A stretch of 58,445 nt of DNA. Source: a virus. The notes beneath the pieces were generated by a model. That model did no database searches. It saw nothing but the letters and a program-made list of their open reading frames with translations, and was not told the origin of the DNA. The stretch covers positions 1 to 58,445 of the IMG/VR virus record IMGVR_UViG_3300009159_005446; one strand, written 5' to 3'. Positions 1-58,445 of the stretch are shown here, piece after piece (position 1 is the first letter of the stretch; the number at the start of each line of letters is the position of its first letter). The translations under genes were made by a program, and so were the position numbers.

Positions 1-1561
1 CAGTATCTTGCGGCTTTTTCTCGCCTCTAGCAGTAAGGTTGCTACGTTTCAGTTCTGGTTCGAGATCTCGAGTACTGGCTTTGACACTGGCAGTGTCATC
101 AACACTTGCTGGCGTAACTTCAACATCAGTATCGGTGTTGCCGCCACCATTATAAGCAAATGTCACACGACCATTTGTGCCAGTTGCGGCGTAAACCTTA
201 CTGGCGTCTAATCCCACGGTACCTTTAAAATCTGGAGGATACTTACTGGTAAATCCCGTGACAGCTAAGTTACCACCTTTGTCTGAACTGTTCAGGTGCA
301 ATTGGATGATAGGTGCAATGTTCAAAAACTTCAATGCCGCTTCGCCAAACTTGGGATCCTTGTTGATGTTGGTAACAACATGTCGTGCCAGGATAGCCAG
401 TGTATGATACCCGGCATTGTATCGCGGATTGGGTTTGGGCTTGTACTCACTCATTAACTTACTAATGGTGCCCATGGTAGTTGCATCCATTGGAACATCA
501 TTGATTGTTTGTGCATTGGAATCAATCATTTTGCGAATTGTGTCAGCAGTAGCTTGGTCAATTAATCCTTGGCGAATACCCAACACAAGAGGAAAGTCTT
601 TGGATGCAAGCTTCCCGACTTCTTCAATAACTTTGATTTGATCTGCATACTGATCAAGAAGTTTGTCCATGCCTTTTTCGCGAGCTCGGTTAACACCGTC
701 TGCAATATTTTTAATACTAGCAGTAGCACCATCCTCGCCCTTGCTGGAAATACCAATCTCAATGCCACTGGGGTGGTACAAGTAACTATCTACTAATCCG
801 TTAATTTTGCTAGCCGGGAAGTTGATAGCACTACCAGCATACTTGCCTGTTGGGCCAAGTATATCTTTACGTGCGGCTTCGGCACCTGCACCCATGTTCA
901 TACCTTGAACCAACGCAATAGGGCCAATTGTTTCGCCCAAGTCATCACGAACAGCACTGGCCATGTCGCCTACATTTTCAAACACAGGGAATTGTCCAGC
1001 TAATAGTTGCTCCATGCCTGGCATGATTTTGGGCACTGCTGTATTCTGTTTTGGATTTTTTGCTAATTCAGCAACACAGGCTTCGGGTGTGCTAAATGTC
1101 GAGTCTGGTGGAAAGATATCGCTGGGTTTGAGTTTATAATAACTGCCCTTGAGACTGGCAGTTTTGTTCAGTTGCCAGCCACCTGGAAGTTCACTGTTCT
1201 TCCAGAAGCCAGTCATGTCCTGTTTGATCTCGTTAAAGAACTTGCCAAAATAAGTTTTTTGTCCTTTAGCTGGGCCATCAAAGGTCAAAATAGCAAATGC
1301 CTTGCTGGCATTAGTGGGTTTGTTGAACCAGGAAATTTGTGGATACTTTTTAAACAGCTCTTGCCCCACAGCGGCCATTTCGTTGTAGTCGGCATAAGCA
1401 CCGGGCATGCTGGGATAATATTCAGCAGTGTCAAATGCTATCTCCGCAGTGGGGTTGTCTTTGGGACCTTGAAAAAAGTTGTCACCGGCACTGCGGTACA
1501 ATAGCCCGCGGCTTTTTTCCAGCAAGATTTGGTCTAATTTGTTAAGTATGTCACGAATCAT
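1..1561 (-). CDS. Large unknown protein, 3' end beyond window
   Basis: An open minus-strand frame runs from an ATG at 1561 to the left edge, at least 520 residues with no stop that I found. It begins MIRDILNKLDQILLEKS and is soluble-looking, with no signal peptide or membrane segment. The visible C-terminal part is Thr/Asp/Val-rich (about residues 480-520). I do not recognise a domain. It is divergent from clpP with only about 60 bases between starts. No good ribosome-binding site is seen upstream of the ATG. Its size and position suggest a virion or virion-associated protein, but that is a guess. The length is incomplete because the window cuts it. Confidence 0.75.
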   Translation of the reverse strand, partial: MIRDILNKLDQILLEKSRGLLYRSAGDNFFQGPKDNPTAEIAFDTAEYYPSMPGAYADYNEMAAVGQELFKKYPQISWFNKPTNASKAFAILTFDGPAKGQKTYFGKFFNEIKQDMTGFWKNSELPGGWQLNKTASLKGSYYKLKPSDIFPPDSTFSTPEACVAELAKNPKQNTAVPKIMPGMEQLLAGQFPVFENVGDMASAVRDDLGETIGPIALVQGMNMGAGAEAARKDILGPTGKYAGSAINFPASKINGLVDSYLYHPSGIEIGISSKGEDGATASIKNIADGVNRAREKGMDKLLDQYADQIKVIEEVGKLASKDFPLVLGIRQGLIDQATADTIRKMIDSNAQTINDVPMDATTMGTISKLMSEYKPKPNPRYNAGYHTLAILARHVVTNINKDPKFGEAALKFLNIAPIIQLHLNSSDKGGNLAVTGFTSKYPPDFKGTVGLDASKVYAATGTNGRVTFAYNGGGNTDTDVEVTPASVDDTASVKASTRDLEPELKRSNLTARGEKKPQDT

Positions 1562-1563
1562 AG

Positions 1564-1592
1564 TTGATTTTGTTCTAAATATATGTTATACT
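1564..1592 (+). promoter_or_regulatory. Sigma70-like promoter for clpP
   Basis: TTGATT (1564-1569), a 17-base spacer and TATACT (1587-1592) form a good sigma70-type promoter ending about 30 bases before the clpP start. A CTAAATA box resembling a T4-type late promoter lies in the spacer at 1575-1581, so the gene may be read both early and late. Confidence 0.6.
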
Positions 1593-1625
1593 TATCTGTA
1601 ACACTTATATTACTCAGGAGAATAC

Positions 1626-2219
1626 ATGCCCAATTTAGTCCCCATCGTACTTGAACAAACCTCCAAAGGTGAACGCAGTTACGACATTTACAGTCGCTTG
1701 CTCAAGGATCGTATCATCATGCTTGATACTGAGGTTAGTGAGCATTCAGCCAGTTTGATTGTGGCGCAGATGTTGTTCCTGGAAAGCGATGAGCCCAACA
1801 AAGACATCAGCTTTTACATCAACTCACCGGGTGGTAGCGTAACAGCTGGCATGAGCATATATGATACCATGCAGTTTATCAAGTGCGATGTGCATACCAT
1901 TGTGATGGGGCAGGCCTGTAGCATGGGGTCATTGTTGGCCACTGCTGGTGCACCGGGCAAGCGTTATATTTTGCCCTATGCACGACACATGATTCACCAG
2001 CCCTCAGGTGGTGCACGTGGACAAGCTACGGATATTCAAATCCAGGCCAGGGAAATTCAAAAGATGAAACAGTATCTAACTGAAATCTATGTGAAACATA
2101 ATTCTGCTGGCAAAACCTACGAAGACTTTGCCGCAGACATGGAACGTGACTTCTTTATGAGTGCACAAGAAGCAGTGGACTACGGCTTAGCAGATAAAAT
2201 AATCACCAAGCGTGATTAA
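1626..2219 (+). CDS. clpP: ATP-dependent Clp protease proteolytic subunit
   Basis: This is a 197-residue full-length ClpP, the serine peptidase that forms a double-heptamer chamber and degrades proteins fed by Clp ATPases. The catalytic triad is visible: Ser99 in MGQACSMGS, His124 in HMIHQPSGG and Asp175 in MERDFF. The fold signature INSPGG (about 65-70) is intact. The E. coli propeptide is missing, so the protein starts close to the mature N-terminus. Start ATG follows a strong CAGGAG site. No Clp ATPase lies nearby, so it would have to pair with host ClpX or ClpA, act on virion assembly (ClpP-like folds serve as prohead proteases in some phages), or reprogram host proteolysis. Identification is secure; the role is inferred. 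Confidence 0.95.
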
Positions 2220-2317
2220 AACCAACCTGTAAACTCGCTGTCAAGGTCAATGGGATGAACGTCCCAACCTTGTGTTTTCCAACGTAGTAGCGTCCATAAA
2301 ATATCTAGGTATGTCAT
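2216..2317 (-). CDS. Micro-protein, 33 aa, unknown
   Basis: A 33-residue frame beginning [18 protein letters not shown], rich in Trp and Leu. Its ATG overlaps the stop of the preceding minus-strand micro-gene (ATGA), which suggests coupled translation. Its own stop overlaps the end of clpP by four bases on the opposite strand. No family recognised. Support comes from the chain of four matching overlaps, not from homology. Confidence 0.5.
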
Positions 2318-2397
2318 TTATCGAACTCCTGAAACATGTACACAAGAATTATTGTGCCAAACACAATAATCTGAATTGCTACTAATTCTATAGCCAT
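2314..2397 (-). CDS. Single-pass membrane micro-protein, 27 aa
   Basis: A 27-residue frame, MAIELVAIQIIVFGTIILV followed by YMFQEFDK, almost entirely one hydrophobic helix with a charged C-terminus. It starts two bases after the stop of the preceding micro-gene and ends in an ATGA overlap with the next. It looks like a small inner-membrane peptide. Function unknown. Confidence 0.5.
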   Translation of the reverse strand: MAIELVAIQIIVFGTIILVYMFQEFDK

Positions 2398-2399
2398 GA

Positions 2400-2504
2400 T
2401 TACTTCCAATAGTGGTATTTGCTTGCAGAGCTTTGGCGATAATTGTGAATCATTTCAGCCCAGTCAATTAAGCCTTGGTAAATTGTGTTGATGATATTTT
2501 TCAT
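2400..2504 (-). CDS. Micro-protein, 34 aa, unknown
   Basis: A 34-residue frame, MKNIINTIYQGLIDWAEMIH and then NYRQSSASKYHYWK, amphipathic at the N-terminus with a basic aromatic tail. Its ATG overlaps the TGA of the upstream micro-gene. Unknown function. It belongs to the same translationally coupled chain, 2677 down to 2216. Confidence 0.5.
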   Translation of the reverse strand: MKNIINTIYQGLIDWAEMIHNYRQSSASKYHYWK

Positions 2505-2677
2505 AGATAAGTTTCCTTTTGAGAATTAAATTGCTTGATGTAATTTTCAAGCTGTGCGGCATCGGTAATGCCTTTGTTGCTTAGATATGCATCCAAGCGG
2601 CTTTGATAGCTGGACCCTGGGAACATTTCTGCCAAACGTTCCAGGATCTCTAGCATGAAATTTGATAAAGTTTTCAT
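2501..2677 (-). CDS. DUF3563-like micro-protein, 58 aa
   Basis: A 58-residue frame beginning MKTLSNFMLEILERLAEMFP with a later region YLSNKGITDAAQLENYI. The layout (amphipathic helix, then a short helix ending in an Asp/Glu-rich ordering motif) recalls DUF3563, a small family common in Burkholderiales; this is a by-eye resemblance only. AAGGAA lies 7-12 bases upstream of the ATG and a late-type box CATAAATA lies at 2723-2730. First gene of the four-gene micro-operon. Confidence 0.6.
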   Translation of the reverse strand: MKTLSNFMLEILERLAEMFPGSSYQSRLDAYLSNKGITDAAQLENYIKQFNSQKETYL

Positions 2678-2722
2678 TGTGTGGATTCCTTTTGTGGTAG
2701 CAACTCGTGGTTTCTACTAAGG

Positions 2723-2730
2723 TATTTATG
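2723..2730 (-). promoter_or_regulatory. T4-type late promoter box CATAAATA
   Basis: Read on the minus strand the box is CATAAATA, one base from the T4 late consensus TATAAATA. It sits about 46 bases before the first micro-gene start at 2677 and would drive the chain to 2216. Confidence 0.5.
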
Positions 2731-2775
2731 TTGCGATGCAATATCACTCATGGTTTCTACTGATATTAATGCCGC

Positions 2776-2802
2776 CAAAGAAAACCGGGCTCAGGGCCCG
2801 GT
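2776..2802 (-). terminator. Rho-independent terminator
   Basis: On the minus strand ACCGGGC and GCCCGGT arms enclose a short loop and are followed by TTTTCTTT. It lies just downstream of the DUF4337-like gene and separates it from the micro-gene operon. Confidence 0.8.
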
Positions 2803-2820
2803 ATGTAGAAGTGTGTTATT

Positions 2821-3363
2821 TTATATTGGTAACCACAGCCAAATTGCTTGAGTCATTAGCAAGATGGCAAAACTGCCAACTCCTATGCTGGCTCTTAACA
2901 GCACATCTTTAACTGCTAGAATACTTGCAGTCAGCAACACAATGGCAATCTGCAACAACGAGCCAGCATAAGTGTACCAAGGACTACGTTGTTTGGCCAC
3001 AGTGCGTTCTTCTTCTAGACCACGAGCTTTGGCCATGAGTTCTTTTTTGCCCTCGCCTGTGGCAGGATCACTTTCGTAGCGATCAATCTTGGCCTGCAAT
3101 GCTTGTTGCTTGGGTTGGTCCTTGGCACGAACAGCATCATCTAGTGCCATTTCAGCCAGGGTTTGCTTGATTGATTTGGCTTGATAAAAAGCCCAGGTAT
3201 TATTGGCATCAATGGTGTTGTTTAGTACTTTGCCCGAGTTGCCACCAGCTAGATAGGTGTTGATTGCCAGCAACGCCGCAAACACAACAATAACCCATCC
3301 AGCTTTGTCTTTGATCAAGGCTTCACGTTCAGAGCGTGATAGCGGTTTCTTTTCTTCTGCCAT
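2821..3363 (-). CDS. DUF4337-like membrane protein
   Basis: A 180-residue protein with one N-terminal membrane helix (about 22-40), a soluble helical middle (about 45-125) and two C-terminal helices (about 130-180). The stretches NNTIDANNTWAFYQAKS and PWYTYAGSLLQIAIVLLTAS match my memory of the DUF4337 family, found in proteobacteria and their phages. AAGGA precedes the ATG. It is monocistronic, closed by a strong terminator. Function is unknown; the family is thought to be an inner-membrane protein. Confidence 0.8.
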   Translation of the reverse strand: MAEEKKPLSRSEREALIKDKAGWVIVVFAALLAINTYLAGGNSGKVLNNTIDANNTWAFYQAKSIKQTLAEMALDDAVRAKDQPKQQALQAKIDRYESDPATGEGKKELMAKARGLEEERTVAKQRSPWYTYAGSLLQIAIVLLTASILAVKDVLLRASIGVGSFAILLMTQAIWLWLPI

Positions 3364-3437
3364 GTGATTGTTCCTTACAATTTTAATACAATGTATTTAA
3401 CAGCTCAAATACGTTTGCTGCCATTGAAATATACTAT

Positions 3438-3445
3438 TATAAATA
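3438..3445 (+). promoter_or_regulatory. T4-type late promoter TATAAATA
   Basis: A perfect T4 late consensus TATAAATA lies 33 bases before the start chosen for the solute-binding protein. Late transcription would then begin near 3451 and read the solute-binding protein, symporter and membrane protein genes. Confidence 0.65.
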
Positions 3446-3478
3446 GATATACATTAAAAACTATTTATGGGACAAATT

Positions 3479-4297
3479 ATGAAAAAACTACTTGCTTTAT
3501 TACTGGTGATGTTTGCATCAGTTGTGTATGCACAACTGCCAACATCCACAGTCCCACTACCCGCAGATATTGCCGCAATCAAGAAAGCCAACGTTCTTGT
3601 TGTAGCAATGACCAAAAAGGATAGTCCTCCTTTCTTCTCCGGAGAAGGTGATGACATTCACGGTCTTGACGTCGAAATCGCGCGACGAATTGGTGTCCTA
3701 CTAGGAGTGCCAGTACAATTTAGACGCGATGCTGAAAGTTTTGCTGAAGTTGTAGAACAGGTTAGAGACGGCAAGGCAGACGTAGCAGTTAGTAAATTAT
3801 CCGTAACTGGCCCACGACTACAAGTTGTTAGATTTAGTGATCCTTATATTAAACTAAGACAGAGTTTGGTTATTAATCGACTATGGCTAAGTCAAAACTC
3901 ACAAGGTCGCGAAGTGTATCAAGTGATCAGAGAATTCAATGGCAAAATAAGTTTCATCCGTAACTCAAGCTATGACACCTTGACTCGTGTTAACTTTCCT
4001 AAGGCAATATTTGTTCTTGAATACAAATGGGATGTGATTATTGACCGTGTCACACATGGGGACATTGCTGCCGCTTATCGTGATGAATTTGAAATCAAGA
4101 AGATTAGCTTTGAAAAACCTGACGCCGCGATTAGCACCAAGACAATTACAATCTCCGACAGTGTGGACAACATTGCTGTAGCAGTGAATCCCAAGTCGAT
4201 TCAACTGTTGAGCATTATTAATTACGTTATTAAAAACGAATACAACAACATTGACACCAAAAAGTTAATGGACCGATACAAAGCCGAAAAGAAATAA
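3479..4297 (+). CDS. Family 3 periplasmic solute-binding protein
   Basis: A 272-residue protein with a clear signal peptide (MKKLLALLLVMFASVVYAQ) and an SBP_bac_3-type amino-acid-binding domain (about 25-265): GLDVEIARRIGVLLG, DGKADVAVSKLSVT and FSDPYIKLRQSLVI are typical. It would bind a small solute, probably an amino or carboxylic acid, in the host periplasm. I chose the ATG at 3479 since an in-frame ATG at 3467 adds four residues before the signal peptide with no better ribosome site. A DAACS symporter starts 10 bases downstream, an unusual partner because this fold normally feeds ABC transporters. No ABC permease is nearby. Confidence 0.85.
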   Translation: MKKLLALLLVMFASVVYAQLPTSTVPLPADIAAIKKANVLVVAMTKKDSPPFFSGEGDDIHGLDVEIARRIGVLLGVPVQFRRDAESFAEVVEQVRDGKADVAVSKLSVTGPRLQVVRFSDPYIKLRQSLVINRLWLSQNSQGREVYQVIREFNGKISFIRNSSYDTLTRVNFPKAIFVLEYKWDVIIDRVTHGDIAAAYRDEFEIKKISFEKPDAAISTKTITISDSVDNIAVAVNPKSIQLLSIINYVIKNEYNNIDTKKLMDRYKAEKK

Positions 4298-4306
4298 GGA
4301 CTCACC

Positions 4307-5584
4307 ATGACAACAGCACATTTAAAAACATTTTTAACAAGCCCGTGGACCATACTTGGTTCAATTGTTGTGGGTATCCTAGCCGGGGTGTACGCACCAG
4401 AGTTCAGTGTGAACTTTGAAAGTCTTGGCAGCATTTATATCAGCTTGCTCAAGGTAGTTGTGTTACCATTCTTGTTGGCCACTATCCTTGTGGGTATTAT
4501 TGGCCTGCTACAAAAAGAAGGTAGTCAAACACTAATCCGTAAAATCATTATTGGTTTTGTATCTAGTATGTTCTTGGCCGCTGTAATAGGTGTAGGCACA
4601 GTTGTTGTTACTGGATCAGAAATGACCCCTGAAAAGAAAACGCAACTAGGCGTTCTGGTTAACGATAAAGATAGTGGTACAGATCTAAACATTACACTTA
4701 AAGAACCAATGCCAACAGCACCGGCTGTTAACGCAGGCAAGATGGCAGAGAAGTTTATTCCAGAAAACATTTTCAACACACTAAACAATGGTGAGAGCTT
4801 GAAGATTGTTATCTTTTGTTTGATCTTTGGTGTTGCTCTTGGGCATCTAAAAACTGAAGGACAAAAAATGTTGGTTGAAGTACTGAAAAGTATTCAACAA
4901 GCCAGTATCAGCATTTTCAAGTTCCTAAACTATTTCTTGCCAATCGCATTGTTGGCCATGATTTCAGCACAAGTGGGTAAAGTTGGAGTGGGCATTTTTA
5001 TGACCATGTTTGACTTTGTGATGCAACAGTTTATTGGCGGCGTACTAGTTGTTGTGGCAGGCACAGCAATGATCTGGTGGAGATCAGGATTAAGTCTTGC
5101 TACTGTAATTCGTGAAACCAAAGAAACGCTAATTGTTGCTGTTAGTTCACGTAGTTCATTAGCTTGTATTCCATACGCACAAGAAGCATTACACAAACTA
5201 CACTTTGACAAGGGCGGTGTTGAACTAACAGTTCCACTAAGCTTCACTGTTAACAGAATTGGTAGTATTGTTTACTACGCTATTGCCACAGTATTCATTG
5301 CCAACATCTATGATGCACCATTGGGCTTTACTGGGTTGTTGGTTGTGTTGTTAGGTAGTATTCTTGCTGGTTTAGCATCAGCAGGTACAACAGGTATTCT
5401 TACAGTTGCCACAGTAGCAGTTGTCTGTGACTTGTTGAAACTGCCAAGCGAAGCTGTGTTGGTGCTGTTGATTGCGGTTGATCCGCTCATGGACATGATT
5501 CGCACAGCAAGTCATGTACACGGCAACGTGGCAGTCACAGCATTTGTGTGTGACAAAGAGGTAGCTACCGGTGGATCAGCTTAA
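4307..5584 (+). CDS. Dicarboxylate/amino acid:cation symporter (DAACS, DctA/GltP type)
   Basis: A 425-residue polytopic inner-membrane protein of the DAACS family. The SSRSSLACIP stretch (about 279) corresponds to the serine-rich hairpin HP1, ASAGTTGIL (about 360) to hairpin HP2, and DPLMDMIRT (about 391) to the substrate-binding TM8 Asp and Arg. Two signatures are changed: the NMDGT motif of TM7 reads NRIGS (about 315), and the TM8 residues that are Asn and Asp in GltPh read His and Asn (SHVHGNVAV). These positions take part in sodium and substrate binding, so coupling or substrate may differ. It likely works with the binding protein upstream and the small membrane protein whose GTG start overlaps its stop. 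Confidence 0.9.
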   Translation: MTTAHLKTFLTSPWTILGSIVVGILAGVYAPEFSVNFESLGSIYISLLKVVVLPFLLATILVGIIGLLQKEGSQTLIRKIIIGFVSSMFLAAVIGVGTVVVTGSEMTPEKKTQLGVLVNDKDSGTDLNITLKEPMPTAPAVNAGKMAEKFIPENIFNTLNNGESLKIVIFCLIFGVALGHLKTEGQKMLVEVLKSIQQASISIFKFLNYFLPIALLAMISAQVGKVGVGIFMTMFDFVMQQFIGGVLVVVAGTAMIWWRSGLSLATVIRETKETLIVAVSSRSSLACIPYAQEALHKLHFDKGGVELTVPLSFTVNRIGSIVYYAIATVFIANIYDAPLGFTGLLVVLLGSILAGLASAGTTGILTVATVAVVCDLLKLPSEAVLVLLIAVDPLMDMIRTASHVHGNVAVTAFVCDKEVATGGSA

Positions 5585-6173
5585 GGCCACACTCATAAGC
5601 TTGTTGGACTGGATTGGATCCAGTCCTTTTCGCTTGTTTGCAGTTGTGCTACTTTGTGTCTTGGGCTTTGGCGGCTGGATCATTTACACAGAAAAAGATG
5701 CATTTTTGGCAACTTATCGTGCTCAACAGGCTTTGCCCAAGATGAATGGTCGGTACGAAGAAGCTTATAATTTCTTGCTGAAAAATACCGACGTAGAACT
5801 TGTTTCTATCATGGAAGTCAACACCTTGGTAAACACAAGAAAAATTGCGTTTTTGGCCACACGCAATGGTGGAAGAAATAAACAATATGATGGGCTAGAT
5901 GTTGGCTTGTTTAGCAAGAACTACGACAACAACAATGATGTGATTGGTTTGATGTCTGGTAAGATACCATGCGGCCCCTATCTCAAACCACAAAGCCTTA
6001 TTGGATTTGCTTACAGGGAAAACGGTGTTAGTTATATGTGCCGTATTAGCGTGCCAGCTGAGCCCGGTGTGTTTATTGGGCAGATCAGTATAGGTTGGAA
6101 AGAGCAACCCACTGACGTAGAAGCCGCACAAACAGCCTTGATCATTGCGTCAATGTTGCTGTTCAAAAAATAA
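5571..6173 (+). CDS. Single-pass membrane protein with exported domain
   Basis: A 200-residue protein starting at GTG 5571, overlapping the symporter stop, with GAGG about 10 bases upstream. One membrane helix (about 20-42) is followed by a likely periplasmic domain (about 45-185) containing two Cys (KIPCGPY and SYMCRIS). The C-terminus is hydrophobic. I do not recognise the family. The tight overlap with the transporter suggests an accessory or sensor subunit, but a general phage membrane protein is equally possible. Confidence 0.75.
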   Translation: MDQLKATLISLLDWIGSSPFRLFAVVLLCVLGFGGWIIYTEKDAFLATYRAQQALPKMNGRYEEAYNFLLKNTDVELVSIMEVNTLVNTRKIAFLATRNGGRNKQYDGLDVGLFSKNYDNNNDVIGLMSGKIPCGPYLKPQSLIGFAYRENGVSYMCRISVPAEPGVFIGQISIGWKEQPTDVEAAQTALIIASMLLFKK

Positions 6174-6176
6174 ATA
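6169..6176 (+). promoter_or_regulatory. Late promoter-like box AATAAATA
   Basis: AATAAATA overlaps the stop of the previous gene, 21 bases before the ATG at 6197, with AAGGA in between. It matches the NTAAATA pattern of the other late boxes here. Confidence 0.4.
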
Positions 6177-6196
6177 ACAGTAATAAGGAAAATATC

Positions 6197-6520
6197 ATGT
6201 CATTACCACTTGCAGTAACAATAGGATCAGGATGGGAAATAGGTCCTGGGTGGGCATTAGGCGTTGGCCCGTATTACGGACAAACAACAAACCCAAGTGT
6301 TCAAAACGTTGCAGGAACCAATGATGCCATTGGGTTCTTTTTTGTTGGATCTTGGTCAAGTTTAACCGGTGTGCCAAATCTAAACAATGTTGCCGCAGGC
6401 TGGACCGTGGATCAGATTCCTGGAGCCACAGTGGTCAGTACTGACGCTCCTTCTCAAACAATTACTATAACAGGCGGTGTGTTTGTGAGCGGTGCCTTTT
6501 ACACATTTACAGGAATATAA
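6197..6520 (+). CDS. Gly-rich beta protein, probably virion surface
   Basis: A 107-residue protein starting with a GSGW-IGPGW-LG pattern that also opens the next gene, showing that the two N-termini are duplicated. The rest is rich in Gly, Thr, Val and Asn and predicted mainly beta. No signal peptide. The shared N-terminus may be an attachment or trimerisation tag joining different surface domains to the particle. No enzyme motif. Confidence 0.7.
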   Translation: MSLPLAVTIGSGWEIGPGWALGVGPYYGQTTNPSVQNVAGTNDAIGFFFVGSWSSLTGVPNLNNVAAGWTVDQIPGATVVSTDAPSQTITITGGVFVSGAFYTFTGI

Positions 6521-6524
6521 TATT

Positions 6525-7241
6525 ATGACAGTATCAATAGGATCAGGATGGAGCATAGGACCCGGATGGGAACTAGGTACAGGGACAGTATCAGCTGTAA
6601 ACGGTAGTATATTGCTTGACGGCACAAATTATCTCACCGTGCCCAATAACACAGCGTTTGATCAAAACAGTGGCGCTTGGACTGTGGAATCTTTTGTGTA
6701 CCCAACTGCTAACATCGAAGAGTACATCTACATGCAAAACAGTGTGGGATTCTTGGGCATAGCCTACTACTATGGTAACTTTCGTGTGGACCAAAGAGGT
6801 ACTTACCGAATAAGCTCTCCATCTACTTACGCATTGAATAATTGGTATCATGTGGCCATGACTTACGATGGAGCAGGCACTGTGACTTTATGGGTTAACG
6901 GAGTATCAGTGGGTACCTGGGCCAGCAGTGGGTTGGTTGCTTCGACTCTCACAACTCAAATAGGGTGTGCTGTAACGGGCTTTAACCCTTTTATCGGTAA
7001 CATATCAAATATGCGTGTGGTCAAAGGTGTGGCTGTGTATACCGGCGCATTCACACCGCCCACAGCACCACTTGCAACTACACAAGGTTCGGGAACTAAT
7101 ATTTCAGCCATTACAGGTACACAAACACAATTGTTGTTGAATACGTATCAGGGTGCGGGATTCTTAACAGATGCATCAACCAATAACTTTACAGTTACAA
7201 ACAACGGTAGTGCCACCAGTGCCGCATTGAATCCATTCTAA
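6525..7241 (+). CDS. LamG/concanavalin A-like lectin domain protein
   Basis: A 238-residue protein. The N-terminal motif GSGWSIGPGWELG repeats that of the neighbour upstream; residues about 25-205 form a LamG-like jelly roll (WTVESFVYPT, WYHVAMTYDG, TLWVNGVSVGTW, IGNISNMRVVKG). Such domains bind glycans and are found on phage fibres. Start taken at ATG 6525, four bases after the previous stop; an upstream in-frame ATG at 6492 would overlap that gene. Likely a receptor-binding or virion-decorating protein. Confidence 0.85.
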   Translation: MTVSIGSGWSIGPGWELGTGTVSAVNGSILLDGTNYLTVPNNTAFDQNSGAWTVESFVYPTANIEEYIYMQNSVGFLGIAYYYGNFRVDQRGTYRISSPSTYALNNWYHVAMTYDGAGTVTLWVNGVSVGTWASSGLVASTLTTQIGCAVTGFNPFIGNISNMRVVKGVAVYTGAFTPPTAPLATTQGSGTNISAITGTQTQLLLNTYQGAGFLTDASTNNFTVTNNGSATSAALNPF

Positions 7242-7243
7242 AA

Positions 7244-7924
7244 ATGACACGTCTAGGAATCCTCGGTGGCATGGGACCAGCGGCCAGCGCCGAGTTTATC
7301 ACAAGACTAATCAAACAAACCCCTGCCACTTGCGATCAAGAACACATGCCTTTTGTGTTGTGGAATGAACCACGCATCCCTGATCGCAGTATCTCCATGC
7401 AATCAGGCAACGATGATCCTTTACCTTGGCTAGAGGACGGCATTCGTGGATTAAAAAACGCAGGGTGTGATCGCATTGTGATACCTTGCAACTCGGCACA
7501 CTTCTGGTACGACGAACTGTGCAAGCTGGGTGTACCCATCATACACATTGTGGACAGCATAGCTACAGAATTGCGTGACCTAGGTCTTGAAAAAGAAACT
7601 ATTGGTGTCATGGGTACCCAGGGTACAATAGAACATGGGATATATCAGTACAGACTAGAACGACAAGGCTGGAATTGTATTGTACCAGATCGTGCAGAAA
7701 TGGATTTCTTTGTACAGCCCGCAATTGATTTGATCAAGGCCGGCAAGATTACAGAATCTCGGGTGTTGCTCATGAAAGTAATTCACAGCCTAATAGATCG
7801 TGGAGCAAAGGCAATAGTACTGGGTTGTACTGAATTGCCTTTGAGTATTGGAATTGCCACGGTAGAACACGTGCCTGTTGTCAACAGCATAGACAGCCTG
7901 GTGCAGGCTGTGCTCAAAAAGTAA
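7244..7924 (+). CDS. Aspartate/glutamate racemase family protein
   Basis: A 226-residue PLP-independent racemase of the Asp/Glu/hydantoin racemase superfamily. The N-terminal GILGGMGPAAS and both catalytic cysteine motifs are present: Cys82 in PCNSAH and Cys195 in GCTELP. It would interconvert L- and D-aspartate or glutamate in the cytoplasm. It starts two bases after the lectin gene and is followed by the convergent minus-strand operon. Possible uses are D-amino acids for peptidoglycan or supply of a nutrient; the solute-binding protein and symporter upstream make an amino-acid theme plausible. Confidence 0.9.
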   Translation: MTRLGILGGMGPAASAEFITRLIKQTPATCDQEHMPFVLWNEPRIPDRSISMQSGNDDPLPWLEDGIRGLKNAGCDRIVIPCNSAHFWYDELCKLGVPIIHIVDSIATELRDLGLEKETIGVMGTQGTIEHGIYQYRLERQGWNCIVPDRAEMDFFVQPAIDLIKAGKITESRVLLMKVIHSLIDRGAKAIVLGCTELPLSIGIATVEHVPVVNSIDSLVQAVLKK

Positions 7925-8512
7925 TCACTTGTTGGCCAAGGGATTGTCAATGGCTTTTTGTATCTTGCTATCAACTTCTTTCTTTAATTGAACAACTTCT
8001 CGTTCAATCTCTCTACGTGCATCGGCCATTTCTCTACGAATAGTGTTGGCTTCGTTACGTGCTTTTTCTAAATCTTCACGTACTGCCTTGCGCATGTCAC
8101 GCATCTCTGCTTCAGTTTCACGTTGTGCAGTTTTGACACTGCGTTCTACTTGTTCAGTAACTGATTCGTTGCGACGCAAATCATTCTTTAGGTCAGTTTT
8201 AATGTCCCGAGTGTAGTCTGAAGTCTTAGCCGAGTTCTCCTCAATCACAGCTAGACGTTTGTCAAAGCCACTCAGGTCCGGCGCTGTATACTCAGCAATC
8301 TTTTTCTTCATACCCATGTAGTCTTTGTACACTTCAAATGTGCCATACAGCCCACCCAGCGTAGAGCTCACAATGGTAAATGCCACCATGAGTTTGGCTG
8401 GTGTAAATTCGTAACCACCAATGGAGATTACCGTGTCTTTACTAGCATACTTCTTTGCGGCTGCTTCTAGTTCATCAACCTTGGCGTTGACGTCTTTGAT
8501 TTCTTCTGTCAT
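7925..8512 (-). CDS. Membrane-anchored coiled-coil protein
   Basis: A 195-residue protein with one membrane helix (about 38-58) and a long, highly charged helical region (about 85-185) rich in Glu, Arg and Lys with heptad-like spacing, a strong coiled-coil candidate. GGAG is followed by an A-run before the ATG. Last gene of the minus-strand operon 12160 to 7925; its start overlaps the previous gene by 38 bases. Function unknown. Confidence 0.75.
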   Translation of the reverse strand: MTEEIKDVNAKVDELEAAAKKYASKDTVISIGGYEFTPAKLMVAFTIVSSTLGGLYGTFEVYKDYMGMKKKIAEYTAPDLSGFDKRLAVIEENSAKTSDYTRDIKTDLKNDLRRNESVTEQVERSVKTAQRETEAEMRDMRKAVREDLEKARNEANTIRREMADARREIEREVVQLKKEVDSKIQKAIDNPLANK

Positions 8513-8717
8513 TTTTTTCTCCTAATTTTTCTTCCCAACCAGCTGGCCATTTTGAATTGTTTGCTTTTTGGTCAGCTAACATTTTAGCCCATTCTTTTCG
8601 TACAGCAAGATCATGCTTCATACGTTCTAACACAGCTTGTGAATTATCGCTGTAAAAGATGTAATAAAACGCCATCCCAATACCAAGTCCTAACATAAAA
8701 TAAGAAATGTAGTTCAT
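8475..8717 (-). CDS. Small membrane protein, 80 aa
   Basis: An 80-residue protein with one N-terminal membrane helix (about 4-22) and a basic tail (residues 50-80) ending in an Arg/Gln-rich stretch. AGGAG lies 7 bases before the ATG. It begins two bases after the stop of the large secreted protein and overlaps the next gene, so it is part of the same transcript. No family recognised. Confidence 0.7.
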   Translation of the reverse strand: MNYISYFMLGLGIGMAFYYIFYSDNSQAVLERMKHDLAVRKEWAKMLADQKANNSKWPAGWEEKLGEKNDRRNQRRQRQG

Positions 8718-8718
8718 G

Positions 8719-11019
8719 TTATTCTCCTAACTTGTATTGCTGATTGACCATTTCCTGATGCAATCTATCACTGCCCAGGCCACGTAACAATCTTACATTG
8801 TCTACATTTATCTGATTGCGATAAATTTCTTTGGGTGCATAAAATGCAACGTCTGGCATCATCATTGAATATGCTTGGTATCCCACCGGTTGACGAGCAA
8901 TGCTGGCAATGTCAACTCCCACAGCCAAATCATTAATCTGCACATCTCGTTTGACTGTGCCGGTTTGTTGAGATTGTGCAACAGATTGCATCATTGTGGG
9001 TTGCTGTTCTAACACATCAGTTAATGTAGAACGGGTACCCACTTTGATACCTTCACTTGGTGGTAGTTCAATTTCATACATGCTTGCAGTTCTTCCTGTT
9101 GGCAACTGGAACCCAAAATTCACCACAGGAGCCTCAACAGCCGACACTATGTAGGATGTTTGTGACACAAACGAATTAAATTGTGTTTGTGCATTTACTA
9201 GCACCAATCCTGTACCTGTGTTTTGTGAGGTGTCAGTTGCAGTTGCCTGAGCCGGTGGTCGAACAGCTTCCATACTTGCGGCAGCGGCTTGTGCACCTGT
9301 GGGCAATGAAAACGTACTGATTTGTGTTTGTGCGGATGACTTACTGGTTGTACCTTGTGAATCGTTTGCAAGCGACATACTGCCTGCAACACTTTGAGCT
9401 GTTAATGTACTGGCCACAGCCTCTGCTTGTTGTTGTGCTTGTTGTGCATCCTTGGCAGCGGCAGATTCTGCGGCTTGTACAACAGACTTTGCTTCGTTGC
9501 CAATTCTAGCTTGGTTGCTACTGATCATGCTCATGACAGAGCTTAGGCCAGGCCCTGCTTTGCTAGTGTTATCACTGGCTGTTTTAACTTCGCCTGGCTT
9601 GGGCTGACCGCTACTACCTTGTGCAGGGGCCTGGTTTGCTGGAGATCCATTAGGGTTACCTGAGCCTGGTTGTGGTGCGCCCGGTGGAGGTGCAACACCC
9701 GGAGGTGGTTCAGAACCAGGTGGTGGCGGTGGGCTACCTGGTGGTGCAGGCTGAGTAGGATCTGTGTTTACAGGATCCTGCATTTGTGCACCATTTGCGA
9801 CAACTACTGATGTGCTATTTGATGCCATTGCTTGCTTGGCCATAGCAAACGCATAACCTTTACAATCAGGACTGTATAGCGGATTAGAAACGCAAGGGTC
9901 AGCGGTATAAATCAATGTGGCCCACATGCCTTCAATTCTAGAACCTGTACCAGATGTACTACCTGATATTCTTCCTGAACCTAATACGGCTTGATTTAAA
10001 CTAGAAGGCAAAAGGTATTTGTCGCTGATAGAGCCACTGACGCCATCACCTGTTAAACTATAATTCTTTGAAAATATTGATTGATTGCTACTATTAGTTA
10101 ATGATACTGTAGCATTTACACGACCTGGTATATCCATGTACCAACTACATGATCCATCTTGGTTAGTAGCAGTACATCCTGACCAACTTTCGCCTACTCT
10201 ATAGTTGAATCCATAGTTGAATCCGTGAACCATTGCACCTATACCTGCATTTGATAGAGCAGTATTAATAGCAAATGTCTGAGTTAAACTTGTTCCACCG
10301 CGGGTTGAATCTAATAAATTGCTTGAGTTAATTACGTTGTTGAACCCGGCGCAGGTTGAACTATATGCAACATTAGTAGCACACGGGTCAATTTTGTATT
10401 TTAAACGAAAGTCAACATTGAATACTTCTGGGCCATATGTGCCCGCCCAAAAATTGCTGTCACGACCAATTAAGCCCACTTGCGCTGAACTCAATGCAGC
10501 CGCAGTGTATGGTGTAGCAAATGTCTCTGTAAAACTAAAGTTACTCCAGTTATATTTTCTATTAGTTGATGCAGTGTAGTCGTAGGCGGCAATTTGGTTG
10601 CCAGCAGACCCATATAATTTAACATAAGCGGATAGGTAATCTTGTTGACCATTATCCCACCCATTACCGTTTTTGGCGGTGAAGCTGTAGACAAATCCAG
10701 CAAGTTGAACCCCAGTGCCGGCCGATTCTAATGCTTTGTTTATGTTGATAACTTGATTGAGATCAGAGGTGCCATAACTGAAGTTGATGTAGCCACCGGG
10801 TCTAACACTGGGATTAGGACCACAATTACCAGGGTCTCCCATTTGCCAGCAAGTTAATTGATTAACATACACACCATTGTTCCAGGTGCTAGTTGTGTCC
10901 GTGGGTGTAGTACCGTAATTTATTAAATTGCCGGTAGTAGATACAGTTTGACTATTAGAATAACTTGTTAACAATAACGCCAAGCAAAGCGCCAGCGCCG
11001 ATCTTCTTATAAGTGTCAT
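8719..11019 (-). CDS. Secreted protein with duplicated beta domain, Pro-rich linker and coil region
   Basis: A 766-residue protein with a signal peptide (1-23). Two related domains follow, about 24-213 and 214-375. Each ends in a DPC-x-N-x-x-YS-x-x-C-x-G-Y/F motif, so the domain is duplicated. Then come a Pro/Gly-rich linker (about 410-470), an Ala/Gln-rich region probably helical (about 490-560) and a C-terminal domain (about 590-766). Its start lies inside the end of the N/S/T-rich secreted gene, so the two are coupled. It would be exported by the host Sec system to the periplasm, outer membrane or medium, or be packed on the virion. I do not recognise the family. Confidence 0.8.
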   Translation of the reverse strand: MTLIRRSALALCLALLLTSYSNSQTVSTTGNLINYGTTPTDTTSTWNNGVYVNQLTCWQMGDPGNCGPNPSVRPGGYINFSYGTSDLNQVININKALESAGTGVQLAGFVYSFTAKNGNGWDNGQQDYLSAYVKLYGSAGNQIAAYDYTASTNRKYNWSNFSFTETFATPYTAAALSSAQVGLIGRDSNFWAGTYGPEVFNVDFRLKYKIDPCATNVAYSSTCAGFNNVINSSNLLDSTRGGTSLTQTFAINTALSNAGIGAMVHGFNYGFNYRVGESWSGCTATNQDGSCSWYMDIPGRVNATVSLTNSSNQSIFSKNYSLTGDGVSGSISDKYLLPSSLNQAVLGSGRISGSTSGTGSRIEGMWATLIYTADPCVSNPLYSPDCKGYAFAMAKQAMASNSTSVVVANGAQMQDPVNTDPTQPAPPGSPPPPPGSEPPPGVAPPPGAPQPGSGNPNGSPANQAPAQGSSGQPKPGEVKTASDNTSKAGPGLSSVMSMISSNQARIGNEAKSVVQAAESAAAKDAQQAQQQAEAVASTLTAQSVAGSMSLANDSQGTTSKSSAQTQISTFSLPTGAQAAAASMEAVRPPAQATATDTSQNTGTGLVLVNAQTQFNSFVSQTSYIVSAVEAPVVNFGFQLPTGRTASMYEIELPPSEGIKVGTRSTLTDVLEQQPTMMQSVAQSQQTGTVKRDVQINDLAVGVDIASIARQPVGYQAYSMMMPDVAFYAPKEIYRNQINVDNVRLLRGLGSDRLHQEMVNQQYKLGE

Positions 11020-12160
11020 CTAGTTTGTCCTCTTCCTCTTTGGGGATACGGTCAGGATTTGCTGTCCATGCTGCCTTGGCCTGTTCACCAATTTTGCCTT
11101 CGTATGGGCAAGGTGTACCTGCGGCTATCATAGCATCAAACACACGGCGGTCTTGACACATTGTAGCAACCGCGGCCACTTTCATACCCATATCATATAG
11201 AGTTTTAGATAACTTTAGTCGTTCACAGTTCATGTCACGAACTGTGCCACCACCTGATACGCCAAATACTTGTGTCTGTACACTACCTGAACTACCAGTT
11301 GAACATAAGTCAGCATTGCCACCTGAAAGCATAGCAGGTGCTACAGCAGTTGGTGGAGGTTGAATAACTCGTTGAGTAATTTCAGTTTGATTAATATTCT
11401 TGTTAGTTAACTCACCTTGTTGAATATTTGTATTAACTGAGTTATTTTGATTTATGTTATTGTTAGTAGCAGTGCTAGTACTGGCCGATGTATTGATATT
11501 ACGATTGGTCATGTCGCCAGTATTGACATTGTTGTTGGTAGCGGTGCTAACATTGTTGTTGTTGTTGGTAGCGGTACTGGTACTTGCGTTGTTGTTATTG
11601 TAGGTCATTGTACCAGAATTTACATTGTTGTTGTTGTTTGTATTCACACTGGTACTAGTACTGTTGTTGATATTTCTATAAGTCATATCACCAGTGTTGA
11701 TATTGTTGTTGGTGTTTGTATTCACACTGGTGCTGGTGCTCACATTGTTGTTGTTATATGTCATTGTACCAGAGTTGACGTTGTTGTTATTGTTATTGTA
11801 CGTCATTGTGCCTGTGTTTTCATTCTTGTTGATATTGGTCACAGTACCACTTTGAATGTTGTAGTTGGTGTTGGTATTGGTGCTGTTGCTATTGTTAGTA
11901 TTGTTACTGGTACTGTTAACAGCGGCTGTACTGGTGCTGTTGCTGTTACTGGTAGTATTGCTGTTTGACGTAACTGTGCTGGTACTATTACTTGTACTAT
12001 TGGTGTCCACCAGACTCTTGGAGTCGTAACTGCCTTGATTGATCAAGGTACTTGTGCCTGTGGTTGTGCCACCTGCTGAGCTTGAGGTAGTGGTGGTTTG
12101 GCCTCGGGCCGTGCCGACACACAGTACCGCCACAATTATAGATAATAATATTTTTTTCAT
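10955..12160 (-). CDS. Secreted Asn/Ser/Thr-rich repeat protein
   Basis: A 401-residue protein with a signal peptide (1-20), an extreme low-complexity region (about 21-255) and a compact C-terminal domain with four Cys (about 256-401). The low-complexity region holds imperfect repeats of the type NSGTMTYNNNN, NTGDMTYRN and STSTSVNTN. Repeats of this length with alternating polar and aromatic residues suggest a beta-solenoid or amyloid-like fold, but that is inference. The C-terminus is hydrophobic (GALLGVIVNKLF). AGGAG precedes the ATG and a GTAAATA late box lies upstream. First gene of the operon ending at 7925. Confidence 0.8.
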   Translation of the reverse strand: MKKILLSIIVAVLCVGTARGQTTTTSSSAGGTTTGTSTLINQGSYDSKSLVDTNSTSNSTSTVTSNSNTTSNSNSTSTAAVNSTSNNTNNSNSTNTNTNYNIQSGTVTNINKNENTGTMTYNNNNNNVNSGTMTYNNNNVSTSTSVNTNTNNNINTGDMTYRNINNSTSTSVNTNNNNNVNSGTMTYNNNNASTSTATNNNNNVSTATNNNVNTGDMTNRNINTSASTSTATNNNINQNNSVNTNIQQGELTNKNINQTEITQRVIQPPPTAVAPAMLSGGNADLCSTGSSGSVQTQVFGVSGGGTVRDMNCERLKLSKTLYDMGMKVAAVATMCQDRRVFDAMIAAGTPCPYEGKIGEQAKAAWTANPDRIPKEEEDKLDDTYKKIGAGALLGVIVNKLF

Positions 12161-12193
12161 TTTTATTCTAGCTCCTAGACTAGTTTAGGATAA

Positions 12194-12200
12194 TATTTAC
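12194..12200 (-). promoter_or_regulatory. Late promoter box GTAAATA
   Basis: On the minus strand GTAAATA sits 34 bases before the start of the N/S/T-rich secreted protein. It matches the late-box variants elsewhere in the window. Confidence 0.45.
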
Positions 12201-12255
12201 GGTAAAAACTCCCCGAAATAACCACGCACACAACGGTCAATCTAAATTTACGGTA

Positions 12256-12277
12256 GTTGTTGCAAAAATACAACAAC
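12256..12277. promoter_or_regulatory. Candidate operator, GTTG/CAAC inverted repeat
   Basis: Arms GTTGTTG and CAACAAC around CAAAAATA lie nine bases upstream of the next -35 element. A core TTGyAAAAAxACAA also occurs at 19303-19316, 21437-21450 and 25110-25123, each close to an early promoter. Confidence 0.5.
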
Positions 12278-12285
12278 AAAAGTGG

Positions 12286-12314
12286 TTGACCAGAAATTGC
12301 TCATTTGCTACAAT
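12286..12314 (+). promoter_or_regulatory. Sigma70-like early promoter
   Basis: TTGACC (12286-12291), 17 bases, TACAAT (12309-12314) with TGC just before it. The 61 bases from 12283 to the start codon are a near copy of those before 21545. Confidence 0.8.
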
Positions 12315-12343
12315 AGAAGCATAGTAAGAAACAAGGAGACATC

Positions 12344-12619
12344 ATGCTTACAATTCAAGAAGTCAACTCTGCTATTATTGCGGGAACATTCACAAACGAT
12401 CAGCTGTCAAGCATGATTGATGCCATCAAGTATGCTCGTGCTCAAATCACTAAGCAAAAAACTCGAGCATTCAGCATTGGTGACTCTGTTAAGTTTACCA
12501 GCAACCGCAACGGCCTGACCTATGTTGGCACTGTGCGCAAAGTCAAGATCAAGTTTGTGTTAGTTAACACTCCAGGTGGCCTGTTCAATGTTCCGGCCAA
12601 CATGTTGGAGTCTGCATGA
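12344..12619 (+). CDS. Small SH3/KOW-like barrel protein
   Basis: A 91-residue protein: a helical N-terminus (1-40), then a beta region (about 44-91; GDSVKFTSNRNG, YVGTVRKVKIKFVLVN, LFNVPANMLE) with the layout of a small KOW or Tudor-like SH3 barrel. Such domains bind RNA or protein. It is expressed from a strong early promoter with AAGGAG before the ATG, so it is probably abundant early in infection. It overlaps the SWIM protein by four bases. Function unknown. Confidence 0.75.
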   Translation: MLTIQEVNSAIIAGTFTNDQLSSMIDAIKYARAQITKQKTRAFSIGDSVKFTSNRNGLTYVGTVRKVKIKFVLVNTPGGLFNVPANMLESA

Positions 12620-12966
12620 AGACGCTTCTTGAAACTACGGAGTGGAGTGATGGTGCCAACATCAACCATGTGTACTTCATGGATGATTCCAAAAGCAAAA
12701 TGTTTGCCTATGTCAAGTTTGGTGAGGGTAAACCTATCCGTTTTAAGAATCCCATACGCATCGATATCCGTGGCCGCAAGTTCAAGGACGTGCCCAATAC
12801 TTGGAAGTTTGATATCAAAGAAGAACCCGAAGGTCGTGTATGGACGGTAAAAGGTAGCAAGGGAGATGAGTACCGGGTTACCGAAGTCAATGGCAATTAC
12901 TCGTGCACATGTTCAGGATTCCGATTCCGTGGAGACTGTCGGCATGTGAAAGAACTTGGTACTTAA
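12616..12966 (+). CDS. SWIM-type zinc finger protein
   Basis: A 116-residue protein whose C-terminus carries Cys97-x-Cys99-x8-Cys108-x-His110, the SWIM zinc-finger pattern found in DNA- or protein-binding proteins. The N-terminal 90 residues are beta-rich. It is co-transcribed with the SH3-like gene by an ATGA overlap and followed by a terminator. A role in early takeover of host functions is possible but not shown. Confidence 0.75.
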   Translation: MKTLLETTEWSDGANINHVYFMDDSKSKMFAYVKFGEGKPIRFKNPIRIDIRGRKFKDVPNTWKFDIKEEPEGRVWTVKGSKGDEYRVTEVNGNYSCTCSGFRFRGDCRHVKELGT

Positions 12967-12980
12967 TGACCAAATGTACT

Positions 12981-13013
12981 AAGAATCGGGTCTAAACAGC
13001 CCGATTCTTCTTG
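12981..13013 (+). terminator. Rho-independent terminator
   Basis: AAGAATCGGG and CCCGATTCTT arms with a 9-base loop, then a short T-rich tail. It closes the early pair 12344-12966. Confidence 0.75.
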
Positions 13014-13018
13014 AGACC

Positions 13019-13026
13019 TTTAAATA
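13019..13026 (+). promoter_or_regulatory. Late promoter-like box TTTAAATA
   Basis: TTTAAATA lies 45 bases before the start at 13071. A hairpin with T-run sits between box and gene. Confidence 0.4.
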
Positions 13027-13031
13027 TTTTT

Positions 13032-13055
13032 GCAGATTATCTAATCTGCTTTTTT
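13032..13055 (+). terminator. Leader hairpin with T-run
   Basis: Perfect 8-base arms GCAGATTA and TAATCTGC separated by two bases are followed directly by six T, then by the ribosome site AAAGGAG. It has terminator geometry but lies between the late-type box and the gene, so it may block read-through from earlier promoters or act as an attenuator. Confidence 0.6.
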
Positions 13056-13070
13056 AAAGGAGTCTATTAT

Positions 13071-13304
13071 ATGGACAAAGCGTTTGAAAAGGCCTCGGGC
13101 CTACTAAGTCAAATTACACACCTGGGTGTAAAATTGTTTTTTGCAGTTGTTATTTTGCAAATACTATTTGGAGCAGTGATGGCTAACTCAATAGCAGTTT
13201 CTGTGGCATCATTTGCAGGGGCACTTGGCAACAACGGCCTTGAGTGCTTGATTGTATTGACTGTTACCTACCTTGGGTTTAGATTCTTAAAACTGAAAAA
13301 GTAA
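13071..13304 (+). CDS. Small two-helix membrane protein
   Basis: A 77-residue protein with two hydrophobic helices (about 20-42 and 48-70) and a basic tail (RFLKLKK). AAAGGAG lies 11-17 bases upstream of the ATG at 13071; a longer frame from 13011 would run through the leader hairpin and is rejected. Shape is compatible with a holin-like or generic inner-membrane protein. No family recognised. Confidence 0.7.
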   Translation: MDKAFEKASGLLSQITHLGVKLFFAVVILQILFGAVMANSIAVSVASFAGALGNNGLECLIVLTVTYLGFRFLKLKK

Positions 13305-13317
13305 TAGACTCTAGTGA

Positions 13318-13350
13318 TAAAAAAGCCACCCTAGGGTGGCTTTGTCTTTT
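13318..13350. terminator. Bidirectional terminator
   Basis: AAAGCCACC and GGTGGCTTT arms form a symmetric hairpin, with A-runs on one side and T-runs on the other. It serves both the plus-strand gene ending at 13304 and the minus-strand ahpD gene, whose stop lies at its edge. Confidence 0.85.
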
Positions 13351-13855
13351 AACTGTTTAGCACTTTTGCTACTGAATTCATCACACTGGCAATTCTGCCA
13401 ATGTCACGAAGTTGTTCAACTGTGTAGCCTTCTTTCTTCAATGTATCATAATGTGCCTTAACACAGAAATGACACTTGCCCACAATACTTGCGGCAAGAC
13501 TGAATGCTTCAAAGTTGGCCTTGGTGGTTCCACCATGTGACGCAATAGCGTTCATGCGTAACTGTGCTGGTAAACCTTTTAGACTTTCATCATCTGCCAT
13601 TTCAACGTAGGGATACCATACGTTGTTTTGAGCCATGATACTTGCGGCTGTCATTGCTGACTCTGCATGTACAGGAGCATCTGCTAACAAGATACTTAAT
13701 ACCTTACCGTTGCCAGTTGCAGCCAGTGAGGCCACAGCACAACCCATAGCAACATCTGGATCTAATGTACTACGCAAAAGAACAGCATCAAGATTTAACT
13801 TGGTGTCTTTTGCGTAGTCTGGCAACGCACCTTTGATAGTGTCGTTGAATGCCAT
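13349..13855 (-). CDS. ahpD: Alkylhydroperoxidase AhpD
   Basis: A 168-residue AhpD, the helical thiol enzyme that reduces AhpC in the Mycobacterium-type system and has weak peroxidase activity. The proton-relay signature is complete: Glu116, Cys128-His-Phe-Cys131 and His135, matching E118, C130, C133 and H137 of the M. tuberculosis enzyme. It starts one base after the ahpC stop, with its GGAGAG site inside the ahpC end, so both are made together. It would be cytoplasmic and needs lipoyl partners from the host for reducing power. Confidence 0.93.
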   Translation of the reverse strand: MAFNDTIKGALPDYAKDTKLNLDAVLLRSTLDPDVAMGCAVASLAATGNGKVLSILLADAPVHAESAMTAASIMAQNNVWYPYVEMADDESLKGLPAQLRMNAIASHGGTTKANFEAFSLAASIVGKCHFCVKAHYDTLKKEGYTVEQLRDIGRIASVMNSVAKVLNS

Positions 13856-13856
13856 G

Positions 13857-14396
13857 TTAGAGAGTCTCTCCGCCTACTGTACGGTTACATGCACATAGCT
13901 CACCAGTTTGTAGCGCATCCAATACACGAAGTGTTTCTTCTGGGCTACGACCAACGTTCAAGTTGTTGACAGTAACGTGTTGGATTTCATTGTTTGGATC
14001 AACAATGAATGTGGCACGAAGTGCGGCACCGGCTGGAGCATAGAACACGCCTAGTTGTTCAATCAAGCTCAACTCTCCACGCTGTGTGTCAGCAAACTGG
14101 GTGTGAGTAATCTTCTGTAAATCTCTGTGTGCTTTTTGCCATGCCACTTTACAAAACTCATTGTCTGTTGAACCTGTGAGCAATACAGCATCGCGATCAG
14201 CAAAGTCACTTGCTAACTTATCATAAGCTACAATCTCTGTTGGGCATACGAATGTAAAGTCTTTTGGATAGTAAACAATTACTTTCCATTTGCCTTCGAA
14301 ACTACCTTCTGTGATAGTATAGAAAGCATCTTCAGGTTGTCCTGGCTTAACGCCTGTGATTGCGAATGGGGCTAATTTGTCGCCGACTGTTTTCAT
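13857..14396 (-). CDS. ahpC: Peroxiredoxin AhpC
   Basis: A 179-residue 2-Cys peroxiredoxin. The peroxidatic site is P44-x3-T48-x2-C51 (in PKDFTFVCPTE) and the C-terminal cysteines are Cys168 and Cys170 in the GELCACNRT tail, as in the AhpD-dependent AhpC of mycobacteria. It reduces hydrogen peroxide and organic peroxides. AAAGGA precedes the ATG. Upstream on this strand are a TTGATT-17-TACAAT promoter and a hairpin at the expected transcript 5' end. With ahpD and the superoxide dismutase at 31140 it suggests a phage antioxidant set. Confidence 0.95.
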   Translation of the reverse strand: MKTVGDKLAPFAITGVKPGQPEDAFYTITEGSFEGKWKVIVYYPKDFTFVCPTEIVAYDKLASDFADRDAVLLTGSTDNEFCKVAWQKAHRDLQKITHTQFADTQRGELSLIEQLGVFYAPAGAALRATFIVDPNNEIQHVTVNNLNVGRSPEETLRVLDALQTGELCACNRTVGGETL

Positions 14397-14425
14397 TTTG
14401 ATTTCCTTTAAGTTAAAAATTGATT

Positions 14426-14443
14426 CTCAGTGTTTGTACTGAG
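14426..14443 (-). promoter_or_regulatory. 5'-end stem-loop of ahpC mRNA
   Basis: Arms CTCAGT and ACTGAG with a 6-base loop start at about the predicted first transcribed base (14442). Similar hairpins stand at the predicted 5' ends at 15158, 19376 and 23483; they may protect the mRNAs. Confidence 0.5.
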
Positions 14444-14448
14444 TGCGT

Positions 14449-14477
14449 ATTGTACTAGTAGTTATCTATGGAATCAA
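14449..14477 (-). promoter_or_regulatory. Sigma70-like promoter for ahpC-ahpD
   Basis: On the minus strand TTGATT (14477-14472), 17 bases, TACAAT (14454-14449). Confidence 0.65.
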
Positions 14478-14537
14478 GCAACTGTACGGAATTTTCCAAC
14501 AATTATTTCTATGACGGCAATTAATTTTTCCAATGAA

Positions 14538-14557
14538 AAACCCGCCGAAGCGGGTTT
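14538..14557 (-). terminator. Rho-independent terminator
   Basis: CCCGC and GCGGG arms with a CGAA/TTCG tetraloop, extended by A:T pairs and a T-run on the minus strand, just downstream of the outer-membrane barrel gene. Confidence 0.85.
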
Positions 14558-14575
14558 GGTTTACATCAAGTTAAA

Positions 14576-15121
14576 TTAGAAACCAAAGCTTAGGCCAACA
14601 CCATAAGCTGTTTCTTTGATGTCTTGATAGCTCTTGCTTGCATTCACATTGAGTGAAATCTTCTTGGCAACAGGAATACTGTAGGTTGCAAATGCCACAG
14701 TTTGTTTTGTCTCATGTGCGGCACTAGTACCTAGACGAGTCTTAACACCACCAAATGCATAACCTGGTCCAACTTTGGCACCAGTTGTAGCACCAATCAA
14801 GCCATATGTGTATGAACCAGCAGGTGCGCCGTTGAAGCCATTGTCATAGCCAATACCAACAAATGGTTGTACAGGGCCAAGCTTGCCGGCTGCGCCAGTA
14901 ACTTCTAGGCTGTTGAACATGCCACCTTTGTTGCCCACACCAGTACGACTTTGGAGACCATAGTCGATGCCATTGATGGTTTTGCCAGCACGAACATACT
15001 GTGCAGAGCTTTCCTGGCCGGATGCAGTTTTGACATGGTCAACATCAATGCTGACGAAATCAGCGGCTGATGCCACCATTGCGGCCGAAGCCAATAGAGT
15101 TGCAAATGCAATTTTCTTCAT
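14576..15121 (-). CDS. Outer-membrane beta-barrel protein
   Basis: A 181-residue protein with a signal peptide (1-19, ending VASA) and alternating beta strands (about 22-181) ending in Phe, the usual outer-membrane insertion signal. Gly-rich turns and strands such as FVGIGYDNGF, YGLIGATTG and TAYGVGLSFGF fit an 8-strand OmpA/OmpW-like barrel. It would be placed in the host outer membrane during infection, perhaps to alter permeability or block other phages. Monocistronic, with its own promoter-like region and terminator. Confidence 0.85.
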   Translation of the reverse strand: MKKIAFATLLASAAMVASAADFVSIDVDHVKTASGQESSAQYVRAGKTINGIDYGLQSRTGVGNKGGMFNSLEVTGAAGKLGPVQPFVGIGYDNGFNGAPAGSYTYGLIGATTGAKVGPGYAFGGVKTRLGTSAAHETKQTVAFATYSIPVAKKISLNVNASKSYQDIKETAYGVGLSFGF

Positions 15122-15141
15122 TTTAAAGTCCTTTATAATTC

Positions 15142-15170
15142 AGTGACACAGTGCCACTTGAACTATTATA
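15142..15170 (-). promoter_or_regulatory. -10 element and 5' hairpin of the barrel gene
   Basis: On the minus strand TATAAT (15170-15165) is followed near the predicted start (15158) by AGTGG and TCACT arms around a 7-base loop. The -35 is weak (TTGGAG at 19 bases). AAAGGA lies near the ATG. Confidence 0.45.
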
Positions 15171-15317
15171 TAGTACCTCACACCGCAAACTCCAATATAA
15201 TACGGGGTAAAAGCACCAAAACAGTCTGAATTGGCAGAATCTCTTCAGAATATCGTAGACTTACCAACAGTAACATGTTATTATTGTATCACGTTGTGAG
15301 GACAACGAACTACTTAG

Positions 15318-15602
15318 ATGAAAGGTATCATTGTGAAATTTATTAATCCTGAAACCAAGACCTTCAAGGTCTTTACAGCACTCAAGTCTGGTGAGACTTT
15401 GACAGCGTCAGAAGCCAAAAAACGTTTTGGTGTTGGCAATTTGGCCGCTGAAGCCAGCCGTTTGCGTCAACATGGCTTTGCTGTGTATGCCAACTCTCGC
15501 ACTGCTGGCAATGGTGTGCGTGTGACTGAATACGTCATGGGCAAACCAAGCCGTAAGGTGGTGGCCGCTGGTTACAAAGCTATTGCTTTGGGCTTGGTCT
15601 AA
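15318..15602 (+). CDS. Small winged-helix-like protein, possible regulator
   Basis: A 94-residue basic protein. The centre (GETLTASEAKKRFGVG then NLAAEASRLRQHGFAVYANS) has a helix-turn-helix layout followed by a beta-wing like segment (GVRVTEYVMGK). That is the look of a winged-helix DNA-binding protein. No ligand domain. It stands alone, ending in a terminator. It is a candidate regulator for the operator-like repeats in this window, but nothing links it to them directly. Confidence 0.65.
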   Translation: MKGIIVKFINPETKTFKVFTALKSGETLTASEAKKRFGVGNLAAEASRLRQHGFAVYANSRTAGNGVRVTEYVMGKPSRKVVAAGYKAIALGLV

Positions 15603-15609
15603 ACCAACT

Positions 15610-15624
15610 TGCCCAACTTGGGCA
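15610..15624. repeat. Palindrome TGCCCAA/TTGGGCA
   Basis: Seven-base arms around one central base just after the winged-helix-like gene and before its terminator. Could be a binding site or part of an RNA hairpin. Confidence 0.35.
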
Positions 15625-15634
15625 TGCCGGAAAC

Positions 15635-15660
15635 AACCCGCTATCTTGGCGGGTTTTTTC
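15635..15660 (+). terminator. Rho-independent terminator
   Basis: AACCCGC and GCGGGTT arms with a 7-base loop and six T. The next promoter begins at the very next base (15661). Confidence 0.85.
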
Positions 15661-15690
15661 TTGACCGGAAATTCCAATCTAGTGTATAAT
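15661..15690 (+). promoter_or_regulatory. Sigma70-like promoter
   Basis: TTGACC (15661-15666), 18 bases, TATAAT (15685-15690), placed directly behind a terminator. Confidence 0.75.
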
Positions 15691-15722
15691 AACACAAGGT
15701 GTTAAATATTGATGAGGTGACT

Positions 15723-16073
15723 ATGGAATTTCTTATTAGTTTTGTTCTGGGTTTAGCAGTGGGTGTGTTTATTGTGCTGATGTTTATACGAAGCGCAGTT
15801 CGTGAAGCCTTGGAGTCAGCTGACGACAGCTTGAACAGACTCAAAAACTTAGTTGAGCAAGAAATAGAACGCACAGTTCAGACTCGTGTGGAAGAACACG
15901 ATGGTATATACTACATATACAACGTCAAGGATGGTGCTTTTTTGGTTCAGGGATCGACTCTTAAAGAAGTCAAAGATTCTATTGAAAAACAATTTCCCGA
16001 CACCAATGTCAATATCACTCAAGGTGATATTGATGTTATCAACAAGCTCAAAGCTGAACTAAGCACCAATTGA
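15723..16073 (+). CDS. Membrane-anchored small protein, 116 aa
   Basis: A 116-residue protein with one N-terminal membrane helix (about 3-24), a helical neck (28-55) and a small alpha/beta domain (about 56-110; HDGIYYIYNVKDGAFLVQ, LKEVKDSIEKQFP). GAGGTG precedes ATG 15723; an upstream ATG at 15699 has no site. The C-terminal domain resembles HicB-like folds in outline only. Unknown function. Confidence 0.7.
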   Translation: MEFLISFVLGLAVGVFIVLMFIRSAVREALESADDSLNRLKNLVEQEIERTVQTRVEEHDGIYYIYNVKDGAFLVQGSTLKEVKDSIEKQFPDTNVNITQGDIDVINKLKAELSTN

Positions 16074-16075
16074 TA

Positions 16076-16104
16076 TTGCATTATGTTAATCACTGTGCTA
16101 TAAT
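16076..16104 (+). promoter_or_regulatory. Sigma70-like promoter touching the start codon
   Basis: TTGCAT (16076-16081), 17 bases, TGC-TATAAT (16099-16104). The ATG of the next gene is only three bases further on, so the transcript would be leaderless. Confidence 0.6.
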
Positions 16105-16107
16105 ATC

Positions 16108-16290
16108 ATGGTGATAACAATTTATAATACCACGTTAACCAAAGTATATAAATGGCTGGAACAAGAGCTTGATCTAAAAATAGGTCAGGACTGGTTTTGG
16201 ACCTGGGATCACTCATCTGATCGTCCAGCTGTGGAATTTGTTGACCCCCGAGCAGAATTATTGGTACAACTAAAGGCAAAGAATTTATGA
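16108..16290 (+). CDS. Small acidic protein, 60 aa, unknown
   Basis: A 60-residue protein rich in Trp (GQDWFWTWDHSS) and acidic residues. The -10 element lies three bases before the ATG, so translation may begin from a leaderless mRNA, possibly at the GTG codon 16111. It overlaps the next gene by four bases. No family recognised. Confidence 0.6.
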   Translation: MVITIYNTTLTKVYKWLEQELDLKIGQDWFWTWDHSSDRPAVEFVDPRAELLVQLKAKNL

Positions 16291-17012
16291 AGATTTATAT
16301 CAGCAAATATCGATATCATTGGTTCAGTCCATACACTTGGTTTGACTATATGTTTTTCTGGACTGACTGGAGCAAGTGTGCTCGGTGGAAACTTCAGCAA
16401 ACACTGGAGGATCAAGGTCGAGAAAAAACACAATGGGTTGATCGCCCGGACTGGTGTGAGCGTTGGTCAGACCGACTTGAACCCATCAGCCAGGGCATCA
16501 TGTGGGTGCTGGATCGAATCCATCCCAAGATTGACTATGTGAAGATTGACAAATGGGACACCTGGAGCATGGATCATACCTTGGCTCTTATTGTGTTGCC
16601 CATGCTCAAACAACTGCAGGCAACCAAGCATGGTAGCCCGTTGGTGGAAGATGAGGATGTGCCCGAACACCTGCGTAGCACGGCCGCGCCAGCTAAAGAA
16701 AACGAGTGGGATACAGATGACAATTTACATCTTCGCTGGGAATGGGTCATGAATGAAATGATCTTTGCGTTCTCTTGCAAAGTGGATGACTCTTGGGAAG
16801 ATGCTTTCCGTTCAGGCGAACACGATACTGTGTGGGTGCCTGTGGACAAGGATAAAAACGAAGTACCCAAAGGCGAACACAAATACTGGCAAATGAAAGA
16901 CGGGCCTAAAAACACCTACAAGTGTGATTATGAAGGTATGCGGGTAGTAGAAGCACGTATCCAAAACGGTTTCCGCTTGTTTGGCAAGTACTACCAAGGC
17001 TTGTGGGATTGA
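16287..17012 (+). CDS. Conserved phage protein, 241 aa, unknown
   Basis: A 241-residue Trp- and acid-rich soluble protein beginning MKIYISKYRYHWFSPYTW. I recall similar hypothetical proteins in T4-like marine and freshwater phages, with the IYISKYRxHWISPYT opening. Several Trp/Asp/Glu clusters, no catalytic motif. Overlaps the previous gene by ATGA. Function unknown. Confidence 0.75.
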   Translation: MKIYISKYRYHWFSPYTWFDYMFFWTDWSKCARWKLQQTLEDQGREKTQWVDRPDWCERWSDRLEPISQGIMWVLDRIHPKIDYVKIDKWDTWSMDHTLALIVLPMLKQLQATKHGSPLVEDEDVPEHLRSTAAPAKENEWDTDDNLHLRWEWVMNEMIFAFSCKVDDSWEDAFRSGEHDTVWVPVDKDKNEVPKGEHKYWQMKDGPKNTYKCDYEGMRVVEARIQNGFRLFGKYYQGLWD

Positions 17013-17022
17013 TTAAATCTGC

Positions 17023-17301
17023 ATGATAAATTTTATCACACCAAACACAACAATAGAGCATATGATGTCATCGTTGTTGCAAGCAAACCCGTTCAAGGCC
17101 GGGCGCCAAATTGCTCTGGAGCAGTTTACAGAGTGGAAAGATCACTATAGCTTTGATGGCCTGCGTGGCATGAGATACGGTCAGAGTTTCTGCAATCACT
17201 TTGATATTTCTGATAATATACTATACTACACAATATTTGATGTTGGCCAGTGTGATGACTACATCATGAAAAGATACATTGAGTCTAGACTTGAAACTTA
17301 A
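17023..17301 (+). CDS. Small protein, 92 aa, unknown
   Basis: A 92-residue soluble protein (MINFITPNTTIEHMMSSLLQ at the start). It overlaps the following TTG-started gene by 23 bases. No ribosome site of note and no family recognised. Confidence 0.6.
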   Translation: MINFITPNTTIEHMMSSLLQANPFKAGRQIALEQFTEWKDHYSFDGLRGMRYGQSFCNHFDISDNILYYTIFDVGQCDDYIMKRYIESRLET

Positions 17302-17518
17302 CGAACACGATAGAATAGCAGAAAGTTTTCAGTATCATCGAGAGATTGCCAAACCTTTTGGCAAACTAGATGAAGTCCTATCTTGGTGCAAAACTGAGTG
17401 TCAAGGTGATTGGCGCTGGAGATTGATTGAAGTCAGCACAGATCAACGTCCCGGAATCTACCTGTTTTATTTTGACAGTGAACGTGATTGTTGTGCGTTT
17501 ACGCTAAAATGGGAGTGA
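17279..17518 (+). CDS. Conserved phage protein, 79 aa
   Basis: A 79-residue protein started by TTG at 17279. The stretch WRWRLIEVSTDQRPGIYLF and the ending RDCCAFTLKW match a family of small proteins I have seen in T4-like phages (DWRW...RPGxYxFxFDxExDxxAFxLKW). Biochemical role unknown. The start could be later, but no ATG is available before the conserved part. Confidence 0.65.
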   Translation: MSLDLKLNEHDRIAESFQYHREIAKPFGKLDEVLSWCKTECQGDWRWRLIEVSTDQRPGIYLFYFDSERDCCAFTLKWE

Positions 17519-17528
17519 CCTTAGTTAT

Positions 17529-17575
17529 CTCGATTGGTTGACACAATAAACTTAGTTTATTATAATACAATCGAG
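17529..17575. promoter_or_regulatory. Promoter enclosed by nested palindromes
   Basis: TTGACA (17538-17543), 17 bases, TATAAT (17561-17566). The spacer is a palindrome (AATAAACT and AGTTTATT arms, 17545-17561), and the whole promoter is flanked by CTCGATTG (17529-17536) and CAATCGAG (17568-17575). It precedes the SleB-like hydrolase and holin genes. Confidence 0.7.
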
Positions 17576-17677
17576 CCATACATAAACTTACGTCTCCAAA
17601 AAGACCACAGCGGCTTTTGTATATTTTCGGGCCGTTGGTGCATAGGAAACTGTGCATTTAACCTTAAAGGAACCAAC

Positions 17678-18244
17678 ATGAAAAAATATATGCAACACGC
17701 ATTGCATCTTGCAATGTTTGCGCTTATAGCCTTCATAGGCATCACAGTGGTGACATACGCCACACAAACCAAGTTTGATAGATTGCGAGCAGATTTATCT
17801 GGCAATGTTTCGAGCATTGGTGATTTCAAGGCTGCACTACGAGACAAAGAACGCAGGATGCAGTGCATGACACAAAACGTATATTGGGAAGCCGCAAGTG
17901 AACCAGCAGAAGGCAAAATTGCTGTGGCCCAGATTGTAATGAATCGTGTGGAAAGTGGCAAGTATCCAGCAGATCCGTGCCAGGTGGTACATCAGAAGAA
18001 CATGGTGTACGAACGAGTACTATGCCAGTTTTCCTGGTACTGCGAAAATACCAGCAAGACTCGACCAATACACAAAAAGCTCTGGGCCGAAAGCGAAGAA
18101 GCAGTAAAGATGGTCATGATTGACGGCTTTAGATTGCCCGAACTCAAAGACGCATTGTACTATCACGCAGACTATGTAAACCCACAGTGGAACAAAAAAC
18201 GTGTGACAAAGATTGGCCGACATATTTTTTACAAGGATATCTAA
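17678..18244 (+). CDS. SleB-type cell-wall hydrolase (endolysin) with membrane anchor
   Basis: A 188-residue protein with an N-terminal membrane helix (about 8-28), which may act as a signal anchor, and a Hydrolase_2/SleB-like domain (about 62-188): TQNVYWEAASEP with Glu71 as candidate catalytic acid, GKIAVAQIVMNRVESGKYP, CQFSWYC and ALYYHADYVNPQW. It would cleave peptidoglycan glycan strands at lysis. AAGGA precedes ATG 17678; the leader from the promoter is about 100 bases. The three-helix gene that follows directly is a candidate holin. Confidence 0.9.
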   Translation: MKKYMQHALHLAMFALIAFIGITVVTYATQTKFDRLRADLSGNVSSIGDFKAALRDKERRMQCMTQNVYWEAASEPAEGKIAVAQIVMNRVESGKYPADPCQVVHQKNMVYERVLCQFSWYCENTSKTRPIHKKLWAESEEAVKMVMIDGFRLPELKDALYYHADYVNPQWNKKRVTKIGRHIFYKDI

Positions 18245-18550
18245 ATGAAAAACTTTGACATTGAGAAAACAGTGACCTGGTTGCAAGAGTGGGTGGCTCC
18301 TATTTCAGCAAAGACTCTGGGATGGCTAGCCGTGTTATTGTTACATGCTGCCACCTTGCCTACATTGTTGGCAATCCTAACTGGTCTTAGTGATCGCATG
18401 CCCAGTGTGGACATGGTATTGCTGACCTGGGCAGGTTTGGTTGCCATGTTTGCCCAAGCTTGCGTACAACGCAACTTCTTGAACATTGTGACCATTGCCC
18501 TGGGCTTTATTGTCCAGGCTAGCCTAATGGTCTTGATCTTCTTCAAATAA
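18245..18550 (+). CDS. Three-helix membrane protein, candidate holin
   Basis: A 101-residue protein with three hydrophobic helices (about 26-46, 55-75, 80-100) starting directly after the hydrolase stop, with AAGGA upstream. Position and topology fit a class I holin. There is no sequence signature, and a second holin-family gene lies at 57366. Confidence 0.65.
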   Translation: MKNFDIEKTVTWLQEWVAPISAKTLGWLAVLLLHAATLPTLLAILTGLSDRMPSVDMVLLTWAGLVAMFAQACVQRNFLNIVTIALGFIVQASLMVLIFFK

Positions 18551-18567
18551 TCTGTTAAACTTACTGC

Positions 18568-19308
18568 ATGATAAAATTACACAGGCTTCTAGATCGATTG
18601 GAAGAGTGGTGGCGTTACCCACAGCCAACACAGGCACAAAAACAATTGTTGGGTCTATACACTGATGTCATTGACACAGAGTTTACAGCAGTAAGACTAG
18701 CCAGTGAGGAGTCTGCGCAGTATGTGTTAACACACATGCGAGCCATTCCAAACTTTGACACTGATTATGATTTGCATGAGTGGGTGGCTACCACACAACT
18801 TGATCCCATACTATTGAGTACAGGTACTGTGCTGGAATTTGGTGTTGCAACCGGGCGTACCCTAAACCAATTTGGGTATTGGCTACCAGAAAAAACCATA
18901 CATGGATTTGATGGGTTTGAAGGCTTGCCCGAGGACTGGACCAGTCGTATGCGCAAGGGATTTTTTGCACGTAGTAATCTACCCCGTGTGCGAACCAACT
19001 GCCAGCTATGGGTAGGTTGGTTTGATAACACCTTGCCCGGTTTTAAACAACAAGTACAACTGACCAGACCAATTGCATTGTTGCATGTGGACTGTGATTT
19101 GTACTCTAGCACAAAGACTGTACTCAATCAGTTGAAAGATAACATTGTGCCGGGTACTGTAATTGTGTTTGATGAGTACATCAACTACCCCGGATGGCAA
19201 CTAGATGAATTCAAGGCCTGGCAAGAGCATTGCAAGATGTACGGCATCAAATACGAGTACATTGGTAGGGTAAGCAAGCACCAAAAAGTAGCAGTAAGAG
19301 TGTTGTAA
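18568..19308 (+). CDS. TylF/MycF-like SAM-dependent methyltransferase
   Basis: A 246-residue class I methyltransferase. Residues about 90-245 hold VLEFGVATGRTL (SAM-binding motif I), HGFDGFEGLPEDW, LLHVDCDLYSSTKTVL and VFDEYINYPGW, typical of the macrocin O-methyltransferase (TylF) family, which methylates sugar hydroxyls. A helical N-terminus (1-85) precedes it. Could modify surface glycan or a small metabolite. The next promoter-terminator lies right behind it. Confidence 0.85.
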   Translation: MIKLHRLLDRLEEWWRYPQPTQAQKQLLGLYTDVIDTEFTAVRLASEESAQYVLTHMRAIPNFDTDYDLHEWVATTQLDPILLSTGTVLEFGVATGRTLNQFGYWLPEKTIHGFDGFEGLPEDWTSRMRKGFFARSNLPRVRTNCQLWVGWFDNTLPGFKQQVQLTRPIALLHVDCDLYSSTKTVLNQLKDNIVPGTVIVFDEYINYPGWQLDEFKAWQEHCKMYGIKYEYIGRVSKHQKVAVRVL

Positions 19309-19319
19309 AAATACAACAC
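19300..19319. promoter_or_regulatory. Candidate operator palindrome
   Basis: Arms GTGTTGTA and TACAACAC around AAAA, over the methyltransferase stop codon and about 20 bases before the -35 at 19339. Same core as at 12256, 21437 and 25110. Confidence 0.5.
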
Positions 19320-19330
19320 CAAAAACTCCA

Positions 19331-19358
19331 AATCCCGGTTGACAACAATCGGGATTTT
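19331..19358 (+). terminator. Terminator enclosing a promoter -35
   Basis: Arms AATCCCG and CGGGATT followed by TTTT. The loop carries the -35 TTGACA of the next promoter. Confidence 0.7.
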
Positions 19359-19368
19359 CGCATATAAT
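19339..19368 (+). promoter_or_regulatory. Sigma70-like promoter inside a terminator
   Basis: TTGACA (19339-19344), 18 bases, TATAAT (19363-19368), for the ParB-like gene. Confidence 0.75.
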
Positions 19369-19375
19369 ACACATA

Positions 19376-19393
19376 CGGTAGGAGATTCTACCG
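19376..19393 (+). promoter_or_regulatory. 5'-end stem-loop
   Basis: CGGTAG and CTACCG arms around GAGATT begin at the predicted first transcribed base. A related hairpin with loop GAGAT lies at 23483-23501. Confidence 0.5.
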
Positions 19394-19462
19394 GCTAACC
19401 TAAAAATAGCAACATTGACATGGTGTCAACAAGCTATGTGGTTACGAACAAAAGGAACCAAA

Positions 19463-20653
19463 ATGGCAACTGCCACACCAAACTATGCGGCTACACGAAA
19501 TGCCCGCTACACAAACTCAGCGTCAAATCTTGTTGACCTGGTTCAGCGTTATAATGACACAGTAGCGGCAATGCCACTACAAGCTCAACGCAACTGGCAA
19601 GCAAAACTAACCAAGGCTTTGCAGGCATTCAAACGCAATCACCCCGGGGTCAAAAGCATCAATGACAGCTCTAAGTTTCGTTTGTGCAAGAGTCTCATGG
19701 GCAAGCTCAAAGACATTGTGATTGATACCACTATGCAACGTGAACCCAACTTGCAGTGGATTCTCACCATCATTACCAACTTCCGTGCATACCAAGCACA
19801 GCCCATTCAGGTATATGCCACACCGGATGGGACATGGGGTGGGTGGGATGGACAGCACACCAGCCTGGCCTTGTACTTGATTGCTACACAAGGGCTTGGC
19901 GAAAAGTTTGAAGACATTGAAGTACCCATCAATGTGTACGACATTCTCAGCCGTGGCGAACTTCGCAGTAACTTTATTAACAACAACACCACAGTTGGCA
20001 AAAATGCTGGTAAGAAACCACTAGACATCATTGACATTTTTATGCAAATGATCTACGGGGTCGAAGTGGACAATGTCAACGAACCTGAGTGGATAGACGC
20101 CCATGCCAAGTGGACACACATTAAAAACGCAGACATGTTTTTGACTGCTGAAAAGTTTAACGACACAGATCAGGTAGGTGCCATTAGTCGTCTTAACGAA
20201 CTCAACGATGCTTCAGTAGAAGTGGTACGTCAGTTTGCAGTTTATGGCCGGTACGTGGTTGGTATTCAGCAACGTCCCATTAACACTAAGGAAATTCCCA
20301 TCATTATCGAGTTTTTGAACCTGTGCGAACAGCAAGACATTCGATACACAGATGCGCAGATTGAAGACCTGGCACAACATTGTATCGACTTGTTTGACGC
20401 AAACTTTGATGCTAAAGGGCCGTATTGGGAACAATGCCACCAAGCCAACGTCAATGCTTGGAACAAGCACAACAAACATCGTCCCAAGACAGACTGGACT
20501 GATCCTCCACGTAACAGCAAGAACACACCACAAGGTATTGCGTTCTTCTGGCACCAACTCAACACCACTTGGGTACCACAACAACCAGCGGGCTTCAAGT
20601 TTCCCAAGATGCCGTTTAGTGTGTACACACCTGATGTAAAGGACATGTTCTAA
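19463..20653 (+). CDS. ParB/sulfiredoxin-like domain protein
   Basis: A 396-residue protein. Residues about 85-165 (IDTTMQREPN, IQVYATPDGTWGGWDGQHTSLALYL) follow the ParB N-terminal/Srx layout: a short recognition stretch, then a DGQHR-like motif, here DGQHT. ParB-like phage proteins may be CTPases or nucleases. The rest is helical. AAGGA precedes ATG 19463; the longer frame from 19415 lacks a site. Strong promoter and 5' hairpin suggest high early expression. It is followed one base later by a candidate HNH-like gene. Confidence 0.7.
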   Translation: MATATPNYAATRNARYTNSASNLVDLVQRYNDTVAAMPLQAQRNWQAKLTKALQAFKRNHPGVKSINDSSKFRLCKSLMGKLKDIVIDTTMQREPNLQWILTIITNFRAYQAQPIQVYATPDGTWGGWDGQHTSLALYLIATQGLGEKFEDIEVPINVYDILSRGELRSNFINNNTTVGKNAGKKPLDIIDIFMQMIYGVEVDNVNEPEWIDAHAKWTHIKNADMFLTAEKFNDTDQVGAISRLNELNDASVEVVRQFAVYGRYVVGIQQRPINTKEIPIIIEFLNLCEQQDIRYTDAQIEDLAQHCIDLFDANFDAKGPYWEQCHQANVNAWNKHNKHRPKTDWTDPPRNSKNTPQGIAFFWHQLNTTWVPQQPAGFKFPKMPFSVYTPDVKDMF

Positions 20654-20654
20654 C

Positions 20655-21206
20655 ATGAAAACACTTGTAGAACGTGTTGGTGGGTTTGCACAAAAGAAAC
20701 CCACGCCAGTAAAACGTGGCGGTGCCAGTTACAATGCCACCCAGGAGTTTTGTAAAAAAGAGATTGAGCGTTATGTAGAAATGTATCGTCAGCTAAAAGT
20801 AGAAGATCAAACTGCACGTCTTATCCGAGACATGATTGATGTGTTGTTGCGTCGATACCATGGCTACAGTATCAAAGAAAACATCGGCGCTCACTACTAT
20901 GAGACAGGGTTGCCACATGGTACCAAGACTGAGTTTGAGCATGTGATTCCTGCTTCAGTGGCTCGTGACTTGTTGTTGTTTGATCGACTCACAGTTGATG
21001 AAGCACTGAACATTCCAACATGTCGCTTGAGTGCCACAAAACACAAAAAATTAAACTCAACCAAATTGGGTAGTACCACACCCGACATTTATTGGTTTTG
21101 GAAACGATATCAAGAGTTAGGCATTACACTAACAACTCATGATGGTGTTGCAGTTGACACTGCAACTTGGAATTTAGGCAGTCACTACACTTACTTTAAG
21201 GTATAA
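20655..21206 (+). CDS. Possible HNH-like nuclease, 183 aa
   Basis: A 183-residue protein. EFEHVIPASVARDLL (about 94-108) and TCRLSATKHKKLN (about 122-134) resemble the first His and the Asn/His parts of HNH endonucleases, but the pattern is not complete enough to be sure. N-terminus is basic and helical. It directly follows the ParB-like gene, so the two may act together on DNA. Confidence 0.5.
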   Translation: MKTLVERVGGFAQKKPTPVKRGGASYNATQEFCKKEIERYVEMYRQLKVEDQTARLIRDMIDVLLRRYHGYSIKENIGAHYYETGLPHGTKTEFEHVIPASVARDLLLFDRLTVDEALNIPTCRLSATKHKKLNSTKLGSTTPDIYWFWKRYQELGITLTTHDGVAVDTATWNLGSHYTYFKV

Positions 21207-21208
21207 AA

Positions 21209-21514
21209 ATGAGCCAACTTCAATTGCACGGACGTCCTTGGGTTGTATTTGATCCAGCCAATCGCTTACATAGAAAATTCTACTATGAATTTGTACAATC
21301 AGGTACTTGGGGCAGATGCCCTTACAGATTTGTTGTGGCAGATGACAACGGGGATTTGATCACCATGATACAGCGTAGTCTAATCAAGTACTATGTACAG
21401 CGTGAATTTTCTGTTGCAAATACGCAACAGTCTCTGTTGCAAAAAAACAACAAAAAATCCCCACCAAAAATTGTTAAAAAAACTGGTAGACCAGAAATTG
21501 CTCATTTCGTATAA
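21209..21514 (+). CDS. Conserved small phage protein, 101 aa
   Basis: A 101-residue protein beginning MSQLQLHGRPWVVFDPANRL with a basic C-terminus. The last codons (GRPEIAHFV and stop) are written by the promoter for the next gene: its -35 encodes part of them and the stop TAA lies inside TATAAT. Operator-like repeats (21411-21440) also lie inside the reading frame. Function unknown. Confidence 0.65.
   Translation: MSQLQLHGRPWVVFDPANRLHRKFYYEFVQSGTWGRCPYRFVVADDNGDLITMIQRSLIKYYVQREFSVANTQQSLLQKNNKKSPPKIVKKTGRPEIAHFV
21411..21452. promoter_or_regulatory. Cluster of GTTGC half-sites
   Basis: CTGTTGC (21411-21417), GCAACAG (21424-21430) and CTGTTGC (21434-21440), the last continuing into a GTTG-A-run-CAAC element. 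They lie in the 3' part of a gene, 47 bases before the next -35. Confidence 0.5.
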
Positions 21515-21515
21515 T
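21487..21515 (+). promoter_or_regulatory. Early promoter overlapping the upstream stop codon
   Basis: TAGACC (21487-21492), 17 bases, TATAAT (21510-21515). The upstream gene ends at the TAA within the -10. Confidence 0.75.
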
Positions 21516-21544
21516 AGAAGTATAGTAACAGAACAGGGGCAAAC

Positions 21545-21934
21545 ATGCACACATACAAAAAACAGTCAGAATTGAACTGGATCGATGCTAACGACATCGG
21601 TGAGCACATTGACGACTTTAATGATCCCAAGCTCAATGAGGCGTTTGGCAAGTTTTGCGTCATGGACGACCAAGGTGCTTTGTATAAAGTTCTAGTGGAC
21701 GAAGTGGGCTACGACTACGACGAAATCGAATCTGGTCATGTGGACATTGTGCACAAGACAGTGGAAGAGACCCTCAAACAAGTTAACCTTGTGTTCCGTA
21801 GTCTCGGACTTGATCTAGAGTTCAAGCAAGCCGACATGGTAGAGTATGTGGGTTACATGCTCACAGGCAAAGGTGATACACCCAAGGACATAGCACACCG
21901 TATCCGCAGACTGGTTGACCAGAAACCTGTTTGA
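21545..21934 (+). CDS. Acidic protein, 129 aa, unknown
   Basis: A 129-residue acidic, helical protein beginning MHTYKKQSELNWIDANDIGE. Its last residues VDQKPV are written by the -35 region of the next promoter. Early promoter nearly identical to that before 12344. Family not recognised. Confidence 0.65.
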   Translation: MHTYKKQSELNWIDANDIGEHIDDFNDPKLNEAFGKFCVMDDQGALYKVLVDEVGYDYDEIESGHVDIVHKTVEETLKQVNLVFRSLGLDLEFKQADMVEYVGYMLTGKGDTPKDIAHRIRRLVDQKPV

Positions 21935-21943
21935 TCTTATAAT
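21915..21943 (+). promoter_or_regulatory. Early promoter touching the next start codon
   Basis: TTGACC (21915-21920), 17 bases, TATAAT (21938-21943); ATG follows two bases later at 21946. Confidence 0.7.
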
Positions 21944-21945
21944 AT

Positions 21946-22194
21946 ATGAACAAACGAATTCAAGAACTAGCAGAACAATGCGGATTTAGGCCACAGCCCA
22001 GTATCTACGATAGAAATCAATCGTTTGATATTGAAAAGTTTGCTGTGTTGATTGTTAGGGAATGTGCAATAGTTTGTGAAACAGTAGGTGATGTAGCAGA
22101 CGCAATTGGGTCAGGCGAGCCTGCTAGGTATGGTAAAGAAACAGCACACGGGTGTGCTGGCATGATTAAAGAAATGTTTGGAGTAGACGAATGA
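21946..22194 (+). CDS. Conserved small phage protein, 82 aa
   Basis: An 82-residue protein with the opening MNKRIQELAEQCGF and a later FAVLIVRECA, a pattern common in short hypothetical proteins of T4-like phages. Predicted helical, with four Cys. The -10 lies two bases before the ATG, implying leaderless mRNA or another source of transcription. Overlaps the next gene by four bases. Confidence 0.7.
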   Translation: MNKRIQELAEQCGFRPQPSIYDRNQSFDIEKFAVLIVRECAIVCETVGDVADAIGSGEPARYGKETAHGCAGMIKEMFGVDE

Positions 22195-22541
22195 GCAAGC
22201 CAAATTACAAAGAACATCAATTCCTGGTTATGTGGGACTGCAATGGTCTTGAGTATGTGGCCGACATCACTGCCGATCAGCAACGAGCGACCTGGGCCCG
22301 GCTACAAGGCAAGGAAAGTCCTAGACATGCCTATGCCAATCCCATGCACCTAAAGTTGAGAGCACAGGCCAATCCTCAACGTCACTATGAGATCTACACA
22401 TTTGACGCTGTGGACGGTATCAGTGAGCAGGACATCCGTGACATGTTTGACAACAACCCGCAAATGGCCGCAGACACCATTCGTGGTATTGGGCATTGCA
22501 TGCACAGTGATCGTGCTCAGCAAGCGGTTGCAATCGTTTAA
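22191..22541 (+). CDS. Conserved phage protein, 116 aa
   Basis: A 116-residue soluble protein with QFLVMWDCNGLEYV near the N-terminus. I recall similar hypothetical proteins from T4-like phages. No motif. Coupled to the upstream gene by an ATGA overlap. Confidence 0.65.
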   Translation: MSKPNYKEHQFLVMWDCNGLEYVADITADQQRATWARLQGKESPRHAYANPMHLKLRAQANPQRHYEIYTFDAVDGISEQDIRDMFDNNPQMAADTIRGIGHCMHSDRAQQAVAIV

Positions 22542-22580
22542 ATGAAGTTCAAACGTCAACAAACAAAGGAAAAGTTAGAT

Positions 22581-22997
22581 ATGGGACTTGACATGTATGC
22601 ATACGTAACCGCCAAAGCAGGCCAGCAACGGGAATATTATGAAGGTGCTGAGTTCAAAGATGGCGATTATACAAACCCTAATGTGTCTCAGCCACGTGAG
22701 ATTGCCTACTGGCGCAAGCATCCAAACCTGCATGGTTGGATGGAACAGCTCTGGAACAAGCGCAATGGTGGCAACCAGGATGGTAGCAACTTTAATGGCA
22801 TTGAGCTAGAACTAACCTACGAGGATTTAGAGATTTTAGAACTGGACATCATTGCTGGCACCCTACCAGGCACATCAGGTTTCTTTTTTGGCAACGATGC
22901 CGATGACCATTATCGCAAACAGGACTTGGAGTTCATTACAAAGGCTCGAGCAGAGTTGTTCATGGGACTCAAAGTGTTTTATAATAGTTCATGGTAA
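22581..22997 (+). CDS. Conserved phage protein with MGLDMY start
   Basis: A 138-residue protein opening MGLDMYAYV, followed by REIAYWRKHPNLHGWM. This opening marks a widespread phage family often mislabelled phosphoglycerate kinase; no kinase motif is present. AAAGGA sits 12 bases before ATG 22581, which is preferred over ATG 22542. Function unknown. Confidence 0.7.
   Translation: MGLDMYAYVTAKAGQQREYYEGAEFKDGDYTNPNVSQPREIAYWRKHPNLHGWMEQLWNKRNGGNQDGSNFNGIELELTYEDLEILELDIIAGTLPGTSGFFFGNDADDHYRKQDLEFITKARAELFMGLKVFYNSSW
22956..22985 (+). promoter_or_regulatory. Possible promoter inside the upstream gene
   Basis: TTGTTC, 18 bases, TATAAT (22980-22985), close before the gene at 23008. The -35 is only a partial match. 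Confidence 0.45.
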
Positions 22998-23007
22998 GGA
23001 GAACGCA

Positions 23008-23136
23008 ATGACTAAGATTTTAATTGGATTCATTTTTGGTATCATAGTAGCAACTGTGGGTTTTAGCGGTATCGCTCGCATGTTGGATCGCGGAGTAGAT
23101 ACTGTTAAAACTCAATCACAGGAGATGGCCAAATGA
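23008..23136 (+). CDS. Single-pass membrane protein, 42 aa
   Basis: A 42-residue protein, MTKILIGFIFGIIVATVGFS and a charged tail. One membrane helix. AAGGAG lies just upstream. Overlaps the next gene by four bases. Function unknown. Confidence 0.65.
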   Translation: MTKILIGFIFGIIVATVGFSGIARMLDRGVDTVKTQSQEMAK

Positions 23137-23459
23137 TAGACGACAAAACACTGACTGACACCAACTTTGATCTTGAGCAAGGTATTCTCAAGTGCTGGAA
23201 CATTGTTGATGACCTTAAAGAAATTCTACAAGACATAGACAACGGCCATATGACCCAGGCCGAAGCCATCGAAACCATACGAGGCCATTCTATTGTTTAC
23301 CAAAATAGGTTTGATCGTACTTGGATCAAGTACGAAACGGTATGTCGCGGGTTACACCAATTACGACATGCACTACAAGACGCTGATTCCGCTAAAAACA
23401 CAGACAAAAAATCTGGTAAAAAAAGTGGAAAAAACGTACAAAAAATGGTTGACCAGTAA
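23133..23459 (+). CDS. Conserved phage protein, 108 aa
   Basis: A 108-residue helical protein with NFDLEQGILKCWNIVDDLK, which I recall from a family in T4-like phages (FxLEQxIMxCWxIxDDL). Basic Lys/Ser-rich C-terminus. The final residues VDQ and the stop are written by the -35 of the next promoter. Confidence 0.7.
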   Translation: MIDDKTLTDTNFDLEQGILKCWNIVDDLKEILQDIDNGHMTQAEAIETIRGHSIVYQNRFDRTWIKYETVCRGLHQLRHALQDADSAKNTDKKSGKKSGKNVQKMVDQ

Positions 23460-23477
23460 CTCATTTTTTGTTATACT
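23449..23477 (+). promoter_or_regulatory. Early promoter embedded in upstream stop
   Basis: TTGACC (23449-23454), 17 bases, TATACT (23472-23477). Confidence 0.75.
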
Positions 23478-23482
23478 AAGAC

Positions 23483-23501
23483 ATGCTGAGAGATTCAGCA
23501 T
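23483..23501 (+). promoter_or_regulatory. 5'-end stem-loop
   Basis: ATGCTGA and TCAGCAT arms around GAGAT at the predicted first transcribed base (about 23484). Confidence 0.55.
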
Positions 23502-23539
23502 ACAAACTTTAACTTAATAGGCAACTTTGAAAGGCATTT

Positions 23540-23911
23540 ATGGCTAAGCAAGACAACAAAACTTTTACCGTAGCTGGCACCGCTACTAACCCCGATGGTA
23601 CAACCAAGGCTCGTTTTGCTAACGACTTGGTGGCACGTATCAAGATCCTTAACAAGGCAAACTGCACCAACATCAACTTGATGGAACTGCCAAGCCCAAT
23701 GACCAAGCTTGAGGCTCTGGAGTACTTGCAAGGTACTGGTAGCTTTACAGGTGATGCAAGTTATGCCATCGCCAATCGTACCGCAGACAAAATGAAGTCT
23801 GCTCGCAAGTCTGAAGTCAGCATGACTCTCAAGACTGGTAGCAAGCCTGCAAAGGCCAAAAAAGATGTAACTGCCCAAGAAGTGTTGGCGGCAGCCAAAG
23901 TGCAAGCCTAA
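23540..23911 (+). CDS. Small basic phage protein, 123 aa
   Basis: A 123-residue protein. N-terminal region MAKQDNKTFTVAGTATNPDG, a central helical part and a Lys-rich tail. Strong promoter, 5' hairpin and a dedicated terminator suggest an abundant single-gene transcript. No family I can name; DNA or RNA binding is possible from the charge. Confidence 0.65.
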   Translation: MAKQDNKTFTVAGTATNPDGTTKARFANDLVARIKILNKANCTNINLMELPSPMTKLEALEYLQGTGSFTGDASYAIANRTADKMKSARKSEVSMTLKTGSKPAKAKKDVTAQEVLAAAKVQA

Positions 23912-23930
23912 AGCTAGCACGCTCAGAAAC

Positions 23931-23955
23931 AAGCGGCTTTTGGGCCGCTTTTTCT
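23931..23955 (+). terminator. Rho-independent terminator
   Basis: AAGCGGC and GCCGCTT arms, 6-base loop, T-run. Confidence 0.85.
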
Positions 23956-23985
23956 TTGATATTTTATTCTGGCATAATTAAATAT

Positions 23986-24234
23986 ATGTCAGACACTGAT
24001 CAACTAGAACAAACAGTACGCGATCTCATTATTGATATCTGTGAGGTGCTATACAACAACGGATATCGAGAAGTGCCTATTGGTGCCATGATGAGGTTAG
24101 TTGGTGTAAATACAGAGAGCGCCAGCAAGCACGACAACGAGTACTTTGCACTGGACGACGAGTTTGTCTTTGCCATAGAATCAAAAAAACAACCAACCAC
24201 CCCACACCCTCCCAACGGTGTCACTTTACACTAG
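23986..24234 (+). CDS. Small acidic protein, 82 aa
   Basis: An 82-residue acidic protein starting MSDTDQLEQTVRDLIIDICE. No ribosome site; an extended -10 (TGG-CATAAT, 23970-23978) lies seven bases before the ATG, so the mRNA may be leaderless. Pro/His-rich C-terminus. Unknown. Confidence 0.6.
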   Translation: MSDTDQLEQTVRDLIIDICEVLYNNGYREVPIGAMMRLVGVNTESASKHDNEYFALDDEFVFAIESKKQPTTPHPPNGVTLH

Positions 24235-24235
24235 A

Positions 24236-24478
24236 ATGACCATTTCCAGTTTTAGGTCTAGCGATGCCTTGTATATTGTAATTGTACGAGACAAAAACGC
24301 AGAACAATTATTACGCCAATGGGCAAAATCTTCTAATGCTCAAGTCACTATTGAATCTAATCGTATGAAAATTTATGAACAAAACAGTCTGTACATGTTT
24401 CGATTACACTGGCCCCACAACTGGGACTCAGTTACAATATGGGACTGTTGGAATAGGCAACACATAGATGGAGAATAA
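24236..24478 (+). CDS. Small protein, 80 aa, unknown
   Basis: An 80-residue alpha/beta protein (MTISSFRSSDALYIVIV at the start, Trp-rich end). ATG 24236 follows the previous stop by one base; a GTG at 24218 is an alternative. Overlaps the next gene by 11 bases. No family recognised. Confidence 0.55.
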   Translation: MTISSFRSSDALYIVIVRDKNAEQLLRQWAKSSNAQVTIESNRMKIYEQNSLYMFRLHWPHNWDSVTIWDCWNRQHIDGE

Positions 24479-25094
24479 CACAGTTCCTATTGTGGTGGCT
24501 TACCCACCCGGGTCAGGTGGCATACGACTGGTACGAAAATTTTGCAACAGTCAGTTCTGGGATCAACATCGTGGACAACATGCTCATTATGGATGGGACA
24601 CACAAGGCTCAGTGGCCTGGAGCAACTATCCCAAGTATCCGTTATTTACCGATGATTTAGAGCCATTGGATATCCCCGAGCCCATGGTAACCTCTCATTG
24701 TTTGTACAGCCCGACTATCTCTAAACTTTTCCCCGAACGTAAGATCATTAGAGTACAGGCAAATTTTTATCTGAGCCTAAGGCGTTGGTGGGACGTTTAC
24801 GGAAGAGACTATTATAAATCAAACCATGAAGATGCCCTGGTTTGGTCACCACATTGGGAAAGAGATGTTGACCATTGCTTGCATGCTGTCCTTACACACG
24901 CAACTTATTACACATACCAACATGATCAGTTGTGTGATGAACTATTGAAGATTGTACCCGGGGAGTCAGAATTTTCTGACTTTATGTTGTCTGAGTTTAC
25001 CAAACATGTCAACAAGGAGTTTGATCAATGTTGGCAACTGGTATTGGATCAAGACCCCAAGCTGGCTGTTGTAATGAAATCTGACCTAATTTAA
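24468..25094 (+). CDS. P-loop-like, possible sulfotransferase fold
   Basis: A 208-residue protein with AYPPGSGGIRLVRKF near the N-terminus, similar in place and form to the nucleotide (PAPS) loop of sulfotransferases and to the openings of the proteins at 47178 and 48466. FPERKIIRVQANFYLSL (about 89) would be the second, phosphate-contacting strand. Catalytic residues cannot be named with confidence. It could be another P-loop protein. Confidence 0.5.
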   Translation: MENNTVPIVVAYPPGSGGIRLVRKFCNSQFWDQHRGQHAHYGWDTQGSVAWSNYPKYPLFTDDLEPLDIPEPMVTSHCLYSPTISKLFPERKIIRVQANFYLSLRRWWDVYGRDYYKSNHEDALVWSPHWERDVDHCLHAVLTHATYYTYQHDQLCDELLKIVPGESEFSDFMLSEFTKHVNKEFDQCWQLVLDQDPKLAVVMKSDLI

Positions 25095-25103
25095 CCAAAT
25101 AAT

Positions 25104-25131
25104 TTGACTTTGTAAAAATACAATGTATAAT
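25104..25131 (+). promoter_or_regulatory. Early promoter with palindrome in spacer
   Basis: TTGACT (25104-25109), 16 bases, TATAAT (25126-25131). The spacer holds TTGTA-AAAA-TACAA (25110-25123), the same core as the other operator candidates. Confidence 0.65.
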
Positions 25132-25168
25132 TAAACAGTGCCAATGCACATTATACAAAGGAATAAAC

Positions 25169-25360
25169 ATGTCAGCCAATCACGAAGCAATCAAAACTGC
25201 ATACGAAACATACATTGCAGAAAACGAAAAATTCACCACCAAGGGTGTTAAAGCCGCAGCCGCCCGTGCTCGCAAAGCTTTGCAGGAAATGAGCAAAGGT
25301 ATCAAAGAGCGCCGTAAAGAAATCACAGCAGAAAAAGAAGCATTGACCACTGCCAAGTAA
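25169..25360 (+). CDS. Histone H1/Hc1-like nucleoprotein, 63 aa
   Basis: A 63-residue Lys/Ala-rich helical protein; KAAAARARKALQEMSKGIKE and RRKEITAEKE resemble the short histone H1-like (Hc1) proteins annotated in many bacteria and phages. It would bind DNA non-specifically and could help shut off or compact DNA. AAGGA precedes ATG. Strong early promoter. Confidence 0.75.
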   Translation: MSANHEAIKTAYETYIAENEKFTTKGVKAAAARARKALQEMSKGIKERRKEITAEKEALTTAK

Positions 25361-25361
25361 C

Positions 25362-25532
25362 ATGACGCAGTCCTGGACTCTTACTGTAGAAGAAGACCCG
25401 GAAACCGGTGATGCTATTCTTAAGTTTCCTGAAGATTTATTAGAAGCCGCCGGTTGGCAAGAAGGTGATGTGTTAACTTGGACAGACTCAACGGATGGTA
25501 CATGGATATTACGCAAACAACTAACACCATGA
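25362..25532 (+). CDS. AbrB/SpoVT-like small protein, 56 aa
   Basis: A 56-residue protein (MTQSWTLTVEEDPETGDAIL, then KFPEDLLEAAGWQEGD and TWILRK). The pattern of a beta strand, LPEDLLxxAGWxEGDxLxW and a closing strand is that of AbrB/SpoVT-type swapped-hairpin DNA-binding domains, and small versions are common in T4-like phages. It follows the nucleoprotein gene by one base and overlaps the next by ATGA. A regulatory role is likely. Confidence 0.7.
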   Translation: MTQSWTLTVEEDPETGDAILKFPEDLLEAAGWQEGDVLTWTDSTDGTWILRKQLTP

Positions 25533-25897
25533 TGGGCCCATACACTATTGATACTATTACTCTTGATTCTGGCAGCTCTCCCACTTATACGGTAACTGGT
25601 GCCACTACGGTTTCGTCGGGAGCAGTCCTCACCAGCAACGGATGGACATCTACTCCTGCGCTAACTGTCAATCAAAGTGGCACAATAGATCTTGAAGGCA
25701 AAAACGCAGATATTCGAGTCAATGGCGAAAGCTTGATGGAAACATTAAGATCTATCCAGGACCGTCTCAACATGCTTCGGCCCAATACCGAACTAGAAGC
25801 TGAATGGGATCAGCTACGTGAACTAGGTGAACAGTACAGAAAACTCGAAGCTGAGTTCAAGGAAAAAAGCAAGATGTGGGATACACTAAAGAAATGA
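25529..25897 (+). CDS. Conserved phage protein with C-terminal coiled coil
   Basis: A 122-residue protein: a beta-rich Ser/Thr/Gly N-terminus (1-55), an IRVNGESLMETLRSIQDRLNM segment and a helical C-terminus (about 80-120) rich in Glu/Lys. I recall this layout (DIxVNGxSLxxxLxxIExRLN, LExEWxxLRxLGxxYR) in small, probably structural, phage proteins. ATG 25529 overlaps the previous stop (ATGA). Confidence 0.7.
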   Translation: MMGPYTIDTITLDSGSSPTYTVTGATTVSSGAVLTSNGWTSTPALTVNQSGTIDLEGKNADIRVNGESLMETLRSIQDRLNMLRPNTELEAEWDQLRELGEQYRKLEAEFKEKSKMWDTLKK

Positions 25898-26691
25898 AAC
25901 CTAAACAAAGAATCAATCACATTGTAAAGTGGCTTCGTGCCTATGCCAAGAGTGCCAAAATTTCCACTTTTGTGGTGGGAATTTCGGGGGGTATTGACTC
26001 ATCAGTTGTGAGCGCATTGTGTGCCGAAACCGGGATCAAAACCATTGTGGTACAAATGCCAATTCGTCAGGCCAAGACATTGGACAATCGCAGTTCATTG
26101 CAAGCTGGCTGGTTGTTGGATCGTTACCGAGAAAACGTCACACACATGAGCATGGATTTGACTCCGGTGTATAGTGCGTTTGAAAAGAAAGTTGGACCAT
26201 TCTGTTCTACAGAACAAGAGCCCAACGAGTCCGAACAACTGGCCTTTGCCAACTCACGTGCTAGACTGCGCATGATGACCCTGTATCAAATTGCACAAAG
26301 CCATGGTGGCATTGTGGTAGGTACAGGCAATCGGGTGGAAGACTTTGGTGTAGGCTTCTTCACCAAGTACGGCGATGGCGGCGTAGATATCAGCCCAATT
26401 GGCGACTGCATGAAAACTGCTGTTTGGGACATGGGCAGAGAATTCGGCTTGCCGCAAGAAATTATTGATGCGGCTCCCACTGATGGATTGTGGGATGATG
26501 GACGTACAGATGAAGGACAACTGGGTATGACTTACCCAGAACTAGAACAAGCCATGTGGCTGGACCAGTCTGGAGATCAGTCTATGACCAGGACCGAAAA
26601 AGACAATCTTAAAAAATATCGAGCAATTCGTACTCGAAATCTACATAAAATGATGCCAATTCCAGTGTGTCAAATGCCCGTTGACCAGTAA
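25894..26691 (+). CDS. nadE: NAD+ synthetase (ammonia-dependent)
   Basis: A 265-residue NadE, converting nicotinate adenine dinucleotide to NAD+ with ATP and ammonia. The PP-loop SGGIDSS (31-37) and the C-terminal motifs VVGTGNRVEDFGVGFFTKYGDGG and DGLWDDGRTDE-x-QLG are intact. No glutaminase domain. Cytoplasmic. Starts in an ATGA overlap. Together with the nucleotidylyltransferase domain at 49089 it may support NAD supply in the infected cell. The C-terminal residues VDQ and stop coincide with the next -35. Confidence 0.95.
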   Translation: MKPKQRINHIVKWLRAYAKSAKISTFVVGISGGIDSSVVSALCAETGIKTIVVQMPIRQAKTLDNRSSLQAGWLLDRYRENVTHMSMDLTPVYSAFEKKVGPFCSTEQEPNESEQLAFANSRARLRMMTLYQIAQSHGGIVVGTGNRVEDFGVGFFTKYGDGGVDISPIGDCMKTAVWDMGREFGLPQEIIDAAPTDGLWDDGRTDEGQLGMTYPELEQAMWLDQSGDQSMTRTEKDNLKKYRAIRTRNLHKMMPIPVCQMPVDQ

Positions 26692-26709
26692 TTCTACTCG
26701 TGCTATAAT
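26681..26709 (+). promoter_or_regulatory. Early promoter embedded in nadE stop
   Basis: TTGACC (26681-26686), 17 bases, TGC-TATAAT (26704-26709). Confidence 0.75.
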
Positions 26710-26736
26710 AACATATATTTCGGAGTTATTATAGCA
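26701..26736. repeat. 12-base perfect inverted repeat over -10 and start
   Basis: TGCTATAATAAC (26701-26712) and GTTATTATAGCA (26725-26736) around a 12-base loop that holds the CGGAG ribosome site. The left arm is the -10 element, the right arm ends on the A of the start codon. Confidence 0.75.
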
Positions 26737-27125
26737 TGAGCATGCATCTACATCATCCATCACTCAGTCTCAACGGCAAGAAGCGTGGCAAGATCAAATT
26801 TCGCAATGCCGCAGAAGCACAACGTGCCCGTGAGCTTGATGCAAGCTGGAAAGAACTCTTGAAGGCCCAAGGCATTGAGCAAGAAGAAAAGCGCCGGCGA
26901 CGTGCACTTGAAGCAGAGCCGCTGACATATAAATTGTCAGCCCCACCGGGTCGTACCACATCAAACAACATCCCTAGTCGTGTTACTGCGGGTGGATCAA
27001 CTGCACCTGTGCACAAAGTGTATACCGGTACCAAAGTTATTGGTATTGGTACCATGCACAAATCCAACGCCGTGCCTATCTTTAGCGATGAGGAAGCCAT
27101 TGCAATTAGCACAATGCGTCGATGA
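26736..27125 (+). CDS. Conserved basic phage protein, 129 aa
   Basis: A 129-residue protein with a basic helical N-terminus (LNGKKRGKIKFRNAAEAQRA, RELDASWKELLKAQG) and a Pro/Thr-rich C-terminal part. The first section repeats a pattern I recall in T4-like phage hypothetical proteins of about this size. Expressed from its own early promoter. Function unknown; charge suggests nucleic-acid binding. Confidence 0.65.
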   Translation: MSMHLHHPSLSLNGKKRGKIKFRNAAEAQRARELDASWKELLKAQGIEQEEKRRRRALEAEPLTYKLSAPPGRTTSNNIPSRVTAGGSTAPVHKVYTGTKVIGIGTMHKSNAVPIFSDEEAIAISTMRR

Positions 27126-27135
27126 TAGATCAGAG

Positions 27136-27164
27136 TTGACACCATATTCAATTTTTGCTATAAT
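27136..27164 (+). promoter_or_regulatory. Early promoter
   Basis: TTGACA (27136-27141), 17 bases, TGC-TATAAT (27159-27164), 11 bases after the previous stop. Confidence 0.8.
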
Positions 27165-27198
27165 TTAACATTGTAATCAAGCACACAGGAATGTAGTC

Positions 27199-28839
27199 AT
27201 GGATACCTTAACTTTAGGCAGTTCAAATTCGGCGGGTAGCTTTAAATATTTCCGAGATGGAGTTAATTCATTTGCTGTTCGATATTTGTACAATATTGAT
27301 ATCAACAATGACGGACTTGATGAAGTTATTTTTGGCGGCTTTAGAAGCAAGGGGCCCGGCGCATACCAGAATACTAACGTATCAATATTTGGTTGGACAA
27401 ACGGAAAATTTGTAAATCAAACCAATCAATGGTTCCCAAATAACATCAATCAAGTAGAAGGCGTCGGTGATGTTGCGGTAGGAGATTTCAACGGTGATGG
27501 CAAGAGGGACTTGTTTTTTTCTGCTTACACTGATTCAAACTCGCCTGCTACCACTTACCAAATGATTAACAAAGGTGGCCAATTTGAAAGGGTTAGTCTT
27601 GGCACTAATGTGGGATGGCAACACGGAACTGCATGCGGGGACATCAACAAAGACGGATTTGATGATGTGTATGCAACTGGATACCAAAGTGCACCAGCCA
27701 TGTACATGGGTTCTAAAAACGGCTTGATCAAATACACATTTTTGGGGTCTGCAAATGGATCAGATGTTGCATTCGGGGATTTCTTAGGCGATGGTACTTT
27801 GCAAGTAATTGCAGTTGATGTGGGCGGTATTTCTACTAGACCAACATTATCTCGCATGATAGTAAATGATGTGGACCGCACAGTTAGTTTAAGTCAAATT
27901 TCTACATTACCAAGTGGTGGACAACCACATGCTGTACGTGTAGTGGCGATGGATTTTAGCAACGATGGATTAAGTGATGTTATTGTGTTAAGTCGAGCCT
28001 GGACCACTGGCGGAGGAGTTTGGCCAGAAATTAGTGGTATTCAATTTTTGAAGAATCTAGGTCATGGACAATTTCAAGATGTAACCAGTACCGTGTTGCC
28101 TAACTACAATACAAATACTCTTATTTCCTATAATCCTGTTATTGCAGACTTTAATGGGGACGGTAAACTAGATATTATGTCAAGTGAGTCTAGCTGGGGA
28201 TCAAGTAATATTTCCACCACTATGTTACTTCAACAACCTGATGGAACATTTGTTGATACTTGGAGATCTGTATTGTCTAATGGGCTAGTACAAGGTGACA
28301 TTTCGACTGTGATTCGTGGACCCGATGGCTATTATTTGGTAACTGACCATCAAGATAGTGGTGTTGCATCGATTAGATATTCTTTGCTAGAATGGAATGG
28401 AAAGTCCTCGGCACCTTGGGTAACAACACCAACAACAACTACTACCACACCTACTACTGCGGTTGCACAAACGATAGATAAACCTACCATAGTTAATGAA
28501 ACGCATTCGCTTTCAATTATTGTAGACAAAGGAGTGTTAGGTACTTTCCCAGTATTGGTTAAAGATCTAGTAGAACACACGACACTTACAAATGGCGTGA
28601 TTACCAATCACACTATTGTATCGGGTGCCACTACATACAACTTCAATGATATTGACAAACTGATTATGACTGTGACTCGAGATGGAGAATTTACTTCAGA
28701 GTTTTGCACAGAGATAATTGATCAGTACCCATTAAAAACTAATATTACCTACCAGGATGCAGTAACGTTGGTAGGGATTGCTAATATTGATAATGTTATT
28801 GTTGCGGTAGCAGGTGCCGATGGTGCCTTTGTAAACTAA
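27199..28839 (+). CDS. VCBS/FG-GAP beta-propeller protein
   Basis: A 546-residue protein with calcium-binding blade motifs: INNDGLDEVIFG (about 35), FNGDGKRDLFF (about 98), INKDGFDDVYATG (about 150), FSNDGLSDVIV (about 254) and FNGDGKLDIM (about 317). They indicate a seven-bladed propeller (about 20-400). A Thr/Pro linker (about 410-425) leads to a C-terminal domain (430-546). No signal peptide, so it is either a virion adhesin or a cytoplasmic protein. AGGA precedes ATG. Unusual for a fibre in that it has an early-type promoter. Confidence 0.85.
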   Translation: MDTLTLGSSNSAGSFKYFRDGVNSFAVRYLYNIDINNDGLDEVIFGGFRSKGPGAYQNTNVSIFGWTNGKFVNQTNQWFPNNINQVEGVGDVAVGDFNGDGKRDLFFSAYTDSNSPATTYQMINKGGQFERVSLGTNVGWQHGTACGDINKDGFDDVYATGYQSAPAMYMGSKNGLIKYTFLGSANGSDVAFGDFLGDGTLQVIAVDVGGISTRPTLSRMIVNDVDRTVSLSQISTLPSGGQPHAVRVVAMDFSNDGLSDVIVLSRAWTTGGGVWPEISGIQFLKNLGHGQFQDVTSTVLPNYNTNTLISYNPVIADFNGDGKLDIMSSESSWGSSNISTTMLLQQPDGTFVDTWRSVLSNGLVQGDISTVIRGPDGYYLVTDHQDSGVASIRYSLLEWNGKSSAPWVTTPTTTTTTPTTAVAQTIDKPTIVNETHSLSIIVDKGVLGTFPVLVKDLVEHTTLTNGVITNHTIVSGATTYNFNDIDKLIMTVTRDGEFTSEFCTEIIDQYPLKTNITYQDAVTLVGIANIDNVIVAVAGADGAFVN

Positions 28840-28849
28840 AGGATGTAAT

Positions 28850-29683
28850 ATGAAACTATATGTAACCAGTGACATTCACCTTGAGTTTGGTGATTGTATT
28901 ATTAAAAACGAAGACAACGTGGATGTGCTAATCCTAAGTGGCGATATCATGATTGCTCAGGACATGCACGATCATCCCGAAAGTGCAAGCACAGTGACCG
29001 AAAGTCTAGGCGAACGCCAAGAAAAAGCCAAACGCTTTCGAGACTTTCTAAGTCGGTGTAGTGTTCAATTTCCGCACGTGATCTATGTAGCAGGCAATCA
29101 TGAGTTTTATCATGGCAAGTGGCCCATTGGCATTGAGTACCTGCGCAAAGAGTGTGCAAAGTTCCCCAATGTTTACTTCATGGAAAACGATTGTCGTACC
29201 ATTGATGATTTTACGTTTATTGGTAGCACATTGTGGACTGACATGAATCGAGGTGATCCCATCACATTGTATCATGTTGCAGGCATGATGAACGATTACA
29301 GAATCATTCGCAACAGCGATCATGCTTTTAGACGACTAACACCCGAAGACACTGCGCTACGTCATCGCACCAGTGTGGGATACATTCAACAAATAGTAGA
29401 AGGCAAGTTTGATCAAAAGTTTGTTGTTGTAGGGCACATGAGTCCTAGCAAATTAAGCACCCATCCTAGGTACGCAGATGACACTATCATGAATGGTGCA
29501 TATAGTTCTAGTTTAGATGACTTTATTATGGATCACCCACAGATCAAATTATGGACACACGGACACACACATGAAGATTTTGATTATATGGTTGGCAGTA
29601 CTCGTGTGGTATGTAATCCACGTGGGTATATCAACTATGAAGAAAGAGCCGATTCGTGGCAACCAAAACTAGTGGAAATCTAA
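28850..29683 (+). CDS. Calcineurin-like metallophosphoesterase
   Basis: A 277-residue two-metal phosphoesterase. All signature blocks are visible: SDIH (7-10), LSGDIM (about 28-33), AGNHEFYHG (about 81), VVGHMSPS (about 191) and HGHTHEDFDY (about 238). It would hydrolyse a phosphomonoester or diester, with nucleotides, RNA or DNA as candidates. Followed by a TAATG overlap with the next gene. Confidence 0.9.
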   Translation: MKLYVTSDIHLEFGDCIIKNEDNVDVLILSGDIMIAQDMHDHPESASTVTESLGERQEKAKRFRDFLSRCSVQFPHVIYVAGNHEFYHGKWPIGIEYLRKECAKFPNVYFMENDCRTIDDFTFIGSTLWTDMNRGDPITLYHVAGMMNDYRIIRNSDHAFRRLTPEDTALRHRTSVGYIQQIVEGKFDQKFVVVGHMSPSKLSTHPRYADDTIMNGAYSSSLDDFIMDHPQIKLWTHGHTHEDFDYMVGSTRVVCNPRGYINYEERADSWQPKLVEI

Positions 29684-29877
29684 TGTTCCAGTACCCGGTT
29701 AAATTGACCTGGGAAAGGCACCCCAAGTGGAATGAAATCTGCGCCTGGGGAGTTGAACATTTTGGACTACCGGGCGACCAGTACACTACTGAAGTCTGCG
29801 AAGAATATATGTGCTGGAACTTTGCCAGCGCACAAGACCAACTTTTGTTTATAACAGCATGGGGGAATGACCAATGA
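29683..29877 (+). CDS. Small conserved protein, 64 aa
   Basis: A 64-residue protein (MFQYPVKLTWERHPKWNEIC), Trp- and acid-rich, ATG sharing a base with the upstream stop. I recall similar short proteins in related phages but no function. Confidence 0.6.
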   Translation: MFQYPVKLTWERHPKWNEICAWGVEHFGLPGDQYTTEVCEEYMCWNFASAQDQLLFITAWGNDQ

Positions 29878-30227
29878 ACTTTGAAGAAACAGCAATGTGG
29901 CAACGTTTGAGCAACGGTGATGCCAACTATTATACCAAAGCCGCAGAACCCGAGCGCACAGCATTCCGGGTTTGGCTCAAGGGCCTGCTACAAGAGTGCC
30001 AGATCACTGTGGAATTTGAAAAAGCAGATGGTACTGTTAGAGCTATGGTGTGTACCTTAAACGAAGCCAAAGGTGCTAAGTATGTAGTTAATGAGACCAA
30101 GGGAGATGCTGCCACACCCAAGAAGAAACCCAATGATGATGTGTGCGTGGTTTGGGACTGCACACAAAATGCATGGCGCAGTTTCCGTTGGGATAGACTG
30201 AAAAGGATTGAATTTTCAATTGGCTAA
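29874..30227 (+). CDS. WYL_2/Sm-like SH3 barrel protein
   Basis: A 117-residue protein. Residues about 44-66 (CQITVEFEKADGTVRAMVCTL) and 90-115 (CVVWDCTQNAWRSFRWDRLKRI) fit the DUF2693/WYL_2 family, a Sm-like barrel widespread in T4-like phages that often carries the WRSF motif. Likely nucleic-acid binding or regulatory. Overlaps the genes on both sides. Confidence 0.75.
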   Translation: MNFEETAMWQRLSNGDANYYTKAAEPERTAFRVWLKGLLQECQITVEFEKADGTVRAMVCTLNEAKGAKYVVNETKGDAATPKKKPNDDVCVVWDCTQNAWRSFRWDRLKRIEFSIG

Positions 30228-30912
30228 TCCACAAGCACTAATTTTAGGGTGTAGTCATGCCGCTGGGTCGGAAATGCATCTGGAAGTTGGTAGTAATGAT
30301 GATAGATACGGATATTCTAGAAGTTACCCAGCACTTGTTGCCCAGGGACTTGGGTATCAGGTACAAAATTTTTCTATCCCAGGTGGCAGCAATGATGCTA
30401 TGTTTAGAATATTTGAATCTAAATATCAAGAACTTGTGCCAGAACGTGACATTGTAATTGCTTGTTGGACAGGCAATCATAGGATTGAAGTTTGGAACGA
30501 TAAAGAACAAATTTGGTTACAGTTTTGTATTGGTACACAAACATGGTACAAACAAGAATCTAATGATACAGATGAATCTGGACCCGGTATTTACAGAACA
30601 ATATCTAATCAAGAAGAGTATCAGTTGTATTGCAAATACTGGGGAGTTTATAGTACCGATGTAAAAACCGGCAAATTAAACAAACTAAAGAATATTATTG
30701 CATTAAATAGCATAGCAGAACATTATGGAATCAAGGTGTTAAATTTTCATAGCTTTTCCCCAGTAAAAGTTAATCGATATATTTGGCCGGCACAAAGCAC
30801 TGAATTCTGCGATTGGTGTATAAAACAAAATTTTATTCATACCGAAACCGTACATTTTTATTCGGATGCTCATGATGCATTTGCAAAATATATTTTAAAA
30901 GGATTAACTTAA
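30208..30912 (+). CDS. SGNH/GDSL-like protein (paralogue 1)
   Basis: A 234-residue protein started by TTG after AAAAGGA. LILGCSHAAGSE holds the block I Ser (GCSH in place of GDSL), SIPGGSNDAMFRIFE the Gly/Asn block, and SDAHDAF near the C-terminus the Asp-x-x-His block. This is the SGNH hydrolase fold, usually esterases, lipases or acetyl-hydrolases acting on glycans. One of five related genes in the window. Confidence 0.65.
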   Translation: MNFQLANPQALILGCSHAAGSEMHLEVGSNDDRYGYSRSYPALVAQGLGYQVQNFSIPGGSNDAMFRIFESKYQELVPERDIVIACWTGNHRIEVWNDKEQIWLQFCIGTQTWYKQESNDTDESGPGIYRTISNQEEYQLYCKYWGVYSTDVKTGKLNKLKNIIALNSIAEHYGIKVLNFHSFSPVKVNRYIWPAQSTEFCDWCIKQNFIHTETVHFYSDAHDAFAKYILKGLT

Positions 30913-31131
30913 TTGGCCAAGGAAGAAGGTTTTAAACTAGATGGGCAGGTGATAGATGTACTACCCAACGCAATGTTCAGGGTCAAACTGCCCAATATAG
31001 ATGAACCCATTACTGGCGTAATTTCAGGCAAGATGCGTCAACACAACATTAAAATTCTACTAGGCGACACCGTAGAAGTAGAGTTTAGTCCATACGATCT
31101 CACACGTGGCCGTATTACTCGACGTCGGTAA
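30913..31131 (+). CDS. infA: Translation initiation factor IF-1
   Basis: A 72-residue OB-fold protein, full length for IF-1 and started by TTG with AAAGGA 9 bases upstream. Conserved parts: [31 protein letters not shown] and [15 protein letters not shown]-1 binds the 30S A site and helps start selection. A phage copy could favour phage mRNAs, for instance those with weak or no leaders. It abuts the SGNH-like gene upstream. Confidence 0.93.
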
Positions 31132-31134
31132 ATA
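31127..31134 (+). promoter_or_regulatory. Late-type box GGTAAATA over the infA stop
   Basis: GGTAAATA includes the infA TAA and lies six bases before the ATG of the superoxide dismutase gene. It may be chance, but the same spacing occurs before 42363 and 53005. Confidence 0.35.
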
Positions 31135-31139
31135 CGTGC

Positions 31140-31688
31140 ATGGAACTACGTGACCACATCAATCTTGTAGAAGCAAGCACCCGTCCGGCAAAACTGGAAA
31201 CCACCCCTTTACCTTATGGTGTCAAAGACCTTGAACCCATAATGAGTAAAGAAACTATAGACTATCATTTTGAGCATTTGGCCAAAGGTTATGCCAAACG
31301 CTACAATGCAGGAGAAGGCAATGCGGATTTTAATCGTGCTGGCAGTTTTTTACACAATAAGTTTTTCCCTCAGCTTCGGGCTCCCAAGGGCGCCAATAAG
31401 CCCCGAGGTGCAGTACTCGCGCTCATAGAAGAACACTTTGACACCTGGGAAGATTTCAAAGATGCTTTTAAAGAAGCCGCAATGAAAATCCAAGGATCCG
31501 GATGGGTGTATTTGAGCACCGGTGGCGATATCAAGACCATTGCTAACCATGCAGTCCGCACAGACATCTGTGTGTTAGTGGACTGGTGGGAACACGCCTG
31601 GGCTCTAGACTATCAATCAGATAAAGAAAAATATCTAGATAATATTTGGAAAATTATTGACTGGGACGTCTGCAACGAAAGACTCTAA
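31140..31688 (+). CDS. sodB: Iron/manganese superoxide dismutase
   Basis: A 182-residue Fe/Mn-type dismutase. Metal ligands by comparison with E. coli SodB are His43 (YHFEHLAKGY), His72 (GSFLHNKFF), Asp148 and His152 (DWWEHAWALDY). GSGWVYLSTGG fits the family. N-terminal 20 residues are an extension; about 10 residues are missing after the HNKFF part, so the enzyme is slightly short. It converts superoxide to hydrogen peroxide, which AhpC could remove. Iron or manganese cannot be decided by eye. Confidence 0.92.
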   Translation: MELRDHINLVEASTRPAKLETTPLPYGVKDLEPIMSKETIDYHFEHLAKGYAKRYNAGEGNADFNRAGSFLHNKFFPQLRAPKGANKPRGAVLALIEEHFDTWEDFKDAFKEAAMKIQGSGWVYLSTGGDIKTIANHAVRTDICVLVDWWEHAWALDYQSDKEKYLDNIWKIIDWDVCNERL

Positions 31689-32434
31689 TGCTCAAAAAGC
31701 ATTTCCCGTTACATGCCCACACAAGATATGCTAACAAAACAATGTATTGGTACGGGCACGATAACCAAACTTTGTTTGGTCAAAATTTAAAAAATCCCGC
31801 AACACGTGCCAAACTAGAACAGCATGGCTGGGTTGATCAACAAGGTAACGCAGTTCCGCTTGAATACAAATTTAATTCACAAGGATTTAGATGTGACAAT
31901 TTTGACAACCGGCCAGCTGGTATTGCACTAGGTTGCAGCCATACCATGGGCATAGGCAATCATCTTAAAGACACATGGCCACAACAATTATCCAACATGA
32001 TGAATTTTCCAATTTGGAATTTAGGGGTTGGCGGCTCAAGTCTTGATACTGCATTTAGAATGCTAACTCACTACATTGATACTCTCAATACTAAATTTGT
32101 AGTGATGTGGATACCAAATATGCATCGATTTGAATATTTTGATTCAAATGTAAATGTTATAAATGTACTTGCACCACAAGTTGATAAAGAGTTTGAATCT
32201 AGATTTTTCAAGACTTGGTTTGGTAACGACCAAAATTCTGACTTCAATCACTTGAAAAATATGTATGCAATTCAATGGCTGTGCAGTGCCAATAATGTAC
32301 CACTGTATTGTTTGCAAGGGTCGCAACTTTACACCCCAACTGCGAGAGATTTAAGTCACTACGGGCCAGATGGCCTTGAGTTTTTTGCAACAAAAATGTA
32401 TGAAAATATACAAAATTCAGGAATAAAATTATGA
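31688..32434 (+). CDS. SGNH/GDSL-like protein (paralogue 2)
   Basis: A 248-residue protein. Block I is [11 protein letters not shown], block [15 protein letters not shown], a third block [12 protein letters not shown], and [11 protein letters not shown] gives the final Asp/His pair. The part before block I ([14 protein letters not shown]) is closely similar to that in paralogue 5 (49887). TAATG overlap with sodB and ATGA overlap with the next gene. Confidence 0.7.
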
Positions 32435-32754
32435 AACTAGATACCAGTGCAGTAACAAAACTACGCGAGCTTCTTGCAGAAGAAAACAACCCAAACATCA
32501 AACTACGTGTGTTTGTACAAGGTGGCGGTTGTTCGGGCATGCAATATGGGTTTACCCTTGATGAAGTGCAAAACGAAGACGACTTTGATTTTGATTACAC
32601 TGACGTCAAAGTGCTAGTAGACAGCATAAGCATGACCTATTTGCAAAATGCAAACATAAGGTGGAATGACGATATCATGGGCGCAAGCTTTGTAATCGAC
32701 AACCCCAATGCTGAAACCACTTGCGGATGCGGCTCAAGTTTTGCGCCTCGCTAA
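32431..32754 (+). CDS. erpA: A-type Fe-S carrier (ErpA/IscA/HesB)
   Basis: A 107-residue A-type carrier with the three cluster cysteines Cys34 ([11 protein letters not shown]), Cys98 and Cys100 (CGCGSSF). It delivers Fe-S clusters to apo-proteins. It follows the SGNH-like gene by ATGA and closes the infA-sodB run, giving a redox and iron theme. ErpA and IscA are hard to separate by sequence; the symbol is a best guess. Confidence 0.9.
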
Positions 32755-32766
32755 GTGCTAAAACGC

Positions 32767-32774
32767 CATAAATA
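32767..32774 (+). promoter_or_regulatory. Late promoter box CATAAATA
   Basis: CATAAATA, 20 bases before the first virion gene at 32794, with GCGAGG as ribosome site between. Confidence 0.6.
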
Positions 32775-32793
32775 CCTTAAAGCGAGGTAAACA

Positions 32794-33054
32794 ATGGCAA
32801 TACAAGTTATTAATGTAGGAACAGTCCCAAACGACGGGTTAGGGGACCCACTACGTACTGCATATCAAAAATGCAATAACAATTTCGGCGAACTCTACGC
32901 AAGATTGCAAACAACCCCTCCCGAAACAAGCGCAGGGCAGCCGGGTGATTTGGCTGGCATGACTGCATATGATGATCAATATTTCTATTACTGTTTTGCT
33001 GACTACGACGAAAGCACAGTAATTTGGAAACGCATATCAGGGTCAGTATTTTAA
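32794..33054 (+). CDS. Small virion protein, T4-like
   Basis: An 86-residue protein with NVGTVPNDGLGDPLRTAYQKCNNNF, a motif frequent in virion or fibre-associated proteins of T4-like phages (NxGxxxNDGTGDxLRxAxxKxNxNF). It starts the virion module right behind a late promoter box. Confidence 0.75.
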   Translation: MAIQVINVGTVPNDGLGDPLRTAYQKCNNNFGELYARLQTTPPETSAGQPGDLAGMTAYDDQYFYYCFADYDESTVIWKRISGSVF

Positions 33055-33056
33055 TC

Positions 33057-36000
33057 ATGGCACAACCAACTTGGATTACCCCGGCTGGGAGTCTAGGGAT
33101 CATTCCTGAAAACAAGTATTTTCAGTATGACATGCTGGCCGAAACTCCGATTGTGGCTACTCCCACGGTCACATCATCTTCTACTACTAGATTTACTTGT
33201 TCTAGTTTGGCAGGAGTATACCCCGGCCTCAACGTGATGTTTACTGGCACAGTGTTTGGTGGAGTAAGCACTACCATACGGTATTTTGTATTTGCTGTGT
33301 ATGGCAACAATCAATTTTCAATTTCTCAAACTGAATTTTCCACAACGCCAATAACCCTGACTCCAGGGTCTGGATCAATGACTGCAGAATTTACTCAGCA
33401 TGTTTACTTTAGCTTGATTGCTGGATCAGTTCCCCCGGGGATTCAAGTAGCAGACAATGGATCCATTATTGGTGTGCCCAAAGCAGTGGCTAGTGTTCAA
33501 GGCGTACCTCAAGAAGTTGCCAAGGATGTGCTTTCAAAATTTGCAGTGCGAGCTTATACTAAAAAAATTGTAGGGTCAACCCTGGTTCTCGATGGCCTAG
33601 CCGATCGTACCTTTACTCTTACAGTTACTGGGCAAAACATACCCGAATTCATTACCCCGTCGGGCAACGTCGGAACTTATTATGATGGTACCGAAGTGGC
33701 CATTCAGTTGTTGTTTACTGATTCAGATCCTGGTGATAATGTTGTTGTTAGACTTGCATCTGGATCATTCCCACCGGGTGTGGCAGTTACCAATCGCGGG
33801 TTAATAACTGGAATAATACAACCGCTAGTAGGACCTCCTGGATCAGCCCCGCCTGGATATGATTCAACACCCAAGGATCAATATCCCAATGATTTTACCA
33901 CACGCAGTGCCAGCAGGAATTTTCAATTCACACTGGAAATCACTGATGGCAAAGACAGCAATCTAAGAACATTTGAAATTTTTGTATACAGTAAAGACAG
34001 CATGAGTGCCGACACCACTGACTTTACTGCTGACAACACATGGATCACAGCAGATGTAGTACCCACTCGTACTCCAGTGTTGTTAACACCATCGGGTAGT
34101 CTAGGCAGGGTCCGCTCAGACAATTATTATTATTTCCAATTCCAGGCCATAGACTTTGATGGTGATGCTGTGGCATACGAAATATCCTCGGGATTGTCAT
34201 CGTCGCCACCTCGTGATCTAGTGTTTGATTCAGACACGGGCTGGTTGTATGGGCATTTGGTATCACAAGGCCCATCTGAAATAGCATATGAGTTTACTGT
34301 TGTTGTTTACAAGCGAGATTATCCCACAATCCGTTCAGAACCATCTACATTTACCATGACAGTGATTGGTAACATTGAAACTGAGGTGATATGGTTAACT
34401 GACTCCGACTTAGGCTCAATTGACAACGGTGGCATTAGTGTGCTGGAAGTAGCGGCGGTCAACACTGGCGGCAGGGCACTACAATATCGTCTTGTTGGTG
34501 GCAGCAACAGCAAGCTACCACAAGGATTAACACTACAACCAACTGGGCATATCACAGGGCGTGTGAGTTTTAACACGTTTGCACTAGACGGCGGTACCAC
34601 AACATTTGATACTTTGAGACGCACCAGATTAGACCCCAATCCCACTACATTTGACATGACTTTTGAGTTTGATGTAAATGCATTTGCGCCACAGGCCGCG
34701 CAGTTGGGATACAAAGTTAGTCAGTTGGTGATTATCAATGGTGGTTCAAGTTACGATCCACTTGATCCACCCACAGTGGTTATTGCACCACCACCTTCAA
34801 GTGCCGTATCTGTTCAAGCCACAGCAGGGATACCCACCATTGTTGATGGTGCAATAACTTCCATAACTGTTGTTGAGCCTGGCAGCGGTTATTCATCAAC
34901 ACCTGTAGTTACAATCATTGGTGGGTCCGGTGGCGGCGCTGTTGTGAATTCGTTAATAGAAATATCAACGCAAATCAACAGCGTTGATGTAGTACGTAGA
35001 TTTAGTATCACTGTGAATCGAGTGTTTAATACACCATACGAGAGTTTGTACATCAAGTGCATGCCTCCAAACAATGATCGTGCATTGATTAGTCAATTGC
35101 TCCAGGATCCCAACATCTTCCCTAACGATTTGCTATATCGAGCTGATGACAGCAACTTTGGGCTTGCATCCAATGTTGTGTATGTACATGCTTTGGGATT
35201 AAATCCCGCAACTCTAGATACCTACGTAGAGAGCTTGGCAATCAATCACTACTGGCGTAACATCACACTGGGCGAGATTCGAACAGCCCAGGCTCTAGAT
35301 AGTTCAGGCAACGTACTTTATGAAGTTGTGTACAGCGCCATCATTGATGATCTGTTGAACAACAGCGGAGTCAGTGTTGGTAAATCAGTTGAATTACCTT
35401 ATCCTGTGGTCCTTGATAATGGTACTGTAACTGTTGTTTACCCCAACAGCTTACCTAACATGCGCAATCAAGTAATTGATACTGTGGGACAAATTAGTCC
35501 AGCATTGCCCCTGTGGATGAACTCCAAACAAGCCAACGGAAATTATCTAGGATTTACCCCAGCCTGGGTCATAGCCTACGTCAATCCAGGTGAAAGCGGG
35601 CGTATTGCCTACAACATCAGTCAACAGTATGGTAATCAACTCAACAAAATTGATTTCAAAGTAGATAGATACGAACTTGATCGTAGTCAAACTCACAATT
35701 GGGATCCTGCTACTGACAGTTGGATACCAAGTCCTGCTCAAGACGTCACGTTTGACGTTTTTGCTGACTACTTGTATGATACCCCTAGCTTGGATACTAC
35801 AGGACGAATTAGCAATACCACAACCTATACCGGTGACGGAAACACTGTGTATTTTGCTGTGTCTTTGTTGCCAACTACAGGAAAACTAGTGGTCAAAGTA
35901 GGTAGTGTAATACAAGAGTACAGTACAGACTATACAGTAAATTTCGGGTATTATCCAAAATTTGTAAAATTTGAAACAGCCCCAACTAATGGGTCTACTG

Positions 36001-36173
36001 TTACAATCTATCAAATTTCGGACATATTTGTTACCAATCGAGATGGTGCGTTGGGAACACAAACAGTGTTCGACGGCGGAAGTATGACGTTTAGTAGCCC
36101 GGCAGATCGTTGGACCGAGACCGACGACTTCGATAAATATCTCGTGTTCCCCAAACAAACAATTTTAGGATAA
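33057..36173 (+). CDS. Large tail/fibre protein with Ig-like repeats
   Basis: A 1038-residue protein. Repeats open with WITPAGSLG (about 4), FITPSGNVG (about 197), LTPSGSLG (about 342) and a weaker WLTDSDLG (about 444). Each is followed by a putative-Ig (He_PIG) signature such as GSVPPGIQVADNGSIIGVP or GSFPPGVAVTNRGLITG. A Pro-rich beta part (about 555-635) and a C-terminal domain (about 900-1038; GDGNTVYFAVS, SSPADRWTETDDFDKYLVF) follow. Start is ATG 33057, two bases after the previous stop. Likely a distal tail or baseplate-associated host-contact protein. Confidence 0.85.
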   Translation: MAQPTWITPAGSLGIIPENKYFQYDMLAETPIVATPTVTSSSTTRFTCSSLAGVYPGLNVMFTGTVFGGVSTTIRYFVFAVYGNNQFSISQTEFSTTPITLTPGSGSMTAEFTQHVYFSLIAGSVPPGIQVADNGSIIGVPKAVASVQGVPQEVAKDVLSKFAVRAYTKKIVGSTLVLDGLADRTFTLTVTGQNIPEFITPSGNVGTYYDGTEVAIQLLFTDSDPGDNVVVRLASGSFPPGVAVTNRGLITGIIQPLVGPPGSAPPGYDSTPKDQYPNDFTTRSASRNFQFTLEITDGKDSNLRTFEIFVYSKDSMSADTTDFTADNTWITADVVPTRTPVLLTPSGSLGRVRSDNYYYFQFQAIDFDGDAVAYEISSGLSSSPPRDLVFDSDTGWLYGHLVSQGPSEIAYEFTVVVYKRDYPTIRSEPSTFTMTVIGNIETEVIWLTDSDLGSIDNGGISVLEVAAVNTGGRALQYRLVGGSNSKLPQGLTLQPTGHITGRVSFNTFALDGGTTTFDTLRRTRLDPNPTTFDMTFEFDVNAFAPQAAQLGYKVSQLVIINGGSSYDPLDPPTVVIAPPPSSAVSVQATAGIPTIVDGAITSITVVEPGSGYSSTPVVTIIGGSGGGAVVNSLIEISTQINSVDVVRRFSITVNRVFNTPYESLYIKCMPPNNDRALISQLLQDPNIFPNDLLYRADDSNFGLASNVVYVHALGLNPATLDTYVESLAINHYWRNITLGEIRTAQALDSSGNVLYEVVYSAIIDDLLNNSGVSVGKSVELPYPVVLDNGTVTVVYPNSLPNMRNQVIDTVGQISPALPLWMNSKQANGNYLGFTPAWVIAYVNPGESGRIAYNISQQYGNQLNKIDFKVDRYELDRSQTHNWDPATDSWIPSPAQDVTFDVFADYLYDTPSLDTTGRISNTTTYTGDGNTVYFAVSLLPTTGKLVVKVGSVIQEYSTDYTVNFGYYPKFVKFETAPTNGSTVTIYQISDIFVTNRDGALGTQTVFDGGSMTFSSPADRWTETDDFDKYLVFPKQTILG

Positions 36174-36176
36174 AAG

Positions 36177-37061
36177 ATGACTAGCCAGATTAACCCCAAC
36201 AATATCGACGGTACTTACCCAGTTGCCGGTCAAGACAATGACTCGCAAGGTTTCCGTGATAATTTTACCAATACCAAAACCAACTTTGGATATGCGTCTG
36301 CTGAGATAACAGATTTGCAAAGCAAAGTAGTGCTCAAAGCCCCGTTAACTGGTACCACATTAAGCAACAACATGAACAACAGCGTCATAAGCAATGTTCA
36401 GCTGTTGTCAGCAAGTGCCCCTAGAGTTGCATTAGGCGAAGTAGTCAGCGCCACCATGAACTTTTCAGCCGGGCCGTACTATACCTTGTCTACAGGGGGG
36501 TCTGTGTCGTTGGCATTCAGCAACTGGCCAGCGGCCGGACAAGTGGCCACAATGCGTTTGCAAATCACTGTGACTGATATCACGTATAATTTAATATTAC
36601 CCGTGGCAGTAAGTGTAGGACTTGGCAACTTGCAAGGTTATGATTCAGCTACTAACTCTATTGTGTTCAATCAAGAAGGCACATATGAGTATGAATTTGA
36701 AACCAGCGACAACGGATCGACAATTAGCATTTTTGATCTAAATCAAAATCATGACCCCATTTACCTGCCCAGCGCAGAAGATCTCGCAACCACTGACGCT
36801 GCCAGCTTGGATGTTACTACTAGTTATTTTTCAACTGCGGCAGCCGAAACTGCAACATTAGCGGCTGGTGTTGCTGGTCAAGTCAAGGTGTTTGCTATGT
36901 ACGCCGACAGTGGTGACATGGTTATTACAGTAACCAATGCAGGATGGAAGTCAAGTGGTACAGGTACTATTACATTTAATGATCGTGGAGATGCTTGCAC
37001 ATTAATGTATATCAATTCAAAATGGTTCTGCACCGGCAACAATGGTTGCGTATTTGCCTAA
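36177..37061 (+). CDS. Virion structural protein, T4-like
   Basis: A 294-residue protein opening with INPNNIDGTYPVAGQDNDSQ and then GFRDNFTNTKTNFGYASAEI, a motif well known from structural proteins of T4-like marine phages. The rest is a beta-rich body with an ending CTLMYINSKWFCTGNN typical of fibre tips. Three bases after the previous stop, same late transcript. Confidence 0.8.
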   Translation: MTSQINPNNIDGTYPVAGQDNDSQGFRDNFTNTKTNFGYASAEITDLQSKVVLKAPLTGTTLSNNMNNSVISNVQLLSASAPRVALGEVVSATMNFSAGPYYTLSTGGSVSLAFSNWPAAGQVATMRLQITVTDITYNLILPVAVSVGLGNLQGYDSATNSIVFNQEGTYEYEFETSDNGSTISIFDLNQNHDPIYLPSAEDLATTDAASLDVTTSYFSTAAAETATLAAGVAGQVKVFAMYADSGDMVITVTNAGWKSSGTGTITFNDRGDACTLMYINSKWFCTGNNGCVFA

Positions 37062-37071
37062 CCAAACTGTG

Positions 37072-37100
37072 TTGACAATCACAGCCCTTGTTGCTATAAT
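37072..37100 (+). promoter_or_regulatory. Early promoter with -10 inside a terminator loop
   Basis: TTGACA (37072-37077), 17 bases, TGC-TATAAT (37095-37100). Confidence 0.8.
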
Positions 37101-37117
37101 AGTCACAAGGGCTTTTT
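37083..37117 (+). terminator. Terminator that encloses the -10 of the next promoter
   Basis: Nine-base arms AGCCCTTGT and ACAAGGGCT followed by TTTT; the 13-base loop carries TATAAT. It ends the virion transcript and starts the next one. Confidence 0.8.
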
Positions 37118-37121
37118 ATTC

Positions 37122-37358
37122 ATGGAACATCCACTAGTCGAAGTTGATCCCAATTTGTCACTAGATGACTTGCAAACTCGCATCAACGACCTAACCAAAA
37201 AAATGATGTGGGCACAACGCCACAACGCACATCTTGCCAGCCAAATACGCATGGCCCTGGAGGCTTTTCAATCTCGCTATCGACTCAAGCAACAAGAAGC
37301 ATATGATGCTGCCACACGCAACGGCAAAGACTTTTCGGACAAGATAGACATATCATGA
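37122..37358 (+). CDS. Small helical protein, 78 aa
   Basis: A 78-residue coiled-coil-like protein (LSLDDLQTRINDLTKKM, AHLASQIRMALEAFQSRY). I recall close relatives beside gp44-type genes in T4-like phages. Leader is about 15 bases and uses AAGGG from the terminator arm as ribosome site. Four-base overlap with the next gene. Confidence 0.7.
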   Translation: MEHPLVEVDPNLSLDDLQTRINDLTKKMMWAQRHNAHLASQIRMALEAFQSRYRLKQQEAYDAATRNGKDFSDKIDIS

Positions 37359-37876
37359 AAACAAGTCAATATGGAGAGATAATTTACAACGATCACGACC
37401 TTGTGCATATACTAATGCAAGGACGAGATATCTTGAAGTTGAAAAATCTCACAGTAGATCATTCAGTAGATATTGAAAACTTGGCTGGTTTTTTAGAAGA
37501 TCCCGAAAGTTTGTTAACCTGGACCTTTCCTGAAGGTAGCAATGTGTCGGTATCTGAGTTTGATGCTGTACAACAGCAACATTGGCACATGCCACAAGAG
37601 TACAAACAGTTAGATATTGCAGAGTATTTGTTGGCCTTGTGTAACACACAAGAAGAATTGCAAAGAGTGGGTGAGGAATTGCTGTTGTTTCAAGAGCGTG
37701 ACTTGTTTGATCTGTTGCGCTATTTGAAATACCTTGTGGATGTCATGCAAGAAAACCATGTTATTTGGGGAGTAGGTCGAGGGTCTAGTGTGGCCAGCTA
37801 TGTGCTTTACAAACTGGGTGTACATCGAATAGACAGCATGTTCTGGGATTTAGACCCCAGGGAATTTTTACGTTAA
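37355..37876 (+). CDS. DNA polymerase III alpha-like fragment protein
   Basis: A 173-residue protein whose C-terminus (WGVGRGSSVASYVLYKLGVH, then ID and DLDPREFLR) matches the GxGRGSAAGSLVxYxLGITxID motif of DnaE/PolC. The polymerase proper needs about 1000 residues, so only a small, separated piece is present and it is not a polymerase. The N-terminal 130 residues are helical and do not resemble DnaE. Probably a repurposed nucleotide- or DNA-binding module. Such short proteins are known from T4-like phages. Confidence 0.65.
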   Translation: MKTSQYGEIIYNDHDLVHILMQGRDILKLKNLTVDHSVDIENLAGFLEDPESLLTWTFPEGSNVSVSEFDAVQQQHWHMPQEYKQLDIAEYLLALCNTQEELQRVGEELLLFQERDLFDLLRYLKYLVDVMQENHVIWGVGRGSSVASYVLYKLGVHRIDSMFWDLDPREFLR

Positions 37877-37879
37877 ATA
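37872..37879 (+). promoter_or_regulatory. Late promoter box GTTAAATA
   Basis: GTTAAATA over the previous stop, 29 bases before ATG 37908, with AAGGAG between. Confidence 0.55.
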
Positions 37880-37907
37880 TATCTGTAGTCACACAAGGAG
37901 AATTACA

Positions 37908-38237
37908 ATGACCCAAAAAACTTATAGAACTGCACAAGGACGCATCATCGACCTTGGAGTATTACAACTTCAAAATGAACATGTACGAGCAGTAGGCAAC
38001 ATGAACGTCAACGCCCGTGGAGACCTTGTGGATGCTGTCAATCGCCCTATTGCCACACGCAATACACAGATCAACAAGCAGTACAATCGACAAATTGGCA
38101 CCAATGTATCCAAGTCCCAAGTTAACACACCGCCAGTGCCCAATCGTGCTCGTCCAATCGAAACCATGGAGCACATTGTGCCTCCAGAAGATTTTGACGA
38201 CAATTTTGACAAATCATCACTCAACAAAAAAGTTTAA
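37908..38237 (+). CDS. Conserved T4-like protein, 109 aa
   Basis: A 109-residue protein with YRTAQGRIIDLGVLQLQNE and VRAVGNMNVNARGDLVD, a conserved pair of motifs seen in hypothetical proteins near the co-chaperonin of T4-like phages. Basic, mostly disordered second half. Likely a virion-assembly protein. Confidence 0.75.
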   Translation: MTQKTYRTAQGRIIDLGVLQLQNEHVRAVGNMNVNARGDLVDAVNRPIATRNTQINKQYNRQIGTNVSKSQVNTPPVPNRARPIETMEHIVPPEDFDDNFDKSSLNKKV

Positions 38238-38255
38238 TTACATAGGATTTAATTA

Positions 38256-38639
38256 ATGACAAAAGCCGCATTTGCACCTCACCGAGTAAGTAACCTACGC
38301 CCACTAGACAACACTGTGATAGTTGAGGACATGACGTTTTCTGAACGACAACTAAGTTCGGGAATTGTGCTGTTAAACGACAATGGTACCACTGCTGGTA
38401 TTCGCCCACGGTGGGGACGAGTGTATGCCACAGGTCCCAACCAACGTGATGTTACTGTGGGACAATGGATCTGTGTGGCACACGGACGCTGGACACGTGG
38501 TGTAGAAATTGAAGATGACGCGGGGCCAAGAACAATTCGCAAAGTTGACCCTAAAGACATCCTGTTAGTATCAAATGAACAACCTGATGATGACACTATG
38601 AGCGATGCCATCCAGGCACAAGCTAAAAATAGATTCTAA
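38256..38639 (+). CDS. GroES-type co-chaperonin (gp31-like)
   Basis: A 127-residue protein with the GroES fold: NLRPLDNTVIVEDM, GIVLLNDNGTTAGIRPRWGRVYATGP, a central loop and VDPKDILLVSNE. T4 gp31 is the model; it lets host GroEL fold the major capsid protein. The mobile loop region (TFSERQLSSGIVL) is present. Position beside the late gene 37908 fits. Confidence 0.88.
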   Translation: MTKAAFAPHRVSNLRPLDNTVIVEDMTFSERQLSSGIVLLNDNGTTAGIRPRWGRVYATGPNQRDVTVGQWICVAHGRWTRGVEIEDDAGPRTIRKVDPKDILLVSNEQPDDDTMSDAIQAQAKNRF

Positions 38640-38864
38640 ATGGGATTTCAAAAACGTTGGGACTTGCCCGATTTGTACGCACAGGTTCGGGCATTGTCAA
38701 TTGAAATTAACAGTCCTTACAATGACGGTTTTACCGCTTTCGCTTGCAAACAAGAACTTTATCAGCTAAAATGCTTTATAGAAGATCAATACAACAATCT
38801 TCCTACATTTAGCGGAGAAGAAGAGTGGGAACAACAGAGAATAATACAAAAGCTCAAGAAATAG
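38640..38864 (+). CDS. Small protein, 74 aa
   Basis: A 74-residue mainly helical protein (FQKRWDLPDLYAQVRALSI, FACKQELYQLKCFIEDQY). Follows the co-chaperonin stop directly. Unknown. Confidence 0.65.
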   Translation: MGFQKRWDLPDLYAQVRALSIEINSPYNDGFTAFACKQELYQLKCFIEDQYNNLPTFSGEEEWEQQRIIQKLKK

Positions 38865-39109
38865 TTTGCAACATTTGCAGACAACCATATCATCCCGATT
38901 GTAATTACAAACAAGGGCGTTGCCCGAACCATCCACCTATGATAGAAATTCAACCAAAAGATACAAGCCGGGGACATTTTTATGTCAGCCTTGTCAAGAG
39001 TGCATTGCGAGTCGTTGCCGGCGGCAATTTAGTAATCGGTAATTTGTTTTGGGCAGGAACATTTTTAATTCTTGCTGAAGTGTTAGGTGTTGTTGAGGAA
39101 CTGGTATGA
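38825..39109 (+). CDS. Zinc-ribbon membrane protein, 94 aa
   Basis: A 94-residue protein started by GTG 38825 behind GGAGAA, overlapping the previous gene by 40 bases. Cys/His pairs CNICRQPYHPDCNY and CPNHPP suggest a zinc site (about 15-36); a membrane helix follows (about 68-92). Known only as hypothetical in T4-like phages, to my memory. The clamp-loader gene starts in an ATGA overlap. Confidence 0.65.
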   Translation: MGTTENNTKAQEIVCNICRQPYHPDCNYKQGRCPNHPPMIEIQPKDTSRGHFYVSLVKSALRVVAGGNLVIGNLFWAGTFLILAEVLGVVEELV

Positions 39110-40026
39110 AACAACTTTGGACTGAGAAATATCGCCCCGCAACCCTAACAGACTATGTGTTTAGGGACAATGCACAACGTCAACAAGTACAAGGCTGGGT
39201 AGACTCAGGTGCCATCCCGCATTTGTTATTCTCAGGTGCTCCGGGTGTGGGCAAGACCACCTTGGCCAAGATCCTGATCAATGAACTGGGAATTGATGAT
39301 TACGATGTGCTCGAAATCAATGCGTCACGTGAAAACTCTGTAGACACAATCCGCGACAAGATCACAGGCTTTGTTGCCACAATGCCATTTGGTGCGTTCA
39401 AGATTGTACTGTTAGACGAAGCTGACTATATCACGCCCAACGGACAGGCTGCATTGCGTGGTGTTATGGAAACGTATCATGCCAGTGCTCGCTTTATTCT
39501 CACTTGTAACTATCCCAATCGGGTGATTCCTGCGCTACATTCTAGATGTCAAGGTTTCCACATTGAACGTGTGGATATTACAGAGTTCACTGCCAGAATG
39601 GCCACTGTGCTAGTTACTGAAGGTGTGGAGTTTGATCTTGACACACTTGACAGCTATGTGAGAGCCACATACCCTGACTTGCGCAAGTGTCTGAATGTGT
39701 GCCAAATGAATAGCACAGAAGGACGACTGTCGGCACCACATGGTGACGAGGGCGGCGGTGTTAAAGAGTGGAAGGTGGATGTTGTGAACTTGTTCAAGGC
39801 CGGACGCACACTAGACGCTCGAAAGCTAATGTGCCAAAGCGCAAGACCCGAAGAGATGGAAGAAGTGTTTCGTTGGATGTACGACAACTTGGACTTGTGG
39901 TCAAGCGAGCCGGAAAAACAAGACCAAGCCATTGTTATTATTCGGCAAGGGCTTGTGAATCATAGTTTTGTAGCAGATGCTGAAATCAATCTCAGTGCTA
40001 CGCTAGTGGAACTTTGCCAACTCTGA
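39106..40026 (+). CDS. Sliding-clamp loader small subunit (gp44-like)
   Basis: A 306-residue AAA+ ATPase of the RFC/gp44 type. Walker A GAPGVGKT (44-51), Walker B LLDEAD (102-107) and the arginine-finger motif SRC (146-148) are intact. It loads the phage sliding clamp onto primed DNA together with a gp62-type partner, which is not in this window. T4 gp44 has about the same length (319). Good evidence for T4-like replication. Confidence 0.93.
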   Translation: MKQLWTEKYRPATLTDYVFRDNAQRQQVQGWVDSGAIPHLLFSGAPGVGKTTLAKILINELGIDDYDVLEINASRENSVDTIRDKITGFVATMPFGAFKIVLLDEADYITPNGQAALRGVMETYHASARFILTCNYPNRVIPALHSRCQGFHIERVDITEFTARMATVLVTEGVEFDLDTLDSYVRATYPDLRKCLNVCQMNSTEGRLSAPHGDEGGGVKEWKVDVVNLFKAGRTLDARKLMCQSARPEEMEEVFRWMYDNLDLWSSEPEKQDQAIVIIRQGLVNHSFVADAEINLSATLVELCQL

Positions 40027-40586
40027 TGAAAATAGCCATTGTAGGTGACAGTTTTGCAACAGACGAAGTTGCCGACAGCTGGGTAGCTCTGCTTCGAGCA
40101 CAGCACCATGTGACTAATCTCAGTCAACGAGGCATCAGTCAATACAGATTACTGACCATTGTTGAAGAGAACTTGCCCAGCATACTTGAGCATGACTGTG
40201 CAATTGTGTGGCACACCAATCCAGATCGAGTGTATGTAAACAATGATGTGTCTTTCCCCACTAGAACACTTGCATCCCACCCACATGCAGATCTAGTGGC
40301 AGCTGATAGTTTAAGCAGTAGTAACACACACTGGCGTCGAACTGCTGAAACTTATTATCGGGTGTTTCACAGTATCCCACAGCAAGAGTTGTATCATAAA
40401 CTTGTTGTACAACATATTCAAAAATTAATGCAACCCATTCAATCTGTACATTGTAGTGGGTTTGCTTTGCCCGGCACAATCTACAGCTTTGCAGATCTGG
40501 TACAAGAACATCCTGGAAATGTTAATCATTTTGATATTGCAGGCAACCAACAAGTATTTGAATATCTAACAAGGAACATGTCATGA
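40026..40586 (+). CDS. SGNH/GDSL-like protein (paralogue 3)
   Basis: A 186-residue protein, the shortest of five. IVGDSFATDEVADSW holds the block I Ser in a regular GDS motif, NLSQRGISQYRLL block II and HFDIAGNQQV a final His. ATG shares a base with the clamp-loader stop, so it is oddly placed in the replication run. A hydrolase of acyl or acetyl groups is possible. Confidence 0.6.
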   Translation: MKIAIVGDSFATDEVADSWVALLRAQHHVTNLSQRGISQYRLLTIVEENLPSILEHDCAIVWHTNPDRVYVNNDVSFPTRTLASHPHADLVAADSLSSSNTHWRRTAETYYRVFHSIPQQELYHKLVVQHIQKLMQPIQSVHCSGFALPGTIYSFADLVQEHPGNVNHFDIAGNQQVFEYLTRNMS

Positions 40587-40876
40587 GATACCTAATCATT
40601 ACCTATATCAAACGTCCCAATGGCCAAATGGACGAAAGTACACAAGTGACCATGAGAGTCAAGCCCAAAGACCTGCAGATGGCCTCCGTAATACTTGACT
40701 TCAAGACCCTTTCTGTAGTAAAATGTAGTTTAAATGGTGCTACTGTTCCAAGAGATTGGGATCGAATTGTCAACTATTATTATCAACACTACAAGGCAGT
40801 CATTGAAAGACTGTTTAACGAAAATGGTTATGAAATCAAAAACAAAGAACCCCAGCCAGAAACTGATACTAACTGA
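40583..40876 (+). CDS. Conserved phage protein, 97 aa
   Basis: A 97-residue protein (MRYLIITYIKRPNGQMDEST) with a beta N-terminus and a helical C-terminus. I recall similar short proteins in T4-like phages. ATGA overlap upstream; 47-base overlap with the HAD gene. Unknown function. Confidence 0.65.
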   Translation: MRYLIITYIKRPNGQMDESTQVTMRVKPKDLQMASVILDFKTLSVVKCSLNGATVPRDWDRIVNYYYQHYKAVIERLFNENGYEIKNKEPQPETDTN

Positions 40877-41444
40877 CATTGATGGCGTTTGCCTAGACTG
40901 GGAGTACGCATTCAATGTGTATCTACAGCAACACGGTTTCAACCGAGTAGAAGGCGGCCAATTCAAGTACGATATTGGCAAGCGTTACGGCATTGATTAT
41001 GAACAAGGGCGCAAGCTGATCAAGATCTTTAATGAGTCAGCCGCAATTGGGTTCTTGCCTCCCTTGCGTGACGCCATGTACTACATCAAACGACTGCACG
41101 AAGAGCATGGCTATGTGTTCCATGCCATTACCAGCTTGAGTCTAGACCCCAATGCACAAGAACTGCGCAGAATGAATCTCAACAAACTGTTTGGTAAAAC
41201 AGCATTTGAAGAGATCATTTGCTTGGACACAGGTGCTGACAAAGATGCGGCACTAGAGCCCTACAAAGACTCTGGCTACTACTGGATTGAAGACAAGATC
41301 GTCAACTGCCAAGTGGGCACTGCGCTAGGTCTACGGAGCCTGTTGATGGAGCATGGTCACAACATGGACTATGAAGATGTTGATATCCCCCGAGTAAAGA
41401 ATTGGCGGGAAATCTACAACATCATTGTAGGCCCCGCCAATTAA
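40830..41444 (+). CDS. HAD-superfamily phosphatase-like protein
   Basis: A 204-residue HAD protein. LTDIDGVCLDW (motif I, DxDG) gives the nucleophile Asp; HAITSLS marks motif II and IEDKIVNCQVGTALGLRSLL motif IV. Probably acts on a nucleotide or small phosphate, as phage 5'-nucleotidases do. Start taken at ATG 40830 within the previous gene; 40824 is an alternative. Confidence 0.8.
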   Translation: MKSKTKNPSQKLILTDIDGVCLDWEYAFNVYLQQHGFNRVEGGQFKYDIGKRYGIDYEQGRKLIKIFNESAAIGFLPPLRDAMYYIKRLHEEHGYVFHAITSLSLDPNAQELRRMNLNKLFGKTAFEEIICLDTGADKDAALEPYKDSGYYWIEDKIVNCQVGTALGLRSLLMEHGHNMDYEDVDIPRVKNWREIYNIIVGPAN

Positions 41445-41449
41445 CCCTG

Positions 41450-42220
41450 CTATCCGTACATCTTTAACACGGATGAGATAATGGGGTGACGTTGAACATC
41501 ACGTGAGCCCAGTTCACTGAGTTGTAGGCCTGGATAGTTGCCAGTTCGTAATCTAGAGCAAAGATCCATCAAGCCGTTGTTGCTGTTGTTTTTGTCAGTT
41601 TGCTCAACATCACCCGTAACCACAATCTTGCTGTTTTCTCCTATGCGTGTGAGTAGCATTTTAAGTTGGTTTGGGGTGGCATTTTGCATTTCATCTGCCA
41701 CAATCCAAGCGTTCTTAAAGGTTCGCCCTCGCATGAATGCCAAGGGCGATATTTCTATTGTTTCATCTTCTATCATGGAAACAACTTCTCGAGGCGAATA
41801 AAACTCCTTCATGATATCTAACAATGGGCGTGTCCAAGGCTCCATTTTTTTCACTAGGTCTCCTGGCAAGAACCCATGTTGCTCATCTTCTACACCCACT
41901 GCAGGGCGAGTTAGTACTACTCGGCGGCAGCGTCCTTGACGCAGTGCCTGTAGTGCAGCCAGCATGGCCAGATAACTCTTGCCTGTGCCTGCAGGACCAA
42001 CAGCAACTGAAATGTTTACTGCGGGATCCAGCAAGTTGAGAATTAGCTGTTCCTGTGCTCGGCTCTTGGGCCTAAGTTCTATGGGGCGGGGTTGGGATTT
42101 TTTTGCAAGTCGAAAGTCTATAGTGTTTTCAGGTTGTTCATAGTACTGTTGCGATTGTTGCATACGGCGTTGGGCTTTGGTTCCACGTGCTCTACTCAAG
42201 TCGATTTCTCCTTTTGACAT
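41450..42220 (-). CDS. phoH: PhoH-like ATPase
   Basis: A 256-residue PhoH-family ATPase: Walker A GPAGTGKS (75-82), Walker B VADEMQN (174-180, with Asp176 and Glu177) and the TGDVEQTD motif (about 217). PhoH is common in marine and freshwater phages. It may act as an RNA helicase or nuclease partner; its link to phosphate is uncertain. A CGTAAATA late box and AAAGGTAG lie upstream. Confidence 0.93.
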   Translation of the reverse strand: MSKGEIDLSRARGTKAQRRMQQSQQYYEQPENTIDFRLAKKSQPRPIELRPKSRAQEQLILNLLDPAVNISVAVGPAGTGKSYLAMLAALQALRQGRCRRVVLTRPAVGVEDEQHGFLPGDLVKKMEPWTRPLLDIMKEFYSPREVVSMIEDETIEISPLAFMRGRTFKNAWIVADEMQNATPNQLKMLLTRIGENSKIVVTGDVEQTDKNNSNNGLMDLCSRLRTGNYPGLQLSELGSRDVQRHPIISSVLKMYG

Positions 42221-42239
42221 GATTGCTACCTTTGCGTGG

Positions 42240-42247
42240 TATTTACG
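42240..42247 (-). promoter_or_regulatory. Late promoter box CGTAAATA
   Basis: On the minus strand CGTAAATA lies 20 bases before the phoH start. Confidence 0.5.
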
Positions 42248-42349
42248 ACCCTGTGCCAGTAGGTATTAACTGCATGTATTTCACGCCAAAACCTCCATAA
42301 GTACTGACCTGGCAACAACTTTTCATAATAATGTCATTCATGTGACCCG

Positions 42350-42357
42350 CATAAATA
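42350..42357 (+). promoter_or_regulatory. Late promoter box CATAAATA next to start
   Basis: CATAAATA followed by ACAAC and the ATG at 42363. The transcript would be nearly leaderless. The same TAAATAACAACATG string stands before 53005. Confidence 0.5.
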
Positions 42358-42362
42358 ACAAC

Positions 42363-42947
42363 ATGGACAAAGACATCTTTAAAGATCACACCGATTACTG
42401 GCTGGTAGCCGACAATATCAAAGACATCTACATGAGTGAAGGTAGCCTGTTGAGCCTTTTGGACTTTGAACGGGTACTAGACGAAATGGATCTCTATGCA
42501 TTCAAGAACTGGCAACTGGGCGAACTGGTAGCCGGACCCGAAATAGGCCGCTACAAGGTTTCCTGCACATTCATGTGGCCCGAAAAACTTATGCCTGATC
42601 CACGTGGCGGCCGTAGATTGTTGCCATTTGATTGTGAAGTAAAATACAAAAAAACACGTATCAAAATCCCGGTAAAAATTGAAGATCCTGAAGATTATCA
42701 ACCTGGTACACACAAAGCTCGACTGATCGAAAAACCTGTATGGCTGGTAGAAATCACCATGCCCAAGAGTCTAATGACCGACATACGTACTGGATCAATT
42801 GAACTTGAAGATGAAAGTGTAGACCTTGAAGATCTTGACGATGCTTACGAGCAGGACATGGATCAAGACGAATACAAAGATGATGACAATGAACAACAGC
42901 AACAACAGCAACAACCAGTCCCAGTTAGCCCAAGCCCCGCTGTTTGA
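42363..42947 (+). CDS. Conserved T4-like structural-type protein, 194 aa
   Basis: A 194-residue protein with MDKDIFKDHTDYWLVADNIK and FMWPEKLMPDPRGGRRLL. I recall these as highly conserved among T4-like phages of marine and freshwater origin. The C-terminus is very acidic and ends in a Gln run (about 179-187) and Pro/Ser. Role not known; possibly DNA packaging or neck. ATG 42363 is chosen over GTG 42342. Confidence 0.7.
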   Translation: MDKDIFKDHTDYWLVADNIKDIYMSEGSLLSLLDFERVLDEMDLYAFKNWQLGELVAGPEIGRYKVSCTFMWPEKLMPDPRGGRRLLPFDCEVKYKKTRIKIPVKIEDPEDYQPGTHKARLIEKPVWLVEITMPKSLMTDIRTGSIELEDESVDLEDLDDAYEQDMDQDEYKDDDNEQQQQQQQPVPVSPSPAV

Positions 42948-43467
42948 AGCACTCAGCTACAAGGACATGGAGGGCATGCTCAAGCCCACTATTCACGTGG
43001 ATGAATTTGCGTCAAAAATGGGCGATGATGACGACATCATTGTGATCAGTTTCTTTGTGCGCAGTAAACAAGCCGCAAATGATCTAACCACATGGTTTGA
43101 AAAAGGATACGATTGGGTGCTTGATGCTGATGTCAGCCCGGGACAAATCAGTCCTGGACGTTATCTAGTTTACATTGAAATTCGCAGACGTAGCAGTGCC
43201 GGCCGTTGGCTTGAACAGTTGTTGGATGATTTAAACACCTTGACTGAATTTGAAGACAGTTCAGCATGGACCATGCACTATGACGGCAAAGAAACACCGT
43301 TTTCTATAGAAACATTTGATCGTTTGATCCCATTAAGTCCCAAAGAATATCGTCGCCGTAAAGAACAAGACCTCAACGAAATGCGCATCGCCGCTGGAGT
43401 TGATCCCAAGCAAATTTACGAACGCGAACAAGATATTCGCCAGTTGCAAGCCGCAGCCGGTATATAA
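42889..43467 (+). CDS. Conserved T4-like protein, 192 aa
   Basis: A 192-residue protein. After a Gln/Asn-rich N-terminus (1-15), it holds DDDDIIVISFFVRSKQAAND, GQISPGRYLVYIEIRRRSSA and SPKEYRRRKEQDLNEM. It overlaps the acidic gene before it by 59 bases. I recall this pair being conserved together. Start codon uncertain among three close ATGs. Likely virion assembly. Confidence 0.65.
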   Translation: MNNSNNSNNQSQLAQAPLFEALSYKDMEGMLKPTIHVDEFASKMGDDDDIIVISFFVRSKQAANDLTTWFEKGYDWVLDADVSPGQISPGRYLVYIEIRRRSSAGRWLEQLLDDLNTLTEFEDSSAWTMHYDGKETPFSIETFDRLIPLSPKEYRRRKEQDLNEMRIAAGVDPKQIYEREQDIRQLQAAAGI

Positions 43468-43471
43468 ATCA

Positions 43472-44131
43472 ATGCAAATCAAAAGTTTTGGCTGTAGCTT
43501 TATCTACGGCACCGACCTACCTGACGACAAAAAAGCCAGCCGCCCCAGACCCAGTGCCATGACATGGCCAGCACTGCTGGCACAGCGTCTAAAGCTAGAT
43601 TATGCTTGTTATGCCCAGGGCGGGCAGGGCAACACGTTTATCCTGGATCAAATACTATGCGAAGCAGCCAAGCCCACCAGAGACTTGTTTGTAATTGGTT
43701 GGAGCTGGATAGATCGATTTGACTATGTGAACAAACAAGAACTAGACTGGGTGGACTGGAAAGCAATTCGCCCCACAACAGATGATGCTGTGTCCGCCAC
43801 CTACTACAGACACTTGCACAGCCAATATCGAGACAAATTGTCCAGCTTGGTATGTATGCAAAGCGCAATTGATACATTGCAACGCAAAAACATTCCGTTT
43901 ATCATGACTTCTATTGATGACATACTATTTGAACGTCAATGGAACGTGGCCCTGAGCATAGGTGATCTACAGGATTATGTAGAGCCGTATGTGACCAGGT
44001 TTGATGGCACTAACTTTCTTGACTGGAGTCGACAGCAGGGGTTTCCCATTAGTGATACCTGGCACCCGTTAGCGCAAGCACACCAAGCAGCCGCTGATGT
44101 CATGTTGCCCCGGGCTCAGAGCTTGGTGTAA
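43472..44131 (+). CDS. SGNH/GDSL-like protein (paralogue 4)
   Basis: A 219-residue protein. Block I is SFGCSFIYGTDL, block II AQGGQGNTFILDQ, then GWSWIDRFDY and the Asp/His end motif SDTWHPLAQAH. The end matches the SGNH pattern well. No good ribosome site, but it follows the previous stop by four bases. Its 3' end overlaps the convergent methyltransferase gene by 16 bases. Confidence 0.7.
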   Translation: MQIKSFGCSFIYGTDLPDDKKASRPRPSAMTWPALLAQRLKLDYACYAQGGQGNTFILDQILCEAAKPTRDLFVIGWSWIDRFDYVNKQELDWVDWKAIRPTTDDAVSATYYRHLHSQYRDKLSSLVCMQSAIDTLQRKNIPFIMTSIDDILFERQWNVALSIGDLQDYVEPYVTRFDGTNFLDWSRQQGFPISDTWHPLAQAHQAAADVMLPRAQSLV

Positions 44132-44850
44132 ACAAAATACAATCGTTCATTTGCATCCTTTTTAAAGGTGTCTAAATGCAGATTGTACTTTTCAGCAAAT
44201 TCATTTACTACTTCAAAAGTCCAATTAAAGATTTCCACATACGGCCCTGTCTTGTGTGTGATTCCGGGATTGGCACGTAAGAAGAACTTACCACCCGGCT
44301 TTAATAAACTAACACAGTGACTAAAACGTGCTTCAATTTCTTCACGATCATTAAAGTTAATTGATCCCAGGGCCATGATAACATCATGTGATTCGGGCTT
44401 GACTTTGTAGTCTAGGATGTCTACTTCATAATCGGCTTGATTGTTGTAGGGATCGATACCTATTAGGTTCTGTATGCGTCCTTTAAAAGGATGATATCCG
44501 CAACCCACATCTAGCACTTTTTCTGGGTTGAGTGCGTTGACTTCTTCAACCAGTTGCCAGCCTGTGTGCTCATAGTCGTTTGTGCGTGGCTTCCAGATCT
44601 CACTAAAGAAACGCAGGATATAACGCTCGCTTAGGTCGTCCACAATACCACGTAGTGTGCCCACATAGTCACTTGGCAATTGCAGTTCAGCTTCTACAGC
44701 ATCTTTAAACTTGCGGTAACGTGCTGGAGTCCAAGGCAAAGAGTCCACAAGTGTATGCGGCCCAATGGTGCTACGAATTTGCTCGTATTTGGGTAAATTA
44801 AAAGCACGAAGCAAATTTTCGTGCACTAGGTTAAAAATTTTGGTGTTCAT
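44116..44850 (-). CDS. Class I SAM-dependent methyltransferase
   Basis: A 244-residue protein. VLDVGCGYHPFKG (about 113-125) is motif I, LIGIDPYN the second, DVIMALGSINF and LLKPGGKFFLRANPG the later core strands. The 110-residue N-terminal part is helical. Similar proteins occur in T4-like phages; the substrate is unknown. Confidence 0.85.
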   Translation of the reverse strand: MNTKIFNLVHENLLRAFNLPKYEQIRSTIGPHTLVDSLPWTPARYRKFKDAVEAELQLPSDYVGTLRGIVDDLSERYILRFFSEIWKPRTNDYEHTGWQLVEEVNALNPEKVLDVGCGYHPFKGRIQNLIGIDPYNNQADYEVDILDYKVKPESHDVIMALGSINFNDREEIEARFSHCVSLLKPGGKFFLRANPGITHKTGPYVEIFNWTFEVVNEFAEKYNLHLDTFKKDANERLYFVYTKL

Positions 44851-44866
44851 AAAAAAATTTCTTTGA

Positions 44867-44874
44867 GGTAAATA
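44867..44874 (+). promoter_or_regulatory. Possible late box GGTAAATA
   Basis: GGTAAATA, 69 bases before 44944, in the divergent gap. AAGGAG lies at the gene start. Confidence 0.35.
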
Positions 44875-44943
44875 AAATTTACAAGAGTACTAGAAAATTT
44901 CCTGGTACGCTTGTTTTCTGTTAAGTATATTTAAGGAGATAAC

Positions 44944-45642
44944 ATGCTTACATCAAAAGATTTCGTCGCCAAATTGGTTGCTGATAATCAAGCCCTTTTC
45001 AAAGCCAGCCAACACAATGTTCGTGCTTATTTTGAATCAAAACCAGCTCAAGCAGAGCTAGTGGAACACTTTATCGGCCGCATGGTCAACGAGCGTATGA
45101 ATATGGTTGAAATCAGCCGTGCCATTGCTGACATGCCTGCTGATGCAGATCCAGTTGAGTTGCAGTTGTTAACACAACAAGCACACGACGAAGCTGTGCA
45201 TTTCCGCTTGGTCAAGGAAGTTATTGAACACATTCAAGGTAGCCCAGTTGATGTTGCTGCCGCAATTGCTCGCGAAGCGGCCAAGCCCACTGCCAAAGGT
45301 GCTGGTTTATTGGCCAAGTACAGTGCTGAAACTGATCCTGCTGCCTTGGCTGCTTATCAGTTGGTTGCTGAAGGCCGTGCAGAAGCTGTGTGGGACGAAA
45401 TGGCTGATTGCATTGAAGACACGTTTATCTCTGGCGCATATCGCAAGATTGCCAAGGACGAAGGCTTTCACGCCAAAATTGGTGCTCGTGCACTAGAGAA
45501 GTTTGTGGGCACTGAAGAAGAGCAAGAGCGTATTGAAAGCCTGGTACAAGCCATGCGTCGTGACTTGTATGACATTTCATGCCGAAACACAGTTGCTGCC
45601 GAGTCAGGCCGTGAACTGGTAGCTGACGCATACGGTTGGTAA
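44944..45642 (+). CDS. Ferritin-like di-iron protein
   Basis: A 232-residue all-helical protein with two E-x-x-H motifs: Glu83/His86 (HDEAVHF) and Glu173/His176 (DEGFHAKIG), plus Glu50 and Glu143 in suitable helices. This is the pattern of a di-iron carboxylate four-helix bundle (ferritin-like; oxygenase, peroxidase or nitrogen-oxygenase types). AAGGAG precedes the ATG. It opens the accessory island. Whether it oxidises a metabolite or handles oxygen or iron stress is open. Confidence 0.75.
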   Translation: MLTSKDFVAKLVADNQALFKASQHNVRAYFESKPAQAELVEHFIGRMVNERMNMVEISRAIADMPADADPVELQLLTQQAHDEAVHFRLVKEVIEHIQGSPVDVAAAIAREAAKPTAKGAGLLAKYSAETDPAALAAYQLVAEGRAEAVWDEMADCIEDTFISGAYRKIAKDEGFHAKIGARALEKFVGTEEEQERIESLVQAMRRDLYDISCRNTVAAESGRELVADAYGW

Positions 45643-45643
45643 T

Positions 45644-46204
45644 TTGCTAATAGGATTAAGTCAAAGAATCCTATGGCATCGCACACGAGCGTATGATGCA
45701 CTTGAACATGGATGGTATTCATATTTGAGACAACACACGCTCGTGCCCATAGCGAACGATCCCGAGCAGGATTTCAAAGCAATTGCTCAAGCACTAGATG
45801 CGTTTGTTATCACCGGAGGTGATGACAGTATCATACGCAGAACAACAGAAATTAAACTTGCAAAACTCATGATGTTGCTAGACAAGCCGGTTTTGGGCGT
45901 TTGTCATGGCGCATTTATGTTAACGGATTTACTGGGAGGTAGTGTGGTGGCCGCTGTTGGTGATCACTCAGAAACACTGCATCCTGTAATGTACTTTGGG
46001 GAAGAGGTTGTGGTCAATAGCTTTCATAACTTGGCTATTCAACGATTGCACTCCTCAGGTACTGTGCTGTGTACTGACTCTGACGGACATGTTGAGTCCT
46101 GGATTGATGGTACACTAGCGGGGGTGGTCTGGCACCCCGAACGCATGGATAGTCCATGGATTCCAGATGAAATAGAAAATTTACTTTTTAAGGAAACAAA
46201 ATGA
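45644..46204 (+). CDS. Class I glutamine amidotransferase (PuuD-like)
   Basis: A 186-residue protein started by TTG. VLGVCHGAF has the nucleophile Cys (about 86), WHPERMDSPW the His and Glu of the triad, and FVITGGDD the oxyanion strand. Most like gamma-glutamyl hydrolase or gamma-Glu-GABA hydrolase proteins. It could release ammonia or cleave gamma-glutamyl amides. A perfect 8-base inverted repeat (45650-45657, 45667-45674) lies in its first codons. The next gene overlaps by ATGA. Confidence 0.85.
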   Translation: MLIGLSQRILWHRTRAYDALEHGWYSYLRQHTLVPIANDPEQDFKAIAQALDAFVITGGDDSIIRRTTEIKLAKLMMLLDKPVLGVCHGAFMLTDLLGGSVVAAVGDHSETLHPVMYFGEEVVVNSFHNLAIQRLHSSGTVLCTDSDGHVESWIDGTLAGVVWHPERMDSPWIPDEIENLLFKETK

Positions 46205-47181
46205 AACGTTTATTAGCACTATTGCTTGTTACCGCAAGCACACTAGTCCACGCATGGGAGCCTACAAAGCCCGTTACTGTGTTTGTGGGTAATACTCCCG
46301 GTGCAGGAAATGAAATTGCTTTTAGAAAACTAGCAGATATTGTACAGAAACAAAATCCAAAGTTTGTGTATGTTGTACAAAACATTCCCGGAGCTGATTC
46401 AACGATTGCAAACAATAGATTCTTAACTGAGCCCAACGATGGTTATACCATTAACTTGCCCAGTCACATGAGTTCTTATGTGACAAATGATATCTGGGAA
46501 AAGAAAATTAAAAAGTACAATTACGACACATTTGTTGATGTATTGACCATGGGCAAAAGCCCACTTGTACTAGTGGCTGGTGCAAAAAGTCAAGTTGAAA
46601 CTCCAGTTGATTTTATTAGATATATTCACACATCCACAAAGCCGATTAATATCGCCGTGGGCGGCGGCGCACACCGTACAGCTTATGAATATCTAATAGA
46701 ATCAGCACACGGTGATCGTAATCTTATTAAGCCTATTAGATTTAACGGGCCTGCTCCAGCAGTACAAAGTGTTGCCAGCTTTGATCCCAAGCTAGGCGGA
46801 ACAGAATTTGGTATCATGCCCATTGCTGTTGCCCGTCCACTAGTAGAAGCAGGTAAAGTACGGGCAATTGGATTTACAGGCACACGCACAATGCCACAAT
46901 TCCCCAACGTTCCACTATTAAATTCAGTGGCACCGGGTATTAACGTATATGCCGCTTGGAGCATTCAGTTGCCGCCAGGCACAGATAAAGAAATTGTAGC
47001 ATGGTACCAAAAGAATTTCTCGGCTGCAGTCAAGAGCAAAGAATACGCACAGTGGCGAGATATCAATGTGGTATTCTACGTAGAGGATGAGTTAACTCCA
47101 GCTGGACTTAAGAAACAAATGGACAATTTACGTGCTACCTTTTTGCCGGTACTGAGTAAAATTGATTTAAGTAAAGAATGA
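46201..47181 (+). CDS. TctC-type tripartite tricarboxylate solute-binding protein
   Basis: A 326-residue periplasmic protein: signal peptide 1-18 (ending VHA), then a Bug/TctC domain with VTVFVGNTPGAGNEIAFR, YVVQNIPGADSTIANN and IGFTGTRTMPQFPNVPLL. The family binds carboxylates such as citrate, glutamate or nicotinate and is greatly expanded in Burkholderiales. No TctA or TctB membrane subunits are present, so it would rely on host transporters or act as a sensor. Coupled to the amidotransferase. Confidence 0.9.
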   Translation: MKRLLALLLVTASTLVHAWEPTKPVTVFVGNTPGAGNEIAFRKLADIVQKQNPKFVYVVQNIPGADSTIANNRFLTEPNDGYTINLPSHMSSYVTNDIWEKKIKKYNYDTFVDVLTMGKSPLVLVAGAKSQVETPVDFIRYIHTSTKPINIAVGGGAHRTAYEYLIESAHGDRNLIKPIRFNGPAPAVQSVASFDPKLGGTEFGIMPIAVARPLVEAGKVRAIGFTGTRTMPQFPNVPLLNSVAPGINVYAAWSIQLPPGTDKEIVAWYQKNFSAAVKSKEYAQWRDINVVFYVEDELTPAGLKKQMDNLRATFLPVLSKIDLSKE

Positions 47182-47807
47182 AATATATCTTTGTAGCCGG
47201 TGCTCCAGGCTCAAAATGGAGCAGTGTAGTTAAAAACATCTACTATAGTCCCAGCGTTGATCGTTCGGACTATAGAGATGAATGGACTTATTATCATGAC
47301 GCATCGGGCAAAATGGAACTCATGCACCTGGGTGCGTACTTTGACCCAGGTATGGCGTCGCCCTTGCCCGAGGATTTGACCACGTTGAATCGGCAGCAAC
47401 TAGAAGAAATATTTGCTGAGCCATTTCAATTTAAAGAATCTCCGGGTGTACGCATTATCAAAAGCCATGTGTTCTCAAATCACATTGACTATTTGCGAGA
47501 ATTATTCCCCGAAACACCCATTGTGATTGTGCATCGCAATGATGATGCATGCCTGGGTTGGTGGGTCAAATGCGGTCATTTTGATATAACATATCCTGAT
47601 TATCATGAGTATTTTCGAGACTTAAAGAACATGGCACAGATCATTCGGAGTCAGAATAAAGACATATTGGCCGCATGGTGGAAATACAATGATAAGCCTG
47701 TAATGGACAACAATCTACGACTGGCTGCGGCCCTGGGCATAGATGCACCTCCCGCAGAATACACACAAGAATACGCAGTAAACGACATAAGGGTAAAAGT
47801 AATATGA
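47178..47807 (+). CDS. Sulfotransferase-like P-loop protein (A)
   Basis: A 209-residue protein. FVAGAPGSKWSSVVKNIY gives a P-loop-like PSB strand of the sulfotransferase type, and VIVHRNDDACLGWWVKCG (about 114) the second, 3'-phosphate-contact region. No standard catalytic His can be assigned with certainty. ATGA overlaps on both sides place it in the island with an APS-kinase-like gene, which strengthens a PAPS-dependent role. Confidence 0.6.
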   Translation: MKYIFVAGAPGSKWSSVVKNIYYSPSVDRSDYRDEWTYYHDASGKMELMHLGAYFDPGMASPLPEDLTTLNRQQLEEIFAEPFQFKESPGVRIIKSHVFSNHIDYLRELFPETPIVIVHRNDDACLGWWVKCGHFDITYPDYHEYFRDLKNMAQIIRSQNKDILAAWWKYNDKPVMDNNLRLAAALGIDAPPAEYTQEYAVNDIRVKVI

Positions 47808-48469
47808 TAACAGACGAATTTAAAAGCAGTTGGGATTTCACCAAAAGCACCAGCACATACCATTTTGATAGTAAAAGACTGGATCGGTTTGAAGATGTTG
47901 TTGCACATCTAGGACACATTGAACCCACATGGCTGGCAGATGTAGACAACATTGTTGCTGACAGCAAGCCTGCAACCTGGGAAACACGTGGCTATAAAGG
48001 CGAAGGAGTGTTGCCCCCACGTGAGGATCTAGTAGCAGAAGAATATGATCTTGAGCGTGTGGGTGCAGATCCCAAAATGATTATTACTCATTTGAATTGG
48101 AACATGCCCGAGTCGCTTAAAAAGATTTCCAAGCAGTTTGCGCTAGATGACTGCATGGAACGTATTCATGTGCAACAGCCCGGGGAAGTGTGGAATCTAC
48201 ACATGGACAAACTACAGAAATGGAATCCCGAAGATCCCAGTCGTATAATGCGTATCTTTATACAATTGACTGATTGGCAACCGGGGCAGTTCTGGGAATA
48301 TGGTAATCATCACTGGAATCAATGGCGTGCTGGGGATGTGTCAACATTTGACTGGGCCAACATGCCGCACTCAACAGCCAATGCTGGACATCATGCCCGA
48401 GTAACACTACAGCTCACAGGTGTAATCTCTGATCGCACACAAGAATTCCTAGCTAACTTGCCAAGATGA
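47804..48469 (+). CDS. Asp/Asn hydroxylase-like Fe(II)/2OG oxygenase
   Basis: A 221-residue protein. A facial triad candidate is His133-x-Asp135 (WNLHMDKLQ) with His189 (MPHSTANAG), and Arg199 for 2-oxoglutarate (ARVTLQL). Spacing fits aspartyl/asparaginyl beta-hydroxylase-type enzymes. It would hydroxylate a small molecule or protein residue. Sits between two sulfotransferase-like genes with ATGA overlaps. Confidence 0.75.
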   Translation: MITDEFKSSWDFTKSTSTYHFDSKRLDRFEDVVAHLGHIEPTWLADVDNIVADSKPATWETRGYKGEGVLPPREDLVAEEYDLERVGADPKMIITHLNWNMPESLKKISKQFALDDCMERIHVQQPGEVWNLHMDKLQKWNPEDPSRIMRIFIQLTDWQPGQFWEYGNHHWNQWRAGDVSTFDWANMPHSTANAGHHARVTLQLTGVISDRTQEFLANLPR

Positions 48470-49092
48470 AAACACTGTTAATCATTACAGGGCCGCAAGG
48501 TTCGGGTAATCATTTATGGAGCAAGATCTTTGCACAGCATCCTGATGTGTATGGCTGGCATGCCTTATTGCATGAATACTGGATAGGGCATGATCAAGAA
48601 CCCTTTGCAGCCTGCTGGGAGAACCCCGATCTGCTAAAGGATTTTAACTGGGGCGAGTGCAAATACTTTGTAACCGGTGTCAGCACACCTTACATGCTCA
48701 ACGGTGAGCGTACTGTGCCCAACATTGTGCGTTTTGCTGCCACAGCCATGGGCCTGGGCATACAGGTAAAGATTGCCATTATCGGGCGTGATCGTAACGT
48801 ATTAAACTATCAAGAGACTCGTGTGCGTGGTGATGCCACATATGATATTGCGTTAAAAGAATATGAGAAGTTACGCACATGGAGCCCGGTATTTTTAAGT
48901 TACGAATTACTGCATCTTTATGGCAATCTTTATCTACAACAAATTGCCAATCAATTGGAATTTCCCATTGATTATTCCGGTCCCCAACTGGCAAATATTT
49001 TAACAGATGATACCAACAGTAAATATTTCAAACCCGTGCACCATCATCCCACAGATGATCTAGCACGACACACTTCAAGGAAATGGCGATGA
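48466..49092 (+). CDS. Sulfotransferase-like P-loop protein (B)
   Basis: A 208-residue protein with IITGPQGSGNHLWSKIF (about 6-22), a P-loop strand-turn like that of sulfotransferases, and KIAIIGRDRNVLNYQ (about 104-118) for the 3'-phosphate site. The end is basic and His-rich. ATGA overlaps connect it to the hydroxylase and to the kinase fusion. Confidence 0.6.
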   Translation: MKTLLIITGPQGSGNHLWSKIFAQHPDVYGWHALLHEYWIGHDQEPFAACWENPDLLKDFNWGECKYFVTGVSTPYMLNGERTVPNIVRFAATAMGLGIQVKIAIIGRDRNVLNYQETRVRGDATYDIALKEYEKLRTWSPVFLSYELLHLYGNLYLQQIANQLEFPIDYSGPQLANILTDDTNSKYFKPVHHHPTDDLARHTSRKWR

Positions 49093-49886
49093 CAGCACAA
49101 CGTATATTAATCATGGGCTTGCCTGGCGCAGGCAAAACTTATCTAGCACAGCACATACTAGAACATTTACAAGCAGAGCGCAAACGTGTGCGTTGGCTCA
49201 ATGCTGACGATGTGCGTAAAGAATACAATGACTGGGACTTCTCAGAAGCCGGACGTATTCGGCAGAGCATGCGTATGCGTACACTAGCAGATTCATTTAG
49301 TGACGTGGATTATGTGATCTGCGACTTTGTTGCACCGCTAGTGGAAATGCGCAACAACTTCAAAGCAGATTGGACCGTGTGGGTTGACACAATTGACCGG
49401 GGTCGATTTGAAGATACCAACCGGGCGTTTGTTGCCCCTGAAGTATATGACTTCCGCATCACTGAACAAAACGGTGAGAAATGGGGCGAGTTCATTGCCG
49501 CACACATACTAGATAACAGACGTAGACCAACTTTTGATTGGCAACAAGAAACTGTGCAAATGTTGGGTCGCTGGCAGCCTTGGCATGCCGGTCACCGTGC
49601 GTTATTTGAACGAGCCATAGCCAAAACTGGGCAAGTTTGTATAATGATCCGGGATTGTCAAGGCTGGCAGGGATCCAACCCTTTTGCTATAGAACAAGTT
49701 AAATCATTTATTCGTCGAGACCTAGACATGTTGTATCAAGGACAGTATGAAATACAAGTTGTGCCCAATATTGTCAACATCACATATGGTCGAGATGTTG
49801 GTTACCAAATCGAACAAGAATCATTTGATTCTGCAATAACAGACATTTCAGCTACTAAAATTCGAAAAGACATGGGCTTGAAATAA
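49089..49886 (+). CDS. APS kinase-like domain fused to nucleotidylyltransferase
   Basis: A 265-residue two-domain protein. Residues 1-140 resemble CysC: Walker A GLPGAGKT (10-17), NADDVRKEYNDWDFSEAGRI (38-57) like the DGDNVR-x-DLGFS region, and VWVDT. Residues 150-265 form a HxGH nucleotidylyltransferase: GRWQPWHAGH (160-169) and ISATKIR (253-259), as in NadM/NadR-type or cytidylyltransferase enzymes. CysC-ATP sulfurylase fusions make PAPS, but this C-domain looks smaller and NMN-adenylyltransferase-like, so a NAD-linked role is an alternative. The fusion order is unusual. Confidence 0.75.
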   Translation: MTAQRILIMGLPGAGKTYLAQHILEHLQAERKRVRWLNADDVRKEYNDWDFSEAGRIRQSMRMRTLADSFSDVDYVICDFVAPLVEMRNNFKADWTVWVDTIDRGRFEDTNRAFVAPEVYDFRITEQNGEKWGEFIAAHILDNRRRPTFDWQQETVQMLGRWQPWHAGHRALFERAIAKTGQVCIMIRDCQGWQGSNPFAIEQVKSFIRRDLDMLYQGQYEIQVVPNIVNITYGRDVGYQIEQESFDSAITDISATKIRKDMGLK

Positions 49887-50777
49887 ATGCCGCATATCCC
49901 GTATCATATTCGAGTTTGGGGGCGCGGCATTGGTCAAGCAACAGAGTCTGGCATGGATGCATATGATCGATGCGGCCCCGAAGCCACAGAACATTTTCGA
50001 AATTACCCTTGGCCCATTGAGTACAATTTCAACTCTAGAGGATTTCGAGACACTGAATGGCCACGAGATTTTAACGAATTAAAATCAGCAATATGGTGCG
50101 TGGGCGACAGTTTTACACTGGGCATTGGCTCGCCTAGACAGCACACTTGGCCGTATCAACTGGGAGAATTAACTGGTAGTAGAGTAATGAATTGCAGTAT
50201 GGACGGTGCTAGTAATGAATGGATCAGTGATTTAGCCGTTAATATACTAGATGCATTTGATCCTCCCAACATGGTAATAATGTGGAGTTACACCCATCGT
50301 CGAGCAGGAATTGGCCAAAAAACCCCAAACAAAATAGTATACGACCGTGTACCACAGTGGAAAATCACATATGATGACATGCGCGAAATATTCTGGCCTA
50401 GGTGCAATACTCTAGCACAGTTCAATGCTTTGCCAATAGAGATCAAACAGCGAGTATTGGATAAAATTGGTGAAGACCAATTTCAAAATGATCTCACTGC
50501 ACGAATGCACTATGTTAGATCAACCGATCAAGATGATCTAGAAAACCTTAAACAATGCATTGAATGTGTGCAAAAATATCAGCGACAACATATTGTGCAT
50601 GCCGCAATACCACAATTTGCCCCCGAGCACATGATGTTAGCAAGTCATGCTATTATTGAGCAACAACCACAGTGGATTCCACAATTTCAAAATTTAGATC
50701 TTGCCCGCGACAGTCATCACTTTGATATCAAGACGTCAAAGTGGGTAGCTGAGCAGGTGCAACCGCTGTTGTTGTAA
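49887..50777 (+). CDS. SGNH/GDSL-like protein (paralogue 5)
   Basis: A 296-residue protein, the longest and most canonical of five: block I WCVGDSFTLGIG, block II MDGASNEWISD, block III WSYTHRRAG and the terminal ARDSHHFDIKTSKWVAE (Asp/His). The N-terminal EYNFNSRGFRD matches that of paralogue 2. It starts directly after the fusion gene stop. Its end overlaps the convergent gene 50728-51891 by 50 bases. Confidence 0.75.
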   Translation: MPHIPYHIRVWGRGIGQATESGMDAYDRCGPEATEHFRNYPWPIEYNFNSRGFRDTEWPRDFNELKSAIWCVGDSFTLGIGSPRQHTWPYQLGELTGSRVMNCSMDGASNEWISDLAVNILDAFDPPNMVIMWSYTHRRAGIGQKTPNKIVYDRVPQWKITYDDMREIFWPRCNTLAQFNALPIEIKQRVLDKIGEDQFQNDLTARMHYVRSTDQDDLENLKQCIECVQKYQRQHIVHAAIPQFAPEHMMLASHAIIEQQPQWIPQFQNLDLARDSHHFDIKTSKWVAEQVQPLLL

Positions 50778-51891
50778 GCGCCAGTTCAGGATCCCAAGCG
50801 CGATATTCTTGTTGTGCTCGGCTTTGTAAATCATCCATGCTCAAGGGCTGGGCAATGTCAGAGTTGCCTTGCGCCCAGTTATTGTAAGCATCAAGACATT
50901 CTTGAATATTTCGAATCATAAACATTTTTTCAGCTAGAGTTTGTTTTTTGATTGGTATTGTTGTGGGCAAAATCCCCAGCTCTTGCATGCGGTCAATGCT
51001 TTCCCGTGCTTGCACATACTTTTCTTGGTGCTGTTGCAGGTATTCTTGATGCACCCGTGGCAGGTAATCTCTAACAGTGGCAGGTGCCAATGCAGTTGTG
51101 CTGGTCAGCTGTTGCTGTGTTAGTTGCAACATCTGCTGGGGCGTTTGCATAGCCAATGCTCCAATGTCACTGTTTAAATAATGACAGCGATTCCAGTCTG
51201 CAAACTCTTGGCCAAATGTTTGATTCCAGGTTATTCGTTCAGGCTGGCCAGCAAATACTGGAAGATCTAGTATAAAACGTTCAATATTGGGCAAGTCTTG
51301 TTCATAATGAAAATATGTTCCTATAGAGAAATGATCTTCGCTCCACTTGATATAGTCTCGATATCTTTGCAAATGACTCAACAATTGCTCTGGGGGTATC
51401 TTGGTCTTGGAACTGTAAAGACTAAAAAAGGTATTGATTTTTTCTTGTGCGCTGTAAACATTCAATCGTTTGGTAATACCATTGATACTCCAGCTCAAGG
51501 CATGCTCAAAAAGATTTTGTCTGCGGCAACTGATTACATAAAAATTATCATCGAGATATCGATAAAATGGCACTTGATCCGCAATGGAGTCCTGGCGCTG
51601 GCGCATGTGATAGTGTGCGACCCTGGCAGTTTTATAGTGATCCACTGTGGCCAATAATTCAGTGACCTCGGGCAGACTTTGATAATAGCTGTCACTGGAT
51701 TTGGCATTGACCCATTGTTTTCTCAACAGTTCACGATTGAATTCAGGATTGAAGTACTTGCCAATACCATTTGTGAGTTCATGTAGGTTAATCACCGGAC
51801 GATCAAATTGGTGCAACTGCATGTACACTGTTAAAATGCGTTGTAGCAAGGTGCTACCCACTGCGTCTGGTGTTAGAATTAAAACGTTCAT
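50728..51891 (-). CDS. Conserved T4-like phage protein, sulfotransferase-like start
   Basis: A 387-residue protein with LILTPDAVGSTLLQRILTVY (about 4-23), VINLHELTNG, YRYLDDNFYVISCRRQNLFE and HALSWSINGITKRLN. I recall strongly similar proteins, one per genome, in T4-like phages of marine and freshwater hosts. The first strand resembles the sulfotransferase P-loop. The C-terminal 150 residues are Gln-rich and helical. A GTAAATA late box lies five bases before the ATG. Confidence 0.75.
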   Translation of the reverse strand: MNVLILTPDAVGSTLLQRILTVYMQLHQFDRPVINLHELTNGIGKYFNPEFNRELLRKQWVNAKSSDSYYQSLPEVTELLATVDHYKTARVAHYHMRQRQDSIADQVPFYRYLDDNFYVISCRRQNLFEHALSWSINGITKRLNVYSAQEKINTFFSLYSSKTKIPPEQLLSHLQRYRDYIKWSEDHFSIGTYFHYEQDLPNIERFILDLPVFAGQPERITWNQTFGQEFADWNRCHYLNSDIGALAMQTPQQMLQLTQQQLTSTTALAPATVRDYLPRVHQEYLQQHQEKYVQARESIDRMQELGILPTTIPIKKQTLAEKMFMIRNIQECLDAYNNWAQGNSDIAQPLSMDDLQSRAQQEYRAWDPELALTTTAVAPAQLPTLTS

Positions 51892-51896
51892 ATGGG

Positions 51897-51909
51897 TATT
51901 TACTAAATA
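51897..51909. promoter_or_regulatory. Palindromic pair of late promoter boxes
   Basis: TATTTACTAAATA is a perfect palindrome that writes GTAAATA on the minus strand and CTAAATA on the plus strand, between divergent genes starting at 51891 and 51938. Confidence 0.6.
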
Positions 51910-51937
51910 TTTTTAACTTGGTATATTATTAAATCAC

Positions 51938-52987
51938 ATGAACAAAATAATTAACAGCCACACCAACTGGGGGCGACTGCAGGAAGTATGGCTAGGCGAT
52001 GTTTATCCTGCTTCTTGGTACGATCATTTACAGTCAGATGTGCGTGATTGTTTCCATGAACTGACTGAAAACACTCAACAAGATCTTGCTATAATTCAGC
52101 GCCGTCTTGAAGAGTTTGGTGTGCGTGTGCGTAGACCCGAATATACCCGGATTGAAGATTACATGCGTGGCGATTTTCTAATCAAACCACACATAACTCC
52201 CCGGGATGATTTTGTTGTTGTGGGCAATACTCTTTATGGCCTGCAAAAGACCACATCGCCTTGGCAGCACATTCTAGATGAATATCAAGCTGCTGGGGAG
52301 GATGTACAGTATCGCATGATCAACGGTCCTCTCAATATAAATGGTTCCAATGTGGTGCGTGTGGGGCGGGACATATATATTGATCTCATGTGGGAAGCTC
52401 GTGCCCTGGGGTCAGAAGACATTTTGACCAATAGATTCCACAATGTGTTTGCAAATCAATTCAGAGATTATCGAGTTCATTTGGTGTTTAATGGGGGACA
52501 TATTGACGGATGTTTTGCTGTGCTCAAACCCGATGTGCTGATAGCCAGCAAATACTTTGAAAACTACGATGAAACTTTTCCAGGTTGGACAAAAATCAAC
52601 ACCAGCCTGCCAGAATTTCACAATCACACTCCCAATTTGACTGATGTGCCCAACTTTCTCAAATGGCATGTGCCCGGTGCCAATAATCGTGCATTTAATC
52701 AGCACGTGATAGATCATGCCATGACATGGGTGGGCAACTATACCGAAACATATTTTGAAATAAATTGTCTAGTAATTGACGAAAAGAATGTCATGGTCAT
52801 GGGCGAACATCCAGCCGTGTTTCGTGAGCTTGAACAACATGGAATTACTGCACACTCAGTACCGTTTAGAACCCGTACATTCTGGGATGGCGGTGTGCAT
52901 TGCTTGACCTTGGACATACGCAGAGATGACACCCCTGTAGACCTATTCCCCGCTCGCGGCGACCCCGGAATCACTATACTCCGATAA
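51938..52987 (+). CDS. Amidinotransferase family protein (1)
   Basis: A 349-residue guanidino-group-modifying enzyme of the glycine/scyllo-inosamine amidinotransferase type. Candidate triad: Asp145 (VGRDIYID), His188 (NGGHIDG) and Cys322 (DGGVHCLTLDIRR). RLQEVWLGDVYPASW is the family start motif. Such enzymes move the amidino group from arginine to an amine, giving a guanidino compound and ornithine. A diverged copy lies at 54480. No ribosome site is obvious; promoter is the palindromic late box. Confidence 0.88.
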   Translation: MNKIINSHTNWGRLQEVWLGDVYPASWYDHLQSDVRDCFHELTENTQQDLAIIQRRLEEFGVRVRRPEYTRIEDYMRGDFLIKPHITPRDDFVVVGNTLYGLQKTTSPWQHILDEYQAAGEDVQYRMINGPLNINGSNVVRVGRDIYIDLMWEARALGSEDILTNRFHNVFANQFRDYRVHLVFNGGHIDGCFAVLKPDVLIASKYFENYDETFPGWTKINTSLPEFHNHTPNLTDVPNFLKWHVPGANNRAFNQHVIDHAMTWVGNYTETYFEINCLVIDEKNVMVMGEHPAVFRELEQHGITAHSVPFRTRTFWDGGVHCLTLDIRRDDTPVDLFPARGDPGITILR

Positions 52988-52991
52988 TTGG

Positions 52992-52999
52992 GTTAAATA
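52992..52999 (+). promoter_or_regulatory. Late promoter box GTTAAATA next to start
   Basis: GTTAAATA then ACAAC and the ATG at 53005, the same arrangement as before 42363. Confidence 0.5.
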
Positions 53000-53004
53000 A
53001 CAAC

Positions 53005-53472
53005 ATGTGGATCTTGCACTTTTTACCGGACGCTTTTATAACCTGGTTTGCCAACCTGGTACTACTGGCAGGCGTGGCATTGACTGTGATGGGCTTGTTT
53101 GTTCATAGGCTGCCCATTCCTGTTTTGTACCAGTACCAGTTGATGTTTAAACTACTGGGCATTGTGGTGCTATGTGCCGGCGTGTATCTTCGTGGTGGCG
53201 TGGCAGTAGAACAGGCCTGGCGTGATCGAGTGGCCGAAGTAGAAGCAAGATTAAAACAAGCAGAAGAAATTTCACAGCGTGAAAACACACGTATAGAAGC
53301 CCAAGTGGTCACACGAACTCGTACTGTACGAGAGCGAGCTCAGGAGATTGTGAAGTACGTGGATCGAGAAATCGTCAAGTACGACACAAAGTTTGCGCCC
53401 GGCGGCATTTGTGAAATACCACAGGAATTTATAACAGCACACAATCGTGCGGCAGAGGTACCAGCAAAATGA
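53005..53472 (+). CDS. Inner-membrane spanin-like (Rz-type) protein
   Basis: A 155-residue protein with two hydrophobic stretches (about 11-33 and 44-63), then a long charged helix (70-125) and a Cys-containing end GGICEIPQEFITAHN. Coiled-coil periplasmic parts and this ending are seen in i-spanins of T4-like phages. A lipoprotein o-spanin candidate lies at 54194. Together they would fuse the membranes at lysis. ATGA overlap with the next gene. Confidence 0.7.
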   Translation: MWILHFLPDAFITWFANLVLLAGVALTVMGLFVHRLPIPVLYQYQLMFKLLGIVVLCAGVYLRGGVAVEQAWRDRVAEVEARLKQAEEISQRENTRIEAQVVTRTRTVRERAQEIVKYVDREIVKYDTKFAPGGICEIPQEFITAHNRAAEVPAK

Positions 53473-54194
53473 GAGCAAATGAAATCTTCACTGAAGCATG
53501 GAGTCAAAAATACAAAAACAGTATCAACTGCAGCCATCCCAAAGGGTTTAGCCAGCGAGCACACTGTGCAGGCAAAAACAAACACAACGAATCAATTGAA
53601 ATGGAAATGGTGTGTGAAGACTGTGGCATGTGCCAAACACACGGAAATCTCAGCGAGATCAAGAAGGGTGCAAAAGATGCAAATGGTTACACACGTTGCT
53701 GGCCAGGCAAGCATGCCGAAGGCACTAAAACGGGCAAAAACGGCGGACAAGTCCGTAACTGTGTGCCAAACGAAAGCGCAGAATTAACACAAGAGTTTGA
53801 TCTAATAGAAAATATCATTGAAGGTATTGCGGCACAGAATGGTGTAGATGCTGAAGCAGTATGGGCGGATTTAGAGTCGCTGACAGAAGATGAGCTGTAT
53901 GCGTTTGCCGTAACTTCGCAACTGAACGAAGACTGGCAAAAGGCCAACAAGCGCGACAAAACAGATAGCATGAGTCAAAAGGCTGTGAACTCTTATCGCA
54001 GAGAGCATCCGGGATCAAAACTAAAGACTGCCGTGACCACTAAGCCTAGCAAATTAAAAAAGGGCTCTAAAGCCTCCAAGCGACGCAAAAGCTATTGCTC
54101 ACGCTCACGTGGCCAAATGAAAATGCACAGTATCTCATGTGCTAAAACTCCCGACAAGGCCATTTGCAAAGCCCGTAGACGTTGGAACTGCTGA
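53469..54194 (+). CDS. Cys-rich basic phage protein, 241 aa
   Basis: A 241-residue protein with 14 or so Cys. Motifs: INCSHPKGFSQRAHCAGK, CEDCGMC, YTRCWPGKHAEGTKTGKNGG and, after an acidic middle (about 100-150), RKSYCSRSRGQMKMH to RRRWNC. The last pattern (RRKSxCxRxxGxM...RRWNC) recurs in many phage proteins as a short basic module. The first half looks zinc-binding. Unknown function, lying between the spanin candidates. Confidence 0.65.
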   Translation: MRANEIFTEAWSQKYKNSINCSHPKGFSQRAHCAGKNKHNESIEMEMVCEDCGMCQTHGNLSEIKKGAKDANGYTRCWPGKHAEGTKTGKNGGQVRNCVPNESAELTQEFDLIENIIEGIAAQNGVDAEAVWADLESLTEDELYAFAVTSQLNEDWQKANKRDKTDSMSQKAVNSYRREHPGSKLKTAVTTKPSKLKKGSKASKRRKSYCSRSRGQMKMHSISCAKTPDKAICKARRRWNC

Positions 54195-54460
54195 TGAAAT
54201 ACCTGCTGACAATCGTTTTGCTATTATCGGGATGTTCCACTGTGGTGCCTGTTACTGCTAAATTTCCCGACCCACCGGGCAAGGGCGCACTAGTACGTTG
54301 CCCCAACTTGCAACAGCTACAAAACGATGCAAAATTAAGTGACATAGCCCGCACAATCACAGTCAACTACAGCACCTACTATGAGTGCGCAATCCGAGCA
54401 GATGCCTGGCAGGAATGGTATCAAGTACAAAAACACATATTCGATCAAGCTTCAAAATAA
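54194..54460 (+). CDS. Small lipoprotein, o-spanin candidate
   Basis: An 88-residue protein with a lipobox (IVLLLSGCS, Cys about 14) and a helical rest with two more Cys. Size and lipobox fit an outer-membrane spanin (Rz1-type). ATG shares a base with the previous stop. The i-spanin candidate is one gene upstream. Confidence 0.7.
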   Translation: MKYLLTIVLLLSGCSTVVPVTAKFPDPPGKGALVRCPNLQQLQNDAKLSDIARTITVNYSTYYECAIRADAWQEWYQVQKHIFDQASK

Positions 54461-54479
54461 TTAACTAGGACTTTAACGC

Positions 54480-55637
54480 ATGACCTCACCCTTAATCAAC
54501 AGCTATACCAACTGGAGTCCGCTTCAAGAGGTATGGCTAGGAGATGTTTACCCTGCTTCATGGTACGATCATTTACAACGTGAAGTGCGTGATTGTTTTT
54601 ACGAGCTGACTGAAAATACCAAACATGATCTAAACATCATACAACAAAAACTTCAAGAGTTTGGCGTAGAAGTTGTTAGACCACAATATGACAAAATTGA
54701 AAACTATATTGATGGATATGGTAATCTAGTCAAGCCACAAATTACTCCACGAGACAATTTCTTGGTTTATGGCAACAAATTCATACTACAACAAGGCGTG
54801 GCCTGGCGGTACGATGACAATGTAACTGATATCACTCACTCCTGGGAACATGCCTTGACAAGGTATCGCAATGATCCTGGCAGTGAAGTTGTATCAGCAT
54901 CATTGCCCTTGGCCATGGGAATCATATCCGGTGCCAACACAGTCCGAGTGGGTCGAGACATTTACCTTGACGTGTGGATAAACAACTGGGCTGAGGCCAG
55001 AAAAGAAAACTATCAAAAACATATTGCTCCGTTATTTCCTAACAGTCGAGTGCATTTGCTCAGTAATGGTGGTCATATCGATGGGTGTTTTGCTGTTATC
55101 AAACCTGGTGTGTTGTTAACTGACAGATATTTTTCTGATTATGAAAACACGTTCCCGGGGTGGGCAAGAATTGAAATACAAAGTCCGGAATTTGAAAATC
55201 ATGTAGCACCAGACAGTTTAGATAGTATGCGCCAGCCCAGGGCCAATCCTAGAAAATTCTTTTTAACCGGCCCCCCACAAGAATCAGTACGCAACCCACG
55301 TGCAGTTAATGTGCCAGAAATAGATAAATCATCATTGTCACATGCATTTAATGAATATGTGATTGCCCATGCGCTGGACTGGGTAGGGGATTACACTGAA
55401 ACATTCTTTGAAGTAAACTGCCTGGTCATAGATGAAAAGAATGTGCTTATTCTAGGCGAGAATGAAAACGTAGTACGTGCGCTTGAACAACATGGGGTTA
55501 CCGCACACTCGGTTCCGTTTAGAACACGCAGTTTTTGGGACGGTGGACTACACTGTCTCACACTGGACATACGCAGAGATGATACCCTTGTAGACCTATT
55601 TCCCGAGCGAGATCAACAACTGTACCAATACTACTAA
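54480..55637 (+). CDS. Amidinotransferase family protein (2)
   Basis: A 385-residue paralogue of the protein at 51938, nearly identical at both ends (LQEVWLGDVYPASWYDHLQ, HSVPFRTR, LHCLTLDIRRDD). Candidate triad Asp160, His199, Cys359. It has extra segments near 75-125 and 240-290, so the substrate pocket could differ. The last 10 residues diverge. Duplicate enzymes with conserved catalytic residues suggest two related substrates. Confidence 0.88.
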   Translation: MTSPLINSYTNWSPLQEVWLGDVYPASWYDHLQREVRDCFYELTENTKHDLNIIQQKLQEFGVEVVRPQYDKIENYIDGYGNLVKPQITPRDNFLVYGNKFILQQGVAWRYDDNVTDITHSWEHALTRYRNDPGSEVVSASLPLAMGIISGANTVRVGRDIYLDVWINNWAEARKENYQKHIAPLFPNSRVHLLSNGGHIDGCFAVIKPGVLLTDRYFSDYENTFPGWARIEIQSPEFENHVAPDSLDSMRQPRANPRKFFLTGPPQESVRNPRAVNVPEIDKSSLSHAFNEYVIAHALDWVGDYTETFFEVNCLVIDEKNVLILGENENVVRALEQHGVTAHSVPFRTRSFWDGGLHCLTLDIRRDDTLVDLFPERDQQLYQYY

Positions 55638-55640
55638 ATA
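55633..55640 (+). promoter_or_regulatory. Late promoter box ACTAAATA
   Basis: ACTAAATA, 26 bases before ATG 55666, over the preceding stop, with AAAGGA between. Confidence 0.55.
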
Positions 55641-55665
55641 TGTGTGTACACAAAGGACCACAACA

Positions 55666-56283
55666 ATGAGCAGTATTCTCACGTTGGACCAGCTAACACA
55701 AATGGTCAAAAACCCCTATATCGATCACTGGCACAGTGCTCTAGATCAATTGCTAGATGATTATGAAATTGACACTCCGCTCCGAGTGGCTCATTTTGTT
55801 GCACAATGTGCCCACGAGTCGGGTAACTTTGTGTTTATCAAAGAAAATCTTAATTATAAAGCTGCCAGTCTAATGGCTGTGTTTAAAAAGTATTTCCCCA
55901 CACAGGCGCTGGCACAACAGTATGCCAATCATCCTGAACAGATTGCCAATCGAGTGTATGCTAACCGTATGGGCAACGGCGATGAAGCGTCAGGTGATGG
56001 ATATCGCTACTGTGGCCGTGGGCTTATACAGTTAACAGGTCGGGACAACTACACATTTTTTGCAGGCAGCCTAGGCATTGCAGTGGAAGAAGCCGCTGAG
56101 TACTTGGCCACATTTGAAGGCGCCGCACAATCAGCCTGCTGGTTTTGGGAACAAAACAAGTTAAATAGATTTGCTGATGCAAATGACTGCAAAGGTCTCA
56201 CAAGAGCCATCAATGGTGGCTACATTGGACTAGAAGACCGACAAAAGCATACTGAACACGCATTACATATACTAGGAGCATGA
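55666..56283 (+). CDS. GH19-family endolysin
   Basis: A 205-residue chitinase/lysozyme-like GH19 domain: FVAQCAHESGNF (Glu51 likely catalytic acid), GYRYCGRGLIQLTGRDNY and RAINGGYIGLEDRQ. Phage GH19 proteins degrade peptidoglycan. No signal peptide, so it needs a holin (57366). A late box and AAAGGA precede ATG 55666. A second murein hydrolase of another family is at 17678. Confidence 0.9.
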   Translation: MSSILTLDQLTQMVKNPYIDHWHSALDQLLDDYEIDTPLRVAHFVAQCAHESGNFVFIKENLNYKAASLMAVFKKYFPTQALAQQYANHPEQIANRVYANRMGNGDEASGDGYRYCGRGLIQLTGRDNYTFFAGSLGIAVEEAAEYLATFEGAAQSACWFWEQNKLNRFADANDCKGLTRAINGGYIGLEDRQKHTEHALHILGA

Positions 56284-56285
56284 AC

Positions 56286-56402
56286 ATGTTAGAAACACTA
56301 TTTTGGTTGGCATTGGGCGCATTTGTTGGATGGAATTTTCCACAACCCGACTTTGCAAAACGCATACAGGCCCGCGTCATGGCCGCATTTCGAAAGGATT
56401 AA
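56286..56402 (+). CDS. Small membrane protein, 38 aa
   Basis: A 38-residue protein, MLETLFWLALGAFVGWNFPQ and a basic tail, with one membrane helix. It starts two bases after the endolysin stop. Small proteins with VGWNxPQP are common in T4-like phages next to lysis genes. Role unknown. Confidence 0.65.
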   Translation: MLETLFWLALGAFVGWNFPQPDFAKRIQARVMAAFRKD

Positions 56403-56406
56403 CAAA

Positions 56407-57348
56407 ATGACAAAGACGAATTTTTTAGCAACAATTATTTTGGCCATGGCACCCTTGGTGTCCATGAGTCAAAGTCAAACACCAATTAATATCACAGCAG
56501 TTACACCACAAGGTAGCCCTGCTCAATTTACCAATTACAGTGGATTGAACGCTACATTTACTTTTCAAACACAAAATACATTAAATAGTCCATTCTGTAA
56601 CACTGGTGCAGGCGATGTTTGCACCTTGCCAACTGCCACAGCCGGTGTGAACGCATACCCTATTGCTAACACACGCTGGGGCACATACAAACTCAACAAT
56701 CCCAATGCAGGCTCATGTGCTCCGACATTGTCATTTGGCGGTGCTCAATACTGCTTGTTGGAGTTCCACTTTCATGGACCAGCAGAACACTGGGTCAACA
56801 ACTCAGTGACTGATCTAGAAGTACACTTTGTTTATTTTAAACTGGCTGATTTGACTGGTCCTTATGGATTGTGCAATGCAGATAGTCTCCTGGTATTGGG
56901 TCAACGCATGGTTGGCAATGGCAACACACCAAATGCAGCCTGGGCTAGTGTGTTTAACGCAATACCGGCTGCCAATGCTAGTGGAGCAAATTCAGGTAGT
57001 ACTGTTAGCTTTAATATTGCAAGCATGATGGGCATGGCCAACTTCAATACAGCACCAAGCTATAGATACAGTGGCGGATTAACAGCACCAATTTCCATTG
57101 GTACACTGGGTGCCAACAGTACCTGTGTGGCAACTACTAACCCTGCCAACAGTCGTCCATGGTGGGGCAATCCACAGCGTCAACTAACTCAACAAGCATA
57201 TCCACAAATTGTGTCTTGGGTACTTTTTAGACAACCAATACAATTGTCTGTAGCACAAGTACAACAATTTAAAACTGTATTTCCTGATGGCAATGCCCGT
57301 GCTGTGCAGCCACAGGGTGCTACAGTTTATATTGCCAATCCAAATTGA
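56407..57348 (+). CDS. Secreted alpha-carbonic anhydrase
   Basis: A 313-residue alpha-class enzyme, with a signal peptide (1-about 22). Zinc ligands His121 and His123 (FHFHGPAEH) and His140 (LEVHFVYF), Glu127 and Glu138, and Thr226 (YSGGLTAPIS, the T199 equivalent) are present. Between this and WVLFRQPIQLS stands an insert of roughly 35 residues with a Cys. It would act in the host periplasm, interconverting CO2 and bicarbonate. AAGGA precedes ATG 56407. Codon use and surroundings are phage-like. Confidence 0.92.
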   Translation: MTKTNFLATIILAMAPLVSMSQSQTPINITAVTPQGSPAQFTNYSGLNATFTFQTQNTLNSPFCNTGAGDVCTLPTATAGVNAYPIANTRWGTYKLNNPNAGSCAPTLSFGGAQYCLLEFHFHGPAEHWVNNSVTDLEVHFVYFKLADLTGPYGLCNADSLLVLGQRMVGNGNTPNAAWASVFNAIPAANASGANSGSTVSFNIASMMGMANFNTAPSYRYSGGLTAPISIGTLGANSTCVATTNPANSRPWWGNPQRQLTQQAYPQIVSWVLFRQPIQLSVAQVQQFKTVFPDGNARAVQPQGATVYIANPN

Positions 57349-57365
57349 TATAACAAGGATTTAAT

Positions 57366-57929
57366 ATGTCTGGAAAAATAAGCGCAAGCGAGCAAAAGAA
57401 AGAAGATTGGATGAATTCCAAATGGCGTCCTGCCATGGGTTGGTTGTACATGTTTGTGTGTTTCTTTGACTTTGTACTTGCCCCTATTCTCTGGAGTCTT
57501 GTACAGGCCTTGTACAAAGGCGGTGTTAATGTACAATGGCAACCACTCACACTGCAAGGTGCTGGACTATTCCACATCTCCATGGGTGCTGTACTGGGTC
57601 TTGCCGCATATGGTAGAACACAAGAAAAACTAAATGGAGCAAACAATGGCGGAATCAACTTACCACCAAATGTCGGTACAACATATACGCCTCCGGCACC
57701 AACAGGACAGTCCATGCCCGGTGCGTTTGGTACACCAACAGCAACAACAGTCACTCAGTCCTGGGGATCAGCACCCCTGGGTGGCGGATTCGGAAGCTCG
57801 GCAGCCGGATTCGGGGCAGTACCACCAGCACCAGCCGGGTTCGGCAATGACTTTGGCGCACCAGCTGGGGTCACAACAGGCTTTGGCGGCAAGCCAGCAC
57901 CTGTAATCCCACCATTCCCAGAAAGATAA
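57366..57929 (+). CDS. 3TM-family holin with Gly/Pro-rich tail
   Basis: A 187-residue protein: WMNSKWRPAMGWLYMFVCFFDF, then an ILWSLVQALY helix and LTLQGAGLFHISMGAVLGLAAYGRTQEK, matching the Holin_3TMs family of T4-like phages. Residues about 95-187 are Gly/Pro/Ala-rich with FG repeats (GGGFGSS, AAGFGA, PAGFGND), unusual for a holin. It follows the carbonic anhydrase on the late transcript and is the likely holin for the GH19 endolysin. Confidence 0.82.
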   Translation: MSGKISASEQKKEDWMNSKWRPAMGWLYMFVCFFDFVLAPILWSLVQALYKGGVNVQWQPLTLQGAGLFHISMGAVLGLAAYGRTQEKLNGANNGGINLPPNVGTTYTPPAPTGQSMPGAFGTPTATTVTQSWGSAPLGGGFGSSAAGFGAVPPAPAGFGNDFGAPAGVTTGFGGKPAPVIPPFPER

Positions 57930-57931
57930 AC

Positions 57932-58445
57932 ATGAAAAAACTATTGGCAATTATATCATTTGTACTACTGTCAACACCAGTGTTGGCCCAACCATCCACA
58001 GCTGGCATTACAACTTGCTCAGGTGAATACGCACTATGCGCCGCAAGCACTTGCAAGCCCACAGGCAAAATGATCACAGGCAACAACGGTGTAGCGTATC
58101 CTGAAGTAGAATGCAAGTGTCCTATTTTAAATGGTCATGCCATTGCCGATACTAGTGCAGGTAACATGCAAGGATCATGTGCCGCAACAGACAGCAATCA
58201 CGTTTGGAGTTTGTTTGCACCCAAATTGTTTTACCCGCAAGAAGCCAACAACTTTAGCCCACTACCCTGGAAACAAAAAGCCACAGTGCAAAAATGTGAT
58301 GCTAGTTTAAATCTCGGCGCACAATCAAGCAATTGCTTTAGTTGGAATTGCACTAAAGGTCCAGATGGCATAGCCGTATGTTCATGCCCTACTGGTCAAG
58401 TACCACCTGCAACATCATTCTTGACCGAAGCAGGTCAGGGAAACC
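57932..58445 (+). CDS. Secreted Cys-rich protein, 3' end beyond window
   Basis: At least 171 residues, cut by the right edge. Signal peptide MKKLLAIISFVLLSTPVLAQ, then a mature part with more than ten Cys in CxxxxC and CxC spacings (TTCSGEYALCAASTC, VECKCPIL, SNCFSWNCTKG, AVCSCPTG). Disulfide-stabilised exported protein. No family recognised. Starts two bases after the holin stop. Confidence 0.8.
   Translation, partial: MKKLLAIISFVLLSTPVLAQPSTAGITTCSGEYALCAASTCKPTGKMITGNNGVAYPEVECKCPILNGHAIADTSAGNMQGSCAATDSNHVWSLFAPKLFYPQEANNFSPLPWKQKATVQKCDASLNLGAQSSNCFSWNCTKGPDGIAVCSCPTGQVPPATSFLTEAGQGN

Follow-up and report, generated by a model that had tools for sequence, protein, structure and literature searches.

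Bifunctional PAPS synthetases, represented by human PAPSS1/2 and the Aquifex SAT/APS kinase, are chains in which an APS-kinase domain and a HIGH-superfamily nucleotidyltransferase are fused. Sulfotransferases of the PF13469 and PF03567 families have been reported as viral auxiliary genes (PMC8290583), and the loci of sulfated capsules, for example in Vibrio sp. KMM 8419, combine cysNDC with sulfotransferases (PMC11641403). For SAR11, aprAB is described as core and the sulfate pathways as incomplete (PMC12636525).

Here we analyse an island of 10.7 kb in a window of phage DNA (the whole stretch studied, 58,445 nucleotides; Table 1). One of its proteins, KNT, shares with PAPS synthetases the fused domain arrangement, a match to APS kinases in both profile and fold, and an association with sulfotransferases. 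However, it has no ATP-sulfurylase domain (PF01747) and carries instead an NMNAT-like domain of ~118 residues (hereafter NT), giving a total of 267 residues compared with 546–630 in the solved PAPS-synthetase chains listed. As in sulfated-capsule loci, putative PAPS-forming and sulfotransferase genes adjoin; by contrast, the island is phage-borne, one compact fusion takes the place of CysND/CysC, and capsule assembly genes are absent from it. ST1 is linked to the viral auxiliary sulfotransferases by a Pfam score over the cut-off and ST2 by profile comparison, and undoubted members of these families are neighbours of KNT in other phages. Compared with them, ST1 and ST2 are short (about 208 residues), have variant phosphosulfate loops and come together with a 2OG hydroxylase and a receptor of the TctC type. 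We consider the island to be probably a phage sulfation module and not a guanidinium-metabolite cluster.

Organization of the island

All open reading frames listed in the earlier note on this DNA are present where it placed them, and its unbroken overlap chain at 45644–50777 proved exact when gene ends and starts were compared gene by gene (end/start: GAT 46204/TTT 46201, TTT 47181/ST1 47178, ST1 47807/OG 47804, OG 48469/ST2 48466, ST2 49092/KNT 49083 and KNT 49886/SGNH 49887). Of 80 viral contigs that carry KNT, about 20 show the block again, and it is thus more than a chance arrangement. A scan of the region for promoters and terminators gave no excess over shuffled sequences. The TctC/Bug-type receptor TTT, inside the chain, had been left unnamed; it is found in 57 of 80 loci anchored on OG.

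Table 1 Features of the island and its borders, in window coordinates
Feature	Assignment	Position	Strand	Evidence
Methyltransferase	Methyltransferase, upstream border of the island	44116..44850	-	Methyltransf_25 3.7e-4, below cut-off; in 67/80 OG loci
DIIRON	Ferritin-like di-iron protein, optional partner of GAT	44944..45642	+	PaaA_PaaC 5e-4 (weak), below cut-off; two ExxH motifs
GAT	Class-I glutamine amidotransferase/peptidase C26-like, optional	45644..46204	+	PF07722 1.2e-15
TTT	TctC/Bug-type periplasmic solute-binding protein	46201..47181	+	PF03401 6.4e-19; signal peptide judged by inspection
ST1	Short sulfotransferase-like P-loop protein	47178..47807	+	PF13469 29.5 bits, curated cut-off 27
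OG	Fe(II)/2-oxoglutarate hydroxylase-like (Asp/Asn-hydroxylase type)	47804..48469	+	Conserved residues
ST2	Second sulfotransferase-like P-loop protein	48466..49092	+	hhalign
KNT	APS-kinase domain (~aa 1–145) and HIGH-superfamily nucleotidyltransferase domain NT (~aa 150–267, 49530–49883)	49083..49886	+	Pfam, AlphaFold, Foldseek, profiles
SGNH	SGNH-like protein, usually paired with ST3	49887..50777	+	Lipase_GDSL_2 0.026 only
ST3	Possible distant sulfotransferase	50728..51891	-	TPDAVGSTLLQR loop (GSTLL-type), largely conserved in 9 relatives
AT1	AGAT-family amidinotransferase	51938..52987	+	AGAT 1.9e-9
AT2	Second amidinotransferase	54480..55637	+	57% identical to AT1

The earlier note had compared the island with guanidinium-metabolite tailoring clusters, in which amidinotransferase, sulfotransferase, APS kinase and hydroxylase serve one pathway, and all four enzyme types do lie within the 10.7 kb. 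The two amidinotransferases it named are genuine: AT1 matches human AGAT (PDB 2jdx), StrB1, HsvA and SxtG, and its catalytic D145, H188 and C322 align with those of the AGAT family. However, amidinotransferase genes occur in just 2 of the 80 OG-anchored loci, and neither KNT nor ST1 was found in 80 loci anchored on AT1. The amidinotransferases are neighbours of a conserved module, outside it, and represent independent cargo, leaving the single guanidinium pathway with a negligible chance of being right. The linkage of amidinotransferase with sulfotransferase or APS kinase that such an sxt-like cluster calls for did not hold across relatives, and the co-occurrence surveys largely refute the analogy. 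Of the genes proposed to travel together, those for the APS-kinase-like, sulfotransferase-like and 2OG-hydroxylase proteins do form a travelling unit, and a sulfate-transfer pathway is therefore likely; the amidinotransferase genes do not join it. The modification of glycans or virions that the note offered as its alternative may still apply.

GAT and DIIRON, both present as the earlier note had them, form a pair, with 20 loci in common from 22 and 21 (P 3e-13). The pair shows a negative association with KNT, which is found in 5 of 22 GAT loci versus 34 of 63 overall (P 4e-4). Because this pair stands apart and the amidinotransferase genes are unlinked, one system accounts for only part of the 10.7 kb. 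The best NCBIfam match of GAT is NF045546, gamma-glutamyl-CDP-amidate hydrolase (8.2e-17, 61.9 bits, cut-off 250), and the same family is best for three divergent GAT copies (about 62–65 bits). This raises a phosphoramidate pathway like that of Campylobacter MeOPN, with KNT and GAT making a 3'-phospho-nucleotide-amidate for the sulfotransferase-like proteins. Those scores fall far below the cut-off, however, and since GAT avoids KNT and the window, a fragmentary contig, contains no PEP-utilizer-type glutamine kinase (PF00391), we dropped this very improbable idea.

An APS-kinase domain joined to a small nucleotidyltransferase

The APS-kinase domain of KNT was recognized in the earlier note, which missed the nucleotidyltransferase domain of the same protein. 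KNT matches Pfam APS_kinase (2.7e-11) and PHROG 10255 'kinase' (1.2e-48), and its profile matches a solved APS kinase (2.1e-15) and NMNAT (2.1e-10) in the PDB. In a Foldseek search of the PDB with the AlphaFold model (pLDDT 88.6), the first 49 of the 50 listed matches were APS-kinase or PAPS-synthetase structures. The invariant D42, R45, N49, F53, R58, R64, F82 and P85 align with solved APS kinases, and both the motif of the substrate site (D-x-[IV]-R-x3-N, F, R) and the F[IV]xP segment are present in KNT. At 32 bits against the TIGR00455 equivalog (cut-off 138.7), KNT is thus a divergent APS-kinase relative and not an equivalog by score. We infer that it is a compact PAPS synthetase in which NT replaces ATP sulfurylase; no description of the fusion was found in the open-access literature searched.

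The model of NT is of the HIGH-type nucleotidyltransferase kind, and in sequence NT is closer to NMN adenylyltransferases (2qjt, 6.8e-11) than to any ATP sulfurylase. It shares the GRxQPxHxGH, ISxTxIR and NPF motifs with archaeal/NadM-type NMNATs (2qjt, 1f9a), but it is about 50 residues shorter than these (168–181 residues), is fused to an APS kinase, has a near-invariant Arg41 where NMNAT carries Gly in the alignment, and contains an invariant Asn80 and a YGRxVGY block that do not align to archaeal NMNAT. The best HMM matches to NMNAT cover about the first 80 positions and leave out the C-terminal part. Foldseek with the NT domain returned only generic HIGH-superfamily matches, none below E 1e-3, so the fold cannot discriminate the substrate. 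Pfam and NCBIfam profile searches matched NT to no ATP-sulfurylase family, and PF01747 is absent from the window record. As neither PF01747 nor CysD was matched, we suggest that NT may work like, not that it is, an ATP sulfurylase of a known family. In our alignment, NT does not preserve the Gln and Arg with which Sat-type enzymes bind sulfate.

The NMNAT likeness could also mean that KNT is a nicotinamide-riboside kinase/NMN adenylyltransferase acting in NAD salvage or against NAD depletion; an NAD synthetase is encoded in the window (25876–26691) and near KNT in two other loci (L018 and L022). Yet the structural neighbours of the kinase domain are APS kinases, NT is much shorter than NMNAT and matched in its N-terminal part, and the context of KNT is one of sulfotransferases, DUF2061 and APS reductase and not of NAD genes, making this role improbable.

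The ST1–OG–ST2 unit

The earlier note had proposed two sulfotransferase-like P-loop proteins and a distant third, for which PAPS-binding folds would be expected. For the first two, such a fold is supported by sequence profiles, both being marginal to known sulfotransferase families. ST1, with a G-x-P-G-S-[KR]-W-S loop and R120/D122 conserved in 19 relatives, is assigned from its Pfam match, since its hhalign comparison with the n3-type sulfotransferase family is unconvincing (prob 17). ST2 gave no Pfam match; hhalign relates it to a Sulfotransfer_3-type profile (prob 91%, E 1e-6), and its TGPQGSGNH loop and RD are invariant among relatives. ST3 may be a distant member; in hhalign against n3-type sulfotransferases it aligns in the loop only (E 0.047, not significant). 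The SGNH assignment at 49887–50777 is weak; the SGNH1 (+)/ST3 (-) pair is seen again in L001, L002, L006, L013, L017, L026 and L050. OG found no match in Pfam or PDB profile searches, and its Asp/Asn-hydroxylase-like character is borne out by residues invariant in 16 relatives, namely H133-x-D135, H189/H196 and the 2OG-binding R199 (the HxD...H plus R pattern).

Among the 80 OG-anchored loci, ST1 is present in 71 and ST2 in 69, with ST1 directly upstream of OG in 56 of 71. KNT is absent from the fetched flanks of 40 of the 80, and ST1–OG–ST2 may therefore draw its PAPS from the host or have another function. This absence, with the marginal profile scores, would suit a P-loop/hydroxylase modification system unrelated to sulfur that merely neighbours KNT. 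We regard that as unlikely, given that ST1 exceeds the PF13469 cut-off, ST2 reaches its hhalign E value, and unrelated sulfotransferase families adjoin KNT in many other phages.

KNT in viruses and bacteria

Across 48 viral records, 12 of 19 non-redundant cases have a PF13469 (Sulfotransfer_3) gene no more than 5 kb from KNT, against 2.6 expected (P<2e-4), and for DUF2061 12 of 23 are at most 300 bp away, against 0.16 expected; Sulfotransfer_2 genes are also among the neighbours, and no Sat was found in these records. About half of the surveyed contigs with KNT have no recognized sulfotransferase nearby. In a MAG that carries KNT, DUF2061 forms a fusion with CysN, a subunit of ATP sulfurylase (TIGR02034, 538 bits, cut-off 336). 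In Bradyrhizobium, KNT adjoins a TPR-sulfotransferase (PF13469, 2.2e-44) or Sulfotransfer_3.

KNT is also found in SAR11 and SAR86 chromosomes, with NT as a separate gene of about 124 residues in many SAR11 and in SAR86. Some of its SAR11 orthologues lie inside the aprMBA sulfite-oxidation locus, with cysQ: aprM-aprB-aprA adjoins KNT in six loci, a seventh on a cut contig has AprM only, and cysQ is present in the three aprM-linked loci whose flank reaches it. The passages of PMC12636525 consulted do not mention KNT. Sat is missing from nearly all of these KNT-bearing genomes; over SAR11 and SAR86 together, many of them incomplete MAGs or SAGs, it was found in 3 of 36 and CysD in 0 of 36. KNT carriers thus include abundant ocean bacteria in which the textbook sulfate-activating enzyme is nearly always absent.

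KNT might be an APS kinase only, fed with APS by host CysDN or AprBA, with NT serving regulation or another adenylyl transfer. CysD is present in Bradyrhizobium and other large-genome carriers, AprA is present in 22 of 32 KNT-bearing SAR11 genomes, which could get their APS from AprBA, and NT is closer in likeness to NMNAT than to ATP sulfurylase. But four SAR86 genomes have no Sat, CysD or AprA above cut-off, so a kinase there would have no APS, and the fusion or adjacency of kinase and NT suggests consecutive steps. We therefore give this explanation a minor share of our belief. A broader reading is plausible, though tentative: NT would be a third, previously unrecognized class of ATP sulfurylase, and KNT an exceptionally small PAPS synthetase that supplies the missing APS/sulfate step of SAR11 and that phages use for diverse sulfotransferases.

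Proposed pathway and implications

In the proposed sulfation module, NT would first combine ATP and sulfate into APS, the ATP-sulfurylase role. The APS-kinase domain would then phosphorylate the 3'-hydroxyl of APS to give PAPS, a step for which family, fold and context give strong support. ST1 and ST2, by family and linkage, would take the sulfuryl group of PAPS and pass it to an acceptor, a task that may fall to a changing cast of sulfotransferases in other phages. Because the ST1–OG coupling is tight, OG may hydroxylate the acceptor itself or one of its amino-acid side chains and so create, or tune, the hydroxyl that becomes sulfated. TTT may capture the substrate or serve as a surface target, and GAT with the di-iron protein could add an optional further modification. 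Candidate acceptors are a host surface glycan, a virion or tail glycan or protein, and a small molecule.

If this is true, hundreds of environmental phages produce activated sulfate for themselves through an enzyme encoded by one gene, and combine it with sulfotransferases that are exchanged rapidly. This would point to sulfation as a weapon or disguise that is common among phages. KNT would likewise be a concrete candidate for the gap in the SAR11 sulfate pathway, and both roles, in phages and in SAR11, are testable with one small recombinant protein.

Organization of the island and domains of KNT

The open reading frames of the earlier note are present as it described them, on an IMG/VR virus contig of 58,445 bases that is a genome fragment, and are bordered by a methyltransferase gene and a lysozyme-like gene. 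Families were assigned with Pfam, NCBIfam, PHROGs and PDB searches. From GAT to SGNH, each gene abuts or overlaps its successor.

Features of the island and other loci discussed, in positions of the window or of the relative named
Feature	Position	Strand	Assignment
Methyltransferase	44116-44850	-	island border
DIIRON	44944-45642		di-iron protein
GAT	45644-46204		glutamine amidotransferase
TTT	46201-47181		TctC/Bug periplasmic receptor (PF03401, 6.4e-19)
ST1	47178-47807		sulfotransferase-like
OG	47804-48469		Fe(II)/2-oxoglutarate hydroxylase-like
ST2	48466-49092		sulfotransferase-like
KNT	49083-49886	+	APS-kinase and nucleotidyltransferase domains
SGNH	49887-50777		SGNH protein
ST3	50728-51891	-	possible distant sulfotransferase
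AT1	51938-52987		amidinotransferase
AT2	54480-55637		amidinotransferase
Lysozyme-like	55642-56283		island border
Carbonic anhydrase	56323-57348		alpha-type-like, signal peptide (by eye)
Binding protein	3467-4297		amino-acid-binding-protein-like (by eye)
Symporter	4307-5584		DctA/GltP-like, dicarboxylate/glutamate
Racemase	7244-7924		amino-acid racemase
Redox/cofactor set	13349-14396, 25876-26691, 31140-31688, 32431-32754		see text
Small P-loop-like	24468-25094; L031 2076-2669; L007 8397-9350		PGSGG or GGSGG loops
CysN-DUF2061 fusion	L407 1435-3072	-	TIGR02034
Interrupted KNT	L042 10001-10786		TAG in frame

KNT, recorded in the earlier note as an APS-kinase protein, is a fusion of two domains, which that note had missed. 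The APS-kinase domain comes first, followed by a nucleotidyltransferase (NT) domain with GRWQPWHAGH...ISATKIR; in profile searches of the PDB they matched APS kinase (2.1e-15) and NMN adenylyltransferase (NMNAT; 2.1e-10), respectively. A single AlphaFold model of full-length KNT, built from a 37-row alignment, has a mean pLDDT of 88.6. Among the 50 Foldseek matches listed for it, 49 are to structures of APS kinases or PAPS synthetases (from E 4.7e-7 downward) and the last is to gluconate kinase. The protein already belongs to PHROG 10255, labelled just 'kinase'. It scored 32 bits against the curated APS-kinase equivalog (cut-off 138.7), and Pfam and NCBIfam searches gave it membership of none of the known ATP-sulfurylase families. 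KNT would work like an ATP sulfurylase/APS kinase, which is not to say that it is one.

By predicted fold, the NT domain on its own is a generic HIGH-superfamily nucleotidyltransferase (74-row alignment, one AlphaFold model, pLDDT 89.2); by sequence, it matched NMNATs at 6.8e-11, chiefly over its first 80 positions. This resemblance and the NAD synthetase gene in the window would fit a role for KNT in NAD salvage, a reading disfavoured by its kinase fold and sulfur gene context. Arg88 is invariant and Arg41 near-invariant across the 74 rows, whereas NMNATs align a glycine with Arg41. This pattern would fit an acceptor that is small and negatively charged, of which sulfate is an example.

Genes that travel together

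Relatives were surveyed by tblastn, mostly with the window's own proteins, from three anchors (KNT, OG and AT1); each survey took the best 80 rows per scan, a non-random sample (for KNT, 80 viral contigs from at least 600 rows), and misses distant homologues and genes outside the fetched flanks. The block TTT-ST1-OG-(ST2)-KNT occurred in about 20 of the 80 KNT-anchored contigs, flanked by the same methyltransferase and H53/lysozyme genes. Around OG, the best 80 contigs carried ST1 (71), ST2 (69), TTT (57), KNT (40), GAT (25), DIIRON (24) and an amidinotransferase (2), and OG began within about 60 bases of the end of ST1 in 56 of 71 loci. GAT and DIIRON form one unit: among 63 long contigs, 20 were common to the 22 and 21 that carried them (P 3e-13). 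The counts at all three anchors make ST1-OG-ST2 the core; KNT and TTT often accompany it, and GAT plus DIIRON is an alternative partner.

The best NCBIfam match of GAT is a gamma-glutamyl-CDP-amidate hydrolase, and we therefore considered a phosphoramidate route of the Campylobacter type (Cj1415-Cj1418). It was rejected on linkage, GAT being negatively associated with KNT (P 4e-4).

Among the best 80 AT1-anchored contigs, tblastn of the fetched flanks found neither KNT nor ST1; there were two distant ST2 matches, and a distant OG-like gene lay nearby in 14. The amidinotransferases are separate cargo. The earlier note had likened the gene set to guanidinium-metabolite tailoring clusters; its sulfotransferase and hydroxylase genes do travel together, often with KNT and TTT, but the amidinotransferases seldom accompany them, which removes the analogy. 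A separate association was seen in L345, L349, L352, L355, L356, L368, L373, L378 and L379, where a gene for a distant OG-like hydroxylase lies about 0.3-1.7 kb upstream of the phage amidinotransferase.

Neighbours of KNT in phages

Other sulfotransferases are frequent neighbours of KNT in contigs without the island. A Sulfotransfer_3 protein lies about 800 bases upstream of KNT in 19 such contigs. Further neighbours are a second Sulfotransfer_3 family, a Sulfotransfer_2 protein and, directly upstream of KNT in L087-L100, a tandem sulfotransferase-like pair whose loops read FTPRSGST and which Pfam did not match, with AhpC-like and AhpD-like genes downstream. Because a look at neighbourhoods alone would check expected places only, PF13469 (Sulfotransfer_3) and DUF2061 were sought in 48 whole viral records picked independently of both, with near-identical records dropped and positions permuted within records. 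For PF13469, KNT was no more than 5 kb away from 12 of 19 matches, against 2.6 expected (0 of 5,000 permutations as high), a count not wholly independent since island-type records have common ancestry. DUF2061, a tiny membrane protein, lay within 300 bp of KNT in 12 of 23 matches (0.16 expected); a profile search did not find it in the window itself. In L407, from a Xanthobacteraceae MAG that also carries KNT, DUF2061 forms one protein with CysN (538 bits, cut-off 336), the GTPase subunit of ATP sulfurylase, which suggests that DUF2061 is a partner of sulfate activation or transport. Sat was found in none of the 48 viral records.

In further contigs (L021, L023, L025, L028, L037 and others), KNT sits inside a 7-deazaguanine cluster (FolE, QueD and QueE, assigned by eye). 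A gene for an RfaE-like nucleotidyltransferase immediately precedes it, and in six contigs it is followed by a gene that by eye is sulfotransferase-like and had no Pfam match. A TAG interrupts the KNT frame in L042, a near-duplicate of L028, and may be a sequencing error or mark an inactivated copy.

Other genes of the phage

The racemase exceeds the curated cut-off for the cysteate racemase CuyB (222.7 bits versus 190) and is possibly a second organosulfur gene of the same phage. The symporter gene is preceded by the binding-protein-like gene; both are transport genes in a phage. The redox/cofactor set comprises NAD synthetase (25876-26691, 178 bits), superoxide dismutase and AhpC, with AhpD and HesB/IscA by eye, on one contig. 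The carbonic-anhydrase-like protein had no NCBIfam match; its gene keeps its place beside the lysozyme gene in some relatives. The small P-loop-like proteins, of which those of the window and L031 had no convincing Pfam match, are possibly more distant sulfotransferase relatives.

KNT in bacteria

Full-length homologues occur in SAR11, SAR86, SAR116, Bradyrhizobium and others (roughly 37-58% identity over the best segment). SAR86 and many SAR11 encode the two domains in neighbouring but distinct genes. The KNT gene of Bradyrhizobium lies beside one for a TPR-sulfotransferase (PF13469, 2.2e-44) or for a Sulfotransfer_3 protein. Six SAR11 loci place KNT within aprM-aprB-aprA, and a seventh, whose contig is cut, has AprM. 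The PAP phosphatase CysQ was present in all three SAR11 apr loci counted as having enough flank (TIGR01331, 4e-60, slightly below cut-off). Among KNT-bearing genomes, many of them incomplete single-cell or metagenome assemblies, Sat, CysD and AprA were found in 3, 0 and 22 of 32 from SAR11 and, above cut-off, in none of four from SAR86. SAR11 genomes carry sulfotransferase genes (PMC2217521), and another account describes aprAB as core in SAR11, with sulfate pathways that are incomplete (PMC12636525). In the KNT tree, phage and bacterial copies are intermixed, with at least seven label changes; the window copy falls in a phage-only clade.

Proposed pathway

In the simplest reading, the two domains of KNT catalyse consecutive steps. 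All the catalytic steps are what we infer from observed gene content, domain assignments, predicted folds and co-occurrence, the first above all others: the NT domain would convert sulfate and ATP to APS, the kinase domain would phosphorylate APS with ATP to PAPS, and the sulfotransferases would then use PAPS, with PAP recycled by CysQ in the bacterial loci. The tight pairing of ST1 and OG suggests a single acceptor that is hydroxylated before, or along with, its sulfation. This acceptor may be a glycan of the host surface, in which case sulfation could block competing phages; it may also be a component of the virion or tail, or TTT itself, which is co-transcribed.
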